The translations under genes were made by a program, and so were the position numbers. The notes below the pieces were generated by a model, which was given only the letters and a program-made list of their open reading frames with translations, searched no databases and was not told where the DNA came from. DNA of 64,000 nt. Origin: a virus. Numbering within the stretch: position 1 is the stretch's first letter; every line of letters begins with the position of its first letter. The stretch lies in IMG/VR virus record IMGVR_UViG_3300009011_000002, positions 162,774 to 226,773 of that record; one strand, given 5' to 3'. Shown piece after piece: positions 1-64,000 of the stretch.

Positions 1-392
1 TGGGCCCACAACTCGTTCTTGTTCCTGAGCCAGTTCTTGTTGGTGTCCAACGTCACTGGGTACAAGGTAGGACCGTCCATGATCATGCCGTGGTGACCGG
101 CGTCCATGAACTCTTTCATGATGATCGGATAAGCTTCCATTTCCCGGAAGCAACGTTTCATCCACTTCACCGGATCACGGGTGTTTTCCAGTGTGTCGAA
201 CAGGCTGAGTTGGATGAACTCCGGATGCAGGTGGCGGATCTTGCGGGCCATCTGCAACAGCTTCTTCGGGTTGTCCGTCATGTTGTCACGGAACCAGGTC
301 AGGATGTGGATCTCCTGATCAAACGGTTCCAGGTTCGGGTTGAACTCGTACGGGGTTGGGGCGCCTTTCTTTTTGCTGTGTGCTGCTTGCAT
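1..392 (-). CDS. Hypothetical protein, C-terminus cut by the left window edge
   Basis: The frame is open from an ATG at 392 to position 1, giving at least 130 codons with no stop, so the gene continues beyond the window. An AAGGA ribosome site lies about a dozen bases upstream and the stop of the next gene is 4 bp away, as in an operon. The visible protein starts MQAAHSKKKGAP, with a basic N-terminus, and is then helical and rich in W, M, H and charged residues. No family is recognised. It is the last visible member of the minus-strand run that begins near 2067. Confidence 0.75.
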   Translation of the reverse strand, partial: MQAAHSKKKGAPTPYEFNPNLEPFDQEIHILTWFRDNMTDNPKKLLQMARKIRHLHPEFIQLSLFDTLENTRDPVKWMKRCFREMEAYPIIMKEFMDAGHHGMIMDGPTLYPVTLDTNKNWLRNKNELWA

Positions 393-396
393 TGCT

Positions 397-765
397 TTAC
401 TGTCCTTGGTAGGGGATAGTGCCGTGAATGAGGAAGTTGAGGATGGCGTCGTTAGCGCCAGTGATGAACGGATACTGCATTTTTACAGCCGCCGCGATTT
501 CGTCGCCAGGCAGGTTGTAAAACACATCGATCCAGCCGTCTTCTTTTGCGGTTACGACCACGGTACGAGAGATAGGGCAAGTCTCACCAGGTTTGCCAGT
601 ACCGGGTTCGGTCTTGTGGTAAGTCAGTGAATGCCCTTCGATGGTCGACACCACCACACCGTTGGTTTCTTTGGCGTACTTGGCTTGTTTGGCCAGATGA
701 CCAAGCTCGATTTCAAAAGCAATCAGGGACTTGAGGATAGTCCCCTGCAGAATGGTAAAGGCCAT
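397..765 (-). CDS. Hypothetical protein, 122 aa
   Basis: Complete small ORF with AAGGA eight bases before the ATG. It is separated from its upstream neighbour by only 3 bp, so the two are probably translated from one message. The N-terminal third is hydrophobic and helical (MAFTILQGTILKSLIAFEIE), and a predicted beta-rich part with an SRTVVVTAKEDGW stretch follows. There is no signal peptide cleavage site or known motif. Function unknown. Confidence 0.75.
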   Translation of the reverse strand: MAFTILQGTILKSLIAFEIELGHLAKQAKYAKETNGVVVSTIEGHSLTYHKTEPGTGKPGETCPISRTVVVTAKEDGWIDVFYNLPGDEIAAAVKMQYPFITGANDAILNFLIHGTIPYQGQ

Positions 766-768
766 GAC

Positions 769-1341
769 CTAGTCCTTAGGTTGTGGGTGGAAGATAAGGT
801 CGTCGAGTTCTTCAACCGACAGGGGGCCGGGATCAGAGGAGAAGCCAGCTTCTTTGAGGGCTTCTGCCAGTGGTGGGGCCCCCAGGATACGAGGTCTATG
901 TTTATCAAGGCTCGAAAAGGACAGACTGGTAGGTCTGCTTCGGCCATACGAACCCGTACGGATGAACAGGTGTTCCGCTGGGTTGTAGTACCGATCCGGT
1001 TTGGGGATATACCTGGCTTGGTTTACGGTGAGTTGATCAACGTAGATATCCCTGTTCTGCCGGAAGTCATGCAGGAACAGGTTAACCCGAGTGGCATGTT
1101 GCGCCATCAAGGAGATACCCACGTTGATGATTTGTTCCAGAGACTTGTCCGACTGGGCCACCGCCTCGTTGACCCACAGATGGTTCAACCTACCGTCGTC
1201 GGTGATCAGCGTGATGGACATCTTGGCGTCACGCGAATGACGGTAGGTGTCTTGGACCATCAGGTCTGGAACATTGGCCAGTTTGCATTTGGCCAAGGCG
1301 CTTTCCAGCAATTCGAGTGCTTCTTGTTGCTCATCGTTCAT
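769..1341 (-). CDS. Hypothetical protein, 190 aa
   Basis: The frame is open further upstream, but the start at 1341 (MNDEQQEALELL) is preferred. It has AAGGAA eight bases upstream and overlaps the preceding gene by only 11 bp, whereas a longer form would overlap by about 180 bp. The protein is soluble, with an acidic helical N-terminus, a central beta-like MSITLITDDGRLNHLWV segment and a C-terminus rich in P and S. No family recognised. Confidence 0.75.
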   Translation of the reverse strand: MNDEQQEALELLESALAKCKLANVPDLMVQDTYRHSRDAKMSITLITDDGRLNHLWVNEAVAQSDKSLEQIINVGISLMAQHATRVNLFLHDFRQNRDIYVDQLTVNQARYIPKPDRYYNPAEHLFIRTGSYGRSRPTSLSFSSLDKHRPRILGAPPLAEALKEAGFSSDPGPLSVEELDDLIFHPQPKD

Positions 1342-1693
1342 TTTCGCGTTCCTTGTCAAAGTCTTCCCGGGTCTTTTCATCGAGCACAATGAATGCACGA
1401 CCACACTTGCATTCAGATTGGCTCTTGATCTTGAACCCGTACGAAGACAACAAAATAGCCCGGCCGTTAGCCAGCGGTTGGAGACAGAAAGTCTGTCCCT
1501 TAGAGGCAAACTTCAAGCGACGAAGTTCGTTGACGATCGAGACGTTGTAATGCGACTGGCAGTAATCATCGATCAGTTCTTCGAATACGTTGCGTATTTC
1601 CTTTTCATCGAGACCCTCAAAGAGCTTAGTCAAACGCTCCCCAAGTTTCTCCCCGGTCTCTTGGGAGTAGAAATGAGAGTCGTGTTCGGACAT
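1331..1693 (-). CDS. Hypothetical protein, 120 aa, with a CxC motif
   Basis: It starts at an ATG that shares one base with the stop of the upstream gene (TAATG), which suggests coupled translation. The protein is charged and mostly helical. A SECKCGRAF segment near residue 95 holds a close cysteine pair that could bind a metal, but there is no second pair to complete a normal zinc finger. The C-terminus is very charged (EKTREDFDKERENER). Function unknown. Confidence 0.75.
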   Translation of the reverse strand: MSEHDSHFYSQETGEKLGERLTKLFEGLDEKEIRNVFEELIDDYCQSHYNVSIVNELRRLKFASKGQTFCLQPLANGRAILLSSYGFKIKSQSECKCGRAFIVLDEKTREDFDKERENER

Positions 1694-2067
1694 TACAACC
1701 CCGTGGCTTTCTTCATGGATTGGCGAACTTCCACCAGGCGCATGATCAGCCCATCGACGTCGTCCTGCTCGAAGATCAGGAAACGAACTTCGTCGCCTTC
1801 ATATGACCCATCACGACCAGTGCCGTCGTATTCAGTCGGCAGAGACAAGTTGGGATCCTTGCGAAGAGATTCCACTTTATCCCACAGATCGTCGCTGCCT
1901 GTGTTTGCAATTAGAGATTCAGGTGCCAGTGAAATAGAAACAAAGTCATTGTCACCACAGGCACCAGTTCCGATGTACAAGGTATCGTCAGTGCGATTTT
2001 CCCAGATCTTGGTGAACAGCACTTCGTGTTCGAGTGCTCTGAATTCAGCGCGGTTTACAATACGCAT
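1693..2067 (-). CDS. Hypothetical protein, 124 aa
   Basis: First gene after the promoter-hairpin element at 2091-2146, with GGAG eight bases before the ATG. The protein is acidic and predicted alpha/beta, with a glycine- and aspartate-rich centre (EYDGTGRDGSYEGDEVRF) and a helical C-terminus. It has no cysteine motif or membrane segment. Probably the head of the small-gene operon that runs left to position 1. Function unknown. Confidence 0.78.
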   Translation of the reverse strand: MRIVNRAEFRALEHEVLFTKIWENRTDDTLYIGTGACGDNDFVSISLAPESLIANTGSDDLWDKVESLRKDPNLSLPTEYDGTGRDGSYEGDEVRFLIFEQDDVDGLIMRLVEVRQSMKKATGL

Positions 2068-2090
2068 TTACGTTACTCCAAATATAAGTA

Positions 2091-2119
2091 ATTACCAGCC
2101 CAAACTACAGGCTGGTAAT
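2091..2119 (-). terminator. Inverted repeat with 10-bp arms after the 88-aa gene, overlapping a promoter-like box
   Basis: ATTACCAGCC at 2091-2100 pairs perfectly with GGCTGGTAAT at 2110-2119 around a 9-nt loop. It lies just downstream of the 2143-2409 gene. No run of U follows, so it may be a weak terminator, an operator or a 5' leader hairpin. Its upstream arm contains the TATTAC box of the promoter-like element. Confidence 0.5.
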
Positions 2120-2146
2120 ATAGAGACAAGACTTACTACAACTTAA
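2115..2146 (-). promoter_or_regulatory. Phage promoter-like element (TTAAGTT-N19-TATTAC)
   Basis: Read on the minus strand, TTAAGTT (2146-2140) is followed 19 bases later by TATTAC (2120-2115). The same two boxes with the same spacing occur at 7743-7774 and 46363-46394. The first box overlaps the stop codon of the 2143-2409 gene. It would drive the gene starting at 2067. Confidence 0.55.
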
Positions 2147-2409
2147 GGGTAGACCTTAACGCGGAACAGCCCGTTGGTCGAGGGAACAGCTTGTAACTCC
2201 CACGTGAACGCTCCAACCGGTTTATCAGCAAGCTTCTGCGCAATCATGAGGCCGCCTATACGAGCAGCTTCCATGAAGCGGTGATCACCTACCATGGCTG
2301 GTGTTCTCCCATCCGCCGACATCGTGGATGCACGCCAATGGACCCATTCTGGATTCAACAACTCCGGGTGTTGGTCGGCATCAACTTGAAGCTCGGGAAT
2401 GAATTGCAT
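2143..2409 (-). CDS. Hypothetical protein, 88 aa (NPEWVHWRA family)
   Basis: Small ORF with AGGAG seven bases before the ATG. It starts MQFIPELQ and carries NPEWVHWRA at about residues 19-27. The 111-aa protein at 9250-9585 starts MQIPPPLL and has NLDWLQWRA at the same place, and both end in a short basic beta-like tail (FRVKVYP against YIVKIKRK). The two are probably distant paralogues. No characterised relative is recognised. Confidence 0.75.
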   Translation of the reverse strand: MQFIPELQVDADQHPELLNPEWVHWRASTMSADGRTPAMVGDHRFMEAARIGGLMIAQKLADKPVGAFTWELQAVPSTNGLFRVKVYP

Positions 2410-2423
2410 GGGATTGCTCCTGG

Positions 2424-3269
2424 TTACAGGCGAGCTTTCTGCTCGATGATTATTTCTGGGTCACGTTGGGAGTTATCAATGGTGATCTCAACGCTAGCTG
2501 GACGACCGGTCGGGAACACCATCTTTACTACACGTGCGATAGCCTCGGTCCCGGCTTTTTCAGGGGTGTTGCTAGGATGTTGCGCCAAGAACCATTCGAT
2601 CCAGTCGAAGGAGATGAAACGGCGAACGTAGGGGTGGTTACCCGTAGGCTGTTTGGTGATAAACAGATCAGGTTCGGGTACGGCCGCTTGCGCTGCTCTG
2701 CCAGCCGCTTCCTTAAGTTCTTCACCGGTGAGCACGTGAACAGACTGACCTTTCTTCAACGCATTGGCCAGCTTGTAGAAATGGCTAGCCGTCGAAGCGA
2801 GCAATGCCAGTTCCTTTTCGTCGATCCGGCTATCAAAGCCGAATGCATTTTCGAAGAAGCCCAAACGGCGCAGGACCACGCGGAGTTCTTCAGACTGCCG
2901 TTCTTCACCCAGCTTCTTGGCCGCATCAACGTTAGAGTCTCGCAGCAAACCAGTGAGCGCCGGAGAAATGTCCTTGAACATACGGACGAGGTCATAACCG
3001 TCGAGGCCGTGGGACTTGAACGCATCGTCGAAAGCGTACAGGCGGTTCTGCAACCAATCGATACGGTCGAGGACGTTGTTGAAGAAGATCTGGGCTTGTT
3101 CTTTCTTGGCACCGGAGCATTGCTCGATGATTTCTTTGGTGCCAGCCTCGAAGTAACCCTTGAAACCGAAATCGTTCTTGTCGGCCAATGGGCGTTGTTC
3201 GTAGTTGCACATGGTAAGGTTGGTAGCTTCTGATAAGCGCATAGTGGATTCCGTTCGAAGTACTGGCAT
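2424..3269 (-). CDS. Hypothetical protein, 281 aa
   Basis: Long minus-strand ORF starting 3 bp after the stop of its upstream neighbour. The start may be the ATG at 3269 (AAAGG 10 bases upstream) or the one at 3242 (CGGAA seven bases upstream). The protein is soluble and mainly helical: residues about 45-90 and 100-170 form charged helices, and a shorter beta-rich C-terminal part contains PYVRRFISFDWIEWFL. No catalytic motif or membrane segment seen. Function unknown. Confidence 0.78.
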   Translation of the reverse strand: MPVLRTESTMRLSEATNLTMCNYEQRPLADKNDFGFKGYFEAGTKEIIEQCSGAKKEQAQIFFNNVLDRIDWLQNRLYAFDDAFKSHGLDGYDLVRMFKDISPALTGLLRDSNVDAAKKLGEERQSEELRVVLRRLGFFENAFGFDSRIDEKELALLASTASHFYKLANALKKGQSVHVLTGEELKEAAGRAAQAAVPEPDLFITKQPTGNHPYVRRFISFDWIEWFLAQHPSNTPEKAGTEAIARVVKMVFPTGRPASVEITIDNSQRDPEIIIEQKARL

Positions 3270-3272
3270 GAG

Positions 3273-3845
3273 TTAACGACCTTTAGGTGGGTTACGTGGA
3301 CAAGCTTTGCCGTTGGCATCATAGGGCGCGCTTGGATCAGGCAGTGGCTGGTAACCATTCCCTGGCAAACAACCGTCTGTACGGTCTAGGTGTTTGGTGC
3401 GTAACAGCAGTTGTTTCATTTCCGGCGACGGCACGAGGACAGGAATGTGCACAGACCGAGGGTTTACAATCACGCCATTCTCTAACATGACGTGCGGTTG
3501 GTCTTGTTCTACTTTCACTTCACTACGTTTACGCAACCGCAGGTTCTTGCTACGCAGGTTACGGTTGGTGCGCTTCAACGAACCGATCTCGTTGGACATG
3601 TACACAACGCGCTGTACGAGGCCCGCTACGTCCCATTCGGTTAATGGGGTACCATTCTGCTTGTAGGCGGCAAACGCCACCAGGAAGCGCTCTGCAGCGT
3701 CCAGGTTGGTGTCTTCCGGCAGGTAGAAGTCATCTCGGCGGATGGGTTCTTCCAGTTTGTGCTTGCCAATGAAACCGGACAAATACAGTTTCAACTTCTC
3801 GGTAACTTTGGCGAGGGGGAAACGCTTCTTGCTTTCGATGGCCAT
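3273..3845 (-). CDS. Hypothetical protein, 190 aa, with a basic helix
   Basis: First gene of its unit, with AGGAAG seven bases before the ATG and a promoter-like box 40-55 bp upstream. Residues about 80-110 are a strongly basic, probably coiled segment (KRTNRNLRSKNLRLRKRS) that could bind nucleic acid. The C-terminus is rich in P and G and probably disordered. No known domain. Confidence 0.75.
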   Translation of the reverse strand: MAIESKKRFPLAKVTEKLKLYLSGFIGKHKLEEPIRRDDFYLPEDTNLDAAERFLVAFAAYKQNGTPLTEWDVAGLVQRVVYMSNEIGSLKRTNRNLRSKNLRLRKRSEVKVEQDQPHVMLENGVIVNPRSVHIPVLVPSPEMKQLLLRTKHLDRTDGCLPGNGYQPLPDPSAPYDANGKACPRNPPKGR

Positions 3846-3883
3846 AATTCATCTTCCTGATAAGGTTGAGGGGTTACGTAATA

Positions 3884-3900
3884 GTAATATAGGTTTAATA
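3884..3900 (-). promoter_or_regulatory. Promoter-like core ATTAAACCTATATTAC
   Basis: The minus strand here reads TATTAAACCTATATTAC, matching the core upstream of the genes near 17047, 7669 and 46314. It lies about 40 bp before the ATG at 3845 and right after the terminator of the upstream unit. The exact TTAAGTT box at 19-bp spacing is absent. From memory, TATATTAC also resembles the reported early promoters of phiKZ-type phages. Confidence 0.5.
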
Positions 3901-3927
3901 AAAACTAACACGGTATCAAAAATAAAG

Positions 3928-3953
3928 CCTTAGGCGGAGCAATCCGCCTAAGG
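3928..3953 (-). terminator. Rho-independent terminator after the 3962-5428 gene
   Basis: CCTTAGGCGGA pairs perfectly with TCCGCCTAAGG (11 bp) around a 4-nt loop. On the minus strand it is followed by CTTTATTTTTG, a U-rich tract. It separates the unit starting near 6067 from the next promoter. Confidence 0.85.
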
Positions 3954-3961
3954 TATAACAC

Positions 3962-5428
3962 TTACTGGATGAGTTCCAGCTTACGGCTCAGTTCGATCTT
4001 CAGCGGGTTGCCGTTGTTCGGGATCAGGTTGTAGCGTTCCAGCTCTTCCGGCTTCTTCTCGCTGGACATGACGCGGTAAGCACCCTTGGTCCACGCCAGT
4101 GCGAAACTGCACGAGTGGACGTTACGGTACCAGTCGATCCATTCCTGGGACAGGGTGTGGACTGAGGTGGTGAGGTTGGGTTCTTTCGGGCCCTTGTCGA
4201 TGAACTCTTCCAGGCTCTGCGTGAAGGTCTTCAGCGCGGTCATTGGATTGACTGGACGTTGTTTACCCAGCTGGACAATGACCATGTCTTCGGTGATCCG
4301 CTTGGCGTCGAGCCGCTTGGCTACCAGTTCGCCAAACAGCTGGTAGTATTCCGGACCGAAGTTAACCCAGTTACTACCACCGCCACCGAAGGTGTTTTGC
4401 AACGAGAAGTAATTCATTCCCATGGTGAGGTGGAACGAACGGAAGAGTGCGGCCAGGCGTTCGTCGTTGTAAGAACCGACAATCCGACGAAGGAGGTCTT
4501 CTTTCTCAAGAACCGGTTCGTTCTCGGCGCGGTTGTCGAGCACACGCTCGAAGGCTGCCAGGACCAGTTGTCGAGCAATAGGGAGTACTTCGTTCGGGTA
4601 CTCCCAACTGCGCCCTTGTTCGCCGATGATGACGAAGGTTTCATCCGAACGTTCCGCCCAGGTCTGCTGGATCCAGAACAGCATTTGCTTGAAGTTCATG
4701 CCAGCAACAATGCCCTTGAGCTTGGCGGTGACTTCCTTGCGTTTTTCTTCGGTGAGTTCAGTCACTTCTGGTTCCTTTTCGTTAATAGTTTGCTTCTTGG
4801 CCATTTCAAGAATGCGTTGCATGATACCAGCCGCCACAGAGAGACTCGCGGGACCTTCGTAGCGGTACAATGCGCCGGTGACAACATCGAACTCGAAAGT
4901 GAAATCTTGTTTCGACTCGGTGGTCTCTAACCGGTAATTGAAAATGGTGCCTGGAGTGTCTCGGCTTTCGGTCACGTCCAACCGCCACCCAGCCTGGAGA
5001 CCCTGAGAATCACCGTCGAGGTAAGCCCAGTTATGACGAATAAACAGCTTCGCCAGTTCCAAAGAGTGTTCCATTAACCTGCCTTGAGCTGCCGCCGAGT
5101 TGTTCAGCTTGTCAAGGATGTAGTTATAAACCTCCGAGAAGACTTCGTACACATCACCAGGGCTGGTGCCGAAATCCAATGCAGTCAGACGGTCCCCTGC
5201 AAGGTTAGCCGATACTTCAAAGTCGCGGATAGGGACCCCTTCACCACGGCCGGAGCTGTACTTGAACCCGTAACCAGGCGTACCGGCGAAGTATTGCAAC
5301 CGCCATTCACCGATGGTCAGCCCAGGGGAGTAACTGGACCAGTTCATGACCGCGAACACACCGGCCAGTTCTTTAATTTTGTGGGCCAAGTCGGCAGCTT
5401 GTTTCAGTTCCATGTCCTTACTCGTCAT
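3962..5428 (-). CDS. Hypothetical protein, about 488 aa
   Basis: The frame opens at 5443, but the ATG at 5428 (MTSKDMELKQ) has GGAG at a suitable distance and overlaps the preceding gene by only 11 bp; 5413 is also possible. The protein appears to be built of repeated alpha/beta segments of similar style: W-rich starts (VMNWSSYSPG, RHNWAYLDGD) and beta strands around residues 15-85 and 130-200. A charged linker (about 225-250) leads to a helical second half containing a GGGGSNW loop. No family recognised. It is the largest gene of its operon and is followed directly by a strong terminator. Confidence 0.78.
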   Translation of the reverse strand: MTSKDMELKQAADLAHKIKELAGVFAVMNWSSYSPGLTIGEWRLQYFAGTPGYGFKYSSGRGEGVPIRDFEVSANLAGDRLTALDFGTSPGDVYEVFSEVYNYILDKLNNSAAAQGRLMEHSLELAKLFIRHNWAYLDGDSQGLQAGWRLDVTESRDTPGTIFNYRLETTESKQDFTFEFDVVTGALYRYEGPASLSVAAGIMQRILEMAKKQTINEKEPEVTELTEEKRKEVTAKLKGIVAGMNFKQMLFWIQQTWAERSDETFVIIGEQGRSWEYPNEVLPIARQLVLAAFERVLDNRAENEPVLEKEDLLRRIVGSYNDERLAALFRSFHLTMGMNYFSLQNTFGGGGSNWVNFGPEYYQLFGELVAKRLDAKRITEDMVIVQLGKQRPVNPMTALKTFTQSLEEFIDKGPKEPNLTTSVHTLSQEWIDWYRNVHSCSFALAWTKGAYRVMSSEKKPEELERYNLIPNNGNPLKIELSRKLELIQ

Positions 5429-5831
5429 CACGAACAACTCCATATTGATATTTCGCGTCTACCTTGTAACCAAGAGACACCCTTTCTTGCATGGTGACCT
5501 TAGCACGGAAGCGTGCTTTGTTCGTCCCGGTCTCGCGAACAGTGAAGGTTACTTCCGCCTTACGTTGCCCAACGCACACCGACGACTTGATCAGGGCTTC
5601 TACAAAGTTGTTGAAGTACCCTCCCTGACGCAAGTCTTCAGTCATACGCCCCACGAAGATACCGGTTGCAGCTACAGCGTTGGTATACTCGAAGGGCTTG
5701 CCATTAGGGTCCAGTTCCTTCGGCAACTTGTCCGGTGCTTGGTAGGCGTCTTCGAGGAACAGCTTTTGAGTAAAGCTATCCGCCTCTACCTGCACTTCGA
5801 TGTAGCAGTTATCCAGTTCTGCTTCAGACAT
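5418..5831 (-). CDS. Hypothetical protein, 137 aa
   Basis: It starts at an ATG sharing one base with the stop of the upstream gene (TAATG) and runs 11 bp into the next, so the three genes look translationally coupled. Predicted beta-rich: the N-terminus (CYIEVQVEADSF) and C-terminus (RAKVTMQERVSLGYKVDAKY) look like strands around a helical middle. No signal peptide or known motif. Confidence 0.75.
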   Translation of the reverse strand: MSEAELDNCYIEVQVEADSFTQKLFLEDAYQAPDKLPKELDPNGKPFEYTNAVAATGIFVGRMTEDLRQGGYFNNFVEALIKSSVCVGQRKAEVTFTVRETGTNKARFRAKVTMQERVSLGYKVDAKYQYGVVRDDE

Positions 5832-6067
5832 TACTTACTTCCCCTGATTGGTTTGCAAGAAACTTCGATGTTGCTGCTCGTCCCGTTACGAGCCTTCATG
5901 TACTGCGTCGACGACGAGTAGACGTGGTTACGAAGCCCCACATGCTCTACCACGGCCATCATGGCAGAACGACACTCGTTGGAGTCTACGATCTGGGAAA
6001 TGTTCCCATGGACCGGCTGACCGTTAACACTTGCCATGAAGTAGGTAGCAATTAGCAGGGCTTTCAT
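5831..6067 (-). CDS. Small, possibly exported protein, 78 aa
   Basis: The first about 16 residues (MKALLIATYFMASVNG) resemble a short signal peptide ending in small residues. The rest is polar, with two cysteines (near 33 and 72) that could form one disulfide in the periplasm. GAGAGG lies nine bases before the ATG. First gene of the unit ending at 3962. Role unknown; an envelope-acting protein is possible, but the signal call rests on appearance only. Confidence 0.65.
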   Translation of the reverse strand: MKALLIATYFMASVNGQPVHGNISQIVDSNECRSAMMAVVEHVGLRNHVYSSSTQYMKARNGTSSNIEVSCKPIRGSK

Positions 6068-6102
6068 AAACGATAGGCCTCTCAGTTAAACGAAAAATAA
6101 AA

Positions 6103-6120
6103 GTGGACCCGAAGGTCCAC
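6103..6120 (-). terminator. Rho-independent terminator with UUCG tetraloop
   Basis: On the minus strand GTGGACC-TTCG-GGTCCAC is followed by TTTTATTTTT. This perfect 7-bp stem, stable UUCG loop and U tract make it a textbook terminator of the 6149-7669 gene. Confidence 0.9.
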
Positions 6121-6148
6121 CTTTACCACATTGCCTGTAAGCAGTTGC

Positions 6149-7669
6149 TTACATGGCGCCGATCATGCCCGAGACAACGGAAGGATCCACATCCAGGGCG
6201 GATGGTTCAGCGGCATTACCCAGCAGGTTGTTGCCTGGCAGCAGCGAACGACCCACTGCCGAACCCACAGCACCCAGGGCCAGGCCCGCGGTACCAGCAG
6301 CGACGTAACGACCGAACTGGCTTTCGATGTTGCTGTCGATCAGCTCACCGGCGAAGAAGCTGCCGATGGCGCCCGCGACGGTACCCAGTGCCGAACCCAC
6401 GGTCAGGCCACCGCGTGCTGCCATTTCCATGCCACCGCCCACGACTGCTGCGCCGACGCCGATCCAGGAGGAGCGGACGCCTTCGTCGCGTTCGTTCATC
6501 AGGCTGAAGCGGGACTTGGCTGCGGCGGCGCCCTCGGTCAGGTCTTCGATCTTGAACTGGGTCAGCAGGTAGCCCATGTAGGACTTGGTGAACTCCTGCT
6601 CGCTTTCCAGGAAGTTGTAGATGCGGTGGTCGCTGTCCATGTCAGCAGGTGCCGACGCGGAGAAGGTCGCCCAGCGCGCCATCACTTCTGGTTGGCCTTC
6701 CATGAAGTTCAGGAAGACTTGGGTGCGCAGGCCGCCGTCGATCATGCCCTTGGAGCTCAGGAACATGATGAAGCCGTCGAAGTCTTTGGCAGCGTTGTTG
6801 TTGTTGGCGGTGGTGTGAGCGTTGGCGTTGGTCATGGTGTCTTCCTCGGTATTCGCAGATTGGGTTTGGTTGGTTTGTTGTGCGGTGTTTTGAGCTAGCT
6901 GGTCGCGACGCTCTTGGGAGATGTTACGTTTCGAGATCAGTTCGTGTTGGGCATTCATCACGATCTCGATGATGTCTGCCTCGGCGGTAAAGCCGGTGTA
7001 TTCGATGGTGGTGTCATTGACCCTGTAGCCAGTAAGGTTCACCACCTCGGGGCACAGTTCTTTGATCCGTTCTTGCTGGTGTGCCACGATCTTTTCTTCC
7101 AGCGTCAACCAGCTGAAGTGGTGACCGGTCGGTGGGAAGATAGGTTCCGAGGATCCGTTTTCACGGCTCAGTTCGGTATCCGCATCACGGCGTCCGCCCA
7201 CGACAATGTCGGCATTCACCGGGGTATCGTCTTTGAGGGTCTCGTGGTCCTCGATGACTTTAACCACCACGCCTTTATCGCCAGGAAGATCAGTCATCTT
7301 GAACTTCGGTTCAGGATGTTCTTGGGAGGCAGCCATATCAACAGTCGCTGAGCCGTGAAGCTCAGCGACTGGGATAGGGTTAGCTGGGATCGAGGCGGGT
7401 GCTGCAGCAGCTGGGGCTACCGGCTCTTCGAGCACGATGGTCTTGGCTGCTTTGATCTGGGACATCGAATACTTCGTGCCCAGTTTGTGGTTCACGTTCG
7501 TCAGGACTTCAGTGCGAGACTGTTGCCGTACGAACTTGGGGTCGAGGAGCTTGGCCTTGATGGCGCTCTTCTGCTCTTCGACGGTGCCGCCCTTTTCACG
7601 CATTCCTTTAACAATGCCAACGATCGTCTCGATGGCAAACTCAGGAGTGGGGAATTGATCGTCAGCCAT
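6149..7669 (-). CDS. Hypothetical protein, 506 aa, with glycine-rich hydrophobic C-terminus
   Basis: A single-gene unit between a strong promoter-like element and a UUCG terminator, which suggests high expression. Residues 1-85 are a charged helical region, 90-275 are acidic and linker-like, and 275-300 are low complexity (N, T, A). Residues 300-390 are helical, and about 395-490 form a long Gly/Ala-rich hydrophobic stretch able to span or insert in membranes. An internal ATG at 6835 (residue 279) has AGGA seven bases upstream and would give a separate 228-aa product. The protein at 45531-45878 has a similar Gly/Ala-rich core. Function unknown. Confidence 0.78.
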   Translation of the reverse strand: MADDQFPTPEFAIETIVGIVKGMREKGGTVEEQKSAIKAKLLDPKFVRQQSRTEVLTNVNHKLGTKYSMSQIKAAKTIVLEEPVAPAAAAPASIPANPIPVAELHGSATVDMAASQEHPEPKFKMTDLPGDKGVVVKVIEDHETLKDDTPVNADIVVGGRRDADTELSRENGSSEPIFPPTGHHFSWLTLEEKIVAHQQERIKELCPEVVNLTGYRVNDTTIEYTGFTAEADIIEIVMNAQHELISKRNISQERRDQLAQNTAQQTNQTQSANTEEDTMTNANAHTTANNNNAAKDFDGFIMFLSSKGMIDGGLRTQVFLNFMEGQPEVMARWATFSASAPADMDSDHRIYNFLESEQEFTKSYMGYLLTQFKIEDLTEGAAAAKSRFSLMNERDEGVRSSWIGVGAAVVGGGMEMAARGGLTVGSALGTVAGAIGSFFAGELIDSNIESQFGRYVAAGTAGLALGAVGSAVGRSLLPGNNLLGNAAEPSALDVDPSVVSGMIGAM

Positions 7670-7731
7670 GTTTACAAACTCCTTTATCAGTTAGGTGGAT
7701 TATCCAATCGAAGTCGAATAATCTTGTTATC

Positions 7732-7776
7732 TTATCACCCAAGTAATACAGGTTTGAAAACAACTGTAACTTAAAT
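7732..7776 (-). promoter_or_regulatory. Strong phage promoter-like element
   Basis: On the minus strand TTAAGTTACAGTT is followed by AAACCTGTATTAC and TTGGGTGATAA. The block 46352-46394 has nearly the same bases in the same order: TTAAGTTACAGTT, then GACCTATATAAC, then CTGGGTGATAA. The two boxes have identical 19-bp spacing. It sits between the gene ending at 7777 and the ATG at 7669. Confidence 0.68.
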
Positions 7777-8115
7777 TTATCCGCACTGGATAACAGGTTT
7801 TGGTGGAGGGTTGGTAGGTGGAGGGAACTTACGGACCAGTTTTAAGTGCGAACATTTGACCAATGCAAGTTCACCGAAGTCAGTCTCACCTGTCGACGTC
7901 ACGTACTCCAGTTCGCATGGAGGTGTAGCATGGGCCACTATCCATGCTGCATCGTCCGCGTTATTGTCGAAGACGTAGAACGACGTCTCATGCTTCGAGT
8001 TACCATCCCGCATGCAGGGAATGAATCGGATCAAGTGAACGTGGGTGCCGATGTTGACCTTCGTGATGTCAGCATCAGTGATGATACAAAGATCACCTTT
8101 CTCGAGCTTGTCCAT
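7777..8115 (-). CDS. Hypothetical protein, 112 aa
   Basis: AAGGGG precedes the ATG and the upstream gene ends 2 bp away. The N-terminus (LEKGDLCIITDADI) and the VHLIRF and HLKLVRKF strands suggest a small beta-barrel-like fold of the kind often seen in phage hypothetical proteins. The C-terminal tail is proline-rich (FPPPTNPPPKP). Four cysteines are spread along the chain without a clear metal site. Confidence 0.75.
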   Translation of the reverse strand: MDKLEKGDLCIITDADITKVNIGTHVHLIRFIPCMRDGNSKHETSFYVFDNNADDAAWIVAHATPPCELEYVTSTGETDFGELALVKCSHLKLVRKFPPPTNPPPKPVIQCG

Positions 8116-8117
8116 AG

Positions 8118-8558
8118 TTACCCCTTAGGCTTCTTCCAGCCGTAGTCAGCTTTCCAGAACACCAGTTCTTTACCTGGCCAATCAGAGAACACACTGTTCA
8201 ACGCCATGATGTCGTATTCATCGAAATCATAGGCAATCGAAATATGGGGGAGTGGGGTCTCGTAGGCATGCTGGTAACCGGCATCCCGCAAGCGGCGGAA
8301 CTCTTCGTTGAGGTCCGGGCTGGTGAGGTGGAAGACTACACCATCACCGAGGGGTTCCAGCTTGGTGACGAATGCACGGAACTCACGCTCCGGGTGCAGT
8401 TCAGCCAGTGGGCGGTCGATACCACGGTCGTCGAAGATTATGGTGGAGTGCAGGTCATGCTTGGGGATCTGTACCCCACATTCGCCCAGGAGCTTGTAGA
8501 TCTCCATGATGAACTCGGGTTTCAGTTCTGCGGCTACGTAGCTGTAGTCACGTTCCAT
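8118..8558 (-). CDS. 2H phosphoesterase, Acb1-like (possible anti-CBASS protein)
   Basis: The 146-aa protein has the two catalytic motifs of the 2H phosphoesterase fold: H37-S-T39 within DLHSTIIF and H105-I-S107 within LPHISIAY, 68 residues apart. Its size, motif spacing and N-terminal pattern (YVAAEL, then KHDLHST) fit the phage Acb1 group, typified by T4 gp57B. That group cleaves the cyclic di- and trinucleotide signals of bacterial CBASS immunity. Other 2H enzymes (RNA 2',3'-cyclic phosphodiesterases) are an alternative. The second motif has Ser where Acb1 usually has Thr. It overlaps its upstream gene by one base (TAATG) and lies among small accessory genes, where counter-defence genes are common. 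Confidence 0.65.
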   Translation of the reverse strand: MERDYSYVAAELKPEFIMEIYKLLGECGVQIPKHDLHSTIIFDDRGIDRPLAELHPEREFRAFVTKLEPLGDGVVFHLTSPDLNEEFRRLRDAGYQHAYETPLPHISIAYDFDEYDIMALNSVFSDWPGKELVFWKADYGWKKPKG

Positions 8559-8809
8559 TATTTCTTTTTCCTTGTAACGAAGATAGCGTGGATATTAGGT
8601 CTACTGCCAATGCGTTGGTTCAAGCGGCGACCCACCAAAGCTTGTTTAGAACTCGGGTGTGGGCAATCGTAAGCGAAGTAGGAAGAACCGTTGGTAAAAT
8701 AAACAAGGTCAGGAAGTTCCGGGTAAGGAGTAAAACTCATCCCCCCAAAAGATAACACGCCCAGGTCTGAGTGATCACAAGTGCCCGTCATCACTATTCT
8801 TGGAAACAT
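8558..8809 (-). CDS. Hypothetical protein, 83 aa
   Basis: The ATG at 8809 (MFPRIV) has GGGGTG five bases upstream and is preferred over a GTG two codons earlier. The protein is small, with a conserved-looking aromatic centre (DLVYFTNGSSYFAYDC) and a basic tail ending RKKK. It is transcribed just ahead of the 2H phosphoesterase gene. Function unknown. Confidence 0.68.
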   Translation of the reverse strand: MFPRIVMTGTCDHSDLGVLSFGGMSFTPYPELPDLVYFTNGSSYFAYDCPHPSSKQALVGRRLNQRIGSRPNIHAIFVTRKKK

Positions 8810-8841
8810 AATCACCCCAAAGCAAAAAAGAAAAGGTTAAG

Positions 8842-8865
8842 TACCGTCCGGGTAACCGGACGGTA
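8842..8865 (-). terminator. Rho-independent terminator
   Basis: TACCGTCCGG pairs with CCGGACGGTA (10 bp, 4-nt loop). On the minus strand a pyrimidine-rich CCTTTTCTTTTTTG tract follows. It ends the unit that finishes with the 69-aa gene. Confidence 0.88.
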
Positions 8866-8868
8866 TTG

Positions 8869-9078
8869 TTACTGAATAATGCTTACAGTAACTTGGATCA
8901 ACGGGCCATCTTTACTCAGCTTATTGGAGAGCCGGGTAATAGCCTGGCGCTGTTCGTCAGAGAACGCACGGAGACTGCTGAACACGTTCGTGGTGAGCAC
9001 GTGATTTCCGAGTGTAAATAACACATGTTTCTTGGCGTCATAGCCGGCTTTACGAGCAAGACCGAGAAGACCGCTCAT
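8869..9078 (-). CDS. Hypothetical protein, 69 aa
   Basis: Small basic protein, last gene of its operon, coupled to the gene before it by a TAATG overlap. It begins with a helical SGLLGLARKAGYDAKK segment and ends in beta-like residues (LIQVTVSII). No family recognised. Confidence 0.68.
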   Translation of the reverse strand: MSGLLGLARKAGYDAKKHVLFTLGNHVLTTNVFSSLRAFSDEQRQAITRLSNKLSKDGPLIQVTVSIIQ

Positions 9079-9245
9079 TAGTCGATCGTCCAGCGGGGGT
9101 TCTTGATGTAGACCGACTGGATGGTGCCTTTCTTTAGGCGTTGTTGCAGACGTTCAGCAGCGGCTTTGGATTCCTCCACCATGGCGAGAGGACCGCTGTG
9201 GGAGAGACGGTGTGCATCCACGAACATCAAGTACTTGCTTTCCAT
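9078..9245 (-). CDS. Hypothetical protein, 55 aa
   Basis: A short gene inside a longer open frame (to 9461). The ATG at 9245 (MESKYLMFVDAH) has AGGAAG seven bases upstream and lies 4 bp after the stop of the preceding gene, whereas the longer frame would overlap that gene by over 200 bp. The protein is charged and helical (ESKAAAERLQQRLKKG), with a C-terminal IKNPRW. Function unknown. Confidence 0.62.
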   Translation of the reverse strand: MESKYLMFVDAHRLSHSGPLAMVEESKAAAERLQQRLKKGTIQSVYIKNPRWTID

Positions 9246-9249
9246 GGTG

Positions 9250-9585
9250 TTACTTCCTTTTGATTTTGACGATGTAAGGTGAAGACGGCGACGAAGAGAG
9301 TGGGACAGTTTCAAATTCCCGACCTTCGAAAACAGCTGCATTACGTTCAACAACGCTTCGCGTAGCTTCGGTGACAGCCTGAGCGAAGGCAGCTTTGGTA
9401 TAGGTTGCACGAGGACCTCCGTTGTCAATCCAGTGGGGTGGAAGATCGACATGAGGGGCAAGGGCCTCTACAAACTTTTTGGCGTCGGCTTTGTCGATCT
9501 CTTGTGCCCGCCATTGCAACCAGTCCAGGTTGATTACGTATGGACTGACGTCAACTGCGTGGAGCAGGGGTGGTGGTATTTGCAT
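9250..9585 (-). CDS. Hypothetical protein, 111 aa (NLDWLQWRA family)
   Basis: It starts MQIPPPLL and contains NLDWLQWRA near residues 20-28, matching the 88-aa protein at 2143-2409. A helical middle (KAAFAQAVTEATRSVVERN) and a short basic tail ending VKIKRK follow. Probably a diverged duplicate of that gene. The larger size comes from extra sequence after the shared N-terminus. Function unknown. Confidence 0.72.
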   Translation of the reverse strand: MQIPPPLLHAVDVSPYVINLDWLQWRAQEIDKADAKKFVEALAPHVDLPPHWIDNGGPRATYTKAAFAQAVTEATRSVVERNAAVFEGREFETVPLSSSPSSPYIVKIKRK

Positions 9586-9593
9586 AAGACCTC

Positions 9594-9866
9594 CTAGATC
9601 TCGTTGACCGTAAACTCCAAGGTCTCCGAGAAGCTCATACCGTTCATGAAATCTTCCCCGATCTCGGCTTTGGTGATAAAGCCGTTCTCGACAGTAATAT
9701 GGTACTCGTGGTCGGAGATAGTTGGGTGCTTACGGATGACCACCACCTTAGGCCCGCCCACAACACCCAAGACCTTTTCCAAGGCATAGGTGTCAATCGG
9801 TTTACCGACGGCAGCGGCTTTAGGACGATACATCCAGTCGTTCTTGTAACGGTAGAAGTGAATCAT
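9594..9866 (-). CDS. Hypothetical protein, 90 aa
   Basis: The ATG at 9866 (MIHFYRYK) has AAGGA seven bases upstream and starts 2 bp after the previous stop; a TTG two codons earlier is less likely. Beta-rich small protein with strands around KVVVIRKH and YHITVENGFITKAEI. Function unknown. Confidence 0.7.
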   Translation of the reverse strand: MIHFYRYKNDWMYRPKAAAVGKPIDTYALEKVLGVVGGPKVVVIRKHPTISDHEYHITVENGFITKAEIGEDFMNGMSFSETLEFTVNEI

Positions 9867-9868
9867 GG

Positions 9869-10225
9869 TCAATCCTTGGGGTAAGCGTTGGGATACTTGC
9901 TGTCGTCCTCGTCTTCGATTTCAACCGCCCAACGATGGGTAACCATTTCCAGTGCCAAAGGATCTACAACACCACCCATCTCTTTGGCCACTTCCGTAAG
10001 CAAGGTGGGGTGGTAGTTGTGGTCACCCATTAAGCAACCGCCGACCCTTTTCTCTACTTTCCTTAGTACATCGTCGGGATCGATGTTTTCTACCCGACCG
10101 TCGGGATGGAGGGCATACACGCTGTACCACTTGCAGTAGTTCTCCATGGTCACAATAGGTCGACCTTCCGGGTCAATCTCTTGAGCCAGCAATGGAATAC
10201 CGCGGTGACTTACGTACTTGGCCAT
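9869..10225 (-). CDS. Hypothetical protein, 118 aa
   Basis: It overlaps the upstream gene by 16 bp, with AAAGGG seven bases before the ATG. The protein begins with a compact beta-like region (RPIVTMENYCKWYSVYALH PDGRV, a pattern seen in small phage proteins of unknown role). A helical part follows, then an acidic tail (EIEDEDDSKYP). No catalytic motif seen. Confidence 0.72.
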   Translation of the reverse strand: MAKYVSHRGIPLLAQEIDPEGRPIVTMENYCKWYSVYALHPDGRVENIDPDDVLRKVEKRVGGCLMGDHNYHPTLLTEVAKEMGGVVDPLALEMVTHRWAVEIEDEDDSKYPNAYPKD

Positions 10226-10617
10226 ACCTTGCCCTTTAGTCGGTTGTTGTCCGTAATGGAAAGAACTTCAATTTTCAAGTCATTCATCAGGGTGCAATGA
10301 TCGTTGTCGATTTTCGTGGCAACATACACATAGGTCTGACCGTGTAGAATGCCCTTTAAATCACCATCCACCCAACGCTTGTTAATGACATGAACAACCT
10401 CACCTACATACTTGCCTTCACTGTAAGAGAATCGACAGTGGATGTCTACGGTGTGGTCTTTATAGGGAAGATCATACACGACACATAGCGCCTGGCAGGT
10501 ACGCCAGAAACCAAAAGTGAGTGCTTCTTCGTAAGAAATCTGGCGATTGCGTCTAAGGTACAGCGTGGCTATCCTTACCGACATCGCCGGATGAGGGTTA
10601 AAGTGGGCTGGGTCCAT
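10210..10617 (-). CDS. Hypothetical protein, 135 aa
   Basis: It starts at an ATG sharing one base with the stop of the RNase HI gene (TAATG). Mixed alpha/beta, with a helical N-terminal half (ATLYLRRNRQISYEEALTFG) and a strand-rich second half (HGQTYVYVATKI). It is co-transcribed with RNase HI, but nothing in it suggests a nucleic acid role. Confidence 0.72.
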   Translation of the reverse strand: MDPAHFNPHPAMSVRIATLYLRRNRQISYEEALTFGFWRTCQALCVVYDLPYKDHTVDIHCRFSYSEGKYVGEVVHVINKRWVDGDLKGILHGQTYVYVATKIDNDHCTLMNDLKIEVLSITDNNRLKGKVWPST

Positions 10618-11117
10618 TAAGCAACCTTCTTGTATTCTTCGTCATGGACGGTAGGGTTACCGGCCGCTTCCTTGGCAAGCTTATCGGCTAGCTCGTTATC
10701 GGGAATACCCGCGTGGGCTTTAACCTTGATAAACGTCACCTTGTTCACCGCCAGCAGTTCGTGCATGATCCGCCACAGATCTTGGTTCTTGATCGGCTGT
10801 TGGGTCTTCCACGAAATGTAACCACTTCGGTTCCAACCCTTCAACCATTTGGTCGAACAGTCAATTGTGTACTGCGAGTCTGTGTAGATCTCGAAATGTT
10901 TACCCGGGCCGAATTCTTCCAGTGTCGCAATAACCCCCATGATTTCCATACGGTTATTGGTCGTCAAGTAGTAGCCCTTAGAGAGTGTGACCATCAGGTC
11001 TCCGCATCTCACTACCGACGCATAGCCCCCAGGACCGGGGTTGTTCAAGGCGCTACCATCCGTGTGCGCCTTGATTACGACTGGAGGCGTTTTACTCTTC
11101 GCCGCCTTTTTGGCCAT
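10617..11117 (-). CDS. rnhA: Ribonuclease HI
   Basis: 166-aa RNase HI, which cuts the RNA strand of RNA-DNA hybrids, for example replication primers. The start at 11117 (MAKKAAKSK) has GAGGAG six bases upstream. The family motifs are complete: D20 in HTDGSALNNPGPGG, E59 in NNRMEI, D80 in IYTDSQY, H135 in KAHAG and D145 in NELADKLAKEAA. This gives the DEDD catalytic set and the handle region (WLKGWNRSGY). Length is normal for bacterial RNase HI. The gene overlaps the upstream gene by 26 bp and lies in the same unit as DNA ligase, fitting a primer removal and nick sealing pair. Confidence 0.96.
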   Translation of the reverse strand: MAKKAAKSKTPPVVIKAHTDGSALNNPGPGGYASVVRCGDLMVTLSKGYYLTTNNRMEIMGVIATLEEFGPGKHFEIYTDSQYTIDCSTKWLKGWNRSGYISWKTQQPIKNQDLWRIMHELLAVNKVTFIKVKAHAGIPDNELADKLAKEAAGNPTVHDEEYKKVA

Positions 11118-12126
11118 CAGTTTCTCCTCGCGGGTCAAAGTGCCCCATACGTTCCATCGCCTCGATAACTTTCATACGAGACTGAATGGAGTCAATAACG
11201 AACTGCGCTTGACTTCGGGTGAAGTCACAGATCGGACAGCCATCCGCAACCATGTTGAGAATTTCATTTTGGAAAGTCTCATCAAACTTACGGTCAACTT
11301 CGACGCTGATATAACTCTTGTGCGAATCGACACAATAAATACCGTCGCCAGTGTGGTAAAAGTAGTAGAAGGTGTCTGGGGTATCAATCCGACAAAATTG
11401 GAACTGGTCCCATACTTGGAACTGGATCGGCTTGAAGCGCATGTCATTCCAGTGGCCCTTCAGCAACAGGATGCCAGTTTGACAGTCAACACTGATGCCA
11501 TTCAGAAATGCACGCAACAGGATCAACTTCCCACCTTGTGCGACGAGGTGAGAGTTCTTCAACTCACTCGTCTGAATGTCAATGCCGTACACGGAGTACA
11601 GGGAGGAGTCGTAGATCGAACTGCTGCGAATGTAAACATCCGCGACACTGTCCGTCTCCGTCCCATCCATATTGCGATCGGACTCAGCTGGCAGCCGGGT
11701 GTTTTCCAGGTGGGTAGATTCCAAGTGGGCACTCTCCACATCCCGGGAGAAGATATTGGACCACTCCTTGTTGAACCCGATGTAGGAATCCCGCATGTAG
11801 CAGTTGGTCACATTGGCGTGGACGATGGTGTTGTTCTCTCGCAGCTTGATACCGTCCACTGTGCTGTCGACGACAGTTAGGGTAGCGAGGTGGCGGTTAG
11901 CTTCAAAGTCCTTTGCATAGAGCCTGACAGAGCTCTTCCCATCGACAGTGAGCATCAGGGCCGTGTCGTTCACCGGAATACGGTAAATGTCGTCCCCGTT
12001 GACCGACGCATTACCCATGTGCTCTGTAAGCACTCCCTGGGCATTTGGAGCTACGTTGATCTGTTGAGGGATCAGGCGAACGCCGTCCATGTACACTTCG
12101 CTGTTGAATTCGAATTTCTCAGTCAT
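11092..12126 (-). CDS. Repeat-rich protein, 344 aa, paralogue of the next gene
   Basis: The likely start is the ATG at 12126 (MTEKFEF); an ATG four codons earlier is possible. Residues about 85-215 contain short irregular repeats of strand-sized pieces (TLTVVDSTVDGIKL, NVTNCYMRDSYI, ESAHLESTHLENTRL) that suggest a parallel beta-helix. The C-terminus resembles that of the 495-aa neighbour (FQFCRIDTP against FNFLKVDLP, then a helix ending SRMKVIEAM against SRLEMIRIL). Both also share a TVDGKSSV/YLDDKSSV region. The two are probably old duplicates. Role unknown; a virion or DNA-mimic role would be speculation. Confidence 0.75.
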   Translation of the reverse strand: MTEKFEFNSEVYMDGVRLIPQQINVAPNAQGVLTEHMGNASVNGDDIYRIPVNDTALMLTVDGKSSVRLYAKDFEANRHLATLTVVDSTVDGIKLRENNTIVHANVTNCYMRDSYIGFNKEWSNIFSRDVESAHLESTHLENTRLPAESDRNMDGTETDSVADVYIRSSSIYDSSLYSVYGIDIQTSELKNSHLVAQGGKLILLRAFLNGISVDCQTGILLLKGHWNDMRFKPIQFQVWDQFQFCRIDTPDTFYYFYHTGDGIYCVDSHKSYISVEVDRKFDETFQNEILNMVADGCPICDFTRSQAQFVIDSIQSRMKVIEAMERMGHFDPRGETDGQKGGEE

Positions 12127-12146
12127 GGCAAATCTCATATAAGTTA

Positions 12147-12178
12147 AATACCCCAGCGGATAGCTCCGCCGGGGTATT
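12147..12178 (-). terminator. Hairpin terminator after the 495-aa gene
   Basis: A 14-bp stem (AATACCCC, one G-U pair, then GCGGA) with a GCTA loop on the minus strand, followed by TAACTTATATG. The U tract is poor, so read-through into the 344-aa gene and RNase HI is possible. Confidence 0.7.
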
Positions 12179-12189
12179 AATGGGGTTGG

Positions 12190-13677
12190 TTAATTGTCGA
12201 GCACGTCGTCCCAACGATCGAAACGACCTTCCACGGTACGTACGATCTCGGTAGCCGAGTCCAGGATGCGGATCATTTCCAGACGCGACATTACCGCATC
12301 TACCGCATACTTGATGATGCTTTGTGCCAGCGGGTTGTTGTCAGGTGCTGGGGCGATTTCTTCCCAGCGGTAAGCGCGGCCGGAGATCACTTCGGTGACC
12401 ACCTTCTCGATCGCTTCACGATCGTCGGTGAGCAGGATGCGCTTCGGTGTGCCGGTGAAGATATAGATATCCGCTTCGGTAGCCGAGGTACGACCCATGT
12501 GCAGTGTATCGGTCGGCAGGTCAACCTTGAGGAAGTTGAACTTGTTCTGCATGTTCAGCGCACGCTGGGAGATGTGCTCGCCGTTCAGGGAGAGGTTACG
12601 CAGGGTAACATGCCCTTCGCAATGCACCGACGCTTCGACTGCATTCACGCGTTCCAGGAAGACTGTGGAACCTTTGATCTCCGCATGATCGAGGTAACCC
12701 TCGACAACACGCAGGTAACGATCCGATACCAGCGTGGAGCCTGTCACCGTAACCTTCGAGTAGAACCCTTCCGGTACCTGAGAGTCGGCGATCTGCGAAC
12801 GGCGCAGACGCAGACGTTCGTGACGGTGACGTTTGAACTTGAATTCCTTGTCGGTAGTACCCCATGGCTTGAGCGACTGACGGCTTCCATACCGGTAACC
12901 CTGGTATTCACGCTGGGCACGAATGACGGACACATTCATCACCGAGTTCTTCACGTCAACGTTGTGCAGCTGGTTCTCACCCAGGAACAGGTTGTTCTCG
13001 CTGCTCGAGTTGATGAGCACCACTTCCGCTGGCATGGACGAACGACGGGAGACGTAGCAGTCGTAATCATCGCCATGACCCAGCTTGTTCAGTTCCATGA
13101 CCACGCTGGACTTGTCGTCGAGGTAGTAGGTCAGGGTAATGCCGTCAACAACGACGTAGTATTCGCTGATGGCGGTGTCGTCCAGGCCGTACAGGCTGAA
13201 TTCCATGCGCGGCTGTTGGATACCGGCATTGTCCTTCGCAGGGTCAACGATTCGGCCACGGTGGATCTTCAAACCAGTACGACTCGGCGCAATCTGCATG
13301 CTGTTGACCACCACGTAAGGCGGTTCCAGCATGGCGATGTCACGCTCGGTCAGAGCGACCTTGTCCGGGTAGATCTGCATGTACGGCTTGCCGTCACCGT
13401 TGAAGAGGTTTACTGCCTTCACGGGTTCAGCAGTCGTGTCATACGACCACGGTAAGCCAGTAAAGGCGGGATCGGTGCTGGTGACCAGGGTCTTTCCCTC
13501 GTGGTCCTTACCGACCTCTTTGATGGCAGGTTTAGCGGCACCTGCCTGGCTGGCGTTCTTGATCTTCTTGGCGACCATGGCTTCCACGGCTACCGGAACA
13601 TCGGCCTTGGCGATCAAGTCTTTGGTAACGTCCTTGACCACTTGATCTTTGTCTTTTACTGCAGTTTCTTTAGCCAC
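12190..13677 (-). CDS. Repeat-rich protein, 495 aa, GTG start
   Basis: It starts at a GTG directly abutting the TAA of the ligase gene, with AAGGAG eight bases upstream; no in-frame ATG occurs before about residue 34. Residues 1-60 are charged and K/A-rich, 80-200 form a beta domain, and 200-380 hold strand-sized irregular repeats (VVLINSSSENNLFLGENQLHN-type pieces) suggesting a beta-helix. The helical C-terminus matches the 344-aa neighbour. Several basic patches (KFKRHRHERLRLRRSQ) could contact nucleic acid. Tight coupling to DNA ligase suggests expression together, not necessarily shared function. Confidence 0.78.
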   Translation of the reverse strand: MAKETAVKDKDQVVKDVTKDLIAKADVPVAVEAMVAKKIKNASQAGAAKPAIKEVGKDHEGKTLVTSTDPAFTGLPWSYDTTAEPVKAVNLFNGDGKPYMQIYPDKVALTERDIAMLEPPYVVVNSMQIAPSRTGLKIHRGRIVDPAKDNAGIQQPRMEFSLYGLDDTAISEYYVVVDGITLTYYLDDKSSVVMELNKLGHGDDYDCYVSRRSSMPAEVVLINSSSENNLFLGENQLHNVDVKNSVMNVSVIRAQREYQGYRYGSRQSLKPWGTTDKEFKFKRHRHERLRLRRSQIADSQVPEGFYSKVTVTGSTLVSDRYLRVVEGYLDHAEIKGSTVFLERVNAVEASVHCEGHVTLRNLSLNGEHISQRALNMQNKFNFLKVDLPTDTLHMGRTSATEADIYIFTGTPKRILLTDDREAIEKVVTEVISGRAYRWEEIAPAPDNNPLAQSIIKYAVDAVMSRLEMIRILDSATEIVRTVEGRFDRWDDVLDN

Positions 13678-15654
13678 TTATGCCGCTCCTTGTTTGATGT
13701 GCTTGATGAGAGTGTCGATAGAATCGACTTGGGTTCCGCTCACTATACGGATACCCAGCTCAGCTGCTTTTAACAGTTTACTGTTACTAGGCTTCTCCCC
13801 CACGATGAGGAAGTCGCAGTCCTTACTAACGGTGTTTACCAGTTCAACCCCGTGGTGTTCGAAATACCGTGTCAACAGATCACGAGGTTGACCCAATTCA
13901 CCGGTAACGCAACCTTTGAGACCACTGCCCAGGAAAGCCATTGGAACCTCCTTGAGGGTGCTCAGTAACAAAAGGGCATTATCCCTCCAGTCGGGGTCTT
14001 TGGCTGTCTCGGCGATCGGAAGTGCTAAGCCCGCTGAGAACCCGGAGATCTTTACGATGTTGTCCACATCACCGAACCAATCCAGCAAGGCCGGTGAAGA
14101 ACCGGAACCCCACGCCACCGCCAGCTTACGCGCGCGGGTCAAACTGATGTTAGGTAAACCCAACGCACAGATGATTCGATCCAGTGGTTGTTCTTTGGCG
14201 CACTTAACCGAATCAAGGTTGCCATTGTTCAGCCACGGGTACTCGACAGCAAAGATATCCGCTGGGCGGTTGACATGACCCTGGTCGATCAAACGACCCA
14301 TGACAATTGGACCGATACCACGGATATCCAGACACCGTTTACCCACCATTGCCAAACACCGCATCAGAAGCTGTCCAGGACAGCCAGAGACGTTGTTACA
14401 GAAGAGGTCGGCGCTGGTCTTGGTAACGCGCAGTTCCAACACGGAACCGCAGTCAGGACACTCCGTAGGAGCTTCCAGCATCTTGCCTGTACCGTGATCA
14501 GCCACCACTGACACCTGAGGGATCACATCACCGTTACGGGTGATCACTACCTTGGAGTCTTCCCGTAGCCCTAACTCCATGAAGTTGCGGTAGTTGTGGA
14601 TCAAAGCCCGAGAACACCAAACCCCACCCAGCTTAATCGCTTGGTAGATACCGGTCGGTACCACACGCCCCACTTTGCTGGTCGCCCAGTCGATGCTCTC
14701 GAATGGCGTGGTCGCTTCGGCAAACGGGAACTTGTACGCTCGAGCTGAATGACTAAAGCGGTTGTTGTGACCCAGTTCAGCAACCACGTTCAGGTCGTTG
14801 TGCTTGATCACGATACCGTCGGATGGCCAGTGAATGTCTTCACGGTTCTCTTTGATATCTTCAATGTCGCAAGGTGGTGCGGGACGGAACCCTGCTTCTG
14901 ACCATTCCCCCAACAAGTGGCTGTACTCGGTTTGACCCAAGTTATTATCGCTCCAATAAATCCGGAACGACAACATCCCCAGTACAGCTTCGTCCTGGTT
15001 CTTCAACAACGCTCGTACCCAACCACTGACCGCATTACGTGGGTTAGCTTTCTCCTTGGTGGAAATCTCGTTGTACTGCCGGTAGTTCTCGTACGAGATA
15101 ACCCCCTCGCCACGAATCTCCATGTCAGCCGGCCAATGACTCGGGATATATTCTGGAATGGAGTCGTCAAACAACCGGATGGAATGAGTAACATCCTCGC
15201 CGTCCAACCCACTGCCCCGGGTAAACATCCCCACCCGTCGCCAGTTCTCATAACGAACGGATAAGGCTATGCCGTCCAACTTGACTTCGTACCAGTAGAA
15301 GGTATCGGGTGGAAACTTCTTCTGGAACTCTTCCACTTCTTCCATCGAGTAGACTTTCTTCAAGCTGATCATGGGTTGATCGAACTTGATAATCTTCAAG
15401 CCTTCGTTGGTAGGGGTGTGAATTGGCACAGGGCGCTGGTGAATGGCAAACAGTTCTGCCAAATCAGGACGGTGTTCCGCCAGCACATCCCAACGCTTCA
15501 CCAGATCGTCGTAAACGTGGTTAGGGATCTCTTGCCTGTCCTTATTAAAGAACAGATCCGCGTGGTAGGTGATCTGACGAGACAGGTTTTCCATCTCCTC
15601 GAAGATGACGTCCTGCTCGTCACTTTCGGTAGCGGGAGCAACTTGAAAGGCCAT
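13678..15654 (-). CDS. ligA: NAD+-dependent DNA ligase
   Basis: 658-aa ligase sealing nicks in duplex DNA with NAD+ as cofactor; the length matches bacterial LigA. Domain order is complete. The Ia NMN-binding region lies near residues 25-55 (EIPNHVYDDL). The adenylation domain has catalytic K125 in YEVKLDGIAL and motif TRGSGLDGEDVTH. The OB domain follows, then a zinc finger with CPDCGS and a later CNNVSGC. Helix-hairpin-helix repeats (GIGPIVMGRLIDQG, LGLPNISLTRARKLA) and a C-terminal BRCT domain (about 575-655) complete the chain. AGAGG lies six bases before the ATG. Residue 31 is H in the Ia region. It heads a unit with RNase HI downstream. Confidence 0.97.
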   Translation of the reverse strand: MAFQVAPATESDEQDVIFEEMENLSRQITYHADLFFNKDRQEIPNHVYDDLVKRWDVLAEHRPDLAELFAIHQRPVPIHTPTNEGLKIIKFDQPMISLKKVYSMEEVEEFQKKFPPDTFYWYEVKLDGIALSVRYENWRRVGMFTRGSGLDGEDVTHSIRLFDDSIPEYIPSHWPADMEIRGEGVISYENYRQYNEISTKEKANPRNAVSGWVRALLKNQDEAVLGMLSFRIYWSDNNLGQTEYSHLLGEWSEAGFRPAPPCDIEDIKENREDIHWPSDGIVIKHNDLNVVAELGHNNRFSHSARAYKFPFAEATTPFESIDWATSKVGRVVPTGIYQAIKLGGVWCSRALIHNYRNFMELGLREDSKVVITRNGDVIPQVSVVADHGTGKMLEAPTECPDCGSVLELRVTKTSADLFCNNVSGCPGQLLMRCLAMVGKRCLDIRGIGPIVMGRLIDQGHVNRPADIFAVEYPWLNNGNLDSVKCAKEQPLDRIICALGLPNISLTRARKLAVAWGSGSSPALLDWFGDVDNIVKISGFSAGLALPIAETAKDPDWRDNALLLLSTLKEVPMAFLGSGLKGCVTGELGQPRDLLTRYFEHHGVELVNTVSKDCDFLIVGEKPSNSKLLKAAELGIRIVSGTQVDSIDTLIKHIKQGAA

Positions 15655-15694
15655 AAGGTGCCTCTTTGAAATTTGAACTATCAGCTATAAGGCA

Positions 15695-15723
15695 AGCACT
15701 AGGGGGTTGCCCGCCCTAGTGCT
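15695..15723 (-). terminator. Hairpin between the nucleotidyltransferase pair and ligase
   Basis: AGCACTAGGG pairs perfectly with CCCTAGTGCT (10 bp, 9-nt loop) just after the stop of the 155-aa gene on the minus strand. A weak pyrimidine tract (TTGCCTTATAG) follows. Confidence 0.7.
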
Positions 15724-15729
15724 CGAAGA

Positions 15730-16197
15730 TCATGCACAGACTTTGTTCTTTTCTGCCTGGAGGTCGTTCAGCAAACGGATGTCAATCAGGTCTTGATCTC
15801 GTTTGGCTTTTGGACGTTCAGGCTGGGCGTAACCACCCCGCTTCTGGATCATGAGGGTCAGCGGGTCGAAGATCTGAATACCTTCGACGTTGTGAATGCC
15901 GAAGTAGGTGTTACGCTTACGGATCCAGATCGGGGCTTCCTTGTCGTAATCCTCGCCGTGACCACTTTTGTACTGGAACGCTACGTCGACCATGGGGTGG
16001 ACAATGACATTCTGATGGGCGGCGATCTTGAGGAACGATTCCTCATTCAACCACAGGTTAATGTCCTGGGTATTTTCACGCAACTCCATTGCAACTAACG
16101 CACCCCCACCGCCGACGACCATGTGGTCGAAAGGAACCGCATGATCTTCGAAAAGAGTACGCAGTCTCAAAGCGATTTCATAAGAGCTTCTGATCAT
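15730..16197 (-). CDS. Nucleotidyltransferase-fold protein, 155 aa (first of a pair)
   Basis: It contains GGGGALVAMELRENTQDIN, the glycine-rich signature of the MNT/AbiEii-like nucleotidyltransferase fold. In active members this ends in a D-x-D pair, but here it reads D-I-N. The C-terminal part has the usual family helix (FDPLTLMIQKRGG) and a KRDQDLIDI segment. The altered second acidic residue suggests weak or lost catalysis, or a regulatory partner of the paired gene. AAGG lies six bases before the ATG, 12 bp after the upstream gene. Substrate unknown. Confidence 0.65.
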   Translation of the reverse strand: MIRSSYEIALRLRTLFEDHAVPFDHMVVGGGGALVAMELRENTQDINLWLNEESFLKIAAHQNVIVHPMVDVAFQYKSGHGEDYDKEAPIWIRKRNTYFGIHNVEGIQIFDPLTLMIQKRGGYAQPERPKAKRDQDLIDIRLLNDLQAEKNKVCA

Positions 16198-16209
16198 TTC
16201 AAACCTTAC

Positions 16210-16650
16210 TCACGCCACGATCCGGGCGGTAAATCTGGATTGTTTAAGGATGTGTTCGAGTACCGCCACTTCGGCAAGATCGACCACACGTTTTTCTTCT
16301 TTACGGTTGGGGTGAGTTGCCAGGTAACGCTTTTGCGTTAACATGGACTGAGGGCTGTAAATCCAGACACCGTCCACGCAGACAATGCCTGTATCCTCGT
16401 CCAAGATGTGCAGGTCGATGTCTTCGGCGTATTCGATACGCTCTGCGAAGCCTTCTTCCAGCAATACCGTTCTGCTACCTGAAACCCAACGGAAGACTGG
16501 AGCCAATACATCAGCATCCAGATCTTCCGCTTCATCACGGACACCCATCATTACCAGCGCTGCTCCCGCACTCAGTACTACGTTGTGCGGGTCCTCCTTC
16601 AGCTCCTGAACAAGCGCATTGTAACGTGCAATCACTTGATCCTTTTTCAT
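16210..16650 (-). CDS. Nucleotidyltransferase-fold protein, 146 aa (second of a pair)
   Basis: It has SAGAALVMMGVRDEAEDLDAD, the same glycine-rich and acidic signature as its downstream neighbour but with D-x-D intact. The C-terminal helix (YSPQSMLTQKRYLATHP) and a VVDLAEV element line up with the neighbour's. The two are tandem duplicates separated by 12 bp. Such small enzymes may transfer nucleotides to proteins, RNA or small molecules, and many antitoxin-type systems use this fold; the target here cannot be told. AGGA lies eight bases before the ATG. Confidence 0.65.
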   Translation of the reverse strand: MKKDQVIARYNALVQELKEDPHNVVLSAGAALVMMGVRDEAEDLDADVLAPVFRWVSGSRTVLLEEGFAERIEYAEDIDLHILDEDTGIVCVDGVWIYSPQSMLTQKRYLATHPNRKEEKRVVDLAEVAVLEHILKQSRFTARIVA

Positions 16651-16684
16651 GATGAAATCCTGTTGTGTTAAGTGTTTTTTCTAG

Positions 16685-16948
16685 TTAATGCACCAACTGA
16701 GGCAAGTGGTAGACCATGTTCTCGATGCTGCGAGGGTCCGCCATTTGGTTCAGTACGGTGTACCCAACGGGCTGTGTGCCCGTAGCATCAAAATACACCA
16801 GTACTTGGTTCATGCCAGCGAAGTTCACGATGGCGGTTTGACCGTTAACAGGGTCAGCACTCCAGGTTACAGTAGCAGTACCTGGACCTTGTGCATCCGG
16901 GAAGAGGACGCCTTCTGCGTTTTGGTTCACTTGAAATTGAGTGTTCAT
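16685..16948 (-). CDS. Small protein, 87 aa, with NAEGVL motif
   Basis: The ATG at 16948 (MNTQFQVN) has GAAGAG about eight bases upstream. ATG 17032 and GTG 17047 are alternatives but would translate an AT-rich stretch that looks like leader. The protein is all-beta in character and glycine-rich. NQNAEGVLFPDA resembles PNAQGVLTEH near the N-terminus of the 344-aa protein at 11092-12126, hinting at a shared small domain. A promoter-like box with an inverted repeat lies just upstream (17046-17080). Confidence 0.65.
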   Translation of the reverse strand: MNTQFQVNQNAEGVLFPDAQGPGTATVTWSADPVNGQTAIVNFAGMNQVLVYFDATGTQPVGYTVLNQMADPRSIENMVYHLPQLVH

Positions 16949-17045
16949 ATATGTTCTCTTCTGGAATGCTTCATAACCATGGGATACACCAGTTCGAATA
17001 CAACCAAAAGAGTCAGAGAAATGAACACTCATCTCTCTGGACTCC

Positions 17046-17080
17046 ACCGTAGTAATATAGGTTTATTAAATTACTACGGT
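17046..17080 (-). promoter_or_regulatory. Promoter-like TATATTAC core inside an 11-bp inverted repeat
   Basis: ACCGTAGTAAT (17046-17056) pairs perfectly with ATTACTACGGT (17070-17080) around 13 nt. The minus strand reads TAATAAACCTATATTAC across it, the recurring phage promoter core. It overlaps the last codons and TAA of the SbcC-like gene, so it could end that message and start the next. The arms could also be an operator. Confidence 0.55.
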
Positions 17081-19546
17081 GTTCTGGTTAACCTCCCCGG
17101 TGAGGGTAAGTCCTTCGTAACGCAAAGCCACGATGTTCGGCTTGTCGAACACACTGTACTGGCTAACGTAGTGAGAGACCAAGAAAAGTTGTCGGGCATC
17201 TGTACGCTGCGTGTATTCGCGGATGAAGTTAAAGAATCGCGTCCGTTTGATCTCATCCAAATAAGGCCCCACCTCATCCATAATCAGGGGGAACGGGAAC
17301 GGGTGATACGGTGCCAAAACGAACCGCCACACCCAGTCAAGGATATCGATCTCACCACCACTGCAATCCGCGATGTCTGGAGAAGGAGAATAGTCGCCGG
17401 TCACTACAGGGAACTTGTAGGTCAGGTCACCGTTCTCTTTACCACAGTGCTTCACGTAGAGCGGGGTGTTCCAAATGTCCTTGATAATCACGTTAGCATT
17501 GCCACATACGGTCTTGATGAAGTCCATCATCAGTTTGCCCAGCAATCCCTTATTGGGGCACAGACCGTTCATCCACACTTCTACAATCTTCAACCGACGC
17601 TTCAAGCGTTCGATATCCGACGAGATTGAATCGACCACCGCCGACAACGATTTGTTCTTGATAATCGAAGTCAGGATGTGTTCCTTATCCACCGACAACT
17701 CGTGGATACGTGTATCAACCGATTGACGGAGGGTTACCTTACTCTGGTTCCCCAAGCCCTGGACAACTTCCTTACGCAGTTGTTCTAACCGCAACAGGTC
17801 GTCGTTATAAGACGTGATGGTTTTGAGTTGGCGTTGTAACCCTTCCAGACGTTGCTTGTGCACACGGATCAAACTGTTCTGAGTGATGAGCTCTTTCTCA
17901 GTGTGAGCCACATGGTTCGCAATATCCAAGACCTTGTTCTTGTCTAAGACGTTTAAACGCGCGTGTAGCACGCGTTTCTCACCTTCCAGTAGTCCGAGTT
18001 GGTCGTTGAGCTTTTCACGCTCACAGTAGGCTTGCAGAGCGTTACAGAGCCGCGCATTGGTGACCTTGCCTACTTCAAACTCTTTGATCAACTCTGGCAA
18101 GATGCGGACGTGGTTATTCTCCCGAACCATGGTAAACAACTGGTTCATGGAGCTATACCATTCTGCGTCATTGTCGATCAGCAGTTTGAGACGACTTTGT
18201 TCTTTCTCCAGTTTCTCAATCTGGTTCAGAACACCCTCGTAACTCTTCTGGATCTTCTCGGCATCACCCGGTTGCACACCCCGCTTGAACTGGTGAGTAC
18301 AGTCAGGGCATTCGATCAGGTCCATGTTCTGGATATGCTCCAGGTCATGTTTAAGACCTTGCGAAGTGAGGGTCAAGTTACGAATCTGAACGGTGTTCTG
18401 TTCATACGTCGTCAAGTAACCCTTATAGGTAGTGCCTGTCAGTCCTGCATCACTGGCAACAGTGACACGGTGGAGGTAAGACATAAAGTGATCGGTGATT
18501 CCCCGCAGACCTGTCAGATCGGCAGATGGGTCTTCGAACACCGGGTAACGTTCCAGCGTCAAATCCCATTCGGCTAACTGATTGACAATCCGGAGTTCTT
18601 CCGCCTGTACTGTCTTCGCTTGGTTTTCGAGCAGTTCGGGGTCCTTGAGGAACTCTTCCATGCCATCCAAGAAGCCAGCGTTGTCGCTGATGATGCCCGA
18701 CAACACAGCTGCTTGTTCCTGATGGTAGTCGATAATGTCTTCGGCTGTTTCAATTGCTGAACGAAGTTCAGGCTCTGTCAGGAAGAACCCACTCACCTTG
18801 TTCACAGCCAACTGATCCGCTAACCACGTAAACCGCTGGATCTTCTCTTGCAGTTCGCCATCAACGGTAATACCTTCCAACTGACCGCGTACCAACAAGG
18901 ATTGCTTGAGGTCCACATCGATCAGCTTGATGCGCTGTTCCAGTTGTTCAATGCCGCACTCGTTGATCGCAATCAGCTTACGGTTCTCTTCGGCAAACCG
19001 TTGGGCTTGGTTCTTGATCGCCGCGCGGAGTTCGTTACGTTCCGTCTTAAGCTTGTTATAGCGACTCATGGCGTATTCCGTATCGTTTGGATACAGTTCC
19101 ATGAGAATGTCTTTACGACGTGCTGGTGACATGGCAGAGAAGCGGTCGGTGATACGAATACCACCCAAGAACTTCAGGATATTCAAACTGGCCTTGAGGT
19201 GGTTCTCGACCAATTCCTTCTGTACGGTGTACGTACCCCCGGTGTTCAGTTCTTTACCGACTTCATCACCTTGTTCGTACACTTTGAAACTGTGGCCGGT
19301 GCCCGTGTGGGTATGCGAATCCAACACGTACAGTCTGCCGTCGATAAACCATTCCGTCTTCTTACGGCCATCTTTGTAGTTGGCGTTCTCAGGCGGGAAG
19401 GGATGGACTTCTTTCAGAATACTGGTTTTACCCGAACCGTTAGCAGAGATGAAAAGGTTTACCAGTTCATCTGTATCCAGTTCTACTTTATGGATATTGC
19501 TGCTTAACAGAGGGATATAATTCTCTAATGTCAGTTTGAGCAACAT
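17066..19546 (-). CDS. SbcC/Rad50-like recombination ATPase
   Basis: 826-aa SMC-type ATPase. The Walker A ANGSGKTSILKE is at residues 35-46 (K40). Long coiled coils flank a CPDC zinc hook near residue 412, the signature loop CSGGEIDILDW lies near 735, and Walker B PLIMDEVGPYLDE near 765. This layout matches Rad50/SbcC and T4 gp46, which with an Mre11/SbcD/gp47 nuclease processes DNA ends for recombination-dependent replication. It is longer than T4 gp46 (about 560 aa). No nuclease partner gene is seen in this window. It is divergent from the spike-like gene, with 49 bp between the two starts. Confidence 0.9.
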   Translation of the reverse strand: MLLKLTLENYIPLLSSNIHKVELDTDELVNLFISANGSGKTSILKEVHPFPPENANYKDGRKKTEWFIDGRLYVLDSHTHTGTGHSFKVYEQGDEVGKELNTGGTYTVQKELVENHLKASLNILKFLGGIRITDRFSAMSPARRKDILMELYPNDTEYAMSRYNKLKTERNELRAAIKNQAQRFAEENRKLIAINECGIEQLEQRIKLIDVDLKQSLLVRGQLEGITVDGELQEKIQRFTWLADQLAVNKVSGFFLTEPELRSAIETAEDIIDYHQEQAAVLSGIISDNAGFLDGMEEFLKDPELLENQAKTVQAEELRIVNQLAEWDLTLERYPVFEDPSADLTGLRGITDHFMSYLHRVTVASDAGLTGTTYKGYLTTYEQNTVQIRNLTLTSQGLKHDLEHIQNMDLIECPDCTHQFKRGVQPGDAEKIQKSYEGVLNQIEKLEKEQSRLKLLIDNDAEWYSSMNQLFTMVRENNHVRILPELIKEFEVGKVTNARLCNALQAYCEREKLNDQLGLLEGEKRVLHARLNVLDKNKVLDIANHVAHTEKELITQNSLIRVHKQRLEGLQRQLKTITSYNDDLLRLEQLRKEVVQGLGNQSKVTLRQSVDTRIHELSVDKEHILTSIIKNKSLSAVVDSISSDIERLKRRLKIVEVWMNGLCPNKGLLGKLMMDFIKTVCGNANVIIKDIWNTPLYVKHCGKENGDLTYKFPVVTGDYSPSPDIADCSGGEIDILDWVWRFVLAPYHPFPFPLIMDEVGPYLDEIKRTRFFNFIREYTQRTDARQLFLVSHYVSQYSVFDKPNIVALRYEGLTLTGEVNQNTVVI

Positions 19547-19565
19547 GGCTGGATTCTTTTAAAGG

Positions 19566-19571
19566 TATAAT
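19566..19571 (+). promoter_or_regulatory. Possible -10 box (TATAAT) for the spike-like gene
   Basis: A perfect TATAAT lies 25 bp before the ATG at 19596 in the divergent gap. No good -35 box was seen at 16-18 bp, and the resulting leader would be very short, so this is weak evidence. Confidence 0.25.
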
Positions 19572-19595
19572 GGTCTAAAGGATGGGGATGCGAGT

Positions 19596-20594
19596 ATGAG
19601 TTTATTGCATTGTCTGGGTGTCGGTACCGTTACTCAGACTAAGGAGACAAACACCGACACGGTTATGGTGTACTGCCCGTTCCTGTTCCCTAACGCCGAA
19701 GGGCGTACCGTTAACAACGTGGAGCAGGTTGAACAAACCAGTTTGAACGCCAAAGGCGAAGAAGTCAAAAGTAACAACATGCGCAGCAACTCGGTGCCTG
19801 CGAAGTGGATGAACTTGGGGGATAACAACCGTATTACCTCCCCAGACGTCCGAGAAGGGTCCCAGGTAGCGATCTACAACGTGGACGGTGGTAACCAACT
19901 GTATTGGACCACCCACGGCGTTAACAGTGAAACCTTCCGGTTGGAATCGGTGATGTACGGCTGGTCGTCTAACCCTAAGCTGTCTGAGAACACACCTTTC
20001 GATCCGGACAACTTCTACACCGCCAAGGTTTCCACCCACGACGGTATCTTTGCTTTACGTACGTCTATGGCGAACGGGGAGAAATCCAAGTTCGACGTGC
20101 AAGTAGACGGCATGAACGGTCGGGTCTCGGTCGGTGGTTTTAATAAGGGGTTGTTTGTCCTCGATGATGTCGAGAGCAGTCTGACCTATAGTAATAAAGA
20201 GGGTTCGATTGCTCGGGTAGTGAAGAAGCAGGCCTTCATTAAAACCGAAGACATGATTGGTTTCTTTGCAGCTGAAACCCTGAACATCAAAACCAAGGTG
20301 ATCCAGGTCCAGGCCGAGTTAGCCAAGATCGACATCAAAAGAACCCAGTGGTTGGGGGACATTGAACAGACGGGCAACACGGAACAGAAAGGTGACTACA
20401 CCCAAGAAGGTGATTTCACTCAAGTGGGTGACTTCTTCCAAGAAGGCGATACCGTGCGTAACGGTGACAGTACGTCTACCGGTACGGTTACTGGTCTTAC
20501 CGATGTCATTGCTCCACCGATCAGTCTGCGTTTCCACCTCACCAGTGGCGTACGTGGTGGTCCCGATACTTCAGGCCCTCCTACACCTGCGTAA
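19596..20594 (+). CDS. Baseplate spike-like protein (gpV/gp45 style), 332 aa
   Basis: The N-terminal about 110 residues look like an OB-type domain. Residues 120-240 are beta-rich. Residues about 252-300 hold a regular short repeat (GDIEQTGN, QKGDYTQEGD, FTQVGDFFQEGD, VRNGDSTSTG) typical of the triple beta-helix of membrane-puncturing phage spikes such as P2 gpV and Mu gp45. The C-terminal tail is rich in G, P and S. This would put it at the tip of a contractile tail. It is the only plus-strand gene in this part of the map, with its own terminator. The assignment rests on repeat style, not on an alignment. Confidence 0.6.
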   Translation: MSLLHCLGVGTVTQTKETNTDTVMVYCPFLFPNAEGRTVNNVEQVEQTSLNAKGEEVKSNNMRSNSVPAKWMNLGDNNRITSPDVREGSQVAIYNVDGGNQLYWTTHGVNSETFRLESVMYGWSSNPKLSENTPFDPDNFYTAKVSTHDGIFALRTSMANGEKSKFDVQVDGMNGRVSVGGFNKGLFVLDDVESSLTYSNKEGSIARVVKKQAFIKTEDMIGFFAAETLNIKTKVIQVQAELAKIDIKRTQWLGDIEQTGNTEQKGDYTQEGDFTQVGDFFQEGDTVRNGDSTSTGTVTGLTDVIAPPISLRFHLTSGVRGGPDTSGPPTPA

Positions 20595-20599
20595 CCTTA

Positions 20600-20633
20600 C
20601 TACTACTCTCCCGGGCAACCGGGAGAGTAGTAG
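20600..20633. terminator. Bidirectional terminator between convergent genes
   Basis: CTACTACTCTCCCGG pairs perfectly with CCGGGAGAGTAGTAG (15 bp) around GCAA. It lies between the stop of the plus-strand spike-like gene (20594) and the stop of the minus-strand gene ending at 20643. No strong U tract on either side. Confidence 0.82.
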
Positions 20634-20642
20634 GGGTTATGT

Positions 20643-23528
20643 TTAGCTGATCTTGTCGCGCTTGGTGAAGAACTTGTTCACCCCATCCGCACCGTTGTCA
20701 CGGAAGCATGGGATTACACCACCTGCACGGACATCGTTAACTACCCGGTTGTCCATGACGATGTATTCACGGTTGACAGTCATTACACCGTCCACAGCAA
20801 TACCGAACAACAACTCACCGTTGTTAGGCTCCCGCTTAACCGAAGAGGCCAGCGTCGCCAAGGTGTTACCGTAACGTACCAAGTAGCAGTACGTGGTCCC
20901 GGTGGCACTCACCTTAATCGGATAGTCCCGATCGAGGATGTAGGTCCGACCGTTCATGACCGCACGACCCCCTGCTGGCAATCGAACCCAACCGGCTTCG
21001 TTGATCTCAAACGGATCGAACTTACGAGTACCGCCGATCTCACTCATGTTCGACGTGAACCGGGTGTTGTCACTGTCCATCTGGTACATACCCCGGTTAG
21101 GGATCATCACCAGTGGGTACAGTTCCTCGGTTACGTCAAAGGTCGAACCCTGGACGTACAGCTTGGCAGGGTTGACCACCACAGGTGTGAAGACTGGGTT
21201 AGCGCCAGTGATGGCACTCACGGTGAAAGTGAGGTCACCGTAGACTTCCCCGAACGGACGACAGATACCGATCTGGTAAGCATTGGTACCCGTCTGGAGG
21301 GCGAGCATGTCCGAGTAGGCCATCCATACCCCGTCACCCGTTTGCGACTCACGCGTGATCCCAGGAACTGTCAGACCCGTTGCGGTTACCGGCGTCAACT
21401 TCAAACCACCGGTGGTGATGTAATCCAGCACAAAGCTACCACCATCCACCGTGAAGTTACCGATACCGGCTTCTGCATAGCACACACCGTCCGAGATCAA
21501 GATCAATGCTTTGTTAGCCGTCAATGCAAAGACCTGGATCTGCGATACTCGCAAGGTATTGTTCACCGCAGGGTTAGCTGTACGGGCACGACCCATGACC
21601 TGAGCTGCAGTCGCCTGCAAGGTCAGCAAGCTGGCAAACGACAATTCCAAGTCAGCCCCCAAAGTGAGAACCTTGTTGGAATACGCCAGCGAGGCTTTAC
21701 CCCGGTAGTTGTTCTGCGTGGAGAATGCCATGGCGTTGACTGACGCACCTGCACCGTTCTTGTTCGCCACAATGGACAAACCGGACGGCAGAGGGCCGAG
21801 GTTCTTGTTCTCCTCGATTACCGGGGCTACCTTCACCCCGATACGGTCAGCGGTCTGAGCACTGATAATACTTGCCTCAGGCCATGCCATTTCCACCCAC
21901 TTGTACTGACCCACACCTGCGTCCAGTCCGTAGACCAGATACTGGGTACGGCCGGTGTCGTGGGAGAACGGGATGATCCGCTCTGGGAATGCCGTGAAGC
22001 AGTTGTGGCGAGCTGGCATGAACACTTCAGTTGCCGCCAACCGGGTGTCGATTGCCGGACGTTTGTTGTCCATCAACCAATCGGCCAACGTGGCATAGCC
22101 CGAAGTCTGATAGCGCTTGACCCGGATACCATACTTACTGGCAACCGCACGTACCAACTCACCCTCACCGACCATTGCACCCGGAGACTGCAATGCGTTG
22201 GCAAAGTCAAGACGGTTGTTGACCCGCAGCATGGTGGCGTTAGCCCCGATCGTACCGTCTGCATTAATCACATCTTTGGTACGGGAACCCAACGAAGTGA
22301 TCTTAGCACTGCCGCCCGACGCCAGTGTACCTGGGATGTAGGCTTCGGTCAGGTTCAACACGAAGTCGTAGTTCACCGAAGCAATTCGCACACGCACAGG
22401 AATCTGCATGTTCAGGTAAGCTTCTTGGTCCTGGACGTTCCAGAACAACGAACACACGATGGTGTGGGTGTTCACCCCCGCAATGCTGACCTGAGACCCG
22501 GCAGGGAAGTCCACGTACTTGGTCAAGTCAATGTCATGGCTCAGGCTGGCCGGGCCACTGTACGGCGTTTGCCCCATCAGGTCATACTGCGCCAAGTAGG
22601 TCTGGTCCACGATCTCTTGAACGATCGGGTTAGTCTGCGCTTGGTCAACGTAGAAGAACCGATGGTGCATGGTGATGATGTTGCCACTGAAGACATAGCC
22701 AACCGCCATGCCTTTAAACAGCATCGACGCATACCCCCGGTAGAACAGGAAGTTGCGCCCACTGCCTGGCAGAGTCAACCCGTTACGGAACTGATACAGC
22801 TTCTTGTCAGCCAAGGCTTTGAAGTAAGCAATTTGTCCGTTACTGGCCGAACACCCAACCTGGTTCCACCCCCACGAGTTGTAGCGAATGGTCAATGGAG
22901 GGGTCTCACCCAACTGAGTCCGTTTAACAGGACCCACTGGAGCCGACTCGAACGCCACCTGGTTCTGGTACTGCGCAGTGTCCGATACCGCCGACATAAC
23001 CAACCGGTCGTTGTTCAGCAGAATCGCCACCCGCAGGTCAGCACCGAAGTAGCGTGTAGGCTCTACCCTGGTCAGGGTTGCCATCGGATACTTGTCGGGG
23101 AAGTAGAACGAACTGAACTGGAACAGGTCGTTGCGCTGGTAGTTATCCAGCACAAACTGAGCGTTGTTCGTTTCGATCGACTGCTTGGCGCCCTGGGGGG
23201 TTACAAACGCATCAACCGGAGTCAACGCAATCTGTTCCGCCAGCGTAGCCACCCGGAAGTTGTCTTTCTTCGACAAGCCAGCAGTAGCCTTGGTTTCACC
23301 GTGTACAGCACCCCGTGCAGCCAAGTGGGTATTGGTAGGTCCCACCACGCTGTTCACGAAGTCGTTCAGGTTAACGTTCAGCTCTTCCAGCTTCAGTTTG
23401 ATGTTGTCCCCGAAACTAACGGTCTTCTGTTCGAAGGTGTACGCCAGTTTGTTGAGTCGCTGGATCACGACCCCCAGTTCGGGTTCTGGGTTTTCAATGT
23501 GGGGTGGTTCCCCACCAAGAATAATCAT
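20643..23528 (-). CDS. Large tail-fibre-like virion protein, 961 aa
   Basis: The start at 23528 (MIILGGEPPH) has GGAG eight bases upstream; the frame opens 16 codons earlier. The first about 100 residues are coiled-coil-like. A NTHLAARGAVHGETKATAG and DNFRVATLAEQ block matches a block in the two larger upstream proteins, and the last about 130 residues (AGWVRLPAGGRAVMNGRTY) resemble their C-terminal module. The middle is beta-rich and S/T/N-rich, as in fibre shafts. Probably an adsorption structure of the tail; host receptor unknown. It is the last of a series of large paralogous genes and ends at a bidirectional terminator. Confidence 0.68.
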   Translation of the reverse strand: MIILGGEPPHIENPEPELGVVIQRLNKLAYTFEQKTVSFGDNIKLKLEELNVNLNDFVNSVVGPTNTHLAARGAVHGETKATAGLSKKDNFRVATLAEQIALTPVDAFVTPQGAKQSIETNNAQFVLDNYQRNDLFQFSSFYFPDKYPMATLTRVEPTRYFGADLRVAILLNNDRLVMSAVSDTAQYQNQVAFESAPVGPVKRTQLGETPPLTIRYNSWGWNQVGCSASNGQIAYFKALADKKLYQFRNGLTLPGSGRNFLFYRGYASMLFKGMAVGYVFSGNIITMHHRFFYVDQAQTNPIVQEIVDQTYLAQYDLMGQTPYSGPASLSHDIDLTKYVDFPAGSQVSIAGVNTHTIVCSLFWNVQDQEAYLNMQIPVRVRIASVNYDFVLNLTEAYIPGTLASGGSAKITSLGSRTKDVINADGTIGANATMLRVNNRLDFANALQSPGAMVGEGELVRAVASKYGIRVKRYQTSGYATLADWLMDNKRPAIDTRLAATEVFMPARHNCFTAFPERIIPFSHDTGRTQYLVYGLDAGVGQYKWVEMAWPEASIISAQTADRIGVKVAPVIEENKNLGPLPSGLSIVANKNGAGASVNAMAFSTQNNYRGKASLAYSNKVLTLGADLELSFASLLTLQATAAQVMGRARTANPAVNNTLRVSQIQVFALTANKALILISDGVCYAEAGIGNFTVDGGSFVLDYITTGGLKLTPVTATGLTVPGITRESQTGDGVWMAYSDMLALQTGTNAYQIGICRPFGEVYGDLTFTVSAITGANPVFTPVVVNPAKLYVQGSTFDVTEELYPLVMIPNRGMYQMDSDNTRFTSNMSEIGGTRKFDPFEINEAGWVRLPAGGRAVMNGRTYILDRDYPIKVSATGTTYCYLVRYGNTLATLASSVKREPNNGELLFGIAVDGVMTVNREYIVMDNRVVNDVRAGGVIPCFRDNGADGVNKFFTKRDKIS

Positions 23529-23553
23529 AGCGACACTCCATGCTAAAAGAGTA

Positions 23554-23571
23554 GGGGAGGTTACCCTCCCC
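23554..23571 (-). terminator. Hairpin terminator after the 1197-aa gene
   Basis: GGGGAGG-loop-CCTCCCC (7 bp, 4-nt loop), followed on the minus strand by TACTCTTTTAG. It lies in the 51-bp gap between two fibre-like genes. Confidence 0.72.
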
Positions 23572-23579
23572 CTCAATGG

Positions 23580-26500
23580 TTATGGCAAGAGCTCCGCCTC
23601 ACGCAGGAACGCGAAGATGCCCTCGTCTTGTGGGAACCCGGTACTGATCGGAATGATCCCCCCTTCACGGGTGAAGCTGAAGAGGAAGTCACCCACCATG
23701 AGCGGCTGCAACCGTTGGATACTGAGGATCTGCAACTGAGCGGTTGTGACCACCCCCACCAACATCATCGAACCCGACTTACGGAGTTTGACACCAGAGA
23801 TGAAATACCCGGGCGTGTCATCCTCGATTGTCGCGTAGACGTAAAACGTCTTGTTCGCTGGGGCTGGGTCGATATCCCGCAGGTCTATGGAACCCCCCGG
23901 CATCTCGTAGTTGGTTCCGTTGATCATCATCCGGATACCATCCTGGAAGAACAGTGTCCAGCCTGTTTGCGGGTACACGGTAGGACCAATATACCAGTCA
24001 ATAACCCCGGTTGTTTCATCGGTCTTGTGCAGCAACCGCGCGGCACCGCCGGTGTAGTCGTAGACCGCTGGAGTCACGGTGTTGATACGGCCAGTGTCCA
24101 CACCCCCCGTCAACCCCACATCACTCATACCCACCTTCGGGATTGGTGCACACAAGTCTGGCACCGACCACGACGCTTGGTAGGAGAAAATGTTCTCGAG
24201 CTTGTTGGTCGGGATATCCACATCAAACCGCGCCGTTTGCCGGGTATAGATGGTTGCTGTGGTGTTGGTGGTGTAGGCATTCATGTTGTATATCTGCAAC
24301 TTGTTACCGTCGCGGTAGATGTACATCCCGGCTTTGGAACGAGTACCTACCAATCCCAATAGATTCTGCTCGGCAACCCGGTTGTTGATTGCGCTGCTAT
24401 AAGCCGCAGACGTATCCAGGACAGTGATGTCCTTGATCCAATGCACATCCGGATGGTCGGCATTGGGTGCTTCTACTACGGGGCGGAACAACACAAAGAT
24501 CTGGCGGGTGAACTGCTTGGCAGGGTCCTGGAACGCAATGATTGCAATGCCCAAATTCAAGCCTTTGAACATCCCACCCATCTCGTTACCAAGGATGTGG
24601 AAACATACCGACCATGGCTTGTGTGCCGTGTAAACTGCCGGAATCATCGCTTCCATCTTGTCGATGAGTTCTTTCCGTACCCCGTAGAAACTGGTTGGGG
24701 TATACGTTGCCCGTTTGGTACCGGCATCCAAGACCTTGTTGAACGTCCGTGCGCAGGAGATCAACATGCTGTTGGCTGCTGGGGCCGTGAAACCAGCCGA
24801 CCTCGGGTAGGAATGCCCCGCCCCCATGGAGGAGTACCCCATAGACGCCAATGACGTACTACCGCATTCTACCCCACCTGCTGTCAACTCAGCCGCACTT
24901 CCGGTGATACCGATAGGGGCTTCGTAATACGCCATGTTGGTTTGGTAGATGTCGTTGGTCAATGGGCGAGACTTGATCCCACTGACTTCCGTGTTGGTCA
25001 CTTCAGGTCGTACAGCGTAAGGACCCGAGACTTTACGGAAATACGTCGCACGGGTGTTAGTTACCGGGTTTGTCGCAGAGTACAGTTCACCATCAGCTTC
25101 GTACGTCATGGCTGCTGGGAACACACCACTCAGCAATGGAGAACCCACCATCTGACTCACCCGGCGCTGTTCCTTGACCGGGGTGTAGATAATGTCCATA
25201 CGTTGCGACAGAACTTCCGCGGCGGTCTTACGGCCTTCATACACCAGCTTGGTCATGTACGCCGGGAAGTTGTTACCCCCCGAAGACGTGGCCATGAGAA
25301 TCTCACCACTGTCAAGAATAACCCCACACGAACCAGCAGCCTGACCGTAGCCATCGTAGAACTGGTAGTAGTGGGCCCGGGTGTAATCCTGGCGTTCGGT
25401 TTCCGTGGTGTTTTCGTAGTCGGCCGTCCAAGATGGGTTACGGAACACCTCCGTGAACACGCCTGTCGCTGGGTTGAACTCGTAACCGGTTCCCATTACC
25501 GACGAAATGTTTCGAAGTTCAGTAGCGGTACGGTAACTGGAGTTCATGCCCTGCAAGATGAAGAGGTATTCAGAAACCGAGTTGTTAGGCTTCTTAGCGT
25601 TCAGGAACATCGTCTTACCACCACGGTTGGTGGAAATCGGAGGTTGCATGAAAGTGATCGGACCCCAACCGGTGAGGACGCCGTTAGTGCGGACTTGCTG
25701 CATCGGCTGGAAGCGCTCGACGTTGGTCTGCTGAACGTTCTCGTAGTTCTTGTAGGTGAGCAGGATTTGCTCCCATTCGAGAATGTCGTGGTTCTCTTTG
25801 AACTTCGACACTGGGATCCGGAAGAACAAGTGCACGTCAACGTTGCTGGTACCTGGGGAGATAATCAGAACAACATAATCACCCATCAGGTGGATGCTCA
25901 GGCGGTTATCCGTGTTGGCATAAACCGACAGCACAGCTTTACCCTTAGCCAGCACTGGGGCCATGTTGACTTCCGTGTACTGATGCGCGGTAGCATCCAG
26001 TGTACCGTTAGTCAAGGCAACGAACCAACGGTCCAAACCATCATCACCTACCATGATCACACGGTGGTTACTCCCACCCACCACGGTCGTTGGGTTGAAG
26101 TTCTTAGCCAACAACGAAGGGGCTTCGTACTTATAACCGGTGTAGGTGATCTTTGGGTTGGTGGTGAAGAATTCGGCAATCTGGGAGTAGTACAACCCCT
26201 CGTTACGACCGTCGTTGTGGCTAGTCAGCATCATGATCAGCCCGGACTTCTCCAAGCAGAATGCCGACGATACCGACAACGACCCTAAACCTTCAAAGGC
26301 ACCGGAGATGTTTGGCGGAATGAAACTCTCACCACCAAACTTACTGATTGGCATGATACCCGTACGCATCGCTGCATCCGTGTCCGGGATGTACGACTTG
26401 GCGAGTTCCTGGATACCCTGAGGAGTCGACAGTACGTCCGCACGAATACCTGCCTTGTCCTCTGCCAACGTTGCCGTGGCGAAGTTAGGGTGGTTACCCA

Positions 26501-27173
26501 TGAGGATGTCGAACTTGGTGATCAGGTGTGGGGAGTGGTAGTTGTCGTCGTGGTTCTTCAACAACGTCATGTACTGTGCTTTGGTGGTCTTCAGCACGTT
26601 GTACGCGTTGGTGATGGTTGTGTCCACGTCAACGCCCGTCGACGCACCTGTGGTCTTCCAGAGGCCTTGGAAGACCTTACAGAAGTAGGTGAGCTCCCAC
26701 CAGTCACCAATCTCGGTTTTGATGTTCTGGATGTGCAATGCCGGAGGCAGGGTCTCTGGCATCCCGAAGACCTTGTCCCACGGGATAGGGACCTTACCTT
26801 TGTGGAGCTTCTCCATCCACCCCGCCAGTTGACTGCGAGGGACGAAGTACGCACCGATCGATTGGTAGTCGATGGTGATGTGGGTGTTCGCTGCCAGCAC
26901 CGCATTGGACACACGGATGAAACTGCACACCGACTTGTTGGACGCATTACAGAAGGGAACAAACTCCCCCTCGAAGAAGTAGTCAGTGTTAAGCTTGAGC
27001 AACCCACCGGCTTGGTTGTACACCTTCACCATTGCAGGTACTGCAAAGAACGGGGAACCATCCGGGATTACCCAGTTCAACGTTTTGTCTTTCAGAAGAA
27101 TCTTTTCACCCGGGATGGTGTTCACCGGGTTTGTTGCGTGGACGTCAAACTCTACCAGTCGAATGGGATCCAT
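23580..27173 (-). CDS. Large tail-fibre-like virion protein, 1197 aa
   Basis: Block order matches the 1177-aa upstream neighbour. The N-terminal module (about 1-150) contains DGSPFFAVPAMVKVY and ITIDYQSIGAYF. A helical linker leads to the block PISKFGGESFIPPNISGAFE near residue 280, and a long beta-rich middle of about 600 residues with propeller- or jelly-roll-like strands follows. The C-terminal module has SIDLRDIDPAPANKTFYVY. Identical phrases in the neighbour (PISRFGNTNFIPPSIDGSFE, NIDLRDINPTPANKTFYIY) show duplication. Such modular fibres usually recognise host surfaces. Probably expressed late with the other fibre genes. Confidence 0.72.
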   Translation of the reverse strand: MDPIRLVEFDVHATNPVNTIPGEKILLKDKTLNWVIPDGSPFFAVPAMVKVYNQAGGLLKLNTDYFFEGEFVPFCNASNKSVCSFIRVSNAVLAANTHITIDYQSIGAYFVPRSQLAGWMEKLHKGKVPIPWDKVFGMPETLPPALHIQNIKTEIGDWWELTYFCKVFQGLWKTTGASTGVDVDTTITNAYNVLKTTKAQYMTLLKNHDDNYHSPHLITKFDILMGNHPNFATATLAEDKAGIRADVLSTPQGIQELAKSYIPDTDAAMRTGIMPISKFGGESFIPPNISGAFEGLGSLSVSSAFCLEKSGLIMMLTSHNDGRNEGLYYSQIAEFFTTNPKITYTGYKYEAPSLLAKNFNPTTVVGGSNHRVIMVGDDGLDRWFVALTNGTLDATAHQYTEVNMAPVLAKGKAVLSVYANTDNRLSIHLMGDYVVLIISPGTSNVDVHLFFRIPVSKFKENHDILEWEQILLTYKNYENVQQTNVERFQPMQQVRTNGVLTGWGPITFMQPPISTNRGGKTMFLNAKKPNNSVSEYLFILQGMNSSYRTATELRNISSVMGTGYEFNPATGVFTEVFRNPSWTADYENTTETERQDYTRAHYYQFYDGYGQAAGSCGVILDSGEILMATSSGGNNFPAYMTKLVYEGRKTAAEVLSQRMDIIYTPVKEQRRVSQMVGSPLLSGVFPAAMTYEADGELYSATNPVTNTRATYFRKVSGPYAVRPEVTNTEVSGIKSRPLTNDIYQTNMAYYEAPIGITGSAAELTAGGVECGSTSLASMGYSSMGAGHSYPRSAGFTAPAANSMLISCARTFNKVLDAGTKRATYTPTSFYGVRKELIDKMEAMIPAVYTAHKPWSVCFHILGNEMGGMFKGLNLGIAIIAFQDPAKQFTRQIFVLFRPVVEAPNADHPDVHWIKDITVLDTSAAYSSAINNRVAEQNLLGLVGTRSKAGMYIYRDGNKLQIYNMNAYTTNTTATIYTRQTARFDVDIPTNKLENIFSYQASWSVPDLCAPIPKVGMSDVGLTGGVDTGRINTVTPAVYDYTGGAARLLHKTDETTGVIDWYIGPTVYPQTGWTLFFQDGIRMMINGTNYEMPGGSIDLRDIDPAPANKTFYVYATIEDDTPGYFISGVKLRKSGSMMLVGVVTTAQLQILSIQRLQPLMVGDFLFSFTREGGIIPISTGFPQDEGIFAFLREAELLP

Positions 27174-27202
27174 GATGTAACCCTATATGAAAAAGAAAAG
27201 GG

Positions 27203-27225
27203 GTAGGAGGGGGTTACCCTCCTAC
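27203..27225 (-). terminator. Rho-independent terminator after the 1177-aa gene
   Basis: GTAGGAGGG pairs with CCCTCCTAC (9 bp) around a short loop. On the minus strand CCCCTTTTCTTTTTC follows, a good U-rich tract. Confidence 0.82.
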
Positions 27226-27241
27226 TCCCTCTATAAAGTTG

Positions 27242-30200
27242 TCAAGGGAGCATTTCAGTCGAACGCAGCCATGGGATCTGGCCTTCGTCGTTAATGAGAC
27301 CCGACGACGCTGGAATGCTGTTACCACGCTTCACTTCAGACACTCGGTGGCCGTCTATTGCAAACACGTTGAAACGTTCTACCGAGATGATCTGACGATC
27401 GTTGGTGACAGCCCTGCCGACCCACAGTTGGAAGTTGGATTCCAACCGCTTATCTTCCGACACTTCGTACTTCGCTTCCCCGCCATCCATCAAGGCGTAA
27501 ATGTAGAACGTCTTGTTGGCAGGGGTCGGGTTGATATCGCGCAAGTCGATGTTCCCCGTGGGCAGAGTATACAGCTTGCCGTTAAAGACCGCTGTCAGTG
27601 CTGCCGAGAAGTACAACACCCAACCTGTTGCAGGGTAGGTATGACCGTACAGGATCTCCTTGGTTGGCCCTTGGAACATGGTACCGGCACCACCCGTGGA
27701 CGTGCTATGGGCAATGGCGTACACCACACCGTCATCAGGTGCCACACACTTGTGGCGACCACCACCGCTTTGTCCAATGATGGTTATCCAAGTACTACCG
27801 TCTGTAGACCACCGCTTAGTGGTGCGGTCAAAGCTGAAGGTGCAGTACGACACCAACCCGTCACCTGGACCCGACGCATAGATAGCCGGGTCAAAGAATC
27901 CGGTGACTGTGTTACCGTCCACATGGAACCCGGCACGTTGCGTACCGTGGGTGGAGTTCGGGTTGCTGTTGCCCCACAGTGCGGCGTCCCAGTAAGTGCT
28001 GGTCAAAGAAACCGCGCAGTTCTCGAATATGGCGTGCATCTTGTCCAGAACAGTGAACCCAGTTACCGTACGGTTGGTGGAGCCGGAGTAGATGGGGGTA
28101 ATACTCAGCAACGTCTCACGACGGTTAGTGGTCCCCACCTTGCCCCAACAAATTTGCACCAATACCGGGAGCCAACCGAACTTCGCGGTCAGAGGACCGT
28201 TAGGGTCACAGATCGACACGAACACACTTGGGCAAGCGTTCAACCCAGCCACATCGTCCACTTGCTGCTTGAGCAACGCCACGATAGCCGCGGGATACAA
28301 GATCGATCCCGTAGGAACAATGGTGATGGTCCCGTTGGTTTCGATCTTCCGGGTGTGTCCGGTCATGATCATGACGTCTTCAGGGTTGCTCCCCATAGGC
28401 CATGCACTGGCACCTGGCCACGCAGACAGGTCACACCAGCGTTTCTGGGTCCCAACACAAAACGCATTCTCCGCCAAGTCAATCCCGTACGTGCTCAACT
28501 GGGCTGTTGGGCAAGTAACACTGGCGGCGCCCACCCGAGGGTCTGCGTTGACCAGTCGAACGTCGTTACTCAGTGGGCGTGACAACACATTCGGGTAGAA
28601 CAAGTTGGTCACTTCCGAGCGCTGGGCCAAACGACCGTTACCCACTCGGTAGAACAGTTGCAAGTAGCCGAGGGTGTCTGGGTTTGGCGTGGTGTAGAAA
28701 TCACCGCCGTTACCCAAAATGAACGAACGTGGTTTGATGCTGGATTTCAACGGGCTGAGCACCGACTCCAGCACATCACTGATCTGGCTCATGGAACCCA
28801 GTTGAGTGTTCCACTGCCGGTTCATGGTATCATAGCGGGTCTTCCAGTCCTTGGGACGCCATATCACCGTACCCCGTGGGAATGACTGGTAAGTCCCATA
28901 AGACACCACAATAGAACCGTCTTCCAAAACAGTCCCGCCTTGGCAGTTATCTTGGAACACCAGGGCGTTCATGCTGATCGGCCCGATACTTGGTAGGTTG
29001 GTGTAATCCAGCGTGTACCGCGGGGTCTGGTACAACAACGTCATGACGTTGGTAGTTGGATCGAACTCATAGACCATTTCGATCATGAGCTCATAACCTG
29101 CCGTGAACTCCGGGATGGTGTACTTCGACCACCACGCACCTGTAAAGCGCAACAAAAACTTCCCAGGTTTACTCGGGATGGGTGAAACGTACGTTTGCTG
29201 TGAGCGGTAGCACCCCGTGCACGAGACGTTTTCCGTCTGCACAATGGGGAAGTACCACTTCAAGAAGGACGCCCCCAAACCGTTAGGATGAGGGATCGGA
29301 GTCCCCCAACGCCACACCGGGGAGTTGGTCCATTGCACACCCTCGCCGTCTTTAAAGGTCAGGTTAACCAATGCCGCAGTCACCGGCAATTGAGCTTCGA
29401 CGGTCGCCTTCGGTACCCGGCCAATGTAACGGTAGTTGAAACCACCCCCCACATCAGCAAGTTTGTTGCGGTACGGAGTAGCCATGATGATGTAGATCCA
29501 ATCCCCCACCAACACCACGTTGGTGTACTGGAGGAAAGAGATCATATCCGCACCCGCATTAACCGCAGGGGCAAACGCCGACATGTCCAGCTTACTGATC
29601 ACGTGTTTCGACGGGTTCAAGGATCCGTTGGTCAACCCAACATACCACTGGGCTTTACGGCTGTCGGCCACCAGGATGACTTCGCCACCACTGCCTTGTG
29701 CAATGAAGTTCGGGACAGTCCCGTCTGCTTCAAAACGTTGGTGGTTGTAGCGGTAACCGGTGTACTGCCGCTTGGGGTTGTCGTACGGGGTTTGGACCAC
29801 CGAGTAATACAGACCGTCCACACGACCGTCCATGCGGTTTTCCAAGAACACAAGCGAGCCATCGGTTTCCATGCAGATACCGGCGGTCTCGTACATCCCA
29901 CCCAGACCTTCAAACGAACCGTCAATCGATGGTGGAATGAAGTTGGTGTTACCGAAGCGGGAGATTGGCAGGGCGTTGGCTGGCAGGAACTCGTCGCTGT
30001 TAAAGCCGAAGTTGTCAATGATGGTCTTCAGGCCCGACACCGTAACGTGGAGATCGTTACGACCTTGCAGCAGAGTGTTACCCCGCGCTGTGGCAAAGTT
30101 GTCTACCTTCTCCAACCCGAAGTCTGCCGTCTTCAATCCGTGCGCGTTATACGCATTGATGTGGTTGTTCAAGAAGGTGGTCAACATCTTCTTGTTGAGT

Positions 30201-30775
30201 TTGAGGTAGTTGTTGAGCAGGTTGAGGTAGTGGTCTACCCGAATCTCGATCGGCTTACGCAGGCCCGACTCGGCGTATTGCAGGATGGTGTCCAAGCAAT
30301 CTACCACGTCCTGGAAGGCCACAATCGTGTACAGCAGGGAGTGACCATGCACCGGCGGTGGGAAGACGATCGGTTTGTCAGTGAGATTATCCCAATGAAC
30401 AGGACGGTCGTCATTCGCAGCGGCGTCAATCAGTTGGAGCATCGACGCGTCAATCAGCGAGAATTCACCCACTACCTTGTACGACACCAACACGTCTTTG
30501 ATGTCGGTATCGATCATTTCGATGGTGCAGGAAACTTCCTTACCTGCCAGCGCAGTCAGACGTGACATCAAGGTGTAGATGCGGTAGTGAACATCCGGGA
30601 CGAGTGGACTCCCATTGGCCGCTTTCAGTTCGAGGCTATCGACGAAGAAAGGTGCATGGCGTGGAGTCCAAACGATCAACCCCTCGGTGAGTTCCTTGGG
30701 TTCATCGAGAACGTTGTTATCCGGATTGATCCCGCGGATGCTCGTCTGGTATTCACGAACAATGGGAAATTGCAT
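27242..30775 (-). CDS. Large tail-fibre-like virion protein, 1177 aa
   Basis: AAAGGA lies eight bases before the ATG (MQFPIVREY). The N-terminal module holds PRHAPFFVDSLELK and DVLVSYKVVGEF; a helical section (about 150-220) leads to HGLKTADFGLEKVDNFATA and then PISRFGNTNFIPPSIDGSFE near residue 275. The long middle is beta-rich. The C-terminal module has GNIDLRDINPTPANKTFYIY and ends LRSTEMLP, against LREAELLP in the 1197-aa paralogue. It is a member of the four-gene fibre family, 12 bp after the 248-aa short member. Likely a host-adsorption fibre. Confidence 0.72.
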   Translation of the reverse strand: MQFPIVREYQTSIRGINPDNNVLDEPKELTEGLIVWTPRHAPFFVDSLELKAANGSPLVPDVHYRIYTLMSRLTALAGKEVSCTIEMIDTDIKDVLVSYKVVGEFSLIDASMLQLIDAAANDDRPVHWDNLTDKPIVFPPPVHGHSLLYTIVAFQDVVDCLDTILQYAESGLRKPIEIRVDHYLNLLNNYLKLNKKMLTTFLNNHINAYNAHGLKTADFGLEKVDNFATARGNTLLQGRNDLHVTVSGLKTIIDNFGFNSDEFLPANALPISRFGNTNFIPPSIDGSFEGLGGMYETAGICMETDGSLVFLENRMDGRVDGLYYSVVQTPYDNPKRQYTGYRYNHQRFEADGTVPNFIAQGSGGEVILVADSRKAQWYVGLTNGSLNPSKHVISKLDMSAFAPAVNAGADMISFLQYTNVVLVGDWIYIIMATPYRNKLADVGGGFNYRYIGRVPKATVEAQLPVTAALVNLTFKDGEGVQWTNSPVWRWGTPIPHPNGLGASFLKWYFPIVQTENVSCTGCYRSQQTYVSPIPSKPGKFLLRFTGAWWSKYTIPEFTAGYELMIEMVYEFDPTTNVMTLLYQTPRYTLDYTNLPSIGPISMNALVFQDNCQGGTVLEDGSIVVSYGTYQSFPRGTVIWRPKDWKTRYDTMNRQWNTQLGSMSQISDVLESVLSPLKSSIKPRSFILGNGGDFYTTPNPDTLGYLQLFYRVGNGRLAQRSEVTNLFYPNVLSRPLSNDVRLVNADPRVGAASVTCPTAQLSTYGIDLAENAFCVGTQKRWCDLSAWPGASAWPMGSNPEDVMIMTGHTRKIETNGTITIVPTGSILYPAAIVALLKQQVDDVAGLNACPSVFVSICDPNGPLTAKFGWLPVLVQICWGKVGTTNRRETLLSITPIYSGSTNRTVTGFTVLDKMHAIFENCAVSLTSTYWDAALWGNSNPNSTHGTQRAGFHVDGNTVTGFFDPAIYASGPGDGLVSYCTFSFDRTTKRWSTDGSTWITIIGQSGGGRHKCVAPDDGVVYAIAHSTSTGGAGTMFQGPTKEILYGHTYPATGWVLYFSAALTAVFNGKLYTLPTGNIDLRDINPTPANKTFYIYALMDGGEAKYEVSEDKRLESNFQLWVGRAVTNDRQIISVERFNVFAIDGHRVSEVKRGNSIPASSGLINDEGQIPWLRSTEMLP

Positions 30776-30787
30776 AACCCGATTCCT

Positions 30788-31534
30788 TTAGTTGATGTTC
30801 AGGGTACCGTTTGCCATGCGACGGAAGGCTTCCTTCATGACGCTCAGCGGCACCAGCTTGTTGCCACTGTTGGCGTCCAGGTCGTCGACGGTAGCGGCTG
30901 ACATGTTCGGGGTCAGCCCCAGGCCGAAGTCATCAGCCGTGGCGGCGTGTGCCTGGATAAGATCCTTGGCGATGTGCTCTTCGAACAAAGCCCGGATGTC
31001 GGTAGCACCCTGTGCTTGTGTGACCACCAGCAGCAACGACTTGAACTGGGTGATGAACTCCAGGTAGTCATAGGTCTGAGCAGCTGGGTGTGGGTGTGGG
31101 TCTTGCGGAAAGGTCGATGGGATGGTAACCCCATCCAGATCTTCCCACGACGCGATACGCGGCTGGGTCAGGATGTTGATGACCAGTTCAGCGAACGCCA
31201 CCTCGTCCAGTACGAATGGACCACCGATGGTGTCGTAGCCGATGTTGATCACCTTGTTGGTGAAGTCTTTCAGCAGAACGACGGAACCGAAGGCGTTGCG
31301 TTTGTAGGTGGTGATAAAGCCATCGAACGGGTGGGCAAAGGCGTAGTCTTCACCCAACTTCAGGTCGCTGGTAGCGCCGGCTACACGAATGCTGAAGTTC
31401 TTGCTGTAGAACGGAGCGGCACGAGGAACGAATTCACGACGGGTGGAAACAGCAGAAGTCTTGAGGACTTCGGTGGCAATACGGCAATCGATACGTTCCT
31501 GGAAGGGGTTCCATTCGTAGACAACGTTGGCCAT
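30788..31534 (-). CDS. Short member of the fibre-like family, 248 aa
   Basis: AGGAG lies six bases before the ATG. It consists almost only of the N-terminal module of the large neighbours: PRAAPFYSKNFSIRV, a KLGEDYAF turn, NIGYDTIGGPFV and SWEDLDGVTIPSTFP match their order. It then has a reduced form of their second block (TADDFGLGLTPN). The long shaft and the C-terminal DLRDI module are missing. It may be an adaptor that joins longer fibres to the tail, or a relic of duplication. It is the first gene of the fibre operon. Confidence 0.7.
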   Translation of the reverse strand: MANVVYEWNPFQERIDCRIATEVLKTSAVSTRREFVPRAAPFYSKNFSIRVAGATSDLKLGEDYAFAHPFDGFITTYKRNAFGSVVLLKDFTNKVINIGYDTIGGPFVLDEVAFAELVINILTQPRIASWEDLDGVTIPSTFPQDPHPHPAAQTYDYLEFITQFKSLLLVVTQAQGATDIRALFEEHIAKDLIQAHAATADDFGLGLTPNMSAATVDDLDANSGNKLVPLSVMKEAFRRMANGTLNIN

Positions 31535-31594
31535 GATAGACTCCTGTTGAGTAAAAAGGGCATCTTATGACCTGCCCTGCATAGTGATTCCTAA

Positions 31595-31614
31595 GCCTAT
31601 AGAAGCCTATAGGC
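31595..31614. other. Perfect 8-bp hairpin in a divergent gap
   Basis: GCCTATAG-AAGC-CTATAGGC, with CCTATAG also present as a direct repeat. It lies between the divergent starts at 31534 and 31653 and is followed on the plus strand by GGGATTTTTC. It could be a terminator for upstream plus-strand readthrough or a regulatory site for either promoter. The CCTATA part resembles the recurring promoter core. Confidence 0.45.
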
Positions 31615-31652
31615 CTGGGATTTTTCATAGAATCGAAAGGAGTAAATCCCTT

Positions 31653-32882
31653 ATGTACACTTACAAAAGGGCAGTTGGGATCAGCCAACTCGACCCTAAG
31701 GGGGAAGAACTTGTAGACATCAGTGCTATCCCCGCGAAGGACCTTTTCACCCAATTCAGCTCGCTGATCATCGTGGTAACCGATGGGTTGATCTCTCAGG
31801 ATGTCGCCATTGACTTGGCCACGTACCGGGGTGAACTGGCCACGTACACCGGTGTAATCCAAGCTTGGCTCAACACCAAAGCCACGGTTGTGTTGAAAAC
31901 ATCGAATACACTGCCGGGGAGTGAGTACCGTTTCGTGACCTCCCACGACATTCAGTACGAATGGTTCAGCTTGCTGCCTGGGGACGCCTCATTGGGCGAT
32001 GACCGGCAAGACAAGTTGGATGTTCACGGTGCACCTGATGTTCGGGTACGCAAGACAGACAACACCACGGTCGATTACCAAGCGCTGGTCGACAACGCAC
32101 TGTGGACCTACAACGGACACCTGTGCCGTGCGGTGAAAGGGGACAACTGCATTCTCCTGCTCAACGCCGGTAAGCACTTCCATGTGGCTGACCACGGCCA
32201 TGTGAACTGCTTGAACTTCAACACCGTCTCCAAGCTGAAGACCTACGGCATCCAAGTCGGGGACCTTCAGTATGAAGACAAAGGAACTTACCAGTTCCTG
32301 CACTATAAAGCCCCAGTCTCGCTCGTTGGCAAAACCGTATGGATGTCGATCGGTGGGCGGTTGTTCTTTGACGATGTGGTTCAGGTCAAGGGTAACAAGG
32401 GCATCACTATCCGCACGGATCGGGTTAACTGGCCAATGAGAATCTTTGATTCGAAGGAAGTCATTGACCTGTCCAGCGTGATTGACAAGGAACGTCAAGT
32501 TGTACCGAGCGGCTTCTTTACCACGGAGTCGTTCTTCAAGGCCCTGCTTACGGACCCGTCGTCTTTCCTCATCGTGTTGGATAATCCCAACTTGTATGTG
32601 GATGTGAAGCCCATCACGACCTACAACCATCCGTTTACGTATCACACCGCCGAACAGCGGAAGATACCGTTAATGACTGGCGGTGGGTTACTCCCTAAGT
32701 TCTACACCAGAAGGATCATCAACCGCCGACTACTCGACATCGACCTCGGTGTCAAAACCCGCTACGTCAACAACCCGGCTGGTCCGTTGAACGAGGGCAA
32801 CCTCTATCACACGTTCACCAACCGTTTCCGCCCCAGTGACTACCACACGGGGTATCAACTCTACATTCGCGGTGTCTTCTAG
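31653..32882 (+). CDS. Probable virion protein, 409 aa
   Basis: The frame opens at 31584, but the ATG at 31653 (MYTYKRAV) has a strong AAGGAG upstream. The protein is beta-rich throughout, with no membrane segment, and ends in the aromatic-basic phrase GYQLYIRGVF. It is divergent from the fibre cluster and cotranscribed with the spanin genes, which suggests late expression. No family recognised, so the virion role is inferred from context. Confidence 0.7.
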   Translation: MYTYKRAVGISQLDPKGEELVDISAIPAKDLFTQFSSLIIVVTDGLISQDVAIDLATYRGELATYTGVIQAWLNTKATVVLKTSNTLPGSEYRFVTSHDIQYEWFSLLPGDASLGDDRQDKLDVHGAPDVRVRKTDNTTVDYQALVDNALWTYNGHLCRAVKGDNCILLLNAGKHFHVADHGHVNCLNFNTVSKLKTYGIQVGDLQYEDKGTYQFLHYKAPVSLVGKTVWMSIGGRLFFDDVVQVKGNKGITIRTDRVNWPMRIFDSKEVIDLSSVIDKERQVVPSGFFTTESFFKALLTDPSSFLIVLDNPNLYVDVKPITTYNHPFTYHTAEQRKIPLMTGGGLLPKFYTRRIINRRLLDIDLGVKTRYVNNPAGPLNEGNLYHTFTNRFRPSDYHTGYQLYIRGVF

Positions 32883-32894
32883 AGGGTTAAGCCC

Positions 32895-33479
32895 ATGGGC
32901 GAAAAAATCCGCGGTCTGTTCTTTACCGACCGTTTAAGGAGCTTGGTGTCAACCATCATGCTCATCCTCATCTTCGGGGCTATCTTAGTCTCGTGGATGT
33001 ATCCCAAGACCCCTAAAGCAGAGATCGACCCCAAGTCGATTGAGCTGTTTGAAAAGGTCGCGGACAAACTCGAACGGGCAGCTAACACGTTCGAACAACA
33101 GGGCAATAACACCGCTGCCCTTAACGAGACCCTGAAACGGCAATTGGACCTTCAGGATCAGCAAAGGACTATCGCTTATGACGTGCTCTACAAACGTTGG
33201 GGGATTGACCCCGCGGGCCCTCCTCCGGGCGAAGTTGGCTTCTCTGATAATGCCCCGCCTGCACATTCCCCTGTTACTGTTCCTGGTATGCATACTCGTC
33301 AGCGGCTGCAGCCACCAGACGACCATCTCCGAGGCGAGTACGTACCTCCAAGCGAAAGCACTGGAGGTCGAAATTACCAGCTACAAGAACCAGCTGCAAC
33401 TCACCAAGAAACGTTTGGTAGAAGTGATACCCGAGTTCCAGGAGGTAACTCCGCTACCACCGACCGCACGGGTGGGTGA
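32895..33479 (+). CDS. Putative inner-membrane spanin (i-spanin), 194 aa
   Basis: A basic N-terminus precedes one transmembrane helix (about residues 17-35, STIMLILIFGAILVSWMY). A charged coiled-coil stretch (45-95) and a P/S/G-rich C-terminus follow, the layout of an i-spanin. A lipoprotein gene in another frame starts inside it, the classic overlapping spanin arrangement. Spanins fuse inner and outer membranes at the end of lysis. It is somewhat longer than the lambda Rz protein. The call depends on architecture and pairing. Confidence 0.65.
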   Translation: MGEKIRGLFFTDRLRSLVSTIMLILIFGAILVSWMYPKTPKAEIDPKSIELFEKVADKLERAANTFEQQGNNTAALNETLKRQLDLQDQQRTIAYDVLYKRWGIDPAGPPPGEVGFSDNAPPAHSPVTVPGMHTRQRLQPPDDHLRGEYVPPSESTGGRNYQLQEPAATHQETFGRSDTRVPGGNSATTDRTGG

Positions 33480-33705
33480 GCTGGCCAACTTCTTGGAGAA
33501 CAACGACTGCGAAAAGGTCGAGAACAAGAAGTACTGTTATCAGCTTACCCGCTACAGGCTTATCCAGGTAACGCAGATGTTGGATGAGGCGTCTGCGGAA
33601 AATTGGGCTGCGAAGCTCACGATCCGACAACTACAGGATAACGTCAGTGTCATCATTGACGGGTTGGGTCAACGTGAGAAAGAAGTAACCGCACCCAAGC
33701 AGTGA
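33250..33705 (+). CDS. Putative outer-membrane lipoprotein spanin (o-spanin), 151 aa
   Basis: The ATG at 33250 (MPRLHIPLLLF) opens a hydrophobic signal that ends in the lipobox LVSGC near residue 20. Residues after the acylated cysteine are charged and helical, with a coiled-coil stretch (KALEVEITSYKNQLQLTKKR) and two more cysteines in a NNDCEKVENKKYCYQ loop. The first about 230 bases overlap the i-spanin gene in another frame. It is longer than Rz1-type spanins. The ribosome site is weak, so coupled translation is likely. Confidence 0.68.
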   Translation: MPRLHIPLLLFLVCILVSGCSHQTTISEASTYLQAKALEVEITSYKNQLQLTKKRLVEVIPEFQEVTPLPPTARVGELANFLENNDCEKVENKKYCYQLTRYRLIQVTQMLDEASAENWAAKLTIRQLQDNVSVIIDGLGQREKEVTAPKQ

Positions 33706-33733
33706 GCAATAATCGGGACGAAGCAGACATAAC

Positions 33734-33766
33734 CCCCCTACGAGCCCAGGACAGGCTCGTAGGGGG
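33734..33766. terminator. Bidirectional terminator between spanin and holin-like genes
   Basis: CCCCCTACGAGCC pairs perfectly with GGCTCGTAGGGGG (13 bp, 7-nt loop) between the convergent stops at 33705 and 33793. Plus-strand downstream sequence ATGTTTACG is weakly U-rich. Confidence 0.82.
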
Positions 33767-33792
33767 ATGTTTACGTATGGCCGCTACCTGAC

Positions 33793-34167
33793 TTACTCGA
33801 CCTTGTCTTTCGGCGCAATAGCGCTTGCTACGCGTCTCCTGACACTGTCACCGATCCCTTCCGTCTGGAGGATGGTAGAGATGGTTTTGCTGGAGCCCAT
33901 GAAAGTCCATACCACAACAATCGGACCCACGTTGGCAATCAGCATGATCCACATGTCAGGCCAGCCACCACCACCCTTGATCGAGACGTGGGTGCTGTAG
34001 GCGTTCATGGCTGCAATGAGGCAAGTGGTGATAGCTGCCAAGAACCCACCGATGTTGCGCAGGATGATGGTCCACTTACCGTAGATCTCACGTTCGATCC
34101 CTCCCGACTGTGCAAGCGCGGGTACTTCTTCTGGGGGAGGATCACCCCCTAGTCCTTCAGTTGCCAT
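33793..34167 (-). CDS. Two-TM membrane protein, 124 aa (possible holin)
   Basis: The start at 34167 (MATEGLGGDPPP) has GGAG six bases upstream and overlaps the RuvC-like gene by 11 bp. Two hydrophobic segments (about 38-58, NIGGFLAAITTCLIAAM; about 72-92, MLIANVGPIVVVWTFM) are joined by a short GGGG loop. A polar N-terminus and basic C-terminal tail flank them, as in class II holins. It lies next to the spanin pair but on the other strand. No endolysin gene is seen nearby, so another membrane role cannot be excluded. Confidence 0.58.
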   Translation of the reverse strand: MATEGLGGDPPPEEVPALAQSGGIEREIYGKWTIILRNIGGFLAAITTCLIAAMNAYSTHVSIKGGGGWPDMWIMLIANVGPIVVVWTFMGSSKTISTILQTEGIGDSVRRRVASAIAPKDKVE

Positions 34168-34750
34168 CGAAGACTCCATAATGTTTGGCCAAGCATTCTG
34201 CTCGGTACAGGCACACCGCGCCAGCATCGACAGTGTGTTCGTCACAGTCGTCGAGGATAAACCCGTTGGCATTGAGGTGTGGGTACTTCAGCAGACCGAT
34301 CTTGACATCTTCCTTTTGGCTGCCCTTGAAGTTCGCCCCCACAATGGCTTTCGCCGGGTTGGGTAAAACAAAGGACAGGTGGATGTTGTTTTCAACAAAC
34401 GCTTCCCGTACCTGGCTCATGAACATCACCAGTTGCTTGAACGTCAGCGCACTGGCCCCGAGGTAGTTGTCTTCACAAATACCAGCGTCGGGTTTCAGTT
34501 GTTCAACGAGCAGGGAAAGCGAACGCTTGAGACCATACCCGCGAGCCATTACGCCAGTCTCGTTGGTATCGTCGAATTGCACAGGAACGTCGTAGGTGAC
34601 CTTATCCCCATAAATGGTGTTGGCGTACACCAGCTCGAAAGGAGCCTTCTCGTGGAGACACACGTCTACGACGAACACCCCCATGTTGGTAGTCGAAGGG
34701 TCAATACCCATGACCCTCGCTACTTGGGGGACTTTTACGTCCTCAGGCAT
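34157..34750 (-). CDS. RuvC-like Holliday junction nuclease
   Basis: 197-aa RNase H-fold protein of the RuvC type. It has the first strand motif VMGIDPSTTNMG with D17, a second acid E93 in GICEDNYLG, and a C-terminal DCDEHTVDAGAV with D170/D175 and H172. These fit the acidic catalytic set that cuts four-way DNA junctions; phages use such enzymes to resolve branched DNA before packaging. The gene lies between virion-type genes and the holin-like gene. It overlaps the preceding gene by 16 bp. Symbol left blank because orthology to ruvC is not shown. Confidence 0.75.
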   Translation of the reverse strand: MPEDVKVPQVARVMGIDPSTTNMGVFVVDVCLHEKAPFELVYANTIYGDKVTYDVPVQFDDTNETGVMARGYGLKRSLSLLVEQLKPDAGICEDNYLGASALTFKQLVMFMSQVREAFVENNIHLSFVLPNPAKAIVGANFKGSQKEDVKIGLLKYPHLNANGFILDDCDEHTVDAGAVCLYRAECLAKHYGVFDGN

Positions 34751-35376
34751 AGATACCCTTTCTTCGAGCCGTGGTTGATCTGAATAATCGCAACCATTGG
34801 GGAGTAGTCCATCAAGAACCCATCAGGGGCTTCCATGGACCAACCTTTGAACACCAGGGTGAAACCACCAGCGCACAGATCCCCGAGTGTACCGGAAACC
34901 CATTTGCCCATGACTTGTTGACTGTTCAATAGGGTCGCCAGTTTGAAAGCAACCGAATTGTCAGTACCCTCGACAGGGTAGGTCTCACCGTTCCCCAAGG
35001 CATCCAAGAATGTCAGTTCTTCCTCGGAGTGGAGTTGGACAGGATCCGTCAGCCACTCGTTGTACTGCGACGGTTGGAAGATGGGGTTGGTGAGGTTCCA
35101 GACGGTGTCTTCTTCGCCTTGCTCCTCTTCTTCAGGGGCTTTACCCACTGTAGTCGATTTGTTAACGAAGGTGACGATCACCTCATTGGTGTCCGGGTCC
35201 AGCAACTCGAGGGTCAGCTGCCCTTCACCGTTGAGGAACGTCTGGGTCTCTTGAAACGCACTCGCCTCCAGCTCAGACTGGTAGAAAGTGTTGGCCAGCA
35301 CAATTGCTTCACTGGCCAGAGTCCCTTCCTTCAACGGCAGGTGGGGTGTCCCTTTCAACAGTGCAGGGATTTCCAT
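34735..35376 (-). CDS. Hypothetical protein, 213 aa, probable virion part
   Basis: GGAGG lies just before the ATG. The protein is beta-rich, with an acidic linker near residues 80-92 (APEEEEQGEEDTVW) dividing two halves. No transmembrane segment or motif. It sits directly downstream of the 310-aa gene and upstream of RuvC-like in one operon. A structural role is inferred from location only. Confidence 0.7.
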   Translation of the reverse strand: MEIPALLKGTPHLPLKEGTLASEAIVLANTFYQSELEASAFQETQTFLNGEGQLTLELLDPDTNEVIVTFVNKSTTVGKAPEEEEQGEEDTVWNLTNPIFQPSQYNEWLTDPVQLHSEEELTFLDALGNGETYPVEGTDNSVAFKLATLLNSQQVMGKWVSGTLGDLCAGGFTLVFKGWSMEAPDGFLMDYSPMVAIIQINHGSKKGYLCLRT

Positions 35377-35385
35377 ACCGCCTCC

Positions 35386-36318
35386 TTACGAAGCAATCGC
35401 AGTCGAACCTGCGTGCAGGAGCATCGCTTCGGATGCACCGTGGTCGAACCCAAGCTTCACGCCGACGTTGTTCAGCATGGAGCGGGCGTCGCGTTCAGTG
35501 ATGTAGTGAGCCACCACCGCCGACAGGACTTCGGTGTAACGCACGACCTGGCCTTGGCCCACTGCACCGTCGGTCTGGGTATCGATACCCCAGATGAGAG
35601 CAGTTTCCGATATTGCGGCCAGGCTCGCATCACCGTACAGGATACGGCAAGCGTCAGCGCATTCCAGCAGGTCAGCAGTGGTCAGCGAGCAGTCGAGGAT
35701 CGCCGAGCTGTTGATGTAGACGTTGCTGACCGGTACCGAACCTTCGCTGGTGAAGTCCAACGGTTGCGGGTTCATCAGGTCGTCCTTCACGGGCACGTAC
35801 TTGACCGGGGTCTCGTTGCCTGCGCTGTCGCGAGTGATTTTGTTCACCGACGGCGCGTAGTTCAGGAAGCTGATGAGCTTGATGTAGTAGAACGCGTAGG
35901 CCACGCCGCCGACGTCCTTGACCACACGCATGCGGTACTTCGCACGGTTGACGTTGTCGAGGTCGTTGGCAATCGGGCGGCAGATGAACGGGATCGGCGA
36001 GAACAGGTTGCCGTCGATCGGTTGGTGCTGGTTGACCTTCAGCTTGGTACCACCCAGTACGTTGGTGCCGTTGGCGTCGAAACCGCGGATACCGATGGAG
36101 AAGTACTTGAGGGTGTAGTCACCGCCATTGCGCAGACCGATGGACTGGGCTGCCAGGATGTTGTACGCCTCGTTGAGGGTGGTGTACTGTGGCAGGGTGA
36201 ACTGCTGACGGGTGGCCAGGCATTTGGCGATCAGGTTGCCGTAAGGGGTGTTGGTAACCGCCTGCGTGGGAACCTCGGAACGGTTCGAATCGTTTTGTTC
36301 AGCGTTGGTGAGAGCCAT
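35386..36318 (-). CDS. Probable virion structural protein, 310 aa
   Basis: AGGGA lies nine bases before the ATG. The protein is soluble, with a polar N-terminal arm (NAEQNDSNRSEVPTQ), a beta-rich middle (LKYFSIGIRGFDANGTN) and a helical C-terminus. Composition and GC-rich, regular codon use resemble the major capsid gene and unlike the small genes, which suggests abundant product. A tail tube or sheath-associated subunit is one guess, but no family is recognised. Confidence 0.7.
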   Translation of the reverse strand: MALTNAEQNDSNRSEVPTQAVTNTPYGNLIAKCLATRQQFTLPQYTTLNEAYNILAAQSIGLRNGGDYTLKYFSIGIRGFDANGTNVLGGTKLKVNQHQPIDGNLFSPIPFICRPIANDLDNVNRAKYRMRVVKDVGGVAYAFYYIKLISFLNYAPSVNKITRDSAGNETPVKYVPVKDDLMNPQPLDFTSEGSVPVSNVYINSSAILDCSLTTADLLECADACRILYGDASLAAISETALIWGIDTQTDGAVGQGQVVRYTEVLSAVVAHYITERDARSMLNNVGVKLGFDHGASEAMLLHAGSTAIAS

Positions 36319-36331
36319 GGTCTAGGAATCC

Positions 36332-36754
36332 CTATAGACGGTTGAGCTGGAAGCTGTTAGCGAAGCGCATAGAATCCGGTGAGATAATGACCGTCAAGGT
36401 CTTCTCTTCCCGCACCAACGCACTGATGTCAGTATCAATGAGGTGGTGACCAGTAATCCGGTGGACCCAGTCTGCGATCATGGATTTGTTGTGCTGTGCG
36501 TCGAAGTCGTTGCGGTACGTAGCCGGGATGTCCAAGCTACGCAGGTTGCTCAACCCCGACAAATTAACTTTAGGGTGGATGTAGTAGTCATTATCCCCGT
36601 TGGGGTGTTCGACCAGGAAACAGTGCTCGTCGGTAGCGCGGCTGTAAGAAGCCCAGGTGATACTGATCGAACTCTCATCAGTAATCATCCGGTCTTCACA
36701 GAAGCGTTTACGAACCAAATTGATTTCCCGGTAGTCTGTAAAACGACGACCCAT
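36332..36754 (-). CDS. Hypothetical protein, 140 aa, probable virion part
   Basis: It starts at an ATG sharing one base with the upstream stop (TAATG). The C-terminal ISPDSMRFANSFQLNRL resembles MVPDSYWSVQLKRINP at the end of the 126-aa protein at 44328-44708, a possible shared fold. A basic N-terminus (RRFTDYREINLVRKRF) is followed by strands. It lies between two large likely structural genes. Confidence 0.68.
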   Translation of the reverse strand: MGRRFTDYREINLVRKRFCEDRMITDESSISITWASYSRATDEHCFLVEHPNGDNDYYIHPKVNLSGLSNLRSLDIPATYRNDFDAQHNKSMIADWVHRITGHHLIDTDISALVREEKTLTVIISPDSMRFANSFQLNRL

Positions 36755-38865
36755 TACGGCAACTCCTCATCTTCGACAACACGGATGTACGTGCTGTCAG
36801 GGAACTTGATCGAGGTAGGTTTGAGGCCTTTCTCGATGTCGTAGAACCTCAGTCGGTCTGGAACCACCACCTTGATGATCGCTTCCGAACCCACTTCAAG
36901 CTGTGGACGGTCTGGGCTCACCACCGGGATGTTGGCTTCGAGGATACCGATCAGGTCGTTGTTCGTAGGTACATGCAACTGTACATACTTGAACTCACCT
37001 TCGAGGTCATTACCCTTGCCAATCCAACGTGGATCCCCCACCGAGATTTCATTCGGCACTTCCGTAACGTCAGTACCGTCGTCCATCTCTTTGATGGTGT
37101 GAATGGTGTAGGAGCTCAGGCCCATCATGATGTCGATGAGGTCCGACTGTTTGATCCGCATTGACGGTTGGGTGTTGGTGTCCCACCCAGTCACACGTTT
37201 GAAGATCTCCCAGGCAAAGCCTCGTTTCTCTTCAGAGGTGTATTCGGAGAAGTCGAACTTGTAATCGAGCAGAAGCGTCCTGTAGTCCGTGTAGTTGCCG
37301 AGTTTGACAATCCCCGAGGCATACATCAGCTTCGTGGTTTGCTTCACCCTAGCGCGCTTGTTGAGGTCGTAGAACTGACTGTAGAGTTTCTTGTGGCTCC
37401 ACATCCAGTCATAGACTTGGAACGCGTACTGGATCAGGTAGTCAGGTGCAACAAACACCGCCACTGGATCCCACAGCGCTCGGATATCTGCTGCCAGCTT
37501 TGGATCGATGAACGCAGGCCCGCCCATGTTGCGCAGTTGCGCGATGGTAGGCGGTTTGATCTTCGAGACGTTCTGGTAGTAGACCTTGTCGATCTTGGTG
37601 GGTTCAATACCCCGAGACGACAAGATCAGGTACTTCCAAATGTGGTACAGGTCGGTAACCGGGATACGGTGTTGTTTACCGCTCTTCGGATCGACCACCA
37701 CCGAACGGCCTTTGAACTGACCGTTACCCGCCAAGTAGATCCACTCGTTGTACGCCACCGACATTAAGGTATCTGCGTGCCGGTTGGTGTAGTCCATCAT
37801 CGAGGACTCTAATGCCTTGGTAGGGAGCTCAGAATGCAAACTGAACTTACCCTTCATCAGGGCATCTTCCAAGTAAATCGACGTGTTGGGGTAGTTCTCT
37901 TTGGCTTGGGTCTGCTGCTTGTTGATCATCACCTCGGTTTCGATGAACTCCGGGGTACGGCCGTAGTCTTCGATGAGGTTCAGGTTCATCCGACGGTACA
38001 ACGGGTTGGGGGTAAGGTCCTCCAAGATGGTCTCGGTGGATTCAACCATGTCGTACTTGGCAATCGGGATAGCACCTGGGGTCAGGATGTTTTCCACCAA
38101 CTTGTTGAAGCTGTACATCTGGCCCGGGTTGTTCTTCAGCCATGCAATGTTGCGGAACAGCCACATGATCTGTTCTTTGGTCATGCTTGCCTTGTACTGC
38201 GAAAAGTCACCGAACGAATCGATGTGACTCCACACGAAAAACTCGTGCGAATGACGTGTAAAAGCATCCTCTAGGCGAATGGCATGAACGACCTCGATTA
38301 CCATGGCGTACAACTTACGCATCATCAATGTCAACATGAGGTCATCGGTGGTGATGTAATCATTCTTGAACATCATGATTACGTTGGCATTGATATGCCG
38401 TTGCAGTTTCGAGATCAACTGATCCTCGTTCCACAACACTAAATTTGTATTCCACCGCAGGATTTTATAGTCTTCTGCCTCAATGGTCTCCTCGTAGGGG
38501 ATCGGCGACAGGATGCCGTTGATCAAGGCAGGCTGGTGTGGATAGGCCTCCATCAGGCGGGTGTACCAATGCCCCCCTTTAGAGTATTCCCGCAGGGTTG
38601 CGATGTGATCCTGGAGGACCTCTTTGGTGAAGTTGATTTCCTCACCTGTATCAATTGAGGTTACCACCATCATGTCATCGGTGGGGTGGTAGTCCCCGTT
38701 CAAATTCATGTAGTACCGCCAGGTACGTTTATCGGAACTGACCGGGTAGTTCGCAGCTATCAGCACGTCATTGTCTCGCTCGGCAACTGCACCGATCTTG
38801 ATGACCATGGTCCTGACCAAGCTGAATGTATCCCGGAAGTACCGGTCTATATCAACACTGTTCAT
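36754..38865 (-). CDS. Probable virion structural protein, 703 aa
   Basis: Long protein rich in helices and in Y, M and W, without membrane segments or enzymatic motifs. The C-terminal about 100 residues are beta-like (EGEFKYVQLHVPTNNDL, IIKVVVPDRLRFYDI). It is divergent from the portal gene with only 23 bp between starts, which places it in the head/tail gene set. It could be a baseplate or neck component; no family recognised. The ribosome site is weak (GAG). Confidence 0.72.
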   Translation of the reverse strand: MNSVDIDRYFRDTFSLVRTMVIKIGAVAERDNDVLIAANYPVSSDKRTWRYYMNLNGDYHPTDDMMVVTSIDTGEEINFTKEVLQDHIATLREYSKGGHWYTRLMEAYPHQPALINGILSPIPYEETIEAEDYKILRWNTNLVLWNEDQLISKLQRHINANVIMMFKNDYITTDDLMLTLMMRKLYAMVIEVVHAIRLEDAFTRHSHEFFVWSHIDSFGDFSQYKASMTKEQIMWLFRNIAWLKNNPGQMYSFNKLVENILTPGAIPIAKYDMVESTETILEDLTPNPLYRRMNLNLIEDYGRTPEFIETEVMINKQQTQAKENYPNTSIYLEDALMKGKFSLHSELPTKALESSMMDYTNRHADTLMSVAYNEWIYLAGNGQFKGRSVVVDPKSGKQHRIPVTDLYHIWKYLILSSRGIEPTKIDKVYYQNVSKIKPPTIAQLRNMGGPAFIDPKLAADIRALWDPVAVFVAPDYLIQYAFQVYDWMWSHKKLYSQFYDLNKRARVKQTTKLMYASGIVKLGNYTDYRTLLLDYKFDFSEYTSEEKRGFAWEIFKRVTGWDTNTQPSMRIKQSDLIDIMMGLSSYTIHTIKEMDDGTDVTEVPNEISVGDPRWIGKGNDLEGEFKYVQLHVPTNNDLIGILEANIPVVSPDRPQLEVGSEAIIKVVVPDRLRFYDIEKGLKPTSIKFPDSTYIRVVEDEELP

Positions 38866-38888
38866 AAAGTTTAACTCGTGAGGTTAGT

Positions 38889-41800
38889 ATGGGTTACAGC
38901 GATAACACACGCAGTAAGACACAGGGCAATACCCATGTCGACTACACCAAGATTCGCCAGGCACTGAATGAAGTCTCGCCGGCTGTTTCGGCCACGCTGC
39001 GTAACGCGGTCCCACGGAACGGTTCTACGCCTGAACGTGATGAGATCAAAGGTAAGGACACCATCAACCCTTACAAGCTCGCGTCGCTGAGCAACATCAT
39101 CAGCAACAACATTAACGCCGTCGCTGACCTGCGTGCGATCACGCCGTATATCGACAAAGCCGAGCTGATCTGGAACACCATCCTGCTTTACCCTAACGGT
39201 AAGCAGGACAGGATTCTTACCCGAGACACTTTCCCGACGCGCTATAAAAGCACAGCGCTGCATGCGCTGCTGTTGAAAAAGTGGGACAATTACTATACCA
39301 ACGACTATAAGATCGAGTCGGAATTGGGGCCTTGGATCAACGATATCCTGTGGAATACGGGCAGTGTGACCCTGTTCAACTTGAGCCGTCCAGGGCTGGA
39401 TTACCTGATCAACGGCAGCGAGATCGACCCGAACGATCCGAATGCACGTGCCGGTCAGGAAGCCTTCAAGAACGAAGCGCGAGTGAAGTTGGCCGCCGAG
39501 TTCGAATCAGTTAACGGCAAACACATCGTCCGCAACAAAGGCATGTTTGTGCGCGACCCTAACTTCAAGGCCACCAACGACCAGAAGCAATACGTCTCTG
39601 GTTTGGAAGCCTTGCTGAATGGACGTCCTAATTACGTCGGGACTGAGTTCAACCTGTTCAACGGGTTGACCGAAGAGGTTGACGGTAAGGCAGAGAAACT
39701 CTCTGACTTCATGAACGTCACCCTCACCGACAACCCGGCGATCCTGTACCTCCAGCGCTTCAACGAAACCACTCGCCAGCAGGATGTCCTGTCGGTCATG
39801 GGGATGGAGTCTTTCGATAACCTCATTGTCTCGGCTTTCAAAGCGGATGAGGCAAAGAAAAAGAAAGACGACAAAGCACTGGAACGTGACCAAAAGAAAA
39901 ACGCCAAGGCGAAGCCTGAAGGTCCTGAGGCGACTACTCAGAACCTCACGGAAGACCAGCTGGAAACCCTCGGTCACACGATCTTCCGTGGACGTAACAT
40001 TCGTCACCAGTCGATGCAACATGTCAAAACCCAGGACAGCCTGTCGGTACAACCGTATGGCCGTGGTCTGGTGTGGCACGTACCGAGTGAGGCGGTGATC
40101 CCGATTCACTACAACGGCCGTACCCGTCAGAAGATCGACTACATCTTCCTGCTGGACGATGAAGGTAACTTCCTGAAGACGTCGGGGGACGATTCGTTCT
40201 ACCAGTCGACCACCAAGAACCAAAGCGTTCAAAACCGTCCCAAGGCAGGTAGCGACAACCACCTGATCAGTTCCTTGCGTATGGTGCAGGAGGGCAAGCC
40301 CTGTGACTTCGACATGTCTGAATTCGCCGAGATGGCCAAGTCGGCAATCATCCGTCGTTACATGCAGTCGGTGATCAGCAACACCGGTGACAACATCAGT
40401 GTGACCATTGATGATGAAACCAACAAGATCTTCTTGGCACGTATGTTCCGTCGTCAGGGGATTCGTTGCTTGTACGTACCGGGTGAAGCGGTTACCTACA
40501 TGGCGTTGAAGTACAACCGCCTGGGTATGGGTCAGTCGCTGACTCAGATGGCCAAGATGCACATTGCCCGTCTGGCAGCCTTTGACTTCGCTGACGCGTT
40601 GGCAAACCTCCAGGCAGCCCAACCCCACAGCATGATGACGATCAACGTCGAGAAGCTAGATGGAGACCCGCACAACACCATTGCGTTGGCACGTGCTGCG
40701 TTCTTCGCGAACAACCCACGGTTGCACAACCTGTTGTCGACGGCTCAGTTGTCGGTTCCGCAGATCGCGGATGCTCTACGGGAATCCTCGTTGACTATTA
40801 AAGTCAATGCTTCCGAGAACCCGAACATGCCTACGCCAGAGATTGATCTGGCGCGCATGGACAAGGAGCATTTCAAACCGGTTGACGATACCAGTCGCCA
40901 GAAGGTGCTCAATGACATCTCTAACTACTTCCACCTACCGCGTAGTTGGTTGGACGTTTCGGATGACCAGAACGAATTCCAGATTGAAGCTTTGACCGAA
41001 CACCAGATGGTCCATAACCAAGGGGCTAACTGGCAGTCGGAATTGGCGGATCATGTCATTGACTTCGAGAAGAAACACGCTCGGGTTAACGGCATGTTCT
41101 TGAAGGACTTCGTTCAGGAGATCATTGACAACAAGAACCTGTGGAAACCTGACAGCAAGGAAGAGATTCCTGGGGATGAGAACCAACAGGTGAAGATCAT
41201 CCTGTCGGACTTCTTCTCTGGGCTGTTCTGCTACTTCCCAGAAGCCTCCAGCACCGAGAGCACCAACAAGCTCAAGGAAAGCCTGGACGCGGTACAAGCG
41301 CTGGTACAGGTGTGGGAAGAGTTGTCGGGCAGCACGGTGGTGATGGGTCAAATGGCCAAGGAGCTCGGTCTGGAAGACGAGAAGTACAGCCAGGACGAGA
41401 TCAAGGCCTCGATCAAGTCGGTGTTCATGACCGAAGCGTTCCGTCGTTTCAACCTGCCGATGCCTTTCGACGAAATCGTCAACGAAGGCAAAGGCGGTGG
41501 TATTGCGTCGTTGATCCACAACATCGTCCACCAACGCAACAACGTGGCGGAGTTCATGATCAAGTTCTTGGAAGAACGTTCTAAAGCGGACGAGAAGACC
41601 AAGAAGACGTACAAGAAGGTCTTGGAGAAACTCACCGCACCAGAAGAACCGGAACCGGGTCAACCAGGACTTGATGAATACGGTAACCCAATCGAACCTG
41701 CTGCTGAACCGCAGTTTGACGATGACGGTAATCCGATCGAGCCAGCGGCTGATAGCGGCGAAGTACCAGCCGTTCCAGGTGAAGAGGGTTCTGAAACTAC

Positions 41801-42152
41801 TGGTCTGGATGACAGTGGTTTGGGTGATGTGGAAGGTGCGCCACCAATGCCTGGTGACGAAAGCGGAGCAGCCAATGCGGAAGGTGGTGAAGCGGATGCA
41901 GGCGGTGACGCTGATGCAATCGCAGCAGCTGCAGCCGAGGCTCCACCGATGCCGGGTGAGGAGGGTAGTACCGAAGATGAACCAGCGGTAGAACCTGCTC
42001 CGGGTGAGGAACCTGATCCTCTGGAAGAACCGGAGGATGCCCCGGCAATGCCAGGGGAAGAGGAACCGGAAGAAGGCGGGGAAATTGAAGGGAGTGACGA
42101 TCCTGAAAGCCCCAACTACAACCCGTTCGGAAAGAACGGAAAAAAGAAATAA
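38889..42152 (+). CDS. Probable portal protein, 1087 aa
   Basis: The first about 750 residues resemble jumbo-phage portals. There is an N-terminal arm, then helical clip/stem-type regions, with the phrase YGRGLVWHVPSEAVIPIHYN near residue 385 and KIDYIFLLDDEGNF after it, a pattern seen in T4 gp20-type portals. The portal ring sits at one capsid vertex, passes DNA and binds the terminase and neck. A K-rich insert lies near residues 320-350. The last about 180 residues are an unusual acidic, Pro/Gly-rich tail with repeated phrases (APPMPG, DDDGNPIEPAA). Size is large for a portal. GAGG precedes the ATG; one-gene unit. Confidence 0.68.
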   Translation: MGYSDNTRSKTQGNTHVDYTKIRQALNEVSPAVSATLRNAVPRNGSTPERDEIKGKDTINPYKLASLSNIISNNINAVADLRAITPYIDKAELIWNTILLYPNGKQDRILTRDTFPTRYKSTALHALLLKKWDNYYTNDYKIESELGPWINDILWNTGSVTLFNLSRPGLDYLINGSEIDPNDPNARAGQEAFKNEARVKLAAEFESVNGKHIVRNKGMFVRDPNFKATNDQKQYVSGLEALLNGRPNYVGTEFNLFNGLTEEVDGKAEKLSDFMNVTLTDNPAILYLQRFNETTRQQDVLSVMGMESFDNLIVSAFKADEAKKKKDDKALERDQKKNAKAKPEGPEATTQNLTEDQLETLGHTIFRGRNIRHQSMQHVKTQDSLSVQPYGRGLVWHVPSEAVIPIHYNGRTRQKIDYIFLLDDEGNFLKTSGDDSFYQSTTKNQSVQNRPKAGSDNHLISSLRMVQEGKPCDFDMSEFAEMAKSAIIRRYMQSVISNTGDNISVTIDDETNKIFLARMFRRQGIRCLYVPGEAVTYMALKYNRLGMGQSLTQMAKMHIARLAAFDFADALANLQAAQPHSMMTINVEKLDGDPHNTIALARAAFFANNPRLHNLLSTAQLSVPQIADALRESSLTIKVNASENPNMPTPEIDLARMDKEHFKPVDDTSRQKVLNDISNYFHLPRSWLDVSDDQNEFQIEALTEHQMVHNQGANWQSELADHVIDFEKKHARVNGMFLKDFVQEIIDNKNLWKPDSKEEIPGDENQQVKIILSDFFSGLFCYFPEASSTESTNKLKESLDAVQALVQVWEELSGSTVVMGQMAKELGLEDEKYSQDEIKASIKSVFMTEAFRRFNLPMPFDEIVNEGKGGGIASLIHNIVHQRNNVAEFMIKFLEERSKADEKTKKTYKKVLEKLTAPEEPEPGQPGLDEYGNPIEPAAEPQFDDDGNPIEPAADSGEVPAVPGEEGSETTGLDDSGLGDVEGAPPMPGDESGAANAEGGEADAGGDADAIAAAAAEAPPMPGEEGSTEDEPAVEPAPGEEPDPLEEPEDAPAMPGEEEPEEGGEIEGSDDPESPNYNPFGKNGKKK
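41650..42100 (+). repeat. Degenerate acidic repeats in the portal C-terminus
   Basis: The encoded tail repeats YGNPIEPAAEP/DGNPIEPAADS and three copies of an A-P-x-M-P-G-E/D phrase, separated by E/D/G/A-rich spacers. The DNA is correspondingly repetitive (CCGGGTGAGGA-like units). No exact long tandem array is present. Confidence 0.7.
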
Positions 42153-42165
42153 ATAAGTAACCATA

Positions 42166-42195
42166 CCCTACCCACCCCGTAAGGGATGGGTAGGG
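42166..42195. terminator. Bidirectional terminator after the portal gene
   Basis: CCCTACCCA pairs with TGGGTAGGG; one mismatch and an inner CCC/GGG extend the stem, with a GTAA loop. It lies between the convergent stops at 42152 and 42207. Confidence 0.8.
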
Positions 42196-42206
42196 CTTAT
42201 GGCCGC

Positions 42207-43229
42207 TTAACGTTTAGGAAACACTACAACACCTGGTGGGATGTCCTTGTAGACTTGCAGGACGGCGTCCGCTTTACCCTCTTCGATCTCCTTCAGGACA
42301 CGCAACAATTCTTTTTCCGTATAGATCCTGATGATGCAGTCCAGGACTTGGTTGGGCGCGACGTTAGCATTGATGTCCCACGCTCTGCCAGGTCGACCGT
42401 TACGGAAAGCCTCGGAGAGTTGGAGTTTGGGTTCACCCTCAATAACTACGTGTTCAACAAACACTGAAAGCGGAAGGCTGATGGTAGGGATGCTTTCCCC
42501 ACGACCGGCATAGTAGCCGGCACCCGCGTATGTATTAAGAGGAGCCATGACCAGCACAGGGTCCATACCGCGATGGAAGATCCGGACCTGGGCAACGCTA
42601 CAAGAAGCCGCGGCTTTTTCTGGAATGGAATACAGATACTGTTCCCCGTAAACCTTGAGCAGGTGAGCCAATATCATTTCTGGGGTAGGTGCGTTTGCTG
42701 GCCAGTGGGATGTATCGAGATCTTTCTGTACGGCAATCATGGGGTCTTTGCCGATCTGGGAGGTGAACAGGTGGGTGAAGGCGCAGACGAGTAGTGGGAT
42801 GGCACCGCCCTTGAAGGCGTTCCCCATAGGGCGTCCTGGCCATGGATCATTCACCATACCCGGCATGTGGAGTGGTGTTCCATATGCATTGAACTGCGGG
42901 CCGAAGACGCTAGGTTGCATTCCCACAGATTCTTGTTTACGGGGCTCGACGGACAGGAAAACTTCGTCGATGCTGTTGAAGGTGATTTTCACCTGTCTGG
43001 TGAAGAGGATGGTCAAGGCACCTTGTTCTTCGTTCAACCACTCGCACTGTTTCAGCTTATGGATGATCTGATCGATCACCTCAGGCTGGAAGGAGAACAA
43101 GGTGCCGAGGTGGGCAACATGGCCGTAGACCACCTCATTGAGTCTGAGACCAGGGCGCATCATCCGTGCTGTGTGGATGTCTTCGTTGTTGATGGAGATG
43201 GTGGTAGTGACATTACGTTGATCGGACAT
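42207..43229 (-). CDS. Hypothetical protein, 340 aa, probable virion part
   Basis: AAGGA lies six bases before the ATG. The first about 100 residues are mixed alpha/beta, a G/P/M-rich loop follows (residues 100-150), then a helical and beta-rich second half. No enzymatic motif. Last gene of the operon that starts at 45145. A baseplate or tail role is inferred from the neighbours. Confidence 0.7.
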   Translation of the reverse strand: MSDQRNVTTTISINNEDIHTARMMRPGLRLNEVVYGHVAHLGTLFSFQPEVIDQIIHKLKQCEWLNEEQGALTILFTRQVKITFNSIDEVFLSVEPRKQESVGMQPSVFGPQFNAYGTPLHMPGMVNDPWPGRPMGNAFKGGAIPLLVCAFTHLFTSQIGKDPMIAVQKDLDTSHWPANAPTPEMILAHLLKVYGEQYLYSIPEKAAASCSVAQVRIFHRGMDPVLVMAPLNTYAGAGYYAGRGESIPTISLPLSVFVEHVVIEGEPKLQLSEAFRNGRPGRAWDINANVAPNQVLDCIIRIYTEKELLRVLKEIEEGKADAVLQVYKDIPPGVVVFPKR

Positions 43230-43238
43230 GATGATTCC

Positions 43239-43478
43239 TTATTCGTTGTCGGGTTTTTCAGCGAGGCGTTCGCCGATAATGGTCAGCGTCGTCCCCAGCG
43301 GTTGTTCCGGTACGGGGAAGAGGTTGGGTTTCGGTTCGGTTTCACGCAAACGCTTTTGAATAAGCCTGAGCATGACAGGACCCGGGATATCAGCACCCCG
43401 GGACGTGGCGTACAGGTTATACCGAAGCAACATATCTGCCAGCTCGGTATTGGTGAGGTGGTCGTAGTTACCGGACAT
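43239..43478 (-). CDS. Hypothetical protein, 79 aa, N-terminal paralogue of the next gene
   Basis: It begins YDHLTNTELADMLLRYN and contains MLRLIQKRLRETE, lining up with YPYLSNEDLAQLIGLNR and LISLIQERLRNTE of the 278-aa neighbour at 43481-44317. Only this small helical domain is present. It starts 2 bp after that neighbour's stop, so this is a tandem partial duplication. Function unknown. Confidence 0.72.
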   Translation of the reverse strand: MSGNYDHLTNTELADMLLRYNLYATSRGADIPGPVMLRLIQKRLRETEPKPNLFPVPEQPLGTTLTIIGERLAEKPDNE

Positions 43479-43480
43479 GT

Positions 43481-44317
43481 TTACCTCGGCATGGAAGTAA
43501 CCGTGTAAGTTACGTCAGTGAAGTTACCCATGGCAGTGTTGACGTAGACTTGGTATTGCCCGTCTACCCTTTTGCAATAGACGTGGAACTGTTGCTTGAC
43601 CGATTCGAAGTAGACACCCTGAATGTTGGCCAGTTGCGCTGAACCCAACGTCGTAAGGTCGACTTTCACCATGCCGATCTCACCCAGGATTTCACCCGCC
43701 TTACCCCAGTAGAACGACGGCACCAGTCTAAGTACACTGTGGGCCATGGTTTCCCAGTCCCTGAGGTACACGCTGAAGGTTTCTTCGCTGGCCTGGATCT
43801 GAGGTGCCTGTGTTTCAGCGGCTTGAGCGTAAATGATCCACGAATCGATGTGACTCCGCGCGAGCACCTCACCTTTGAACTGGTGGTGGACAATGTCCCA
43901 GCCGAGCGTCAACAGGAACTTCGGACCACCCGGAACGTTCTTGGCGATCAACCCCAGTTCGTCGATCTTCTCGAGGATGTCGGTGATTGTCTCGTCGCGA
44001 GAACCCGGGAGCACCACGCGATATTCGGCCATTGCTTCAAGGACGGTATCACGGAGGTTGATGTTGCGTTCGAAGTAGTAGTTCAGATCGACGGTGCAGT
44101 AACGTTTCTTACTGTCGATCTCAACATCTTCAACTTCTTCTTCGGTATTACGCAGCCGCTCCTGGATCAGCGAGATCAGGTCATGGCCGTACGGGATGTA
44201 CTTGTCCATGGCCTTGAAACGTTCAGGCATTTGGTCGAACTGAATCAGGCGGTTGAGACCGATCAGCTGGGCCAGGTCTTCGTTCGAGAGGTACGGGTAC
44301 TTGTTGTTCTGTTCCAT
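43481..44317 (-). CDS. Hypothetical protein, 278 aa, probable virion part
   Basis: AAGGAG precedes the ATG. Residues 1-60 form the small helical domain shared with the 79-aa neighbour, followed by an acidic linker (EEEVEDVEID). The rest is alpha/beta and ends in strands (GQYQVYVNTAMGNFTDVTYTV). A structural role is likely from its position in a run of similar mid-sized genes; no family recognised. Confidence 0.7.
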   Translation of the reverse strand: MEQNNKYPYLSNEDLAQLIGLNRLIQFDQMPERFKAMDKYIPYGHDLISLIQERLRNTEEEVEDVEIDSKKRYCTVDLNYYFERNINLRDTVLEAMAEYRVVLPGSRDETITDILEKIDELGLIAKNVPGGPKFLLTLGWDIVHHQFKGEVLARSHIDSWIIYAQAAETQAPQIQASEETFSVYLRDWETMAHSVLRLVPSFYWGKAGEILGEIGMVKVDLTTLGSAQLANIQGVYFESVKQQFHVYCKRVDGQYQVYVNTAMGNFTDVTYTVTSMPR

Positions 44318-44327
44318 GGTTATCTCC

Positions 44328-44708
44328 TTAAGGATTGATACGTTTGAGTTGGACGGACCAGTAAGAATCCGGCACCATGATTCGGTCGAAAGGCGACGTG
44401 TTGTACGTCAGCAGGCCATAGCGGTTGCGGGGTTTCTTGATCGTGAGGATAACCTTGGACACAGGCACCCGCATGATGTCGTACAGGCCGTTGCACTCAA
44501 AGTGCGAGGCAAAGGTGGCTACCATGTCCTTGGGGGCAGGCAGTCCTTTGGGGAACTTGTCTTCTGGGATACCTTCCAGGGCCCGCTGGACGTATGCCCA
44601 GAAGTCAGCTGGATAAGCTTCGAACTCGCGGAAGCACACGTCCAAACGAATCTGGAGCATGCCTTCAATGTTTCCGAAGTTCAGTGTCGTTGGTTTATTC
44701 TCGGCCAT
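44328..44708 (-). CDS. Hypothetical protein, 126 aa, probable virion part
   Basis: AGAGGG lies seven bases before the ATG. Helical N-terminal half (FREFEAYPADFWAYVQRALEG) and beta C-terminal half (LTIKKPRNRYGLLTYNTS). The 144-aa gene immediately upstream has the same half-and-half plan (LDAFWYFLREIIDGL, then TKLCIYNTSTLRFP), so the two may be duplicates. Possibly small baseplate or tail components. Confidence 0.68.
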   Translation of the reverse strand: MAENKPTTLNFGNIEGMLQIRLDVCFREFEAYPADFWAYVQRALEGIPEDKFPKGLPAPKDMVATFASHFECNGLYDIMRVPVSKVILTIKKPRNRYGLLTYNTSPFDRIMVPDSYWSVQLKRINP

Positions 44709-44710
44709 CG

Positions 44711-45145
44711 TTAAACCCTCTGTATGTTGGGGGTGCAGTTAATTTCCCACGCAGGCATTGGAGTGATCTTGCGTTTACCGCTCGCACAAAGGATCCGCGA
44801 AGTGGGGAACCGTAGGGTGCTGGTGTTGTAGATGCACAGCTTTGTGGTTTGTGTACGGGTACGGATCTCTTCGTAGACACCACCAGCTTCAAAGGTCTCC
44901 CGCAGTATACGGCAGAACGTGTGGACATCCAGGTTGTTGGGGATACGGATCAAAGCACCTTCCGCCAACCCATCGATGATCTCACGCAGGAAATACCAGA
45001 AGGCATCCAGTTCGTTTTCAAGATCGTAGTCATGGAAAACCGAACTCAGGTTAATCTGGATGAAAGTGTCCTTACTGTGGCTGTAAGGTTCGACGGCATC
45101 CAGCATGGCCTGGCGACGGTTGTCACGTTTAGTATGGTTGGTCAT
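44711..45145 (-). CDS. Hypothetical protein, 144 aa, probable virion part
   Basis: GGAGA lies eight bases before the ATG; the upstream terminator at 45168-45185 makes this the first gene of its unit. Helical middle (ELDAFWYFLREIIDGLAEG), then strands with YNTSTLRFPTSR. It shares the fold plan and the YNTS phrase with the 126-aa gene 2 bp downstream. Function unknown. Confidence 0.68.
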   Translation of the reverse strand: MTNHTKRDNRRQAMLDAVEPYSHSKDTFIQINLSSVFHDYDLENELDAFWYFLREIIDGLAEGALIRIPNNLDVHTFCRILRETFEAGGVYEEIRTRTQTTKLCIYNTSTLRFPTSRILCASGKRKITPMPAWEINCTPNIQRV

Positions 45146-45167
45146 TTACAGTTCTCCGAAAAAATAA

Positions 45168-45185
45168 GGGATCCGTGTGGACCCC
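45168..45185 (-). terminator. Rho-independent terminator after the 91-aa gene
   Basis: A 7-bp stem with one G-U pair (GGGGTCC-ACAC-GGATCCC on the minus strand), followed by TTATTTTTTCGG. It directly precedes the ATG at 45145. Confidence 0.75.
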
Positions 45186-45206
45186 TTTGCAACCAGTGAC
45201 TTCCTG

Positions 45207-45482
45207 TTAAGCCAGGAAGGCAGCAGGTTGCTTGTTAACAAAGGTGTTCAGCAGTTTCCCGTTGAACTCCATGTGTTCTTTAAGCGACTTAGGGAAGTCG
45301 GTGATTTCCAGCTTGGTGAGGAACGCGTACAGACGATCCTCCAAGGAGAGGGTGTCGTCTTTAACGCTGCGAGCACGTTGTACTTCCAGCATGCAGCGGA
45401 AGCGTACGAGTTCTACTTCGGACTTCGGAAAATCAATTACCGAGTAGCCCATCAGTTTGTCAAAGATCTTTGCGACACCCAT
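45207..45482 (-). CDS. Hypothetical protein, 91 aa
   Basis: AAGGAG precedes the ATG, and hairpins lie on both sides, so it may be a one-gene unit. Helical, charged protein with two similar phrases (VIDFPKSEVE and ITDFPKSLKE), perhaps an internal duplication. No membrane segment or motif. Function unknown. Confidence 0.7.
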   Translation of the reverse strand: MGVAKIFDKLMGYSVIDFPKSEVELVRFRCMLEVQRARSVKDDTLSLEDRLYAFLTKLEITDFPKSLKEHMEFNGKLLNTFVNKQPAAFLA

Positions 45483-45507
45483 GTCAATCTCCTTAAATAG
45501 AAGTGAG

Positions 45508-45523
45508 GCGGACGTCTGTCCGC
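45508..45523 (-). terminator. Short hairpin after the 115-aa gene
   Basis: GCGGAC-loop-GTCCGC (6 bp), followed on the minus strand by CTCACTTCTATTT. A modest terminator candidate. Confidence 0.55.
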
Positions 45524-45530
45524 TCTCGTA

Positions 45531-45878
45531 TTAAACGCCGCCGCCTACCTCACCGAATGCACCGATGATTTCAGACACAGCGATTGCAGTGCTTGCACCA
45601 GTCAGACCTGCAGCCGCGCTGTTCAGGATCTTGCCGGTAGTACCGAACAGCTCAGCAGTCTTGAAGACATTGCCTACAGCGAAACCAACAGCAGCGCCAG
45701 CAGCAGCGCCCACCAGGCCTGCAGCGATTGGAGCACCCTTTGCCACAGCTGCAGCGCCGCCCAACAGGCCGCTCGCAACACCTACACAGACACCTATCGA
45801 AATACCTTCTTCACGCTTATTGCTTTGCAGGAAGGCGTTCATGGAAGCTTGAGCAGCAGCGTTGTTCATTGCAGTCAT
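45531..45878 (-). CDS. Glycine/alanine-rich hydrophobic protein, 115 aa
   Basis: AGGAG precedes the ATG. After a polar N-terminus (about 28 residues) the chain is nearly all G, A, V, I with small-residue packing motifs (GVASGLLGGAAAVAKG, GLVGAAAGAAVGFAVG), able to form two or three membrane helices. The C-terminus of the 506-aa protein at 6149-7669 has the same character, as do some bacteriocin-like and pore-forming peptides. Flanking hairpins suggest its own short message. Possible membrane-active or internal virion protein; unproven. Confidence 0.68.
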   Translation of the reverse strand: MTAMNNAAAQASMNAFLQSNKREEGISIGVCVGVASGLLGGAAAVAKGAPIAAGLVGAAAGAAVGFAVGNVFKTAELFGTTGKILNSAAAGLTGASTAIAVSEIIGAFGEVGGGV

Positions 45879-45903
45879 GGTAAATCTCCTAAAAGTATTA
45901 AGT

Positions 45904-45930
45904 AATGGGACAACCCTGTGTCATCCCATT
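45904..45930 (-). terminator. Weak hairpin after the 119-aa gene
   Basis: AATGGGA pairs with TCCCATT (7 bp, 13-nt loop); ACTTAATACTTTTAGG follows on the minus strand. Weak by itself. Confidence 0.45.
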
Positions 45931-45954
45931 GGAACTAATTGATTGAAAGTTGGA

Positions 45955-46314
45955 TTAGAACAGAACCACGTTTTCCAGGGTGCCGCAGCTCCACTGGTTG
46001 TCGACTTGTGCGGCGTTGTACTTGTCAACGCCAGCTTGCAGACCATTGGCTGCGCTGTTGATGTTACCACCCACCGAAGTTCTGCTGATGGTTGCCTTGC
46101 CAGTCTCATCATCCAGGTAGACGATGTTCAGGCAGAAGTGGGTGTTGGCATACAGCCCAACGATGTGACGGTGGCCATTCTTATTGACCAGTTCAGCCAG
46201 ACCACCAATCGAGCGATCTTCGCGATTGTTGTTGTGGTCGTCGCTTACTTTCAAGTTGTTAGCTTTAATAGCTTCCAGGACTTGGGCGAAGGTAGCTTGT
46301 TGAGTGCGGGACAT
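45955..46314 (-). CDS. Hypothetical protein, 119 aa, behind a strong promoter-like element
   Basis: AGGAG lies before the ATG, and the leader starts at the conserved element 46352-46394, which is nearly identical to that of the 506-aa gene at 7669. The protein is polar, with a helical N-terminus (FAQVLEAIKANNLKV), a beta middle (HIVGLYANTHFCLNIVYLDD) and a small C-terminal half with one more cysteine. High expression is inferred from the promoter. Role unknown. Confidence 0.7.
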   Translation of the reverse strand: MSRTQQATFAQVLEAIKANNLKVSDDHNNNREDRSIGGLAELVNKNGHRHIVGLYANTHFCLNIVYLDDETGKATISRTSVGGNINSAANGLQAGVDKYNAAQVDNQWSCGTLENVVLF

Positions 46315-46351
46315 AGTTGTAACTCCTAAGTGTGAAAGACATTGATTGCCT

Positions 46352-46394
46352 TTATCACCCAGGTTATATAGGTCTGAGATAAACTGTAACTTAA
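46352..46394 (-). promoter_or_regulatory. Strong phage promoter-like element (second near-copy)
   Basis: The minus strand has TTAAGTTACAGTT, then GACCTATATAAC 19 bases after the first box, then CTGGGTGATAA. It matches 7732-7776 over most of about 43 bp. It lies about 40-80 bp before the ATG at 46314 and just after a strong palindromic terminator. Confidence 0.68.
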
Positions 46395-46424
46395 ATATTT
46401 CAAAAAGAAAGCATATGGGAATTA

Positions 46425-46458
46425 TACCTACCTAACCGGATATCCGGTTAGGTAGGTA
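46425..46458 (-). terminator. 34-bp perfect palindrome, terminator of the 789-aa gene
   Basis: From TACCTACC to GGTAGGTA, with GGATATCC at the centre, the sequence equals its own reverse complement over 34 bp. It lies 17 bp after the stop at 46476. On the minus strand TATAATTCCC follows, with few U. A terminator is most likely, but a perfect duplex palindrome may also bind a dimeric protein. Confidence 0.72.
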
Positions 46459-46475
46459 GTCATCCTGAGGTTACA

Positions 46476-48845
46476 TCAGTCCTGAGGCAGCAACACCAGC
46501 GGACGATCCGTGGCAATGTGGCGCAGAGTGGCGGTGTTCGGGTCGAACGAGGAGTAGTTGAACAGCCACATGTTGTCCGAGTCGCTGAAACGCAGAATGC
46601 GATCAGTCGTATCGAACGGGGTGGTTTCACCCATGGTGGTTTCGAAACCGGCTTCTACCAACTGGAAGTATTCCGGGTATTTGCTGCGCTGAATGATCAC
46701 AGCTTCACCCGGCGTGTGGATTGGACCACCGCGGCGGTTGACAACGGCAATATACATCTGCCGTTCTACAACCAGTGCCAGATCCTGGCGCATCTTGTCG
46801 ATGTCCGAAGCGTCTTCGTCCAGAGCCGGTTTGTACGGATGGTTGAAGAGGAAGATTTCCAGGCCTTTGATCAACTGGCTGTTGGCATCGGTAACGTGCA
46901 GCTCACGGCGGTCGTCTTCCGAACCGCGTTCTTTCAGGTACTCGCTCAGTTCGCGGATATCACGAACAGCCGAGCTGACCGACAGGTGGGTACCCTTGCC
47001 CTTCTTCGGGGTGTAACCGCAGGTGTTCACCAGCCAGTTGTTGACCAGCAGAGTCAGGCGTTCGTCAATGAAGTTGCACAGCTCTGGGTTGACGATGCCC
47101 TGGGTGAAGTAGGTGTTCAGTGCGTTGCACGCCTGGAAGAAGGTCGGACGATCTTCACCCGAGATACCGGAGTCCTTGAACAGGAACGGCATGTCGTTGT
47201 ACAGGCGGATACGCTCTTCCGGAGCTTGTACGTTGAACACGTCCCAGATCACGGCGTTGAAACCAACGGCGTTTTCGGTTTGGATGTTCTTGGTGATGGT
47301 GGTGTTCATCGCCTTGATGGTCGATTCCAGCTCGCCGGCGCTGTTCGAAACGATCGCTTCTTTCACGGCGATCAGCGGGATGTCGACCAGCTTCTTCACA
47401 GTGGCCTGGGTGATGGTCAGGTTACGCTTGGAGGTAACGTCTTCCACCGGCACTGGTACTACGTTGTAGTCCGGCTTTTCCGGGTTGTCGATCAGCGGCA
47501 GCAGCAGTGCCGGGTTGGACAGGATGGTTTGCACGGTAAGCCCCTCGGCGCGCACGATGAAGCTGAACCAGCCGGTGTCGCCATCGAAGTCCAGTTGGAC
47601 AACGCGGAACGAACCTGGCAGCACGGTTTCTTCCGGACCTTGTTCAGCGTGTTTACGGAAAACGTGCTGGATCTGTTTCCAGTCGCTTTCCGGGATGAAG
47701 TAGTGGTTCGGTTTGCTGATGGCGTGGAAATAACGAAGGAGGTTGAATTCCTTCATGTTTTGCCTGGTGAGGTTTTCCAGGTCAGTGCGTTGATTGTTCC
47801 AGTCGATCACAGTATTGTCTCCCGTAAGACCATGCTGTTGTTGGTTTGTATATTGATACCCGGAGTTGCCCCCGGCTGCTTTCCGACGTGCCAGCTCGAG
47901 GATCTCACGGTAGGCGTAGTCGTCCATCACTTGCGGTTGTTGCGGATTGTGACCAAAATTATTGTGGTTGAACATTTCAGCATTCTTTCCATAGAGCATG
48001 TTCCAGTCTGGTCGAGTTGTCTCTTGCAGCTTGAACTCCAAGCCGCCGTACGGCGAAGTCTGACCAAACATATCGTAGGCGGACGCAGCGGCTTCCTTGA
48101 AGTTCTCCAAGTGGGCGAACTTCTCCAGGATGCTCTTCGGCAGTTGGCGACACATTTGCTGGCCCTGCGGGGTACGCATCAACCAACTGACGAATTCGAA
48201 GAACAACACGTTCCTGGCAGCAACATAAGCCAACTCCAGGTACTCATTCGCATTGAGTCCATCTTTGTTACCATTGCGGAGCTTTTCTACCACCCCTTTA
48301 CCAAACATCGGCAAACTGGTGTTGGCTACTACCCGGGTGAATTCCGCTTGCCGGTTAACCGCTTCAATGAACGCTTGCCGTGCTACACAGGTACGACCGA
48401 ACTCGTCTGCCGAGAACGAGTCTCGTGCGTTCTTGTATTGGTCATACAACTGTCCAGTACGGTAGTAGATCTGGCGCCAGTACTCTGCCATCGCCGGTGC
48501 TGCACGATCGATAAAGTACTTGAGGTTATCAGGGTCGCTGTCCTGACTGCTCTTTAAGGCACGGAGACCTTCGTCCTCGTACGCGGACTGACCGTAGGTC
48601 GCCCAGTTAAAGCTAGCCCCGCTGGTGTTCGCAGCTACGCTAGACATCTGCTGCATGATCATTTCGCCAGGCGACATTTGCTGCATGCCTTGACCCATCA
48701 TGGGTTGTTGCATACCGCCCATGCCTGGCTGCCCCATACCAGCACCCAACGGGGTGCGGGCCATGCCAGGAGCACCACCCATTCCGTTATCAGGTAGACG
48801 GACACCGGCTTGAGGTCTGATCAGGTTATTGGGGTTTTGGTTCAT
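46476..48845 (-). CDS. Probable virion structural protein, 789 aa
   Basis: The first about 75 residues are low complexity, rich in M, G, Q and P (GMGQPGMGGMQQPMMGQGMQ). The rest is a large soluble alpha/beta protein without catalytic motifs: residues 80-260 are helical, 430-520 beta-rich, and the C-terminus ends DRPLVLLPQD. It is in one operon with the 555-aa and 367-aa genes and the capsid region. A neck, head-completion or internal virion protein is plausible; no family recognised. Confidence 0.72.
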   Translation of the reverse strand: MNQNPNNLIRPQAGVRLPDNGMGGAPGMARTPLGAGMGQPGMGGMQQPMMGQGMQQMSPGEMIMQQMSSVAANTSGASFNWATYGQSAYEDEGLRALKSSQDSDPDNLKYFIDRAAPAMAEYWRQIYYRTGQLYDQYKNARDSFSADEFGRTCVARQAFIEAVNRQAEFTRVVANTSLPMFGKGVVEKLRNGNKDGLNANEYLELAYVAARNVLFFEFVSWLMRTPQGQQMCRQLPKSILEKFAHLENFKEAAASAYDMFGQTSPYGGLEFKLQETTRPDWNMLYGKNAEMFNHNNFGHNPQQPQVMDDYAYREILELARRKAAGGNSGYQYTNQQQHGLTGDNTVIDWNNQRTDLENLTRQNMKEFNLLRYFHAISKPNHYFIPESDWKQIQHVFRKHAEQGPEETVLPGSFRVVQLDFDGDTGWFSFIVRAEGLTVQTILSNPALLLPLIDNPEKPDYNVVPVPVEDVTSKRNLTITQATVKKLVDIPLIAVKEAIVSNSAGELESTIKAMNTTITKNIQTENAVGFNAVIWDVFNVQAPEERIRLYNDMPFLFKDSGISGEDRPTFFQACNALNTYFTQGIVNPELCNFIDERLTLLVNNWLVNTCGYTPKKGKGTHLSVSSAVRDIRELSEYLKERGSEDDRRELHVTDANSQLIKGLEIFLFNHPYKPALDEDASDIDKMRQDLALVVERQMYIAVVNRRGGPIHTPGEAVIIQRSKYPEYFQLVEAGFETTMGETTPFDTTDRILRFSDSDNMWLFNYSSFDPNTATLRHIATDRPLVLLPQD

Positions 48846-48879
48846 TGGTTAGGTTCTCTTTACTGTGCGCTATGGAGGA

Positions 48880-50547
48880 TTACTTAGATACCTCTCTATA
48901 ACGCAGGCGTTTATCTGTTTTCTCGAACAGCGGCTTGAACGTCGGATCAATATCCGTGATCTTACCATCACGCAGATAAATGCAAGGGTTTAAGTAGCCG
49001 CGAGCGTCGGGATAAGGGCCGGTAACACGACTGGAGCTGAAGACGAACGGAAGCGACGCGTGGATGTGACCCGCGCTGTCGGTGATGTCAAACTCTCCGC
49101 GTTTCTTCGCTTTGGCCGAGCTGGTGTAGACACGGTGCTGCGGCATACAGCCCAGCATGTAATCCACAAACGGGTTATCCGTCGGTGTAGCTTCCTGGAT
49201 AAGGTTGGTTGTCCGTGCATTATCGATCTCCTTGATGTGGAAATGATTATGCAGGAACCGCGACACCTTCTTCTGACTGAGTTCGGAATTGTTCTTGATG
49301 TCGTGCTTGAAGTTGTTGGCAGCGGTGATCAGCTTGTCCAACGTGAACTCCAGACTCGACAGCTCCTTATCGAAGCCAGAGGCCCGATCCGAAGTCTGAA
49401 CAATCTCGCTACGGTTTGCGATAATGTAGTTGAACAGGTCGTACATGTTCGAGACCACAATGCGTTGCTTCGCAAACTTCTGGATCGACTCGTCGTCGAG
49501 GTACTCGTTAATCGAGTGGAAGTGTTCATACATCAAACGCATGATGTAATCAGCCTGGTCACCTGCTTTCACAGAGCACCGGCCAATCAGGAGCTTCCAA
49601 TAGTCGGGATTGTCAATCTCGTCTACCTCGAAGTGGGATGACATGCAGTCCATCACGAAGAGCAACGCAGTCGCATACTGCAAGCCCATGGTGCTGAGCT
49701 CTTTACGACTGGCGCTCTTGTTCCGTACTGCAATCCCAAGGTCATGGCTAACATAGTCACCCAAGCTCTTGGAGTTCCCATCTGCCGATGTGGTCCGGGT
49801 GTAGATTTGCCAGCGGTCCGATTTGGACGCTTCTTCCACCAGGGCATCGACCGAGCCTACCATGAACTGACATTCACCAAAATCTTCCATCGCCTTACTG
49901 AAGCCGATGTTAGCGAAGATGTACCAGGCCAAGAGTGGCGTTGGCGTTTTGGAGTCAGTGATCTTGCGAGATTCCGTCGGCGAATAGAAACGGTTCGCCG
50001 CCATGTTCGTCTGATGGTGGTGGGTAGTGTACCGACCAGTGTCCCAAAGGATCTGATCGTAGTTGAAATGTTCCACCCCAATCTTGAACTTGAAGCCCAG
50101 TACTTTAACAAAGATGGAGTTTTCCTTGGTTACGGGTAGCCCACGTTCAGCCAACACAAACTGCAGACTGTAGTGAACCCCCCGCAACCAGATATCCCCG
50201 TAACGATCGGTGTACGGGAGCATCGTGTACGCTGGCTTCAGCTCGATCATCGCCCCAGAACGGTCACGGTAGTCGAACTTGATCTTCACAGGATACAGAG
50301 TCTCCTTGTGAATGTCGTACATTTTGGTACTGCTGTTCAGCAAGTACTCGTTATACTCCCGCGGGGACACCCGCTCCACATCCCGGAAGAACACGCCGCG
50401 TGACTCAATACCCTTTAACAAGGTTCGCAACGCTGACCGGTAGTACTGTAACCCTTTCTCGAATTCCTTTTGGTGGAAACCCTCCACAATCTCTTGGTTG
50501 AACCTGGGCATTGTCGCGTCGACTGCCCGAGCGAGTTTTGGTAACAT
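48880..50547 (-). CDS. Probable virion structural or assembly protein, 555 aa
   Basis: The ATG at 50547 (MLPKLARAVDA) is favoured because GGAG, part of the earlier ATGGAG at 50559, lies six bases before it. The N-terminal half has strands around YGDIWLRGVHYSLQFVL and a His-rich RYTTHHHQTNM segment; the second half is helical, with a long KFAKQRIVVSNMYDLFNY region. The clustering of H and C is suggestive of metal but not diagnostic. It lies between the capsid-side gene and the 789-aa gene. Function unknown. Confidence 0.7.
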   Translation of the reverse strand: MLPKLARAVDATMPRFNQEIVEGFHQKEFEKGLQYYRSALRTLLKGIESRGVFFRDVERVSPREYNEYLLNSSTKMYDIHKETLYPVKIKFDYRDRSGAMIELKPAYTMLPYTDRYGDIWLRGVHYSLQFVLAERGLPVTKENSIFVKVLGFKFKIGVEHFNYDQILWDTGRYTTHHHQTNMAANRFYSPTESRKITDSKTPTPLLAWYIFANIGFSKAMEDFGECQFMVGSVDALVEEASKSDRWQIYTRTTSADGNSKSLGDYVSHDLGIAVRNKSASRKELSTMGLQYATALLFVMDCMSSHFEVDEIDNPDYWKLLIGRCSVKAGDQADYIMRLMYEHFHSINEYLDDESIQKFAKQRIVVSNMYDLFNYIIANRSEIVQTSDRASGFDKELSSLEFTLDKLITAANNFKHDIKNNSELSQKKVSRFLHNHFHIKEIDNARTTNLIQEATPTDNPFVDYMLGCMPQHRVYTSSAKAKKRGEFDITDSAGHIHASLPFVFSSSRVTGPYPDARGYLNPCIYLRDGKITDIDPTFKPLFEKTDKRLRYREVSK

Positions 50548-50558
50548 GTGGCGCTCCA

Positions 50559-51662
50559 TTAAGAAGTTAGCAGTTTATACCCCGTAAAAGCTACTCCCGC
50601 TAAAGTACCAACAGCTTTAGCGAAATCCCCCCAGGTGTTCTGGGACCCTTTACTCTTCAACATGTCGATGTTCGCTTTACTGACCGTCGCATTCAGACGG
50701 TGCTCGTACTTCGACATATCAGAGTGCAGCTGATGGTGGATCTTCAACTGAGCGATCTCGTTCTTACAGTCAGCCTTGACCTTGTCCATCTCAGTAACCA
50801 ACCGGGCATTATTGAACTCGGTTTGTTCCAGGGTACTGACGGTGGTTTCAAGGGTTTTCTTCAGGGCGTCAATATCTTTAATGAGATCTTTGTTCCTGCG
50901 TTCTACGCTCAGGTAACGCTCAGTGTTCCCGCCTTCATCACAGGCTGCCTTGGTCCCAAAAATCCCGATACCTTCTAAGAGCTTAGGTTTTTCGAGGTCT
51001 TCGAAGGTGTAGTATAGTACTTCCCGTGGTTCAATACCGCAAGAAATACCAACATACAATCCGGGTTTCCGGTTATCGTCATACAGAATAGGGACCTGGT
51101 GAGATTTCCCCAAGGCATTGGTATAGAGTGGTTTACTAATCCGCTTAGGATCGTTCACGTATACAACGTAAGACAATGTTCCGCTACAGGCCATCTCCTT
51201 ATTGATTTCTGCCAACTGTTCGTTGAACAAATGTTTTGGGGAATTCAACGCTGGGCTGTTGATGTTCATCTTACCCAGGTACAACGTGATTCCCAGCAAC
51301 TCACTGTGCAGGGCGTTGTTCTCTTCCACCAACGATTTACCCAAGTATATCTGAACCTGCAGACTGTTCGGCAGATCCTTGTAATACATTTGGTTCCCGT
51401 TGCGGAGGTTCTGCTGTTCTTTAGACAGCTCGCTCAGGATCTTCTTGTCCAACTTCGTCAAGGCGTCTCCCTCATTGATCATGAGGTTTTCCAAGTAGAC
51501 GTTTGCAATGGTTACGTACAAGTAACGGTCTTCTCGGAAGGTGGCTTCAGAGCTGGACTTAATAATGTACGCCAAACCACCTTTAACCTTGACGACTACT
51601 TCATCAGCGGAAGTATTAGTTACCTTATACTCCAGCTTGAAACTGTTCACATTGGCGCTCAT
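50559..51662 (-). CDS. Hypothetical protein, 367 aa, coiled-coil with hydrophobic tail
   Basis: GGAG lies eight bases before the ATG, and a promoter-like box is 60-80 bp upstream. Residues 1-260 are beta-rich (YKVTNTSADEVVVKVKGG). About 260-325 form a heptad-like coiled coil (KDIDALKKTLETTVSTLEQ), and the last about 25 residues are hydrophobic (FAKAVGTLAGVAFTGYKLL), a likely C-terminal membrane anchor or insertion helix. First gene of the operon downstream of the capsid terminator. Role unknown. Confidence 0.7.
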   Translation of the reverse strand: MSANVNSFKLEYKVTNTSADEVVVKVKGGLAYIIKSSSEATFREDRYLYVTIANVYLENLMINEGDALTKLDKKILSELSKEQQNLRNGNQMYYKDLPNSLQVQIYLGKSLVEENNALHSELLGITLYLGKMNINSPALNSPKHLFNEQLAEINKEMACSGTLSYVVYVNDPKRISKPLYTNALGKSHQVPILYDDNRKPGLYVGISCGIEPREVLYYTFEDLEKPKLLEGIGIFGTKAACDEGGNTERYLSVERRNKDLIKDIDALKKTLETTVSTLEQTEFNNARLVTEMDKVKADCKNEIAQLKIHHQLHSDMSKYEHRLNATVSKANIDMLKSKGSQNTWGDFAKAVGTLAGVAFTGYKLLTS

Positions 51663-51722
51663 TGTTAAGTCTCCAGCTTGCTAGTGCTTCCAAAGAAGCA
51701 ATAGTTAATCTTTAGTCCCCTT

Positions 51723-51745
51723 GATAATGTAGGTTTCAAAATTTG
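51723..51745 (-). promoter_or_regulatory. Promoter-like core TTTTGAAACCTACATTATC
   Basis: A variant of the recurring core (AAACCTATATTAC), lying between the capsid terminator and the ATG at 51662. The TTAAGTT box is not present at 19 bp. Confidence 0.42.
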
Positions 51746-51748
51746 TAA

Positions 51749-51797
51749 GGAGGCAAAAAAGAAAGCCTCCCACCCCACCGCCCGGAAGACCGGACGG
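51749..51797 (-). terminator. Double-hairpin terminator after the major capsid gene
   Basis: The first stem is CCGTCCGG-TCTT-CCGGGCGG (8 bp with a G-U pair) on the minus strand. A second stem, GGAGGC and GCCTCC, surrounds TTTCTTTTTT. It lies about 90 bp past the capsid stop. Confidence 0.7.
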
Positions 51798-51889
51798 CAG
51801 GGTAGAAGGTTCTCACATCAAGCCCGGTAAGGCTACCAGACACCATCAGTCTTCAGGGTCAAGGACCCCGTAGTAGGTGCCGGGTAGCA

Positions 51890-54085
51890 TTATGGGTTTG
51901 GGACAGGGGTGGTCCCCTTGGTCGCGTCGATCAGTTCGGCCATACGGCCGTCCAGACCATCAACAGCAACGCGCTGTTTAGCCAGCTGAGTAAGCAGGCC
52001 TTTGTCACCCAGGAACTCGTGGGCATCTTCGATCGTCAGCGAGCCGATGATCGGGCACAGCGGCCAGTGCTTGTAGGTCGGCAGGGTCATCACGACACCG
52101 AAGTCCTGCTGATCACGAGTCACGTTACCCTGTACGACGATGTTCTCTTTCGAGATGTTCACGCCGATGCCGCCCAGCGGGTTGATGAACTCGCTGGTCG
52201 AGGTGTTCTTCGGCACGATCAGCAGTTGGCCGATCTGGCTGTCGAAGTTGGTTTCCTGCACGTCCAGGGTCTGGTTTGGACCGATGGAACGAGCGTCGCC
52301 CGAACGCATGATGAAGCGCGTCAGGTTCTGGTGGATGACCACGGTCCACTCCGGTGCAGCAGCACCGCCGTATTCCGAGATGGCCGCCAGGCCGGACTTG
52401 GTGTTCAGGGCCGCGGTGATGTCGCTGATCTCGTTCAGGAGAGAAGCGGTCACGTTGTCGAACACACCCTGCGAATCGACGCTGGAAACGACGTCACGCA
52501 GTTTCATGGTGCGGTTGACAGCCGAAGCAGTCACGTAGTGCTGGCCAGCCAGAACGTTGGAGCCCTGGTTGTTGCCGACTACTGGAGCGCCGTCGATGGA
52601 GGTGATGTAGCGCAGGTGTTCCTGAGCGACTTCGAACGCCTTCTTCGAGCACTGGTTGTTGATCACAACCGACATCTGCTGGATGGCGAAGTCCAGGGCC
52701 GACTGGTTGTTGTCGTCAGCACTGATCGGGTACTTGACCGAGATCGGGCTGTTGCGACGAACCGACAGACGCTTGAAGGCGTCGAACACTTCGATGCGGT
52801 AGCCGAAGTTGCCGCGCGAGGTGTTGCTCACGTTGAAGGTGAACTTGGCGGCGGCAACGGTGCCGTCGGTGAAGCTGCGGATCAGGGCTTTCTGCTCGTC
52901 GGTAGCACGACCAACAGTGATGTCGTTGCCGGTAGCGATTTCGCGCAGGGCAGCGATTTCAGCGGTACCGCCCAGCAGGCGCAGTTCGTTGCCCTGGCGC
53001 TGGTAGTTGCCGTTGAAGGAAACGTTCAGCAGAGGCTCGAAACCAGCATCCTTGAAGGCCTTGAAGACGGTCTCGCCGACTTCTTTGCCGTCTTTGTCCA
53101 GCACCGAGAAGCCGGTGTGCAGACGCAGGTACAGGCTCAGGCCACGGTCATCGCTCGACTGAGCGGTGGTGGTTGGGCCGAAGGTGTTGTTCGACATCGC
53201 CTTGGTGTTGATGAAGAACGAGGTCGCGGTGCCGCCGAGCTTGCCGGTGATACCGATCGACGCCAGCGAGATCGAGTTGGATTCGATTTCGTCGGTGTTG
53301 GTCCAGGAGCGCTGGCCAGGAGCCTGGGTCAGAGCCAGCAGGTTCGGGATGGTCACCGGCACTTTCAGGTACTGGGTGCGGTGAGCGTCACGGCCGTAGG
53401 CGTCAGCATCTGGGTAGTTGACTTCGGTCGGAGCCACCAGGGATTCCGGAGCGAAGAGCAGACGGTTTTCGTGGCTGGCGGTTTCCGGGTAAACCGGATA
53501 CAGGGCCAGGACTTCGTCTTTGAACATGTCGCCGGACTTCAGCAGGCCGAAGATCGGGCGCAGTTCCGAGGCCGACTGCCAGGCGCTGTTGCCGTAGGCG
53601 TAGTGGCCCAGACCGGCAGCACGAACTTTCAGGCTGGCGCCTTCGTCTTCGTACTTGACGGTGATGGTGGAGAACAGAGCCTCGGCTGCCTTGGTCTGCA
53701 GGTGCGACTGGGCGTTGAGGGTCAGGTTGGCCGCTTTGATGTCCTGCTCTTTACCAGGCTCGTTCTGCAGCGAGAAGCCTTCGTAACCAGCTACCTCGGC
53801 GAGGGTCTTGCCGACGTCGCGGAAGTATTCCAGCTCGGCCGACGGAGTCACCTGACGGGTCAGGGCGCCGTGGAAGGCGTCGAATTGCTTGTGGGTGATG
53901 CCCTGAACGATCTTCTGCAGCTCCAGGCTTTCCTGGCCGGCAACGTTACCCAGGCCACTGGAGAATGCAGAGAAAGACTCCGCGCCCTGGACAGCGGCGA
54001 AGGAGGACGCTTGAATTGCGGTTTTGATCGCGTGGAAGGAGTTGCCGCCTTCCTTCAACGACGCTTCGAGGTTCTTGAAGGCCAT
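51890..54085 (-). CDS. Probable major capsid protein, 731 aa
   Basis: Size and composition match the large capsid proteins of phiKZ-type jumbo phages (about 750 aa, from memory). The first about 150 residues are a helical arm that may be removed on maturation. An HK97-like alpha/beta body follows, with N/S/G-rich loops. The gene stands out by its high GC and very uniform, preferred codons (CTG, GGC, AAC), the usual mark of the most abundant virion protein. It has its own leader with two palindromes and a double-hairpin terminator. No alignment was possible; a sheath subunit is the main alternative. Confidence 0.68.
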   Translation of the reverse strand: MAFKNLEASLKEGGNSFHAIKTAIQASSFAAVQGAESFSAFSSGLGNVAGQESLELQKIVQGITHKQFDAFHGALTRQVTPSAELEYFRDVGKTLAEVAGYEGFSLQNEPGKEQDIKAANLTLNAQSHLQTKAAEALFSTITVKYEDEGASLKVRAAGLGHYAYGNSAWQSASELRPIFGLLKSGDMFKDEVLALYPVYPETASHENRLLFAPESLVAPTEVNYPDADAYGRDAHRTQYLKVPVTIPNLLALTQAPGQRSWTNTDEIESNSISLASIGITGKLGGTATSFFINTKAMSNNTFGPTTTAQSSDDRGLSLYLRLHTGFSVLDKDGKEVGETVFKAFKDAGFEPLLNVSFNGNYQRQGNELRLLGGTAEIAALREIATGNDITVGRATDEQKALIRSFTDGTVAAAKFTFNVSNTSRGNFGYRIEVFDAFKRLSVRRNSPISVKYPISADDNNQSALDFAIQQMSVVINNQCSKKAFEVAQEHLRYITSIDGAPVVGNNQGSNVLAGQHYVTASAVNRTMKLRDVVSSVDSQGVFDNVTASLLNEISDITAALNTKSGLAAISEYGGAAAPEWTVVIHQNLTRFIMRSGDARSIGPNQTLDVQETNFDSQIGQLLIVPKNTSTSEFINPLGGIGVNISKENIVVQGNVTRDQQDFGVVMTLPTYKHWPLCPIIGSLTIEDAHEFLGDKGLLTQLAKQRVAVDGLDGRMAELIDATKGTTPVPNP

Positions 54086-54131
54086 GGATTCGAATCCTAT
54101 TCATGACTGGGATGTGAACAAATATATTTGT
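54086..54131 (-). promoter_or_regulatory. Leader of the major capsid gene with two perfect palindromes
   Basis: GGATTCGAATCC (54086-54097, 12 bp) abuts the ATG and contains the AGGA ribosome site. ACAAATATATTTGT (54118-54131, 14 bp) carries a TATATT box in the position of a promoter core. Both equal their reverse complements. They may be operator or translational control sites. Confidence 0.5.
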
Positions 54132-54165
54132 CTGTGTACTGCTACACATAAAATACAGTGAAGTA

Positions 54166-54714
54166 CTACGGGTTCTCGATACTGACCAGCTTGTAAACCT
54201 CAGCCATGGTGAATTGGCCGAGACTCGGTTTTACTACTTTTCCGAAGTGAGTCTCGAAATAACCCACCTTGGCTTGGAGCGTTTCCAGCAGTGCGCCGGA
54301 GAACGTTGTGGCCTCCAAACGGTCGAAACCACTGACGTGTACATCGTCCGAATCGTTGAACAACACGATCAACACGTTTGCACCCGCCGCCAAAGAATTA
54401 AAACTGTTACATTCTTTGTACTTGTCGGATAAGGTTTTACCGTCAAGCCCATTGAATGAAGCTTCCACCCGACCGCCGTTGTAACCGTCCCCGAAGACAT
54501 GCTTCGGGTCTACGAGCGGAACACCCATCTGCTGAGCCACTACATACTGAAACTTCAGGATGTTCGCGATCTCATCGAAAGTGAGTTGCTGATGATATGA
54601 TGAAAGTTTGAACGCGTCCTTCAATGGGATCGATTGCTTGACCAGAAGACGGTGCATCTCACTGGTCAAGAAGAACACCGAAACAGGCGTCCCGTGGGGG
54701 GTCTTAAGAATCAT
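54166..54714 (-). CDS. Hypothetical protein, 182 aa
   Basis: It shares a palindromic Shine-Dalgarno site with the divergent helicase gene. The protein is alpha/beta, with a helical first half (MHRLLVKQSIPLKDAFKLSS), then GANVLIVLFNDSDDVHVSG strands and a helical end. No motif or membrane segment. It lies directly upstream of the capsid gene and may be cotranscribed with it, so a head assembly role is possible but unproven. Confidence 0.68.
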   Translation of the reverse strand: MILKTPHGTPVSVFFLTSEMHRLLVKQSIPLKDAFKLSSYHQQLTFDEIANILKFQYVVAQQMGVPLVDPKHVFGDGYNGGRVEASFNGLDGKTLSDKYKECNSFNSLAAGANVLIVLFNDSDDVHVSGFDRLEATTFSGALLETLQAKVGYFETHFGKVVKPSLGQFTMAEVYKLVSIENP

Positions 54715-54720
54715 GCTCAG

Positions 54721-54730
54721 CTCCTAGGAG
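54721..54730. promoter_or_regulatory. Palindromic CTCCTAGGAG serving as ribosome site in both directions
   Basis: The 10-bp palindrome gives AGGAG seven bases before the plus-strand ATG (54738) and AGGAG six bases before the minus-strand ATG (54714). One site thus supplies both divergent genes. Only 23 bp separate the start codons, so the promoters must lie inside the opposite genes. Confidence 0.75.
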
Positions 54731-54737
54731 TCATCGA

Positions 54738-56270
54738 ATGAACGATTTGCTGGTACTGGTTAAACTTTTGTGCGCGATGTATCAAGCCAAGAAGCTGAAA
54801 GATCAAAACCTGATCGCAGAGCTGACGGACACATTGCGAGAGTTGCCGGTTCCTCCTACTGATATTTACTCTCAGGATAAGGAAACCCGTGACAACATCA
54901 AGGCGACGATCCAGTGGCTGGTTAAACAGCCAGAAGATGAAGAGATCATAAAATCAGTATTGATGCAGCGGGTTCGTATGTTCTGCAAGAACGACGACAC
55001 CCTGAAAGAAGTAGTAGAAGCCGGTCTGGAAGATTACCCGACCGAAGAGATGACCCGTAAGGTTGTCTACAAGCACATCACCGAGATCCGTTTGAACTCG
55101 GAAGGTGAAGAGTTCGCTAAGCGCTTTAAGAAGGTCTTGAAGGATTTCACCTACAAAGACCTCGGCGACATGGAACTGGCTGACTGGTCTCACCTCGCTG
55201 ACCTGATCAACGAACGGATGGCAGTTCAGTTTGATGAACGTCAATCTGAGATCGTCCACTCGGTCAACAGCGAAGACCCTGAATCGTTCCATGCCATCAT
55301 TGAAATGGCCAAGAAGGAAAACAGTAAGGAAGGTATCCTTCGTTTGGGTATGCAAGGGGTTAACGAAGCCCTTGAACCTGACGGGGGTCTACGCCGTGGT
55401 AAGTTCTATCTGTTCAACGCACTGACCAACCGTGGTAAGTCGTTGACCATGGCGCACGTTATTGCTTCGGTTGGTTTGTACAACAAGCCTCTGCTGCGTA
55501 ACAAGGCCAAGATCCCGACGATCCTCCAGGAGTCTGCAGAAGACACCATGGACCTGATCATCATGCGGATGTACAAGTTGGCAATCACCGTCAAGAACGA
55601 CGAGCTTGCTGACTTCCAGAACACCGAAAAAGAAGATATCGTTCAAACCATCGTCGACTGCTTCAAAGAGAACGGATGGTTCCTCATCATCAACCAGATC
55701 GAATCCAGTAAGGACACTGCCAACGCAATGTTCGACCGTGTTCGTAAACTGGAGATGAAGGGTCACGAGATCATCTTCTACGGTTACGACTACTGCGGCC
55801 TGCAAAACATCGACAAGATTCCGGGTGAAACCAAATCCGATAAGCTGCAGCTGCACTTCCGCAAGATCCGTGCGTTCATCATTGCTCGCGGTATCTGCTT
55901 CGCTACACCTCATCAGCTGTCTCCAGAAGCCAAGCGTAAGCTCCAGGAGTCGGATGAAGAGTCTGAGGTTTACTTCGCCCGGGAAGTTGCGGGTAAATCT
56001 CTTACCGAAACCTCTACCAAGATCACGAACGAAGTAGACGTAGAAATCACCTTCCACGTTGCCAAGACTTCGTTCAAGAACTATTGGACCTACTGCGTTG
56101 GTAAACAGCGTGGTGAAGGTTGTGCTCCAGAGAAGCGTTTCGGTATTTACGACATTGATCCTGACAAGGGTCTTAAGCACGACGTGTTAGGTAAACCGCA
56201 ATTCAGACGTTCACTTGCATTCCGCTTGGATGCCGATGGCAATCAAATCAAGGACTTCGACGCGTTCTGA
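54738..56270 (+). CDS. DnaB-like replicative DNA helicase
   Basis: 510-aa RecA-fold helicase. The N-terminal about 190 residues are helical. The P-loop at about 226-236 is FNALTNRGKSL (K234), which lacks the first glycine, as in many DnaB-family proteins. Walker B-like IIFYGYDYCGL and the motif ATPHQLSPEAK with its sensor glutamine follow, then a VAGKSL segment. It should unwind DNA at the phage replication fork as a hexamer, like T4 gp41 or DnaB. It stands alone on the plus strand between a shared Shine-Dalgarno and a 16-bp terminator, separate from the ligase block. Symbol left blank since orthology is not proven. Confidence 0.85.
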   Translation: MNDLLVLVKLLCAMYQAKKLKDQNLIAELTDTLRELPVPPTDIYSQDKETRDNIKATIQWLVKQPEDEEIIKSVLMQRVRMFCKNDDTLKEVVEAGLEDYPTEEMTRKVVYKHITEIRLNSEGEEFAKRFKKVLKDFTYKDLGDMELADWSHLADLINERMAVQFDERQSEIVHSVNSEDPESFHAIIEMAKKENSKEGILRLGMQGVNEALEPDGGLRRGKFYLFNALTNRGKSLTMAHVIASVGLYNKPLLRNKAKIPTILQESAEDTMDLIIMRMYKLAITVKNDELADFQNTEKEDIVQTIVDCFKENGWFLIINQIESSKDTANAMFDRVRKLEMKGHEIIFYGYDYCGLQNIDKIPGETKSDKLQLHFRKIRAFIIARGICFATPHQLSPEAKRKLQESDEESEVYFAREVAGKSLTETSTKITNEVDVEITFHVAKTSFKNYWTYCVGKQRGEGCAPEKRFGIYDIDPDKGLKHDVLGKPQFRRSLAFRLDADGNQIKDFDAF

Positions 56271-56277
56271 TGTACCA

Positions 56278-56315
56278 CTATACTCCCTCTGGCTTGCGGG
56301 CCAGAGGGAGTATAG
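56278..56315. terminator. Bidirectional terminator after the helicase gene
   Basis: CTATACTCCCTCTGGC pairs perfectly with GCCAGAGGGAGTATAG (16 bp, 6-nt loop). On the plus strand GTTTATAG follows. It lies between the convergent stops at 56270 and 56331. Confidence 0.85.
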
Positions 56316-56330
56316 GTTTATAGCCGCTAC

Positions 56331-56867
56331 TTAGCCCATGTGGTCACGGGACTGTGCGGGGGATTTAAAGCTATCTGGCATACGGGCCGCCGAGCTTTCA
56401 CAGAGAGACTCTACCCGACCTTCTTTTTTACCCTCAGCAAAGGCATACTCAATCATTTCCTTGACCTTGCTGCTGTCCAGCCCCAGGTGAGCTTTACCCA
56501 TCTTTTCAAGAAGCTCCTGGGGGATATCTTCTTGATGGCCGATGCGGAACTTGCCATCGATCCATTCCTCGACCGACTTCAGCGCAATGGCAAAACGCAG
56601 GAACCGGATTTGACTACCCGCCGTATCGAGGTCGGTGGGTTGCTCGAACAACGCCGCTGAGTTCCAGTTAGCCAAACGGAGCGCGTCGTGGTAGAGCCCC
56701 GAGAAAGGCAGCGATGGCAACTCTTTGTAGCCTGGGTGTGCTTTGATTTCTGCCTCGATTTTCAAAACAGTTTCCAGTGTGTCTTGTGCTACCTTTTCTT
56801 TTTGGGCTTGCAGCTCTTCTGCAAAACCATTTACTGCTTTTTTCATAGCTTGTTCTTTATAGTTCAT
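56331..56867 (-). CDS. Hypothetical protein, 178 aa
   Basis: The ATG at 56867 (MNYKEQAMKK) has AGGA eight bases upstream; the frame opens eight codons earlier. The protein is highly charged and helical, with E/K/Q-rich segments (EELQAQKEKVAQDTLETVLK) and no hydrophobic core typical of membranes. Last gene of the minus-strand run, ending at the helicase terminator. Function unknown; a scaffold-like or nucleic-acid-associated protein would be a guess. Confidence 0.68.
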   Translation of the reverse strand: MNYKEQAMKKAVNGFAEELQAQKEKVAQDTLETVLKIEAEIKAHPGYKELPSLPFSGLYHDALRLANWNSAALFEQPTDLDTAGSQIRFLRFAIALKSVEEWIDGKFRIGHQEDIPQELLEKMGKAHLGLDSSKVKEMIEYAFAEGKKEGRVESLCESSAARMPDSFKSPAQSRDHMG

Positions 56868-56891
56868 CGTCCCTTTCCTTTGGTAGAGCAA

Positions 56892-56918
56892 GAGCGTTAG
56901 TAGATGTCGCTAACGCTC
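56892..56918 (-). terminator. Hairpin before the 178-aa gene
   Basis: GAGCGTTAG pairs with CTAACGCTC (9 bp, 9-nt loop); TTGCTCTACC follows on the minus strand. In the same gap the minus strand has a CGATATTAAC sequence that weakly resembles the promoter core. Confidence 0.55.
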
Positions 56919-57007
56919 CGCTAGTTAATATCGTGAAACTCTCCCTACTCCCCCACCCGGTTTCCCAGACGGTTTAATTACATACCAATAGCAACCCCAT
57001 TAGACAA

Positions 57008-58345
57008 TCACTGGACTGCCTTCTCTTCGTTGTTGATGAAGAAGGAGATCTTGGAATGCTCACGGAACACAGGAGACTGGCTTTGGGTATCCATACGCAA
57101 TTCAGTGTACAGATTGGTGATACTACCCTCCTTGAACGTGAGGGTTTCGCTACCACTCATGTAGAAGTAACGGCACGGGGTGTCAGGTTCAATCCAATCA
57201 GCAAAGGAGTTGTGCCATTCGACTTCCATCTCTTGGCCGTCATTGTAAGCGTTCTTGCTCAGCAGTTTACACATGTTAGACGACGCCTTACCGCTAAACG
57301 GCACCATCTCTTCACCGCTGGTACGCTTGCTGGTCTGGAACTCCGACAGGGAATCACCCCGGGTGGTCATGTTCTGACCCTTATTGTAGTAACGCCCCGT
57401 TTCACCCATGATCGCTTCAGGGCTGGTCACACGGTAACCCATCCCTTGGTTCTGACGTTCAATGTCCCGGTTGTCTGCCATGTCACCATCACCGGTGGAC
57501 AAGATGGTCATCTTGTTGCCTTCGATGAAGTAACTGTTCTCGATCGTGGGGAAGACGTTCTTAGGTAGGCGGTAGATGTCAACCGTCTTACGGGCTGTCT
57601 CGTAGCGTCCTACCTTGTACAACGGGTAGATGTACCACATCCCTTTCCGGTAATACTGCCCCATCCCCTTACTGTAAAAGCCGAACTCTTCGTGTTGCTG
57701 GAACCACTTAGCCAGAATCACCAGAGGAACAGCCGCAGGGATGGAAATACGACCAAAGGTTCGGTCGTTATCGAAAGGGGTTTCGATGTTTACACCCCGG
57801 AACTTATCCGGCCCTGTCAGGTTCAACAGGTTACCGTACTCGGTCAGGATACCGTGGATAACCTTATCGAGTTTAGCCATGAGGAAGTTGTCAGTAACCA
57901 GTTCGTTCTTCAACAAGGCAAAGCCTGGCTCCAGTAACTGGAACGAGACTGTCACCATGTTGAGGTCGTCCTTGGCTACCAAATCCGCCAGTGCCGTGTC
58001 GTTACCTTGCATCTCAGGGTTGGTGTCCCCGAGTGGTGTCGCACGGTAACGCTTCATGGTCTGCGTGTACCCCACACGGTTAACTACCTCGATGTAGAGG
58101 TTGTCCTTGTAGGGAAGGATCTGCTTCATGTACACACCCGGTTGGATCTGCGCACGTATCTCGCAGTCATCCGATGCGCCACCAGCAAAGTTTGCATTCC
58201 GACCAAACCCGTTAGGGATCAGCAAGGGGATCTGGTCCACCGGGGTAATCACCGTCGCTTCCATTTTGATAAAGCGACGACTCCCTGAATCGTTCACGGC
58301 ATTTGCGTGATCGATCAAGTTCTGTAACGGACGCGGGTAGTTCAT
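57008..58345 (-). CDS. Probable virion structural protein, 445 aa
   Basis: It starts at an ATG sharing one base with the preceding stop (TGATG). Soluble, mixed alpha/beta, with Y- and N-rich surface-type sequence and no enzymatic motif. It belongs to a tightly packed run of four genes (57008-61877) of similar composition. The run probably encodes tail or baseplate parts, which is a context inference. Confidence 0.7.
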   Translation of the reverse strand: MNYPRPLQNLIDHANAVNDSGSRRFIKMEATVITPVDQIPLLIPNGFGRNANFAGGASDDCEIRAQIQPGVYMKQILPYKDNLYIEVVNRVGYTQTMKRYRATPLGDTNPEMQGNDTALADLVAKDDLNMVTVSFQLLEPGFALLKNELVTDNFLMAKLDKVIHGILTEYGNLLNLTGPDKFRGVNIETPFDNDRTFGRISIPAAVPLVILAKWFQQHEEFGFYSKGMGQYYRKGMWYIYPLYKVGRYETARKTVDIYRLPKNVFPTIENSYFIEGNKMTILSTGDGDMADNRDIERQNQGMGYRVTSPEAIMGETGRYYNKGQNMTTRGDSLSEFQTSKRTSGEEMVPFSGKASSNMCKLLSKNAYNDGQEMEVEWHNSFADWIEPDTPCRYFYMSGSETLTFKEGSITNLYTELRMDTQSQSPVFREHSKISFFINNEEKAVQ

Positions 58346-59076
58346 CAGTTGCCTCCGTCAAAGATCCAGTCAGGGTTACCCAAAAGCAGGCTATCCTTCA
58401 TCGGGCTGATGGTAGCAGGGGCTTGGTTGAACCACCCCGGCGCTTGGTTCTGTTGGTAAGTAGCGCTTGGCAGGAACTCAGGTGCCGAGTTCAAGTCGTC
58501 CAAGTGACTGATAAAGGAATAGTCGTCTTCGCCCTTACCAGTACCCATCCGGTGCATCATGAACAGAGCACCCATACCCATGAGGCCCTGCGCGTTGTGC
58601 ATCGCGTCATCACGGTACTTCTCGCGCACTTCCTGATTGACCCGGAATGGCTTAATGAGCTTGTACTTGGGGTACAACAGGTACGCCACGCTTTCCAGCT
58701 TCTTCAGCTCCTCCATGGGAGGATAGCGCCAGCAGTTGGTACGGATGATCTCACACCACAGTGCAAGGTACTCCTGGATGGACTCGTACATCTCCACCAC
58801 GTTCTTGTTGGCGTTCTTGAAGCCCAACTTATCAGGGCTGTCGATGTGCTCCAAGATATCCATGATGCGAGGGACCTTCAACTCCCGTAGTTGGGGCTCG
58901 GAGAAGAAGTTATGGTCGTTGGCAAAGCCTTCGTTGACTTGTTCGTAGCGCCCACGCAACTGTTCGGTGGTCATCAACGTTTCCGGAGCAATCCAGACCG
59001 GGTAGGCCTGGAAGCTCAGGAGGTTGTACAACTCGATCAATCGCGCCCGGACTACGCAGTATCGGGCGTCAAGCAT
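58345..59076 (-). CDS. Hypothetical protein, 243 aa, probable virion part
   Basis: It starts at an ATG directly after the TAA of the upstream gene (TAAATG). Mainly helical first 160 residues (RARLIELYNLLSFQAYPVW, MYESIQEYLALWCEIIRTN). A short hydrophobic GLMGMGALFMMHRMG patch follows, then a polar tail rich in N, P and Q. It is coupled by overlap to genes on both sides, so constant stoichiometry is likely. Function unknown. Confidence 0.7.
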   Translation of the reverse strand: MLDARYCVVRARLIELYNLLSFQAYPVWIAPETLMTTEQLRGRYEQVNEGFANDHNFFSEPQLRELKVPRIMDILEHIDSPDKLGFKNANKNVVEMYESIQEYLALWCEIIRTNCWRYPPMEELKKLESVAYLLYPKYKLIKPFRVNQEVREKYRDDAMHNAQGLMGMGALFMMHRMGTGKGEDDYSFISHLDDLNSAPEFLPSATYQQNQAPGWFNQAPATISPMKDSLLLGNPDWIFDGGN

Positions 59077-60360
59077 TTAGAGGGGTCCTCCCAAACGACG
59101 CGTCAATTGAATCAGGAGCAGGAGAATAGCTCCGTTGTACAATTGTTCGGTCTTGGTCAGTTGGAAGTACGTCTTGCAATACTTCAACAGACGGGGTTTA
59201 TCCACCAAGCGGTTCTTGAGGATGTCGTAAACCAACTCCTCGAATTCCCCGGACGGCTTGTGTTGGTAGAACCCTTCCGAGAACAGGTAGGTAATCTTCT
59301 CCTCATGGCTAGGCCGCAGGATCGGGAAACCTTCCATGTTGTAATACTCTTTGTGGGTCAGGTACCGCTCTGGGTCCGTGGCCACGAAGTACTGGAACTT
59401 GCTGGAACGCAGGTTGCCGTAGAAGCGGGTTTGCACTAGACGGGTAGTCTCAATGATCTTCGCTTCGTTGGTGCACTGGTCCAGCAGGTTGAAGTCACCC
59501 CGCAGCAACACCTCCCAGATGTTGAGGTCACCGCCCTTGCCGTATTCCCGTGCACCGTACTCCGTGGAGAACTGGTTGATGATCGGGTAGGTGGTCCGGT
59601 AGTCCGGTTCCATGACCGCATTGATGAAGTTCACCAAGTACTGATCGTAAACCTTCTTACCTTCGTATTCCCACGCAATGGTGCGTTCAGGGTCCCAGTA
59701 GAAGTTACGCATGATGGCGTTGGCAATGGTGCCCTTCCATTGGAACAGCTCACCGGCTACCTCGAACTCTTTGGTGGTAACCAGCCCTACACCGCCGTGA
59801 AGTACCGAGTCTTTGCTGTAGACCAGTTCTTCCACCACCCGGGCATCCAACTCAGCCCACAGGTCCTTGGTCAGGATACAAACCATCTGCACCGTAACGG
59901 AGTAGACCTTGTTCGCGGTGATGTTACGAATTTCGGGCTGGGTGGTAACCCGTGCCAAGCCTGCATTGCCGTCACCGATGTCAAACACCATGACAGTGTT
60001 GATGGTCGGGGCGATGTCAAAGCTCAACCAACCTTGGTAGGTATTCGAGCTCTCACCTTTCTCGGGGTCGAAGTCGAATGCACCATCACCTTCCTGTTTG
60101 AACAGGGCTTTACTGATGCGGGTGTACGACTGGTAGGTTGGGCAGTTCGACGGGGCAAACGAGAAGGTCTCCTCGTCGGCTCCCAGGAACGGACGGTAGA
60201 TCTCCGTCAACCGAGGAGTGCCGTCTACCATCGACAGCAACGACATCTCCGGTTGGTACGCGGAATCTACGATCGAATGGCGGTATGCGTCCGAATAGAT
60301 CTTTGGACGTTCTTCTACTGGGGCGTCTACTTGACCCAGTGGGTTAATGGCAAGGGACAT
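59077..60360 (-). CDS. Probable virion structural protein, 427 aa
   Basis: It starts at an ATG sharing one base with the upstream stop (TAATG). Alpha/beta protein; the first 60 residues are extended, the middle beta-rich (LSFDIAPTINTVMVFDIGD) and the end helical (AILLLLIQLTRRLGG). No catalytic motif. Third gene of a coupled run of four. Tail or baseplate role inferred from context only. Confidence 0.7.
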   Translation of the reverse strand: MSLAINPLGQVDAPVEERPKIYSDAYRHSIVDSAYQPEMSLLSMVDGTPRLTEIYRPFLGADEETFSFAPSNCPTYQSYTRISKALFKQEGDGAFDFDPEKGESSNTYQGWLSFDIAPTINTVMVFDIGDGNAGLARVTTQPEIRNITANKVYSVTVQMVCILTKDLWAELDARVVEELVYSKDSVLHGGVGLVTTKEFEVAGELFQWKGTIANAIMRNFYWDPERTIAWEYEGKKVYDQYLVNFINAVMEPDYRTTYPIINQFSTEYGAREYGKGGDLNIWEVLLRGDFNLLDQCTNEAKIIETTRLVQTRFYGNLRSSKFQYFVATDPERYLTHKEYYNMEGFPILRPSHEEKITYLFSEGFYQHKPSGEFEELVYDILKNRLVDKPRLLKYCKTYFQLTKTEQLYNGAILLLLIQLTRRLGGPL

Positions 60361-61877
60361 TATGTTCTCTCCAGAATGTTGTGCGCCTGGAGGCCCAGGG
60401 TCGCCATGTAAATACCGTAGTGTTCGCCAGGCAACCCACGACCTTTGTCAATCTCGCGGAGGATCTTCGGAACGTGGTGACCCCATGGACGAGGGAGTTT
60501 ATCCCACGGATACCAGACGAAGATGGTTGGCATCAGGTTCCAGTCTTCTGGGTGTGCGTCCAGATCCTCCCAGAAGCTCGGTAGGTAGTCGCGGATGGCA
60601 TAGTCGAGGGTTACCACTATCCGATACGTGTTTTGCATCGTAGGCGGTCGTGTGAGTGTTACAACGCCATTCTCGTCCATGACGATCTGCTCAGGGCTGA
60701 CTTGGATGTCATCACTGAACACTTGGACCAAGAACGGAGACCAGAACTGGTGGGTAACCGTCTTGTGCCGACGGAGCATGTACTGCTTAACCTTCTCGTT
60801 CCACTTGAACCCTGGAATCTCAAAGATGTTGCACAGCACTTGGCTTTGCACATCCTGCAACTTCAACCGGGCTTGGATGATCGGTTGTACCCACGGTTGC
60901 TTCTTCATGGTCCAAGGGTCATGTGCAGGCAGACGCAGGTAGTACGGTGCCTGTTGGTCCCGGACTTCGGTAAACGGTTGGATGAACGCCATCTCGGGGG
61001 CCATCTTCACGTCAAAGCGTTGGGTGAACTGTTCCTGTGGACGAGGGATCCATTTCTGATCGATCTCGTCTTGGTAGATGTTGAGTGGGTACTCCAGTTC
61101 CCAGTGTGTGAACTCCGGGAAGAAGAAGGAGTAGTTCAACTGGGCTTCCCACTTACCCATGACAGAAGCCTTACGGGCTTGTGCCACCACAGGCTCTGCA
61201 AACATGATCCCGATGTTGTTCAGCTTCATCGGGGTGACAATGCGCTTGTGCTTACCCGCCACGTTGGAGATGGTGGTAAACGGTGCCTTACAGCGTTCAC
61301 TGAACCACTCTCCCAGTTCAGGGGTGGTGGGGTCGTTCTTCTTCCACAACGTGTGGACGTGTTCCATGAACTCAATGATCGCTGGGTTAAGCCCCAGGTG
61401 CACGGTAGCACTGAAGTTCATGTTAGTGACTTGCTGGCTTTGTTGGTAGTTGATACGACGAATAAACTGCTTAGCCAACTTGTCACTGTTGAAACCGGCA
61501 ATGACCGATACCCGAACAATCGAACCGGTAAAGCCTGGGTAGATCAGCATGGGTTTTTCTTGCGTGTCCATCCACACCGCCCGCTCAGTCATCTCACGAC
61601 GCTGGTTGGCATTCCCCGAGTTAAACTCGTGGGGTTCGAATTCGGCTACCACAAATAGCTTGTTGCGGTAGACGCCGTCAGTGAAGATGTCACTGCGGTA
61701 TTTGTCGGTGGCGTTAGCCCCGATCAGCTTGGCAACTTCGTCTTGACCGTTGTAATAGATCTGGGCGGTAGATTCCAAGCCATAGAACTTCAGCATCTGC
61801 CGAAGGGAGTCGAGCACAGCCGGTCGGACAAAGGACCGATAATCTTCTTCTGAAGGAACAGATGTTTTGAGGATCAT
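60360..61877 (-). CDS. Probable virion structural protein, 505 aa
   Basis: First gene of the unit after the hairpin at 61906-61937; its ribosome site is weak. The protein is rich in P, W and aromatic residues (WELEYPLNIYQDEID, HDPWTMKKQPWVQP), typical of tail or neck proteins, and has no enzymatic motif. It is translationally coupled to three downstream genes. No family recognised. Confidence 0.7.
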   Translation of the reverse strand: MILKTSVPSEEDYRSFVRPAVLDSLRQMLKFYGLESTAQIYYNGQDEVAKLIGANATDKYRSDIFTDGVYRNKLFVVAEFEPHEFNSGNANQRREMTERAVWMDTQEKPMLIYPGFTGSIVRVSVIAGFNSDKLAKQFIRRINYQQSQQVTNMNFSATVHLGLNPAIIEFMEHVHTLWKKNDPTTPELGEWFSERCKAPFTTISNVAGKHKRIVTPMKLNNIGIMFAEPVVAQARKASVMGKWEAQLNYSFFFPEFTHWELEYPLNIYQDEIDQKWIPRPQEQFTQRFDVKMAPEMAFIQPFTEVRDQQAPYYLRLPAHDPWTMKKQPWVQPIIQARLKLQDVQSQVLCNIFEIPGFKWNEKVKQYMLRRHKTVTHQFWSPFLVQVFSDDIQVSPEQIVMDENGVVTLTRPPTMQNTYRIVVTLDYAIRDYLPSFWEDLDAHPEDWNLMPTIFVWYPWDKLPRPWGHHVPKILREIDKGRGLPGEHYGIYMATLGLQAHNILERT

Positions 61878-61905
61878 GAGTTGGAACCCATTAAAAAGAA
61901 TATAA

Positions 61906-61937
61906 CCAGTACTGGTAGGTAGCCCTACCAGTACTGG
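61906..61937 (-). terminator. Rho-independent terminator after the 238-aa gene
   Basis: CCAGTACTGGTAGG pairs perfectly with CCTACCAGTACTGG (14 bp, 4-nt loop). On the minus strand TTATATTCTTTTTAATG follows, U-rich and with a TATATT box that could also start the next unit. Confidence 0.85.
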
Positions 61938-61942
61938 GCCGG

Positions 61943-62659
61943 TTATTGCGTTGCCTCAGCGTAACGGATCAGCAACACAGGACCGCGAGGAGGTTGCACC
62001 ACGGCTACACCGCTTACACCGTCGTTGAACTTCTGGATAACCTTGGAGGTCCCAAGTTCTTCAACCGTGAGGTCGCAGATGTTGAGTGGCTTGAGGTAGG
62101 CGATAACAGCCTTCGTCATGGCGCTGGTGAGCTGGCTGCCAGTAAAGACAGAACCCTTCACCGAGAAGACCTTGGAGGTCAACGCCAAACGCAGGCGTTC
62201 AACGCACAGATCAGGCTTAGTCCGATCCTTAGGACGACCCAAGACAGCTTTGTTCTTCACCTTGATGCTCAGGGTGCCGTACAGGGTGATGCAGTCGGGT
62301 TGGATCCCCACCGTCAACACCTGTTCGTTCGACGTGGTGAAGTCAGCCACCAAGTCTTCCGGCTCGAACATCGGGTAGTCGATACCCGGCAACAGGTTCA
62401 GGTTGTACTTCTCGGAGAAGCGGGCCATGAACGAGGTGTAGGTCTCACCTTGATCTGCGTCGATCTCGCATGGACGACGACGGAAGACCTGTGCGACGTT
62501 AGCCTTGGGCATGGGTGCACGACGGACCTTACCTTGGTATTCAATCATGAACACCGCAGTGGTTTCCGAGGTCGACATGGCCGAGTTGATCACAGCGCCC
62601 TGGGGGAGTTGCTTCTGCACCGTTTCCAGTGCTTTGGGGTGTACGTTGTCCAGGGACAT
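61943..62659 (-). CDS. Hypothetical protein, 238 aa
   Basis: AAGGAG precedes the ATG, 2 bp after the upstream stop. Alpha/beta protein: a first part (VQKQLPQGAVINSAMS), a segment with basic surface (VAQVFRRRPCEIDADQGETY), and a second half of strands (LTVGIQPDCITLYGTLSI). A TMTKAVIAYLKPL-type helix follows. It is similar in size to small baseplate or head-joining proteins, but no family is recognised. Confidence 0.68.
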   Translation of the reverse strand: MSLDNVHPKALETVQKQLPQGAVINSAMSTSETTAVFMIEYQGKVRRAPMPKANVAQVFRRRPCEIDADQGETYTSFMARFSEKYNLNLLPGIDYPMFEPEDLVADFTTSNEQVLTVGIQPDCITLYGTLSIKVKNKAVLGRPKDRTKPDLCVERLRLALTSKVFSVKGSVFTGSQLTSAMTKAVIAYLKPLNICDLTVEELGTSKVIQKFNDGVSGVAVVQPPRGPVLLIRYAEATQ

Positions 62660-62661
62660 GA

Positions 62662-64000
62662 TTACTCCTTGGTTTCCGCTTCTTCAGTGGCTTTAGAGAA
62701 GATCTTCGGGTTGATCCCGGAGATAGCCTTGTCGTAACCCGACATGCGTTTGTTGTGGCCCTTGAGTTCCTCACGAACAGACTTCAAGGCTTCCTTCGCA
62801 TCGGCGATACCCTGCTTAACCTTTTCACGGTTAGCCGCTACCACGTCGGAGTTCTTCTCATCACCCTGACTGGCGCCGTCGGTGTTCTTCTTCAGATCAT
62901 CGAGGGCTTTCTTGGCTTCGTTACGTTTGGTTACCAGACCGGAGTTACCCGACACTTCCTTACGGAGCAGACCCAGCAAGGAGTCAATGATGCGAGGTGC
63001 AATGGCTGCCGTGGAGATGGCGTTAACCGCCGTCTTCATTTTGCCCGTCGGATCAGTTTCTTCAGCCAGCTTGATAATACCCTGCTTGGCCGCGTCATTG
63101 ATGGCCACCGACTTGTCTGCCATGGCTTGCAAGGCTTTCTTGTTGGTGTCTGCCTTGGCAATGATCTTGTCAGCTCGCGCTTGACTGTCTTCGGGTGAAA
63201 CCATTTCCATGATCGCATCGAAAGACTCCAGCAAGGATTCGTAGGCTTTCTTACCCATCTCCTTGATCTTGTCGAAGACCTCACCTTCATTACCTGCCCG
63301 GAAGCGGATATCGTTGGCCAGTGCCACACCCTGCATGTAACGTGCCGCAGATGTGTCTTCACCGTTAAGGTAGTCTTCCAAACCTTGGAGAACCTCGATG
63401 CCGTGGTCCATCTTGCAACCACACTCGCAGGATTCATTCGCTTGGCATTCCAAACCGCCAATGCTGAAGTCCGGAGTAGACACCGGGTGGAGTTCGTTCT
63501 GGTCGATCGGGGCGTATTCTTCTACGCCATGACGTGCACCGAACTGGCTGGCCACGAAGACGTCGAGGATGTGCAATACCTTCTCCATGAAGTGGAGAGT
63601 ATCCACATCCCGCTGGAACGACAGGAAATGGATGTTGCAATCCTTGGTGACGTAGTCCATCCAGTCGTCAAGACGCTTGTTGGCGAACTCAACGATAGCA
63701 TCACAGCCTTCGGTGTATTCGTCATCGTCCAGCTTGTTGCCCAACGCGCAAACCGTCATCGCCACCGAACGCGGTTCAGGGAAGGTAGGTTTCTCGGCCC
63801 AACCCATACGCCGTAGTTCAAGCAGGTAATCGTTCAGCTGCTTGTTGACCTTCAGCTCCGAACCGTCGTAGTAGTCGAAGCGATCGCGAATGCCTTCCAA
63901 CATGCCGTGGAAGATCTCACGCAGTTGTTGGCCACCCTCATTGATGGGTCCCAGCAAGCCCAGACCAAACATCAAGTTACTCAGGTGGGGATTCTCCTCT
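62662..64000 (-). CDS. Hypothetical protein, at least 446 aa, N-terminus beyond the window
   Basis: The frame stays open to the right edge, and the first ATG (63972) has no ribosome site near it, so the true start is probably outside. The visible part begins ENPHLSNLMFGLGLLGP. It contains a cysteine cluster (CQANESCECGCKMDHG, around base 63430) with the spacing of a metal site. Long charged helices follow (residues about 230-430 of the visible part, with KKALDDLKKNTDG and EALKSVREELKG), probably coiled coil. Possible internal or scaffold-type virion protein; function unknown. Confidence 0.68.
   Translation of the reverse strand, partial: EENPHLSNLMFGLGLLGPINEGGQQLREIFHGMLEGIRDRFDYYDGSELKVNKQLNDYLLELRRMGWAEKPTFPEPRSVAMTVCALGNKLDDDEYTEGCDAIVEFANKRLDDWMDYVTKDCNIHFLSFQRDVDTLHFMEKVLHILDVFVASQFGARHGVEEYAPIDQNELHPVSTPDFSIGGLECQANESCECGCKMDHGIEVLQGLEDYLNGEDTSAARYMQGVALANDIRFRAGNEGEVFDKIKEMGKKAYESLLESFDAIMEMVSPEDSQARADKIIAKADTNKKALQAMADKSVAINDAAKQGIIKLAEETDPTGKMKTAVNAISTAAIAPRIIDSLLGLLRKEVSGNSGLVTKRNEAKKALDDLKKNTDGASQGDEKNSDVVAANREKVKQGIADAKEALKSVREELKGHNKRMSGYDKAISGINPKIFSKATEEAETKE

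Follow-up and report, generated by a model that had tools for sequence, protein, structure and literature searches.

Computational analysis of family, fold, catalytic motif, conservation and genome context identifies the product of a minus-strand gene at 8118–8558 as a new member of the known Acb1 family of 2H phosphoesterases and assigns it to a branch that has been little studied and whose substrate pocket is altered. All positions refer to the window, i.e. the whole 64,000-nt stretch of DNA analysed, which belongs to a virus record of 226,773 bp. By extension from the proven enzymes of phages T4 and FBB1, from which its catalytic activity, substrate, location and anti-CBASS role are deduced, the protein probably uses metal-independent 2H catalysis to open CBASS-type cyclic oligonucleotides via a 2',3'-cyclic phosphate, which would block effector activation. 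The novelty is modest in that UniProt already names close relatives Acb1.

The gene and its immediate surroundings comprise the following features:

8118–8558, minus strand: Acb1-family 2H phosphoesterase gene, 146 aa (translation; PF23474, phrog_755 and fold match)
8569–8573, minus strand: AAGGA, ribosome-binding-site-like, 10 nt before the Acb1-family ATG (sequence)
8558–8815, minus strand: small upstream ORF, 85 aa, whose stop overlaps the Acb1-family start (TAATG)
7777–8115, minus strand: small downstream ORF, 112 aa (phrog_2529, E = 1.1e-5, function unknown)

According to its translation, the reading frame extends from an ATG at 8558 to a stop at 8118–8120. Since its start overlaps the preceding stop and the next ORF begins at 8115, the gene forms part of a tight run of small genes. 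An ORF on the opposite strand (8244–8672) was dismissed as a by-product of the gene on the minus strand. The 85-aa ORF found no match in Pfam or PHROG, and none of the neighbours matched a recognised anti-defence gene in PHROG and Pfam profile searches. Seven flanking minus-strand ORFs lack a PHROG match (3962–5443, 5418–5831, 5831–6067, 8558–8815, 8869–9078, 9250–9585 and 9594–9872) and are possible accessory or anti-defence candidates. A 506-aa protein at 6149–7669 (minus strand) gave only short and weak PHROG matches, including one of 42 residues with an RNA polymerase beta family, and no match in a Pfam search.

A preliminary description of this DNA had read the gene as encoding a 146-aa protein with two H-x-S/T motifs 68 residues apart and an N-terminus resembling phage Acb1. 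The translation bears out both motifs and their spacing, and Y7-V-A-A aligns with Y12-V-A-A of T4 Acb1. The motifs lie at:

8442–8450, minus strand: first catalytic motif H37-S-T39, corresponding to H44/T46 of T4 Acb1 (sequence; T4 Acb1 alignment; invariant in 14 homologues)
8238–8246, minus strand: second catalytic motif H105-I-S107, corresponding to H113/T115 of T4 Acb1 (sequence; alignment; Ser in 27 of 27 jumbo-branch sequences)

Of the T4-type HxT/HxT tetrad (H44, T46, H113, T115), the window protein thus keeps H, T and H, while the fourth residue is a Ser, a conservative change. When the protein was shuffled 20,000 times, two HxS/T motifs 55–85 residues apart arose in 1.5% of cases, and the stricter hydrophobic form in 0.07%; among the 99 ORFs of 100–250 aa in the window, two carry paired HxS/T motifs and one the stricter form. 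Taken alone the motif pair is therefore suggestive, and the profile match, the invariance and the low dN/dS are more decisive. H37, T39, H105 and S107 are invariant across 14 homologues with identities to the window protein down to 28%. For close homologue pairs with unsaturated dS, dN/dS lies between 0.02 and 0.13, pointing to purifying selection in these pairs; it is 0.28 for the pair of the window gene and L014, where dS is 1.2.

Profile and structure comparisons both place the protein in the Acb1 family. Residues 7–120 match the Pfam Acb1 family PF23474 at 49.8 bits (E = 3.9e-13; cut-off 27 bits), a family that all 14 aligned homologues match as well, and no other Pfam family reaches its cut-off for the window protein; PF02834 (LigT) is not matched, and an NCBIfam search gave no match. 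When a profile of the 14 homologues was compared with the PDB, the two known sets of Acb1 structures, from phages BCSR5 (E = 1.6e-8) and FBB1 (E = 4.1e-7), were found, the best non-Acb1 match having E = 0.5. The AlphaFold model of the window protein (pLDDT 89, pTM 0.83) agrees: the top five Foldseek matches in the PDB are all Acb1 chains (E = 2.4e-7 to 3.6e-5), followed by one at 0.012, with TM scores of 0.72–0.75 for Burkholderia phage BCSR5 and 0.56–0.57 for phage FBB1. Among viral models the top hit, with TM 0.88, comes from RisingSun and bears the UniProt name 'Anti-CBASS protein Acb1'. The link to T4 Acb1 is clear from a profile–profile comparison of the two branches (97.8%, E = 1e-12) and marginal in direct BLASTP, where E = 0.001 was obtained for a single comparison and would lack significance in a database search. 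The preliminary description had proposed an Acb1-like 2H phosphoesterase, to be told from other 2H families by profile search and structure prediction; at family level both now support it, with PF23474 above and PF13563 (2'-5' RNA ligase) below the cut-off, and all significant PDB matches of the model (BCSR5, FBB1) being Acb1.

Membership of the 2H superfamily also invites a different reading, namely that the protein acts on RNA ends like LigT, 2'-5' RNA ligases or CPDases, opening 2',3'-cyclic phosphates in RNA repair or turnover. PF13563 does match 11 of the 14 homologues (best E = 1.1e-5), PHROG 755, which the window protein hits with E = 1.5e-21, is labelled RNA ligase, RNase H is a neighbour, and the residues with which T4 Acb1 reads the adenines of CBASS signals are absent. 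For the window protein itself, however, the PF13563 match is weak (E = 0.093) and under the cut-off (13.2 against 27 bits), and although E. coli LigT and the RNA 2',3'-CPDases share the 2H fold and motifs, LigT (E = 0.06) and CNPase (E = 0.04) are much poorer structural matches than Acb1. The label is uninformative on function: RefSeq applies 'RNA ligase' to EL gp126 (L002:5998-6423) and RisingSun gp120 (L003:5989-6423), but equally to T4 gp57B (L013:53-511), which has been shown to cleave CBASS signals (PMC9117128). We therefore reject it as a functional label and regard it as a legacy name that hides anti-CBASS candidates, and we consider an RNA-end enzyme unlikely.

What sets the protein apart from the characterized Acb1 enzymes is its substrate pocket. 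In T4 Acb1, the bases stack on Y12, W74, F107 and W147, E141 reads the adenine N6, and a lid formed by residues 145–152 closes; the pocket has room for cyclic di- or trinucleotides only, as clashes shut out larger rings (PMC9117128). Two stacking positions are retained in the window protein:

8538–8540, minus strand: Tyr7, corresponding to the base-stacking Tyr12 of T4 Acb1 (alignment; Y12 role PMC9117128)
8262–8264, minus strand: Tyr99, an aromatic residue at the position of the base-stacking Phe107 of T4 Acb1 (alignment; F107 role PMC9117128)

Like T4 gp57B (NP_049750.1) and FBB1 Acb1 (PDB 7T26/7T27), the window protein thus combines the 2H fold and PF23474 with an HxT first motif, a His in the second and aromatic residues at the Tyr12 and Phe107 positions. 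Unlike them, it has Ser for Thr115, Leu70 in place of Trp74 and no Trp at the position of Trp147 in the lid, and three alignment modes agree on Gly140 at the position of Glu141, where, towards the C-terminus, the register is less secure than in the core. The BCSR5 phosphodiesterase (PDB 9Q2G/9Q2Y), the best match among solved structures at about 19% identity, differs in that both of its motifs are HxT and that its lid has been captured open and closed. The same pattern extends across the jumbo-phage branch, with Tyr at the Y12 position (Phe in kin of GAP32), a usually aromatic residue at F107, Leu or Met at W74, and G, S, D, E, Q or A at E141, where no acidic residue is fixed; most of these proteins end before W147. 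Many T4-type members in turn carry Phe at W74 and several lack W147, so that these two residues mark the T4 and FBB1 enzymes rather than the family, and loss of the lid alone is no sign of inactivity.

Based on these alignments, catalysis can be expected of the jumbo branch, while the base preference of T4 Acb1 is not transferable to it. By analogy, the window protein would work in the cytoplasm of the infected host, where CBASS signals arise. Tyr7 and Tyr99 would hold a cyclic oligonucleotide by stacking above the two catalytic histidines, and H37/T39 and H105/S107 would activate a ribose 2'-OH for attack on the adjacent 3'-5' phosphodiester. The ring would then open through a 2',3'-cyclic phosphate, and the signal would be gone before a cell-killing effector is activated.

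The absence of E141, W74 and W147 with the lid from the jumbo branch counts against an Acb1 function as known from T4, and two further readings take it as their starting point. One is a non-cleaving binder (sponge) of cyclic nucleotides or a degenerate copy, as the protein lacks several residues that contact the substrate in T4 Acb1. We judge this highly improbable: both His-x-Thr/Ser motifs are invariant throughout the branch, although a pure sponge would need no tetrad, and dN/dS is low in close pairs. The other is a phosphodiesterase for larger rings, such as the cA4/cA6 of type III CRISPR, made possible by a shortened C-terminus and an altered base pocket. The missing lid Trp and the lack of a fixed E141 equivalent fit this reading, as do the ring-size limit of T4 Acb1 (PMC9117128) and reviews describing type III CRISPR as effective against nucleus-forming phages. 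Some T4-type members, however, likewise stop shortly beyond the E141 position, which means that a short tail by itself implies no new substrate, and PCH45, a nucleus-forming phage and known type III CRISPR target, has no Acb1-family gene; we hold a dedicated larger-ring enzyme to be quite unlikely. Cleavage of CBASS signals is our preferred function. Within the Acb1 reading, we tentatively raise the rather doubtful idea that the jumbo branch is a functionally distinct variant with a substrate range other than that of T4 (other bases, or larger rings such as cA4), kept in some nucleus-forming phages because signalling defences act outside the nucleus.

The preliminary description had noted the Ser of the second motif as a variation from the usual Thr. 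Thr is indeed the usual residue, found in 73 of 102 distinct family sequences against Ser in 29, but the Ser is no individual variation: it is fixed in 27 of 27 jumbo-branch sequences. In a tree of 59 sequences, these 27 fall on one side of a split with 100/100 support, with the T4-type proteins opposite; sampling of the family was not exhaustive, the relatives of BCSR5 and PaBG, for example, being left out. Two T4-type proteins, L096 and L102, carry Ser in an otherwise T4-like pocket (W74 and E141 kept), which indicates that Ser is compatible with both backgrounds; they are useful natural controls for the Thr-to-Ser change. The 2022 set of Acb1 homologues was collected by default BLASTP from T4 Acb1 (PMC9117128), and given the marginal BLASTP match, the jumbo branch was probably absent from the homologues tested then. 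In our own search of viral contigs, a single protein as query gave nothing, so that an alignment was required; the full alignment of 12 sequences proved too diverse as a query. A weak search of bacterial genome contigs (a single scan with one strict pattern) gave no relative of the jumbo branch.

The window comes from a jumbo phage of 227 kb that is a relative of Pseudomonas phage EL. The best named relatives of the protein come from EL and its kin (43–45% identity) and from Erwinia phage RisingSun (38%). EL gp126 and RisingSun gp120 belong to the same branch, share HxT/HxS, lack the same residues and are likewise placed downstream of NAD ligase and RNase H; they differ from the window protein by ordinary divergence only; which genes, and how many, separate RNase H from the Acb1-family gene varies. 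In the window, the syntenic neighbours are:

10617–11138, minus strand: RNase H, syntenic neighbour (phrog_531, E = 2.9e-48)
13678–15654, minus strand: NAD-dependent DNA ligase, syntenic anchor (phrog_3869, E = 7.9e-136)

In the window and in all 12 relatives checked, RNase H precedes the Acb1-family gene on the same strand by about 0.4 to 5.3 kb, and the NAD-dependent ligase is likewise upstream of the Acb1-family gene, in the same order in the window genome, EL and RisingSun. OBP has the gene elsewhere, three genes after its RNA polymerase gene, and in T4 it sits beside gene 57A and gene 1. Acb1 and RNase H show correlated pairwise distances, with r = 0.90 overall (0 of 10,000 permutations as high) and r = 0.73 within the EL-like group (5 of 10,000), as expected if the two genes were inherited together. 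Between RNase H and NAD ligase, the window has two adjacent minus-strand genes (11092–12138 and 12190–13677) whose products show weak mutual similarity (20% identity over 146 aa, pairwise E = 4e-5); in EL a single unknown protein occupies this interval, and in RisingSun a protein of similar size accompanied by two small ones. Farther along, two neighbouring minus-strand genes for proteins of about 1,180–1,200 aa (23580–27173 and 27242–30775) both match phrog_3573 and tail-protein families, which suggests a duplicated tail gene.

The genome also encodes a chimallin, a 679-aa ORF on the minus strand (G000:C1:45321-47358) that matches the nuclear shell protein phrog_4795 with E = 2.8e-121 and, like its phiKZ counterpart, immediately precedes an RNA polymerase gene. 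Single-sequence searches with the chimallins of phiKZ and PhiEaH1 missed this gene, which was found by its position beside the RNA polymerase gene and by the PHROG profile. From its presence, the source phage very likely forms a nucleus of the Chimalliviridae type. Within the jumbo branch, chimallin is encoded by the EL, RisingSun, pTD1, Miami and OBP groups, and not by GAP32-like phages and some contigs that are perhaps fragments. Among 26 chimallin-encoding records, chosen partly for having Acb1, 17 carry the gene and nine do not, including phiKZ, 201phi2-1, Goslar and PCH45; Acb1 is therefore not required for the nucleus lifestyle. A search for Acb2 (PF24729), for which T4 served as the positive control, detected none in the window genome or in 19 other jumbo phages.

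The phage nucleus excludes DNA-cutting defences but cannot stop signalling defences from killing the cell. CBASS III-C strongly protects against one nucleus-forming phage (PMC10889362), so the shell alone is no barrier to CBASS, and phiKZ counters CBASS with Tad1 (PMC13282480); both make an anti-CBASS role of the window protein plausible. A 2026 review describes Tad1 of phiKZ as the only anti-defence protein so far described in jumbo phages (PMC13282480). The Acb1-family gene, kept near RNase H in phages of the EL, RisingSun and pTD1 types and masked by the name 'RNA ligase', is a candidate for the missing counter-defence, and the altered pocket of its branch makes the reading range of Acb1 directly testable.

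Follow-up and report, generated by a model that had tools for sequence, protein, structure and literature searches.

Replacement of the middle segments of tail-fibre-like proteins between EL-type jumbo phages at conserved gene slots

Horizontal exchange of tail-fibre tips is well known in phage evolution; it occurs in P2-, Mu- and T4-like phages, and is reportedly the subject of Haggard-Ljungquist (1992). The proteins analysed here belong to an already described family, called phiKZ gp131-type or SPN3US family C. phiKZ gp131 has a C-terminal seven-bladed beta-propeller (PDB 4GBF) and is located at the periphery of the baseplate. The SPN3US members gp168-170, named "Paralog family C" and similar to phiKZ gp131, were detected in virions and were absent from a tailless mutant (PMC5694885). 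Neither a module map of the EL-type proteins nor an exchange of internal middles at two slots was found in the open-access papers that were searched.

The four-gene cassette and its relatives

The locus lies in the final 64 kb of a viral record of 226,773 bases (IMG/VR record IMGVR_UViG_3300009011_000002). This stretch of 64,000 nucleotides, analysed as a whole, is referred to as the window. A preliminary description had proposed that four modular, tail-fibre-like paralogues lie in a row. This was borne out by four minus-strand open reading frames and by the homology of their profiles. The genes and their immediate neighbours are:

19596..20594, plus strand: baseplate assembly protein (PHROG 3216), a cassette neighbour likewise in EL and relatives
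20643-23528, minus strand: A961, open reading frame of 961 amino acids
23580-27173, minus strand: B1197, open reading frame of 1197 amino acids
27242-30775, minus strand: C1177, open reading frame of 1177 amino acids
30788-31534, minus strand: D248, open reading frame of 248 amino acids
31584..32882, plus strand: phiKZ gp130-like virion protein (PHROG 3337), adjoining D248

A961 could also start at an upstream TTG, which would add 16 amino acids. Profile searches of the whole record identified these four proteins as the sole family members in the 226.8-kb contig. A megablast search of cultured phages with the region gave no match, and none of the four proteins matched Pfam. PDB sequence searches with D248, C1177 and A961 returned nothing usable, and no relative of B1197 was found in bacterial genome contigs. 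Downstream of the gp130-like gene two overlapping plus-strand frames (32895-33479 and 33178-33705, the second with the lipoprotein-like signal LVSGCSH) sit where Rz/Rz1-type spanins have been annotated in relatives.

Among cultured phages, Pseudomonas phage EL is the closest relative: its gp113, gp114, gp115 and gp116 correspond to D, C, B and A, respectively. Genes, order, neighbours and modules are as in the window, with identities of 51, 50, 34 and 45% for D, C, B and A, respectively; the middle of the EL B protein belongs to a different, strongly diverged type (28% identity to that of window B). The D-C-B-A order with the same neighbours was found in EL, in RisingSun and in about twenty IMG/VR contigs, and the cassette is present in part in N1M2, OBP, D3, D6, AH04 and pEt-SU. 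Judged from these comparisons, the four-gene architecture is ancestral and its order conserved; it is not the product of recent shuffling.

phiKZ gp131 matched the profiles of D (E 3e-19) and of the C N-terminal (N) module (E 3e-17), and D248 is homologous to the N-terminal third of gp131. The gp131-type N module is present in B, C and D, and A961 has only the stem box. In phiKZ itself gp131, gp133, gp134 and gp135 share the N module and gp132 shares the stem box. The gene neighbourhood is also of the gp131 type: the product of the gene adjoining D248 matched phiKZ gp130 (E 1e-12) and SPN3US gp171 (E 8e-13). Unlike B, C and A, gp131 has no C-terminal module, and its propeller has no sequence relation to the B, C and A middles (E above 0.1). 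In SPN3US all three of gp168-170 have the N module, as do B, C and D of the window; the C-terminal module is present in gp168 and gp170, and gp168 has the first part of the middle as well. These proteins are larger (1237-1727 amino acids), with other domains added. The neighbouring gp167 is D-like, and gp167-170 carry the N module in whole or in part.

Module map of the four proteins

B1197 and C1177 are collinear over nearly their full length in pairwise BLAST and phmmer comparisons (E 1e-50 for the N-terminal two thirds, E 1e-27 for the C terminus), but the same searches gave only weak signals for D248 and A961. Profile-profile comparison, with profiles built from 20 to 40 orthologues, defined the following modules, all on the minus strand:

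30788..31534, minus strand: D248, N-terminal anchor module alone (EL gp113, 51%; matched by phiKZ gp131)
29990..30775, minus strand: C1177 N module, amino acids 1-262, with a beta domain, long helices and a His-rich stem box
27656..29989, minus strand: C1177 exchanged middle, amino acids 263-1040; amino acids about 284-660 are a predicted beta-propeller
27245..27655, minus strand: C1177 C-terminal module, amino acids 1041-1177 (IDLRDI..PANKTFY; profile comparison)
26409..27173, minus strand: B1197 N module, amino acids 1-255 (profile comparison)
23994..26408, minus strand: B1197 exchanged middle, amino acids 256-1060 (78% identity to the middle of L038:11618-15226 of another phage)
23583..23993, minus strand: B1197 C-terminal module, amino acids 1061-1197 (profile comparison)
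23079..23528, minus strand: A961 N-terminal helix and stem box, amino acids 1-150, lacking the anchor beta domain
21069..23078, minus strand: A961 middle, amino acids 151-820; amino acids about 156-506 are a predicted lectin-like beta-propeller
20646..21068, minus strand: A961 diverged C-terminal module, amino acids 821-961 (E 1e-7 to C, 4e-7 to B)

The N module, which the preliminary description had assigned to the 1197-, 1177- and 248-residue proteins, was recovered in all three pairs (C-B E 3e-37, D-C 5e-26, D-B 2e-19), and D248 consists of this module alone, in agreement with the earlier remark that it holds only the first part. The "central block" noticed in the two largest proteins turned out to mark where a homologous middle of about 780-800 amino acids begins, with one C-B match per half (E 5e-89 and 4e-40). 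The C-terminal module, said to be clear in B and C and diverged in A961, gave E 3e-50 for C-B, 1e-7 for A-C and 4e-7 for A-B. A further shared part, absent from the earlier list, is the stem box, which corresponds to residues 30-125 of A961 (A-B E 3e-12, A-C E 3e-11). Since these matches are strong and control pairs for which no match was expected gave E values of 0.03-0.7, the shared phrases are neither chance similarities nor short motifs. Profile-profile comparison detected no sequence relation of the A961 middle to the B/C middle, nor of one half of the C1177 middle to the other.

The modular nature of the proteins is also evident from relatives that carry the modules apart or recombined. 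In RAY, FishSpeaker, PS1 and contig 3848_5 proteins of 416-424 amino acids consist of the N and C-terminal modules joined without a middle (such genes lie at L006:11587-12846, L035:10953-12215, L065:8001-9251 and L014:14773-16047), and in other contigs proteins of about 190-300 amino acids match the C-terminal module only. C-terminal modules also form part of middle-less proteins with a length of about 240 amino acids. D is 245-260 amino acids long in most relatives; five contigs have versions of 618-642, with a collar-type fibre tip of 370-390 additional amino acids after the N module. In the four full-length cases this tip is accompanied by a reading frame of 176 amino acids; the two such frames that were searched matched Caudo_TAP, a family of tail-fibre chaperones, with E values of 2e-9 and 2e-8. 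One example of long D with its candidate chaperone frame is L044:2166-4067 with L044:4072-4599; the other long D proteins are in L045, L022, L034 and L016. In Klebsiella phage Miami (L008:14001-16772) D is fused to a Tail_spike_N-type linker and a GH28-like domain (E 9e-9), and the fusion is a probable depolymerase. The A slot codes for 956 to 2676 amino acids in the annotated relatives; the A-slot proteins of D3 and pEt-SU (L010:19403-27433 and L013:22376-27475) contain extended BspA-type leucine-rich repeat arrays (Pfam DUF285).

Replacement of middles between phages at the same slot

Phages have exchanged the middles of their B and C genes, each within its own slot, and the N modules follow the neighbouring genes. 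The clearest case is that of window B and the B' protein of contig 26445_27 (L038:11618-15226), whose identity is 37% over the N modules, 78% over the middles and 63% over the C-terminal modules. Most neighbouring genes show 40-66% identity between the two phages, and the nearest relatives of the window by neighbouring genes have B middles only 35-42% identical to that of window B. In the tree of B middles, window B and the 26445_27 protein formed a pair with 100% SH-aLRT support. Joining them was rejected for the N module (p-AU 3e-42, mixture model) and for four concatenated neighbouring genes (p 5e-4, AU); the pairs subjected to AU tests, here and below, were chosen after the identities had been seen, which makes any individual p-value optimistic, but in direction and magnitude the tests are consistent. 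A scan of informative sites against the relative nearest in the N module placed the best exchanged interval of window B at amino acids 276-1094, where 94% of the sites supported 26445_27, compared with 22% outside (Z 16.7; the maximum in 300 shuffles was 4.8). At the DNA level the exchanged stretch is 72% and the N part 50% identical.

The 26445_27 locus has two tandem B genes, L038:11618-15226 and L038:15272-18874, in the order D-C-B'-B''-A. B' and B'' are 63% identical in the N module, 73% in the C-terminal module and 48% in the middle, a pattern as expected after duplication and subsequent replacement of one middle. The two genes are likely to represent a recent duplication of the fibre slot.

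Similar relationships were observed at the C slot. Window C and its counterpart in 38441_779 were paired on the middle (99% SH-aLRT), and this pairing was rejected on the N module (p 0.005) and on the neighbouring genes (p 6e-6). The C proteins of 15261_1 and 2162886007_107 were paired on the middle and their pairing on the N module was rejected (p 0.001). Two further comparisons rest on identities: the C proteins of the near relatives 46557_296 and 44852_29 are 93% identical in the N module and 55% in the middle, and the B proteins of the cultured isolate EL and of 15261_1 are 64 and 25% identical, respectively, in these parts. Replacement would fit both, with fast divergence as the alternative. 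The borders of the exchanges recur near two conserved boxes: the stretches start close to PIS.FG...IPP and end close to IDLRDI. No sign of exchange was seen in the A gene, the sliding identity of A961 being even.

An old duplication of B and C, followed by fast drift of an exposed middle without any exchange, would interpret the odd identities as differences in rate. It would agree with the middles being on average the most diverged parts (median identity 30-45%, versus 49-51% for the N and 58-62% for the C-terminal module) and with the B and C orthologues remaining separate. However, rank reversals such as the 37, 78 and 63% found for N module, middle and C-terminal module, the strong AU rejections, and the fact that several pairs have sharp borders at identical module edges make this explanation very improbable. 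It is even harder to regard the mosaic B gene as an assembly chimera. The window and 26445_27 are both metagenome contigs, as are nearly all compared rows save EL and RisingSun, but the exchanged stretches, with 78% protein and 72% DNA identity, are far below the roughly 100% expected of a chimera, the other exchange pairs come from other assemblies, and the pattern is also seen in EL, a cultured isolate.

The preliminary description had taken the shared modules as a sign of shuffling. This holds for exchange between phages at the same gene slot, the comparison with fibres of other jumbo phages having revealed swapped middles there, but not for exchange among the four tandem paralogues. In joint trees B and C formed separate groups, with a support of 100% in the N module, the C-terminal module and all of the middle beyond its first part; in that first part they were also separate, but at only 15% support. 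Identities between B and C from the same genome and from different genomes were equal within 1%. Because the module trees separate B from C and same-genome pairs are no closer, swapping among the tandem paralogues is not supported.

In P2-, Mu- and T4-like phages a conserved attachment part is combined with an exchanged host-binding part, as would be the case here. Unlike in those phages, the exchanged part here is internal, with conserved modules on both sides.

Predicted folds and proposed function

An AlphaFold2 model of C1177, computed from 57 sequences, had a mean pLDDT of 81, with values mostly of 85-97 in the middle and low values at the stem and in the final 30 residues. Amino acids 289-702 matched five-bladed propeller enzymes of the GH32, GH43, GH62 and GH130 types (best Z 12.9). 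These matches had Z scores of 11-13 over about 260 aligned residues with rmsd 4.3-5, and the number of blades is ambiguous; the C middle thus likely begins with a beta-propeller. In the A961 model (mean pLDDT 75) amino acids 156-506 matched six-bladed fucose-binding lectins (Z 10.7), and this part of the middle is predicted to be a propeller of a different type. In both models the Z scores are to be read as indicating fold, not function. The phiKZ gp131 structure 4GBF was absent among the matches listed for the C and A models, which is no evidence against a shared fold. The predicted viral structures most similar to C include proteins of RisingSun/Joad and of CBB-type jumbo phages. The B/C modules have further relatives in L072, L075 and L079, contigs of 355-366 kb and thus of CBB-like size. 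Because of these contigs and the CBB structural matches the family may cross jumbo-phage groups.

Could the middles be catalytic? As five-bladed propeller glycosidases (GH43/32/62/130 type) cutting capsule or LPS, they would be exchanged as the substrate differs. Enzymes of this kind gave the best structural matches to the C middle (Z 12-13 over some 260 residues), and in Miami the D slot includes a GH28-like domain. Yet matches to propellers are frequent and reveal no function, and the Pfam search of the four proteins gave no match. Moreover, the acidic residues conserved in at least 95% of the B and C sequences form no set spread across the predicted blades: most are found within the initial 70 residues of the middle, and the exceptions are E670 and D857 in C and E696 in B. 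Because the shared acidic residues cluster near the start of the middle, a conserved active site is not supported, and we consider the enzymatic explanation unlikely.

The reading that we prefer, with a probability of about three in four, is that the proteins are baseplate fibres of an EL-type jumbo myovirus in which the middles serve as exchangeable binding tips. The earlier label "host-recognition parts" is a reasonable inference. The N module would dock on the baseplate, the His-rich stem would trimerise, and the propeller would bind a surface glycan, so that exchange of the middle would change the surface bound and alter host range. D248 would be an anchor without a tip; in some relatives the D-type anchor would bear a collar-type tip with its chaperone, or a glycosidase-like tailspike. 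Because the B/C middle is flanked by conserved modules on both sides rather than placed at the C terminus, it could also be a segment of the shaft.

The module borders and the tree-based record of exchange point to probable host-recognition proteins of this phage group, in which the annotation of EL gp114-116 and of many relatives still reads "hypothetical protein", and they provide exact domain limits. The EL-type relatives represent a natural set of phages differing chiefly in one putative tip. It has been proposed that recombination is limited where a phage nucleus isolates the genome (PMC13282480), and the recombination at the fibre locus described here took place in a phage group related to those for which such a limit was suggested. 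Tentatively, at somewhat less than even odds, slots B and C may draw independently, each from its own shared pool of large propeller middles inserted between fixed N and C modules at conserved boxes, with slot A varying differently. If this two-slot reading is true, the locus would represent a cassette system for host recognition in EL-type jumbo phages.
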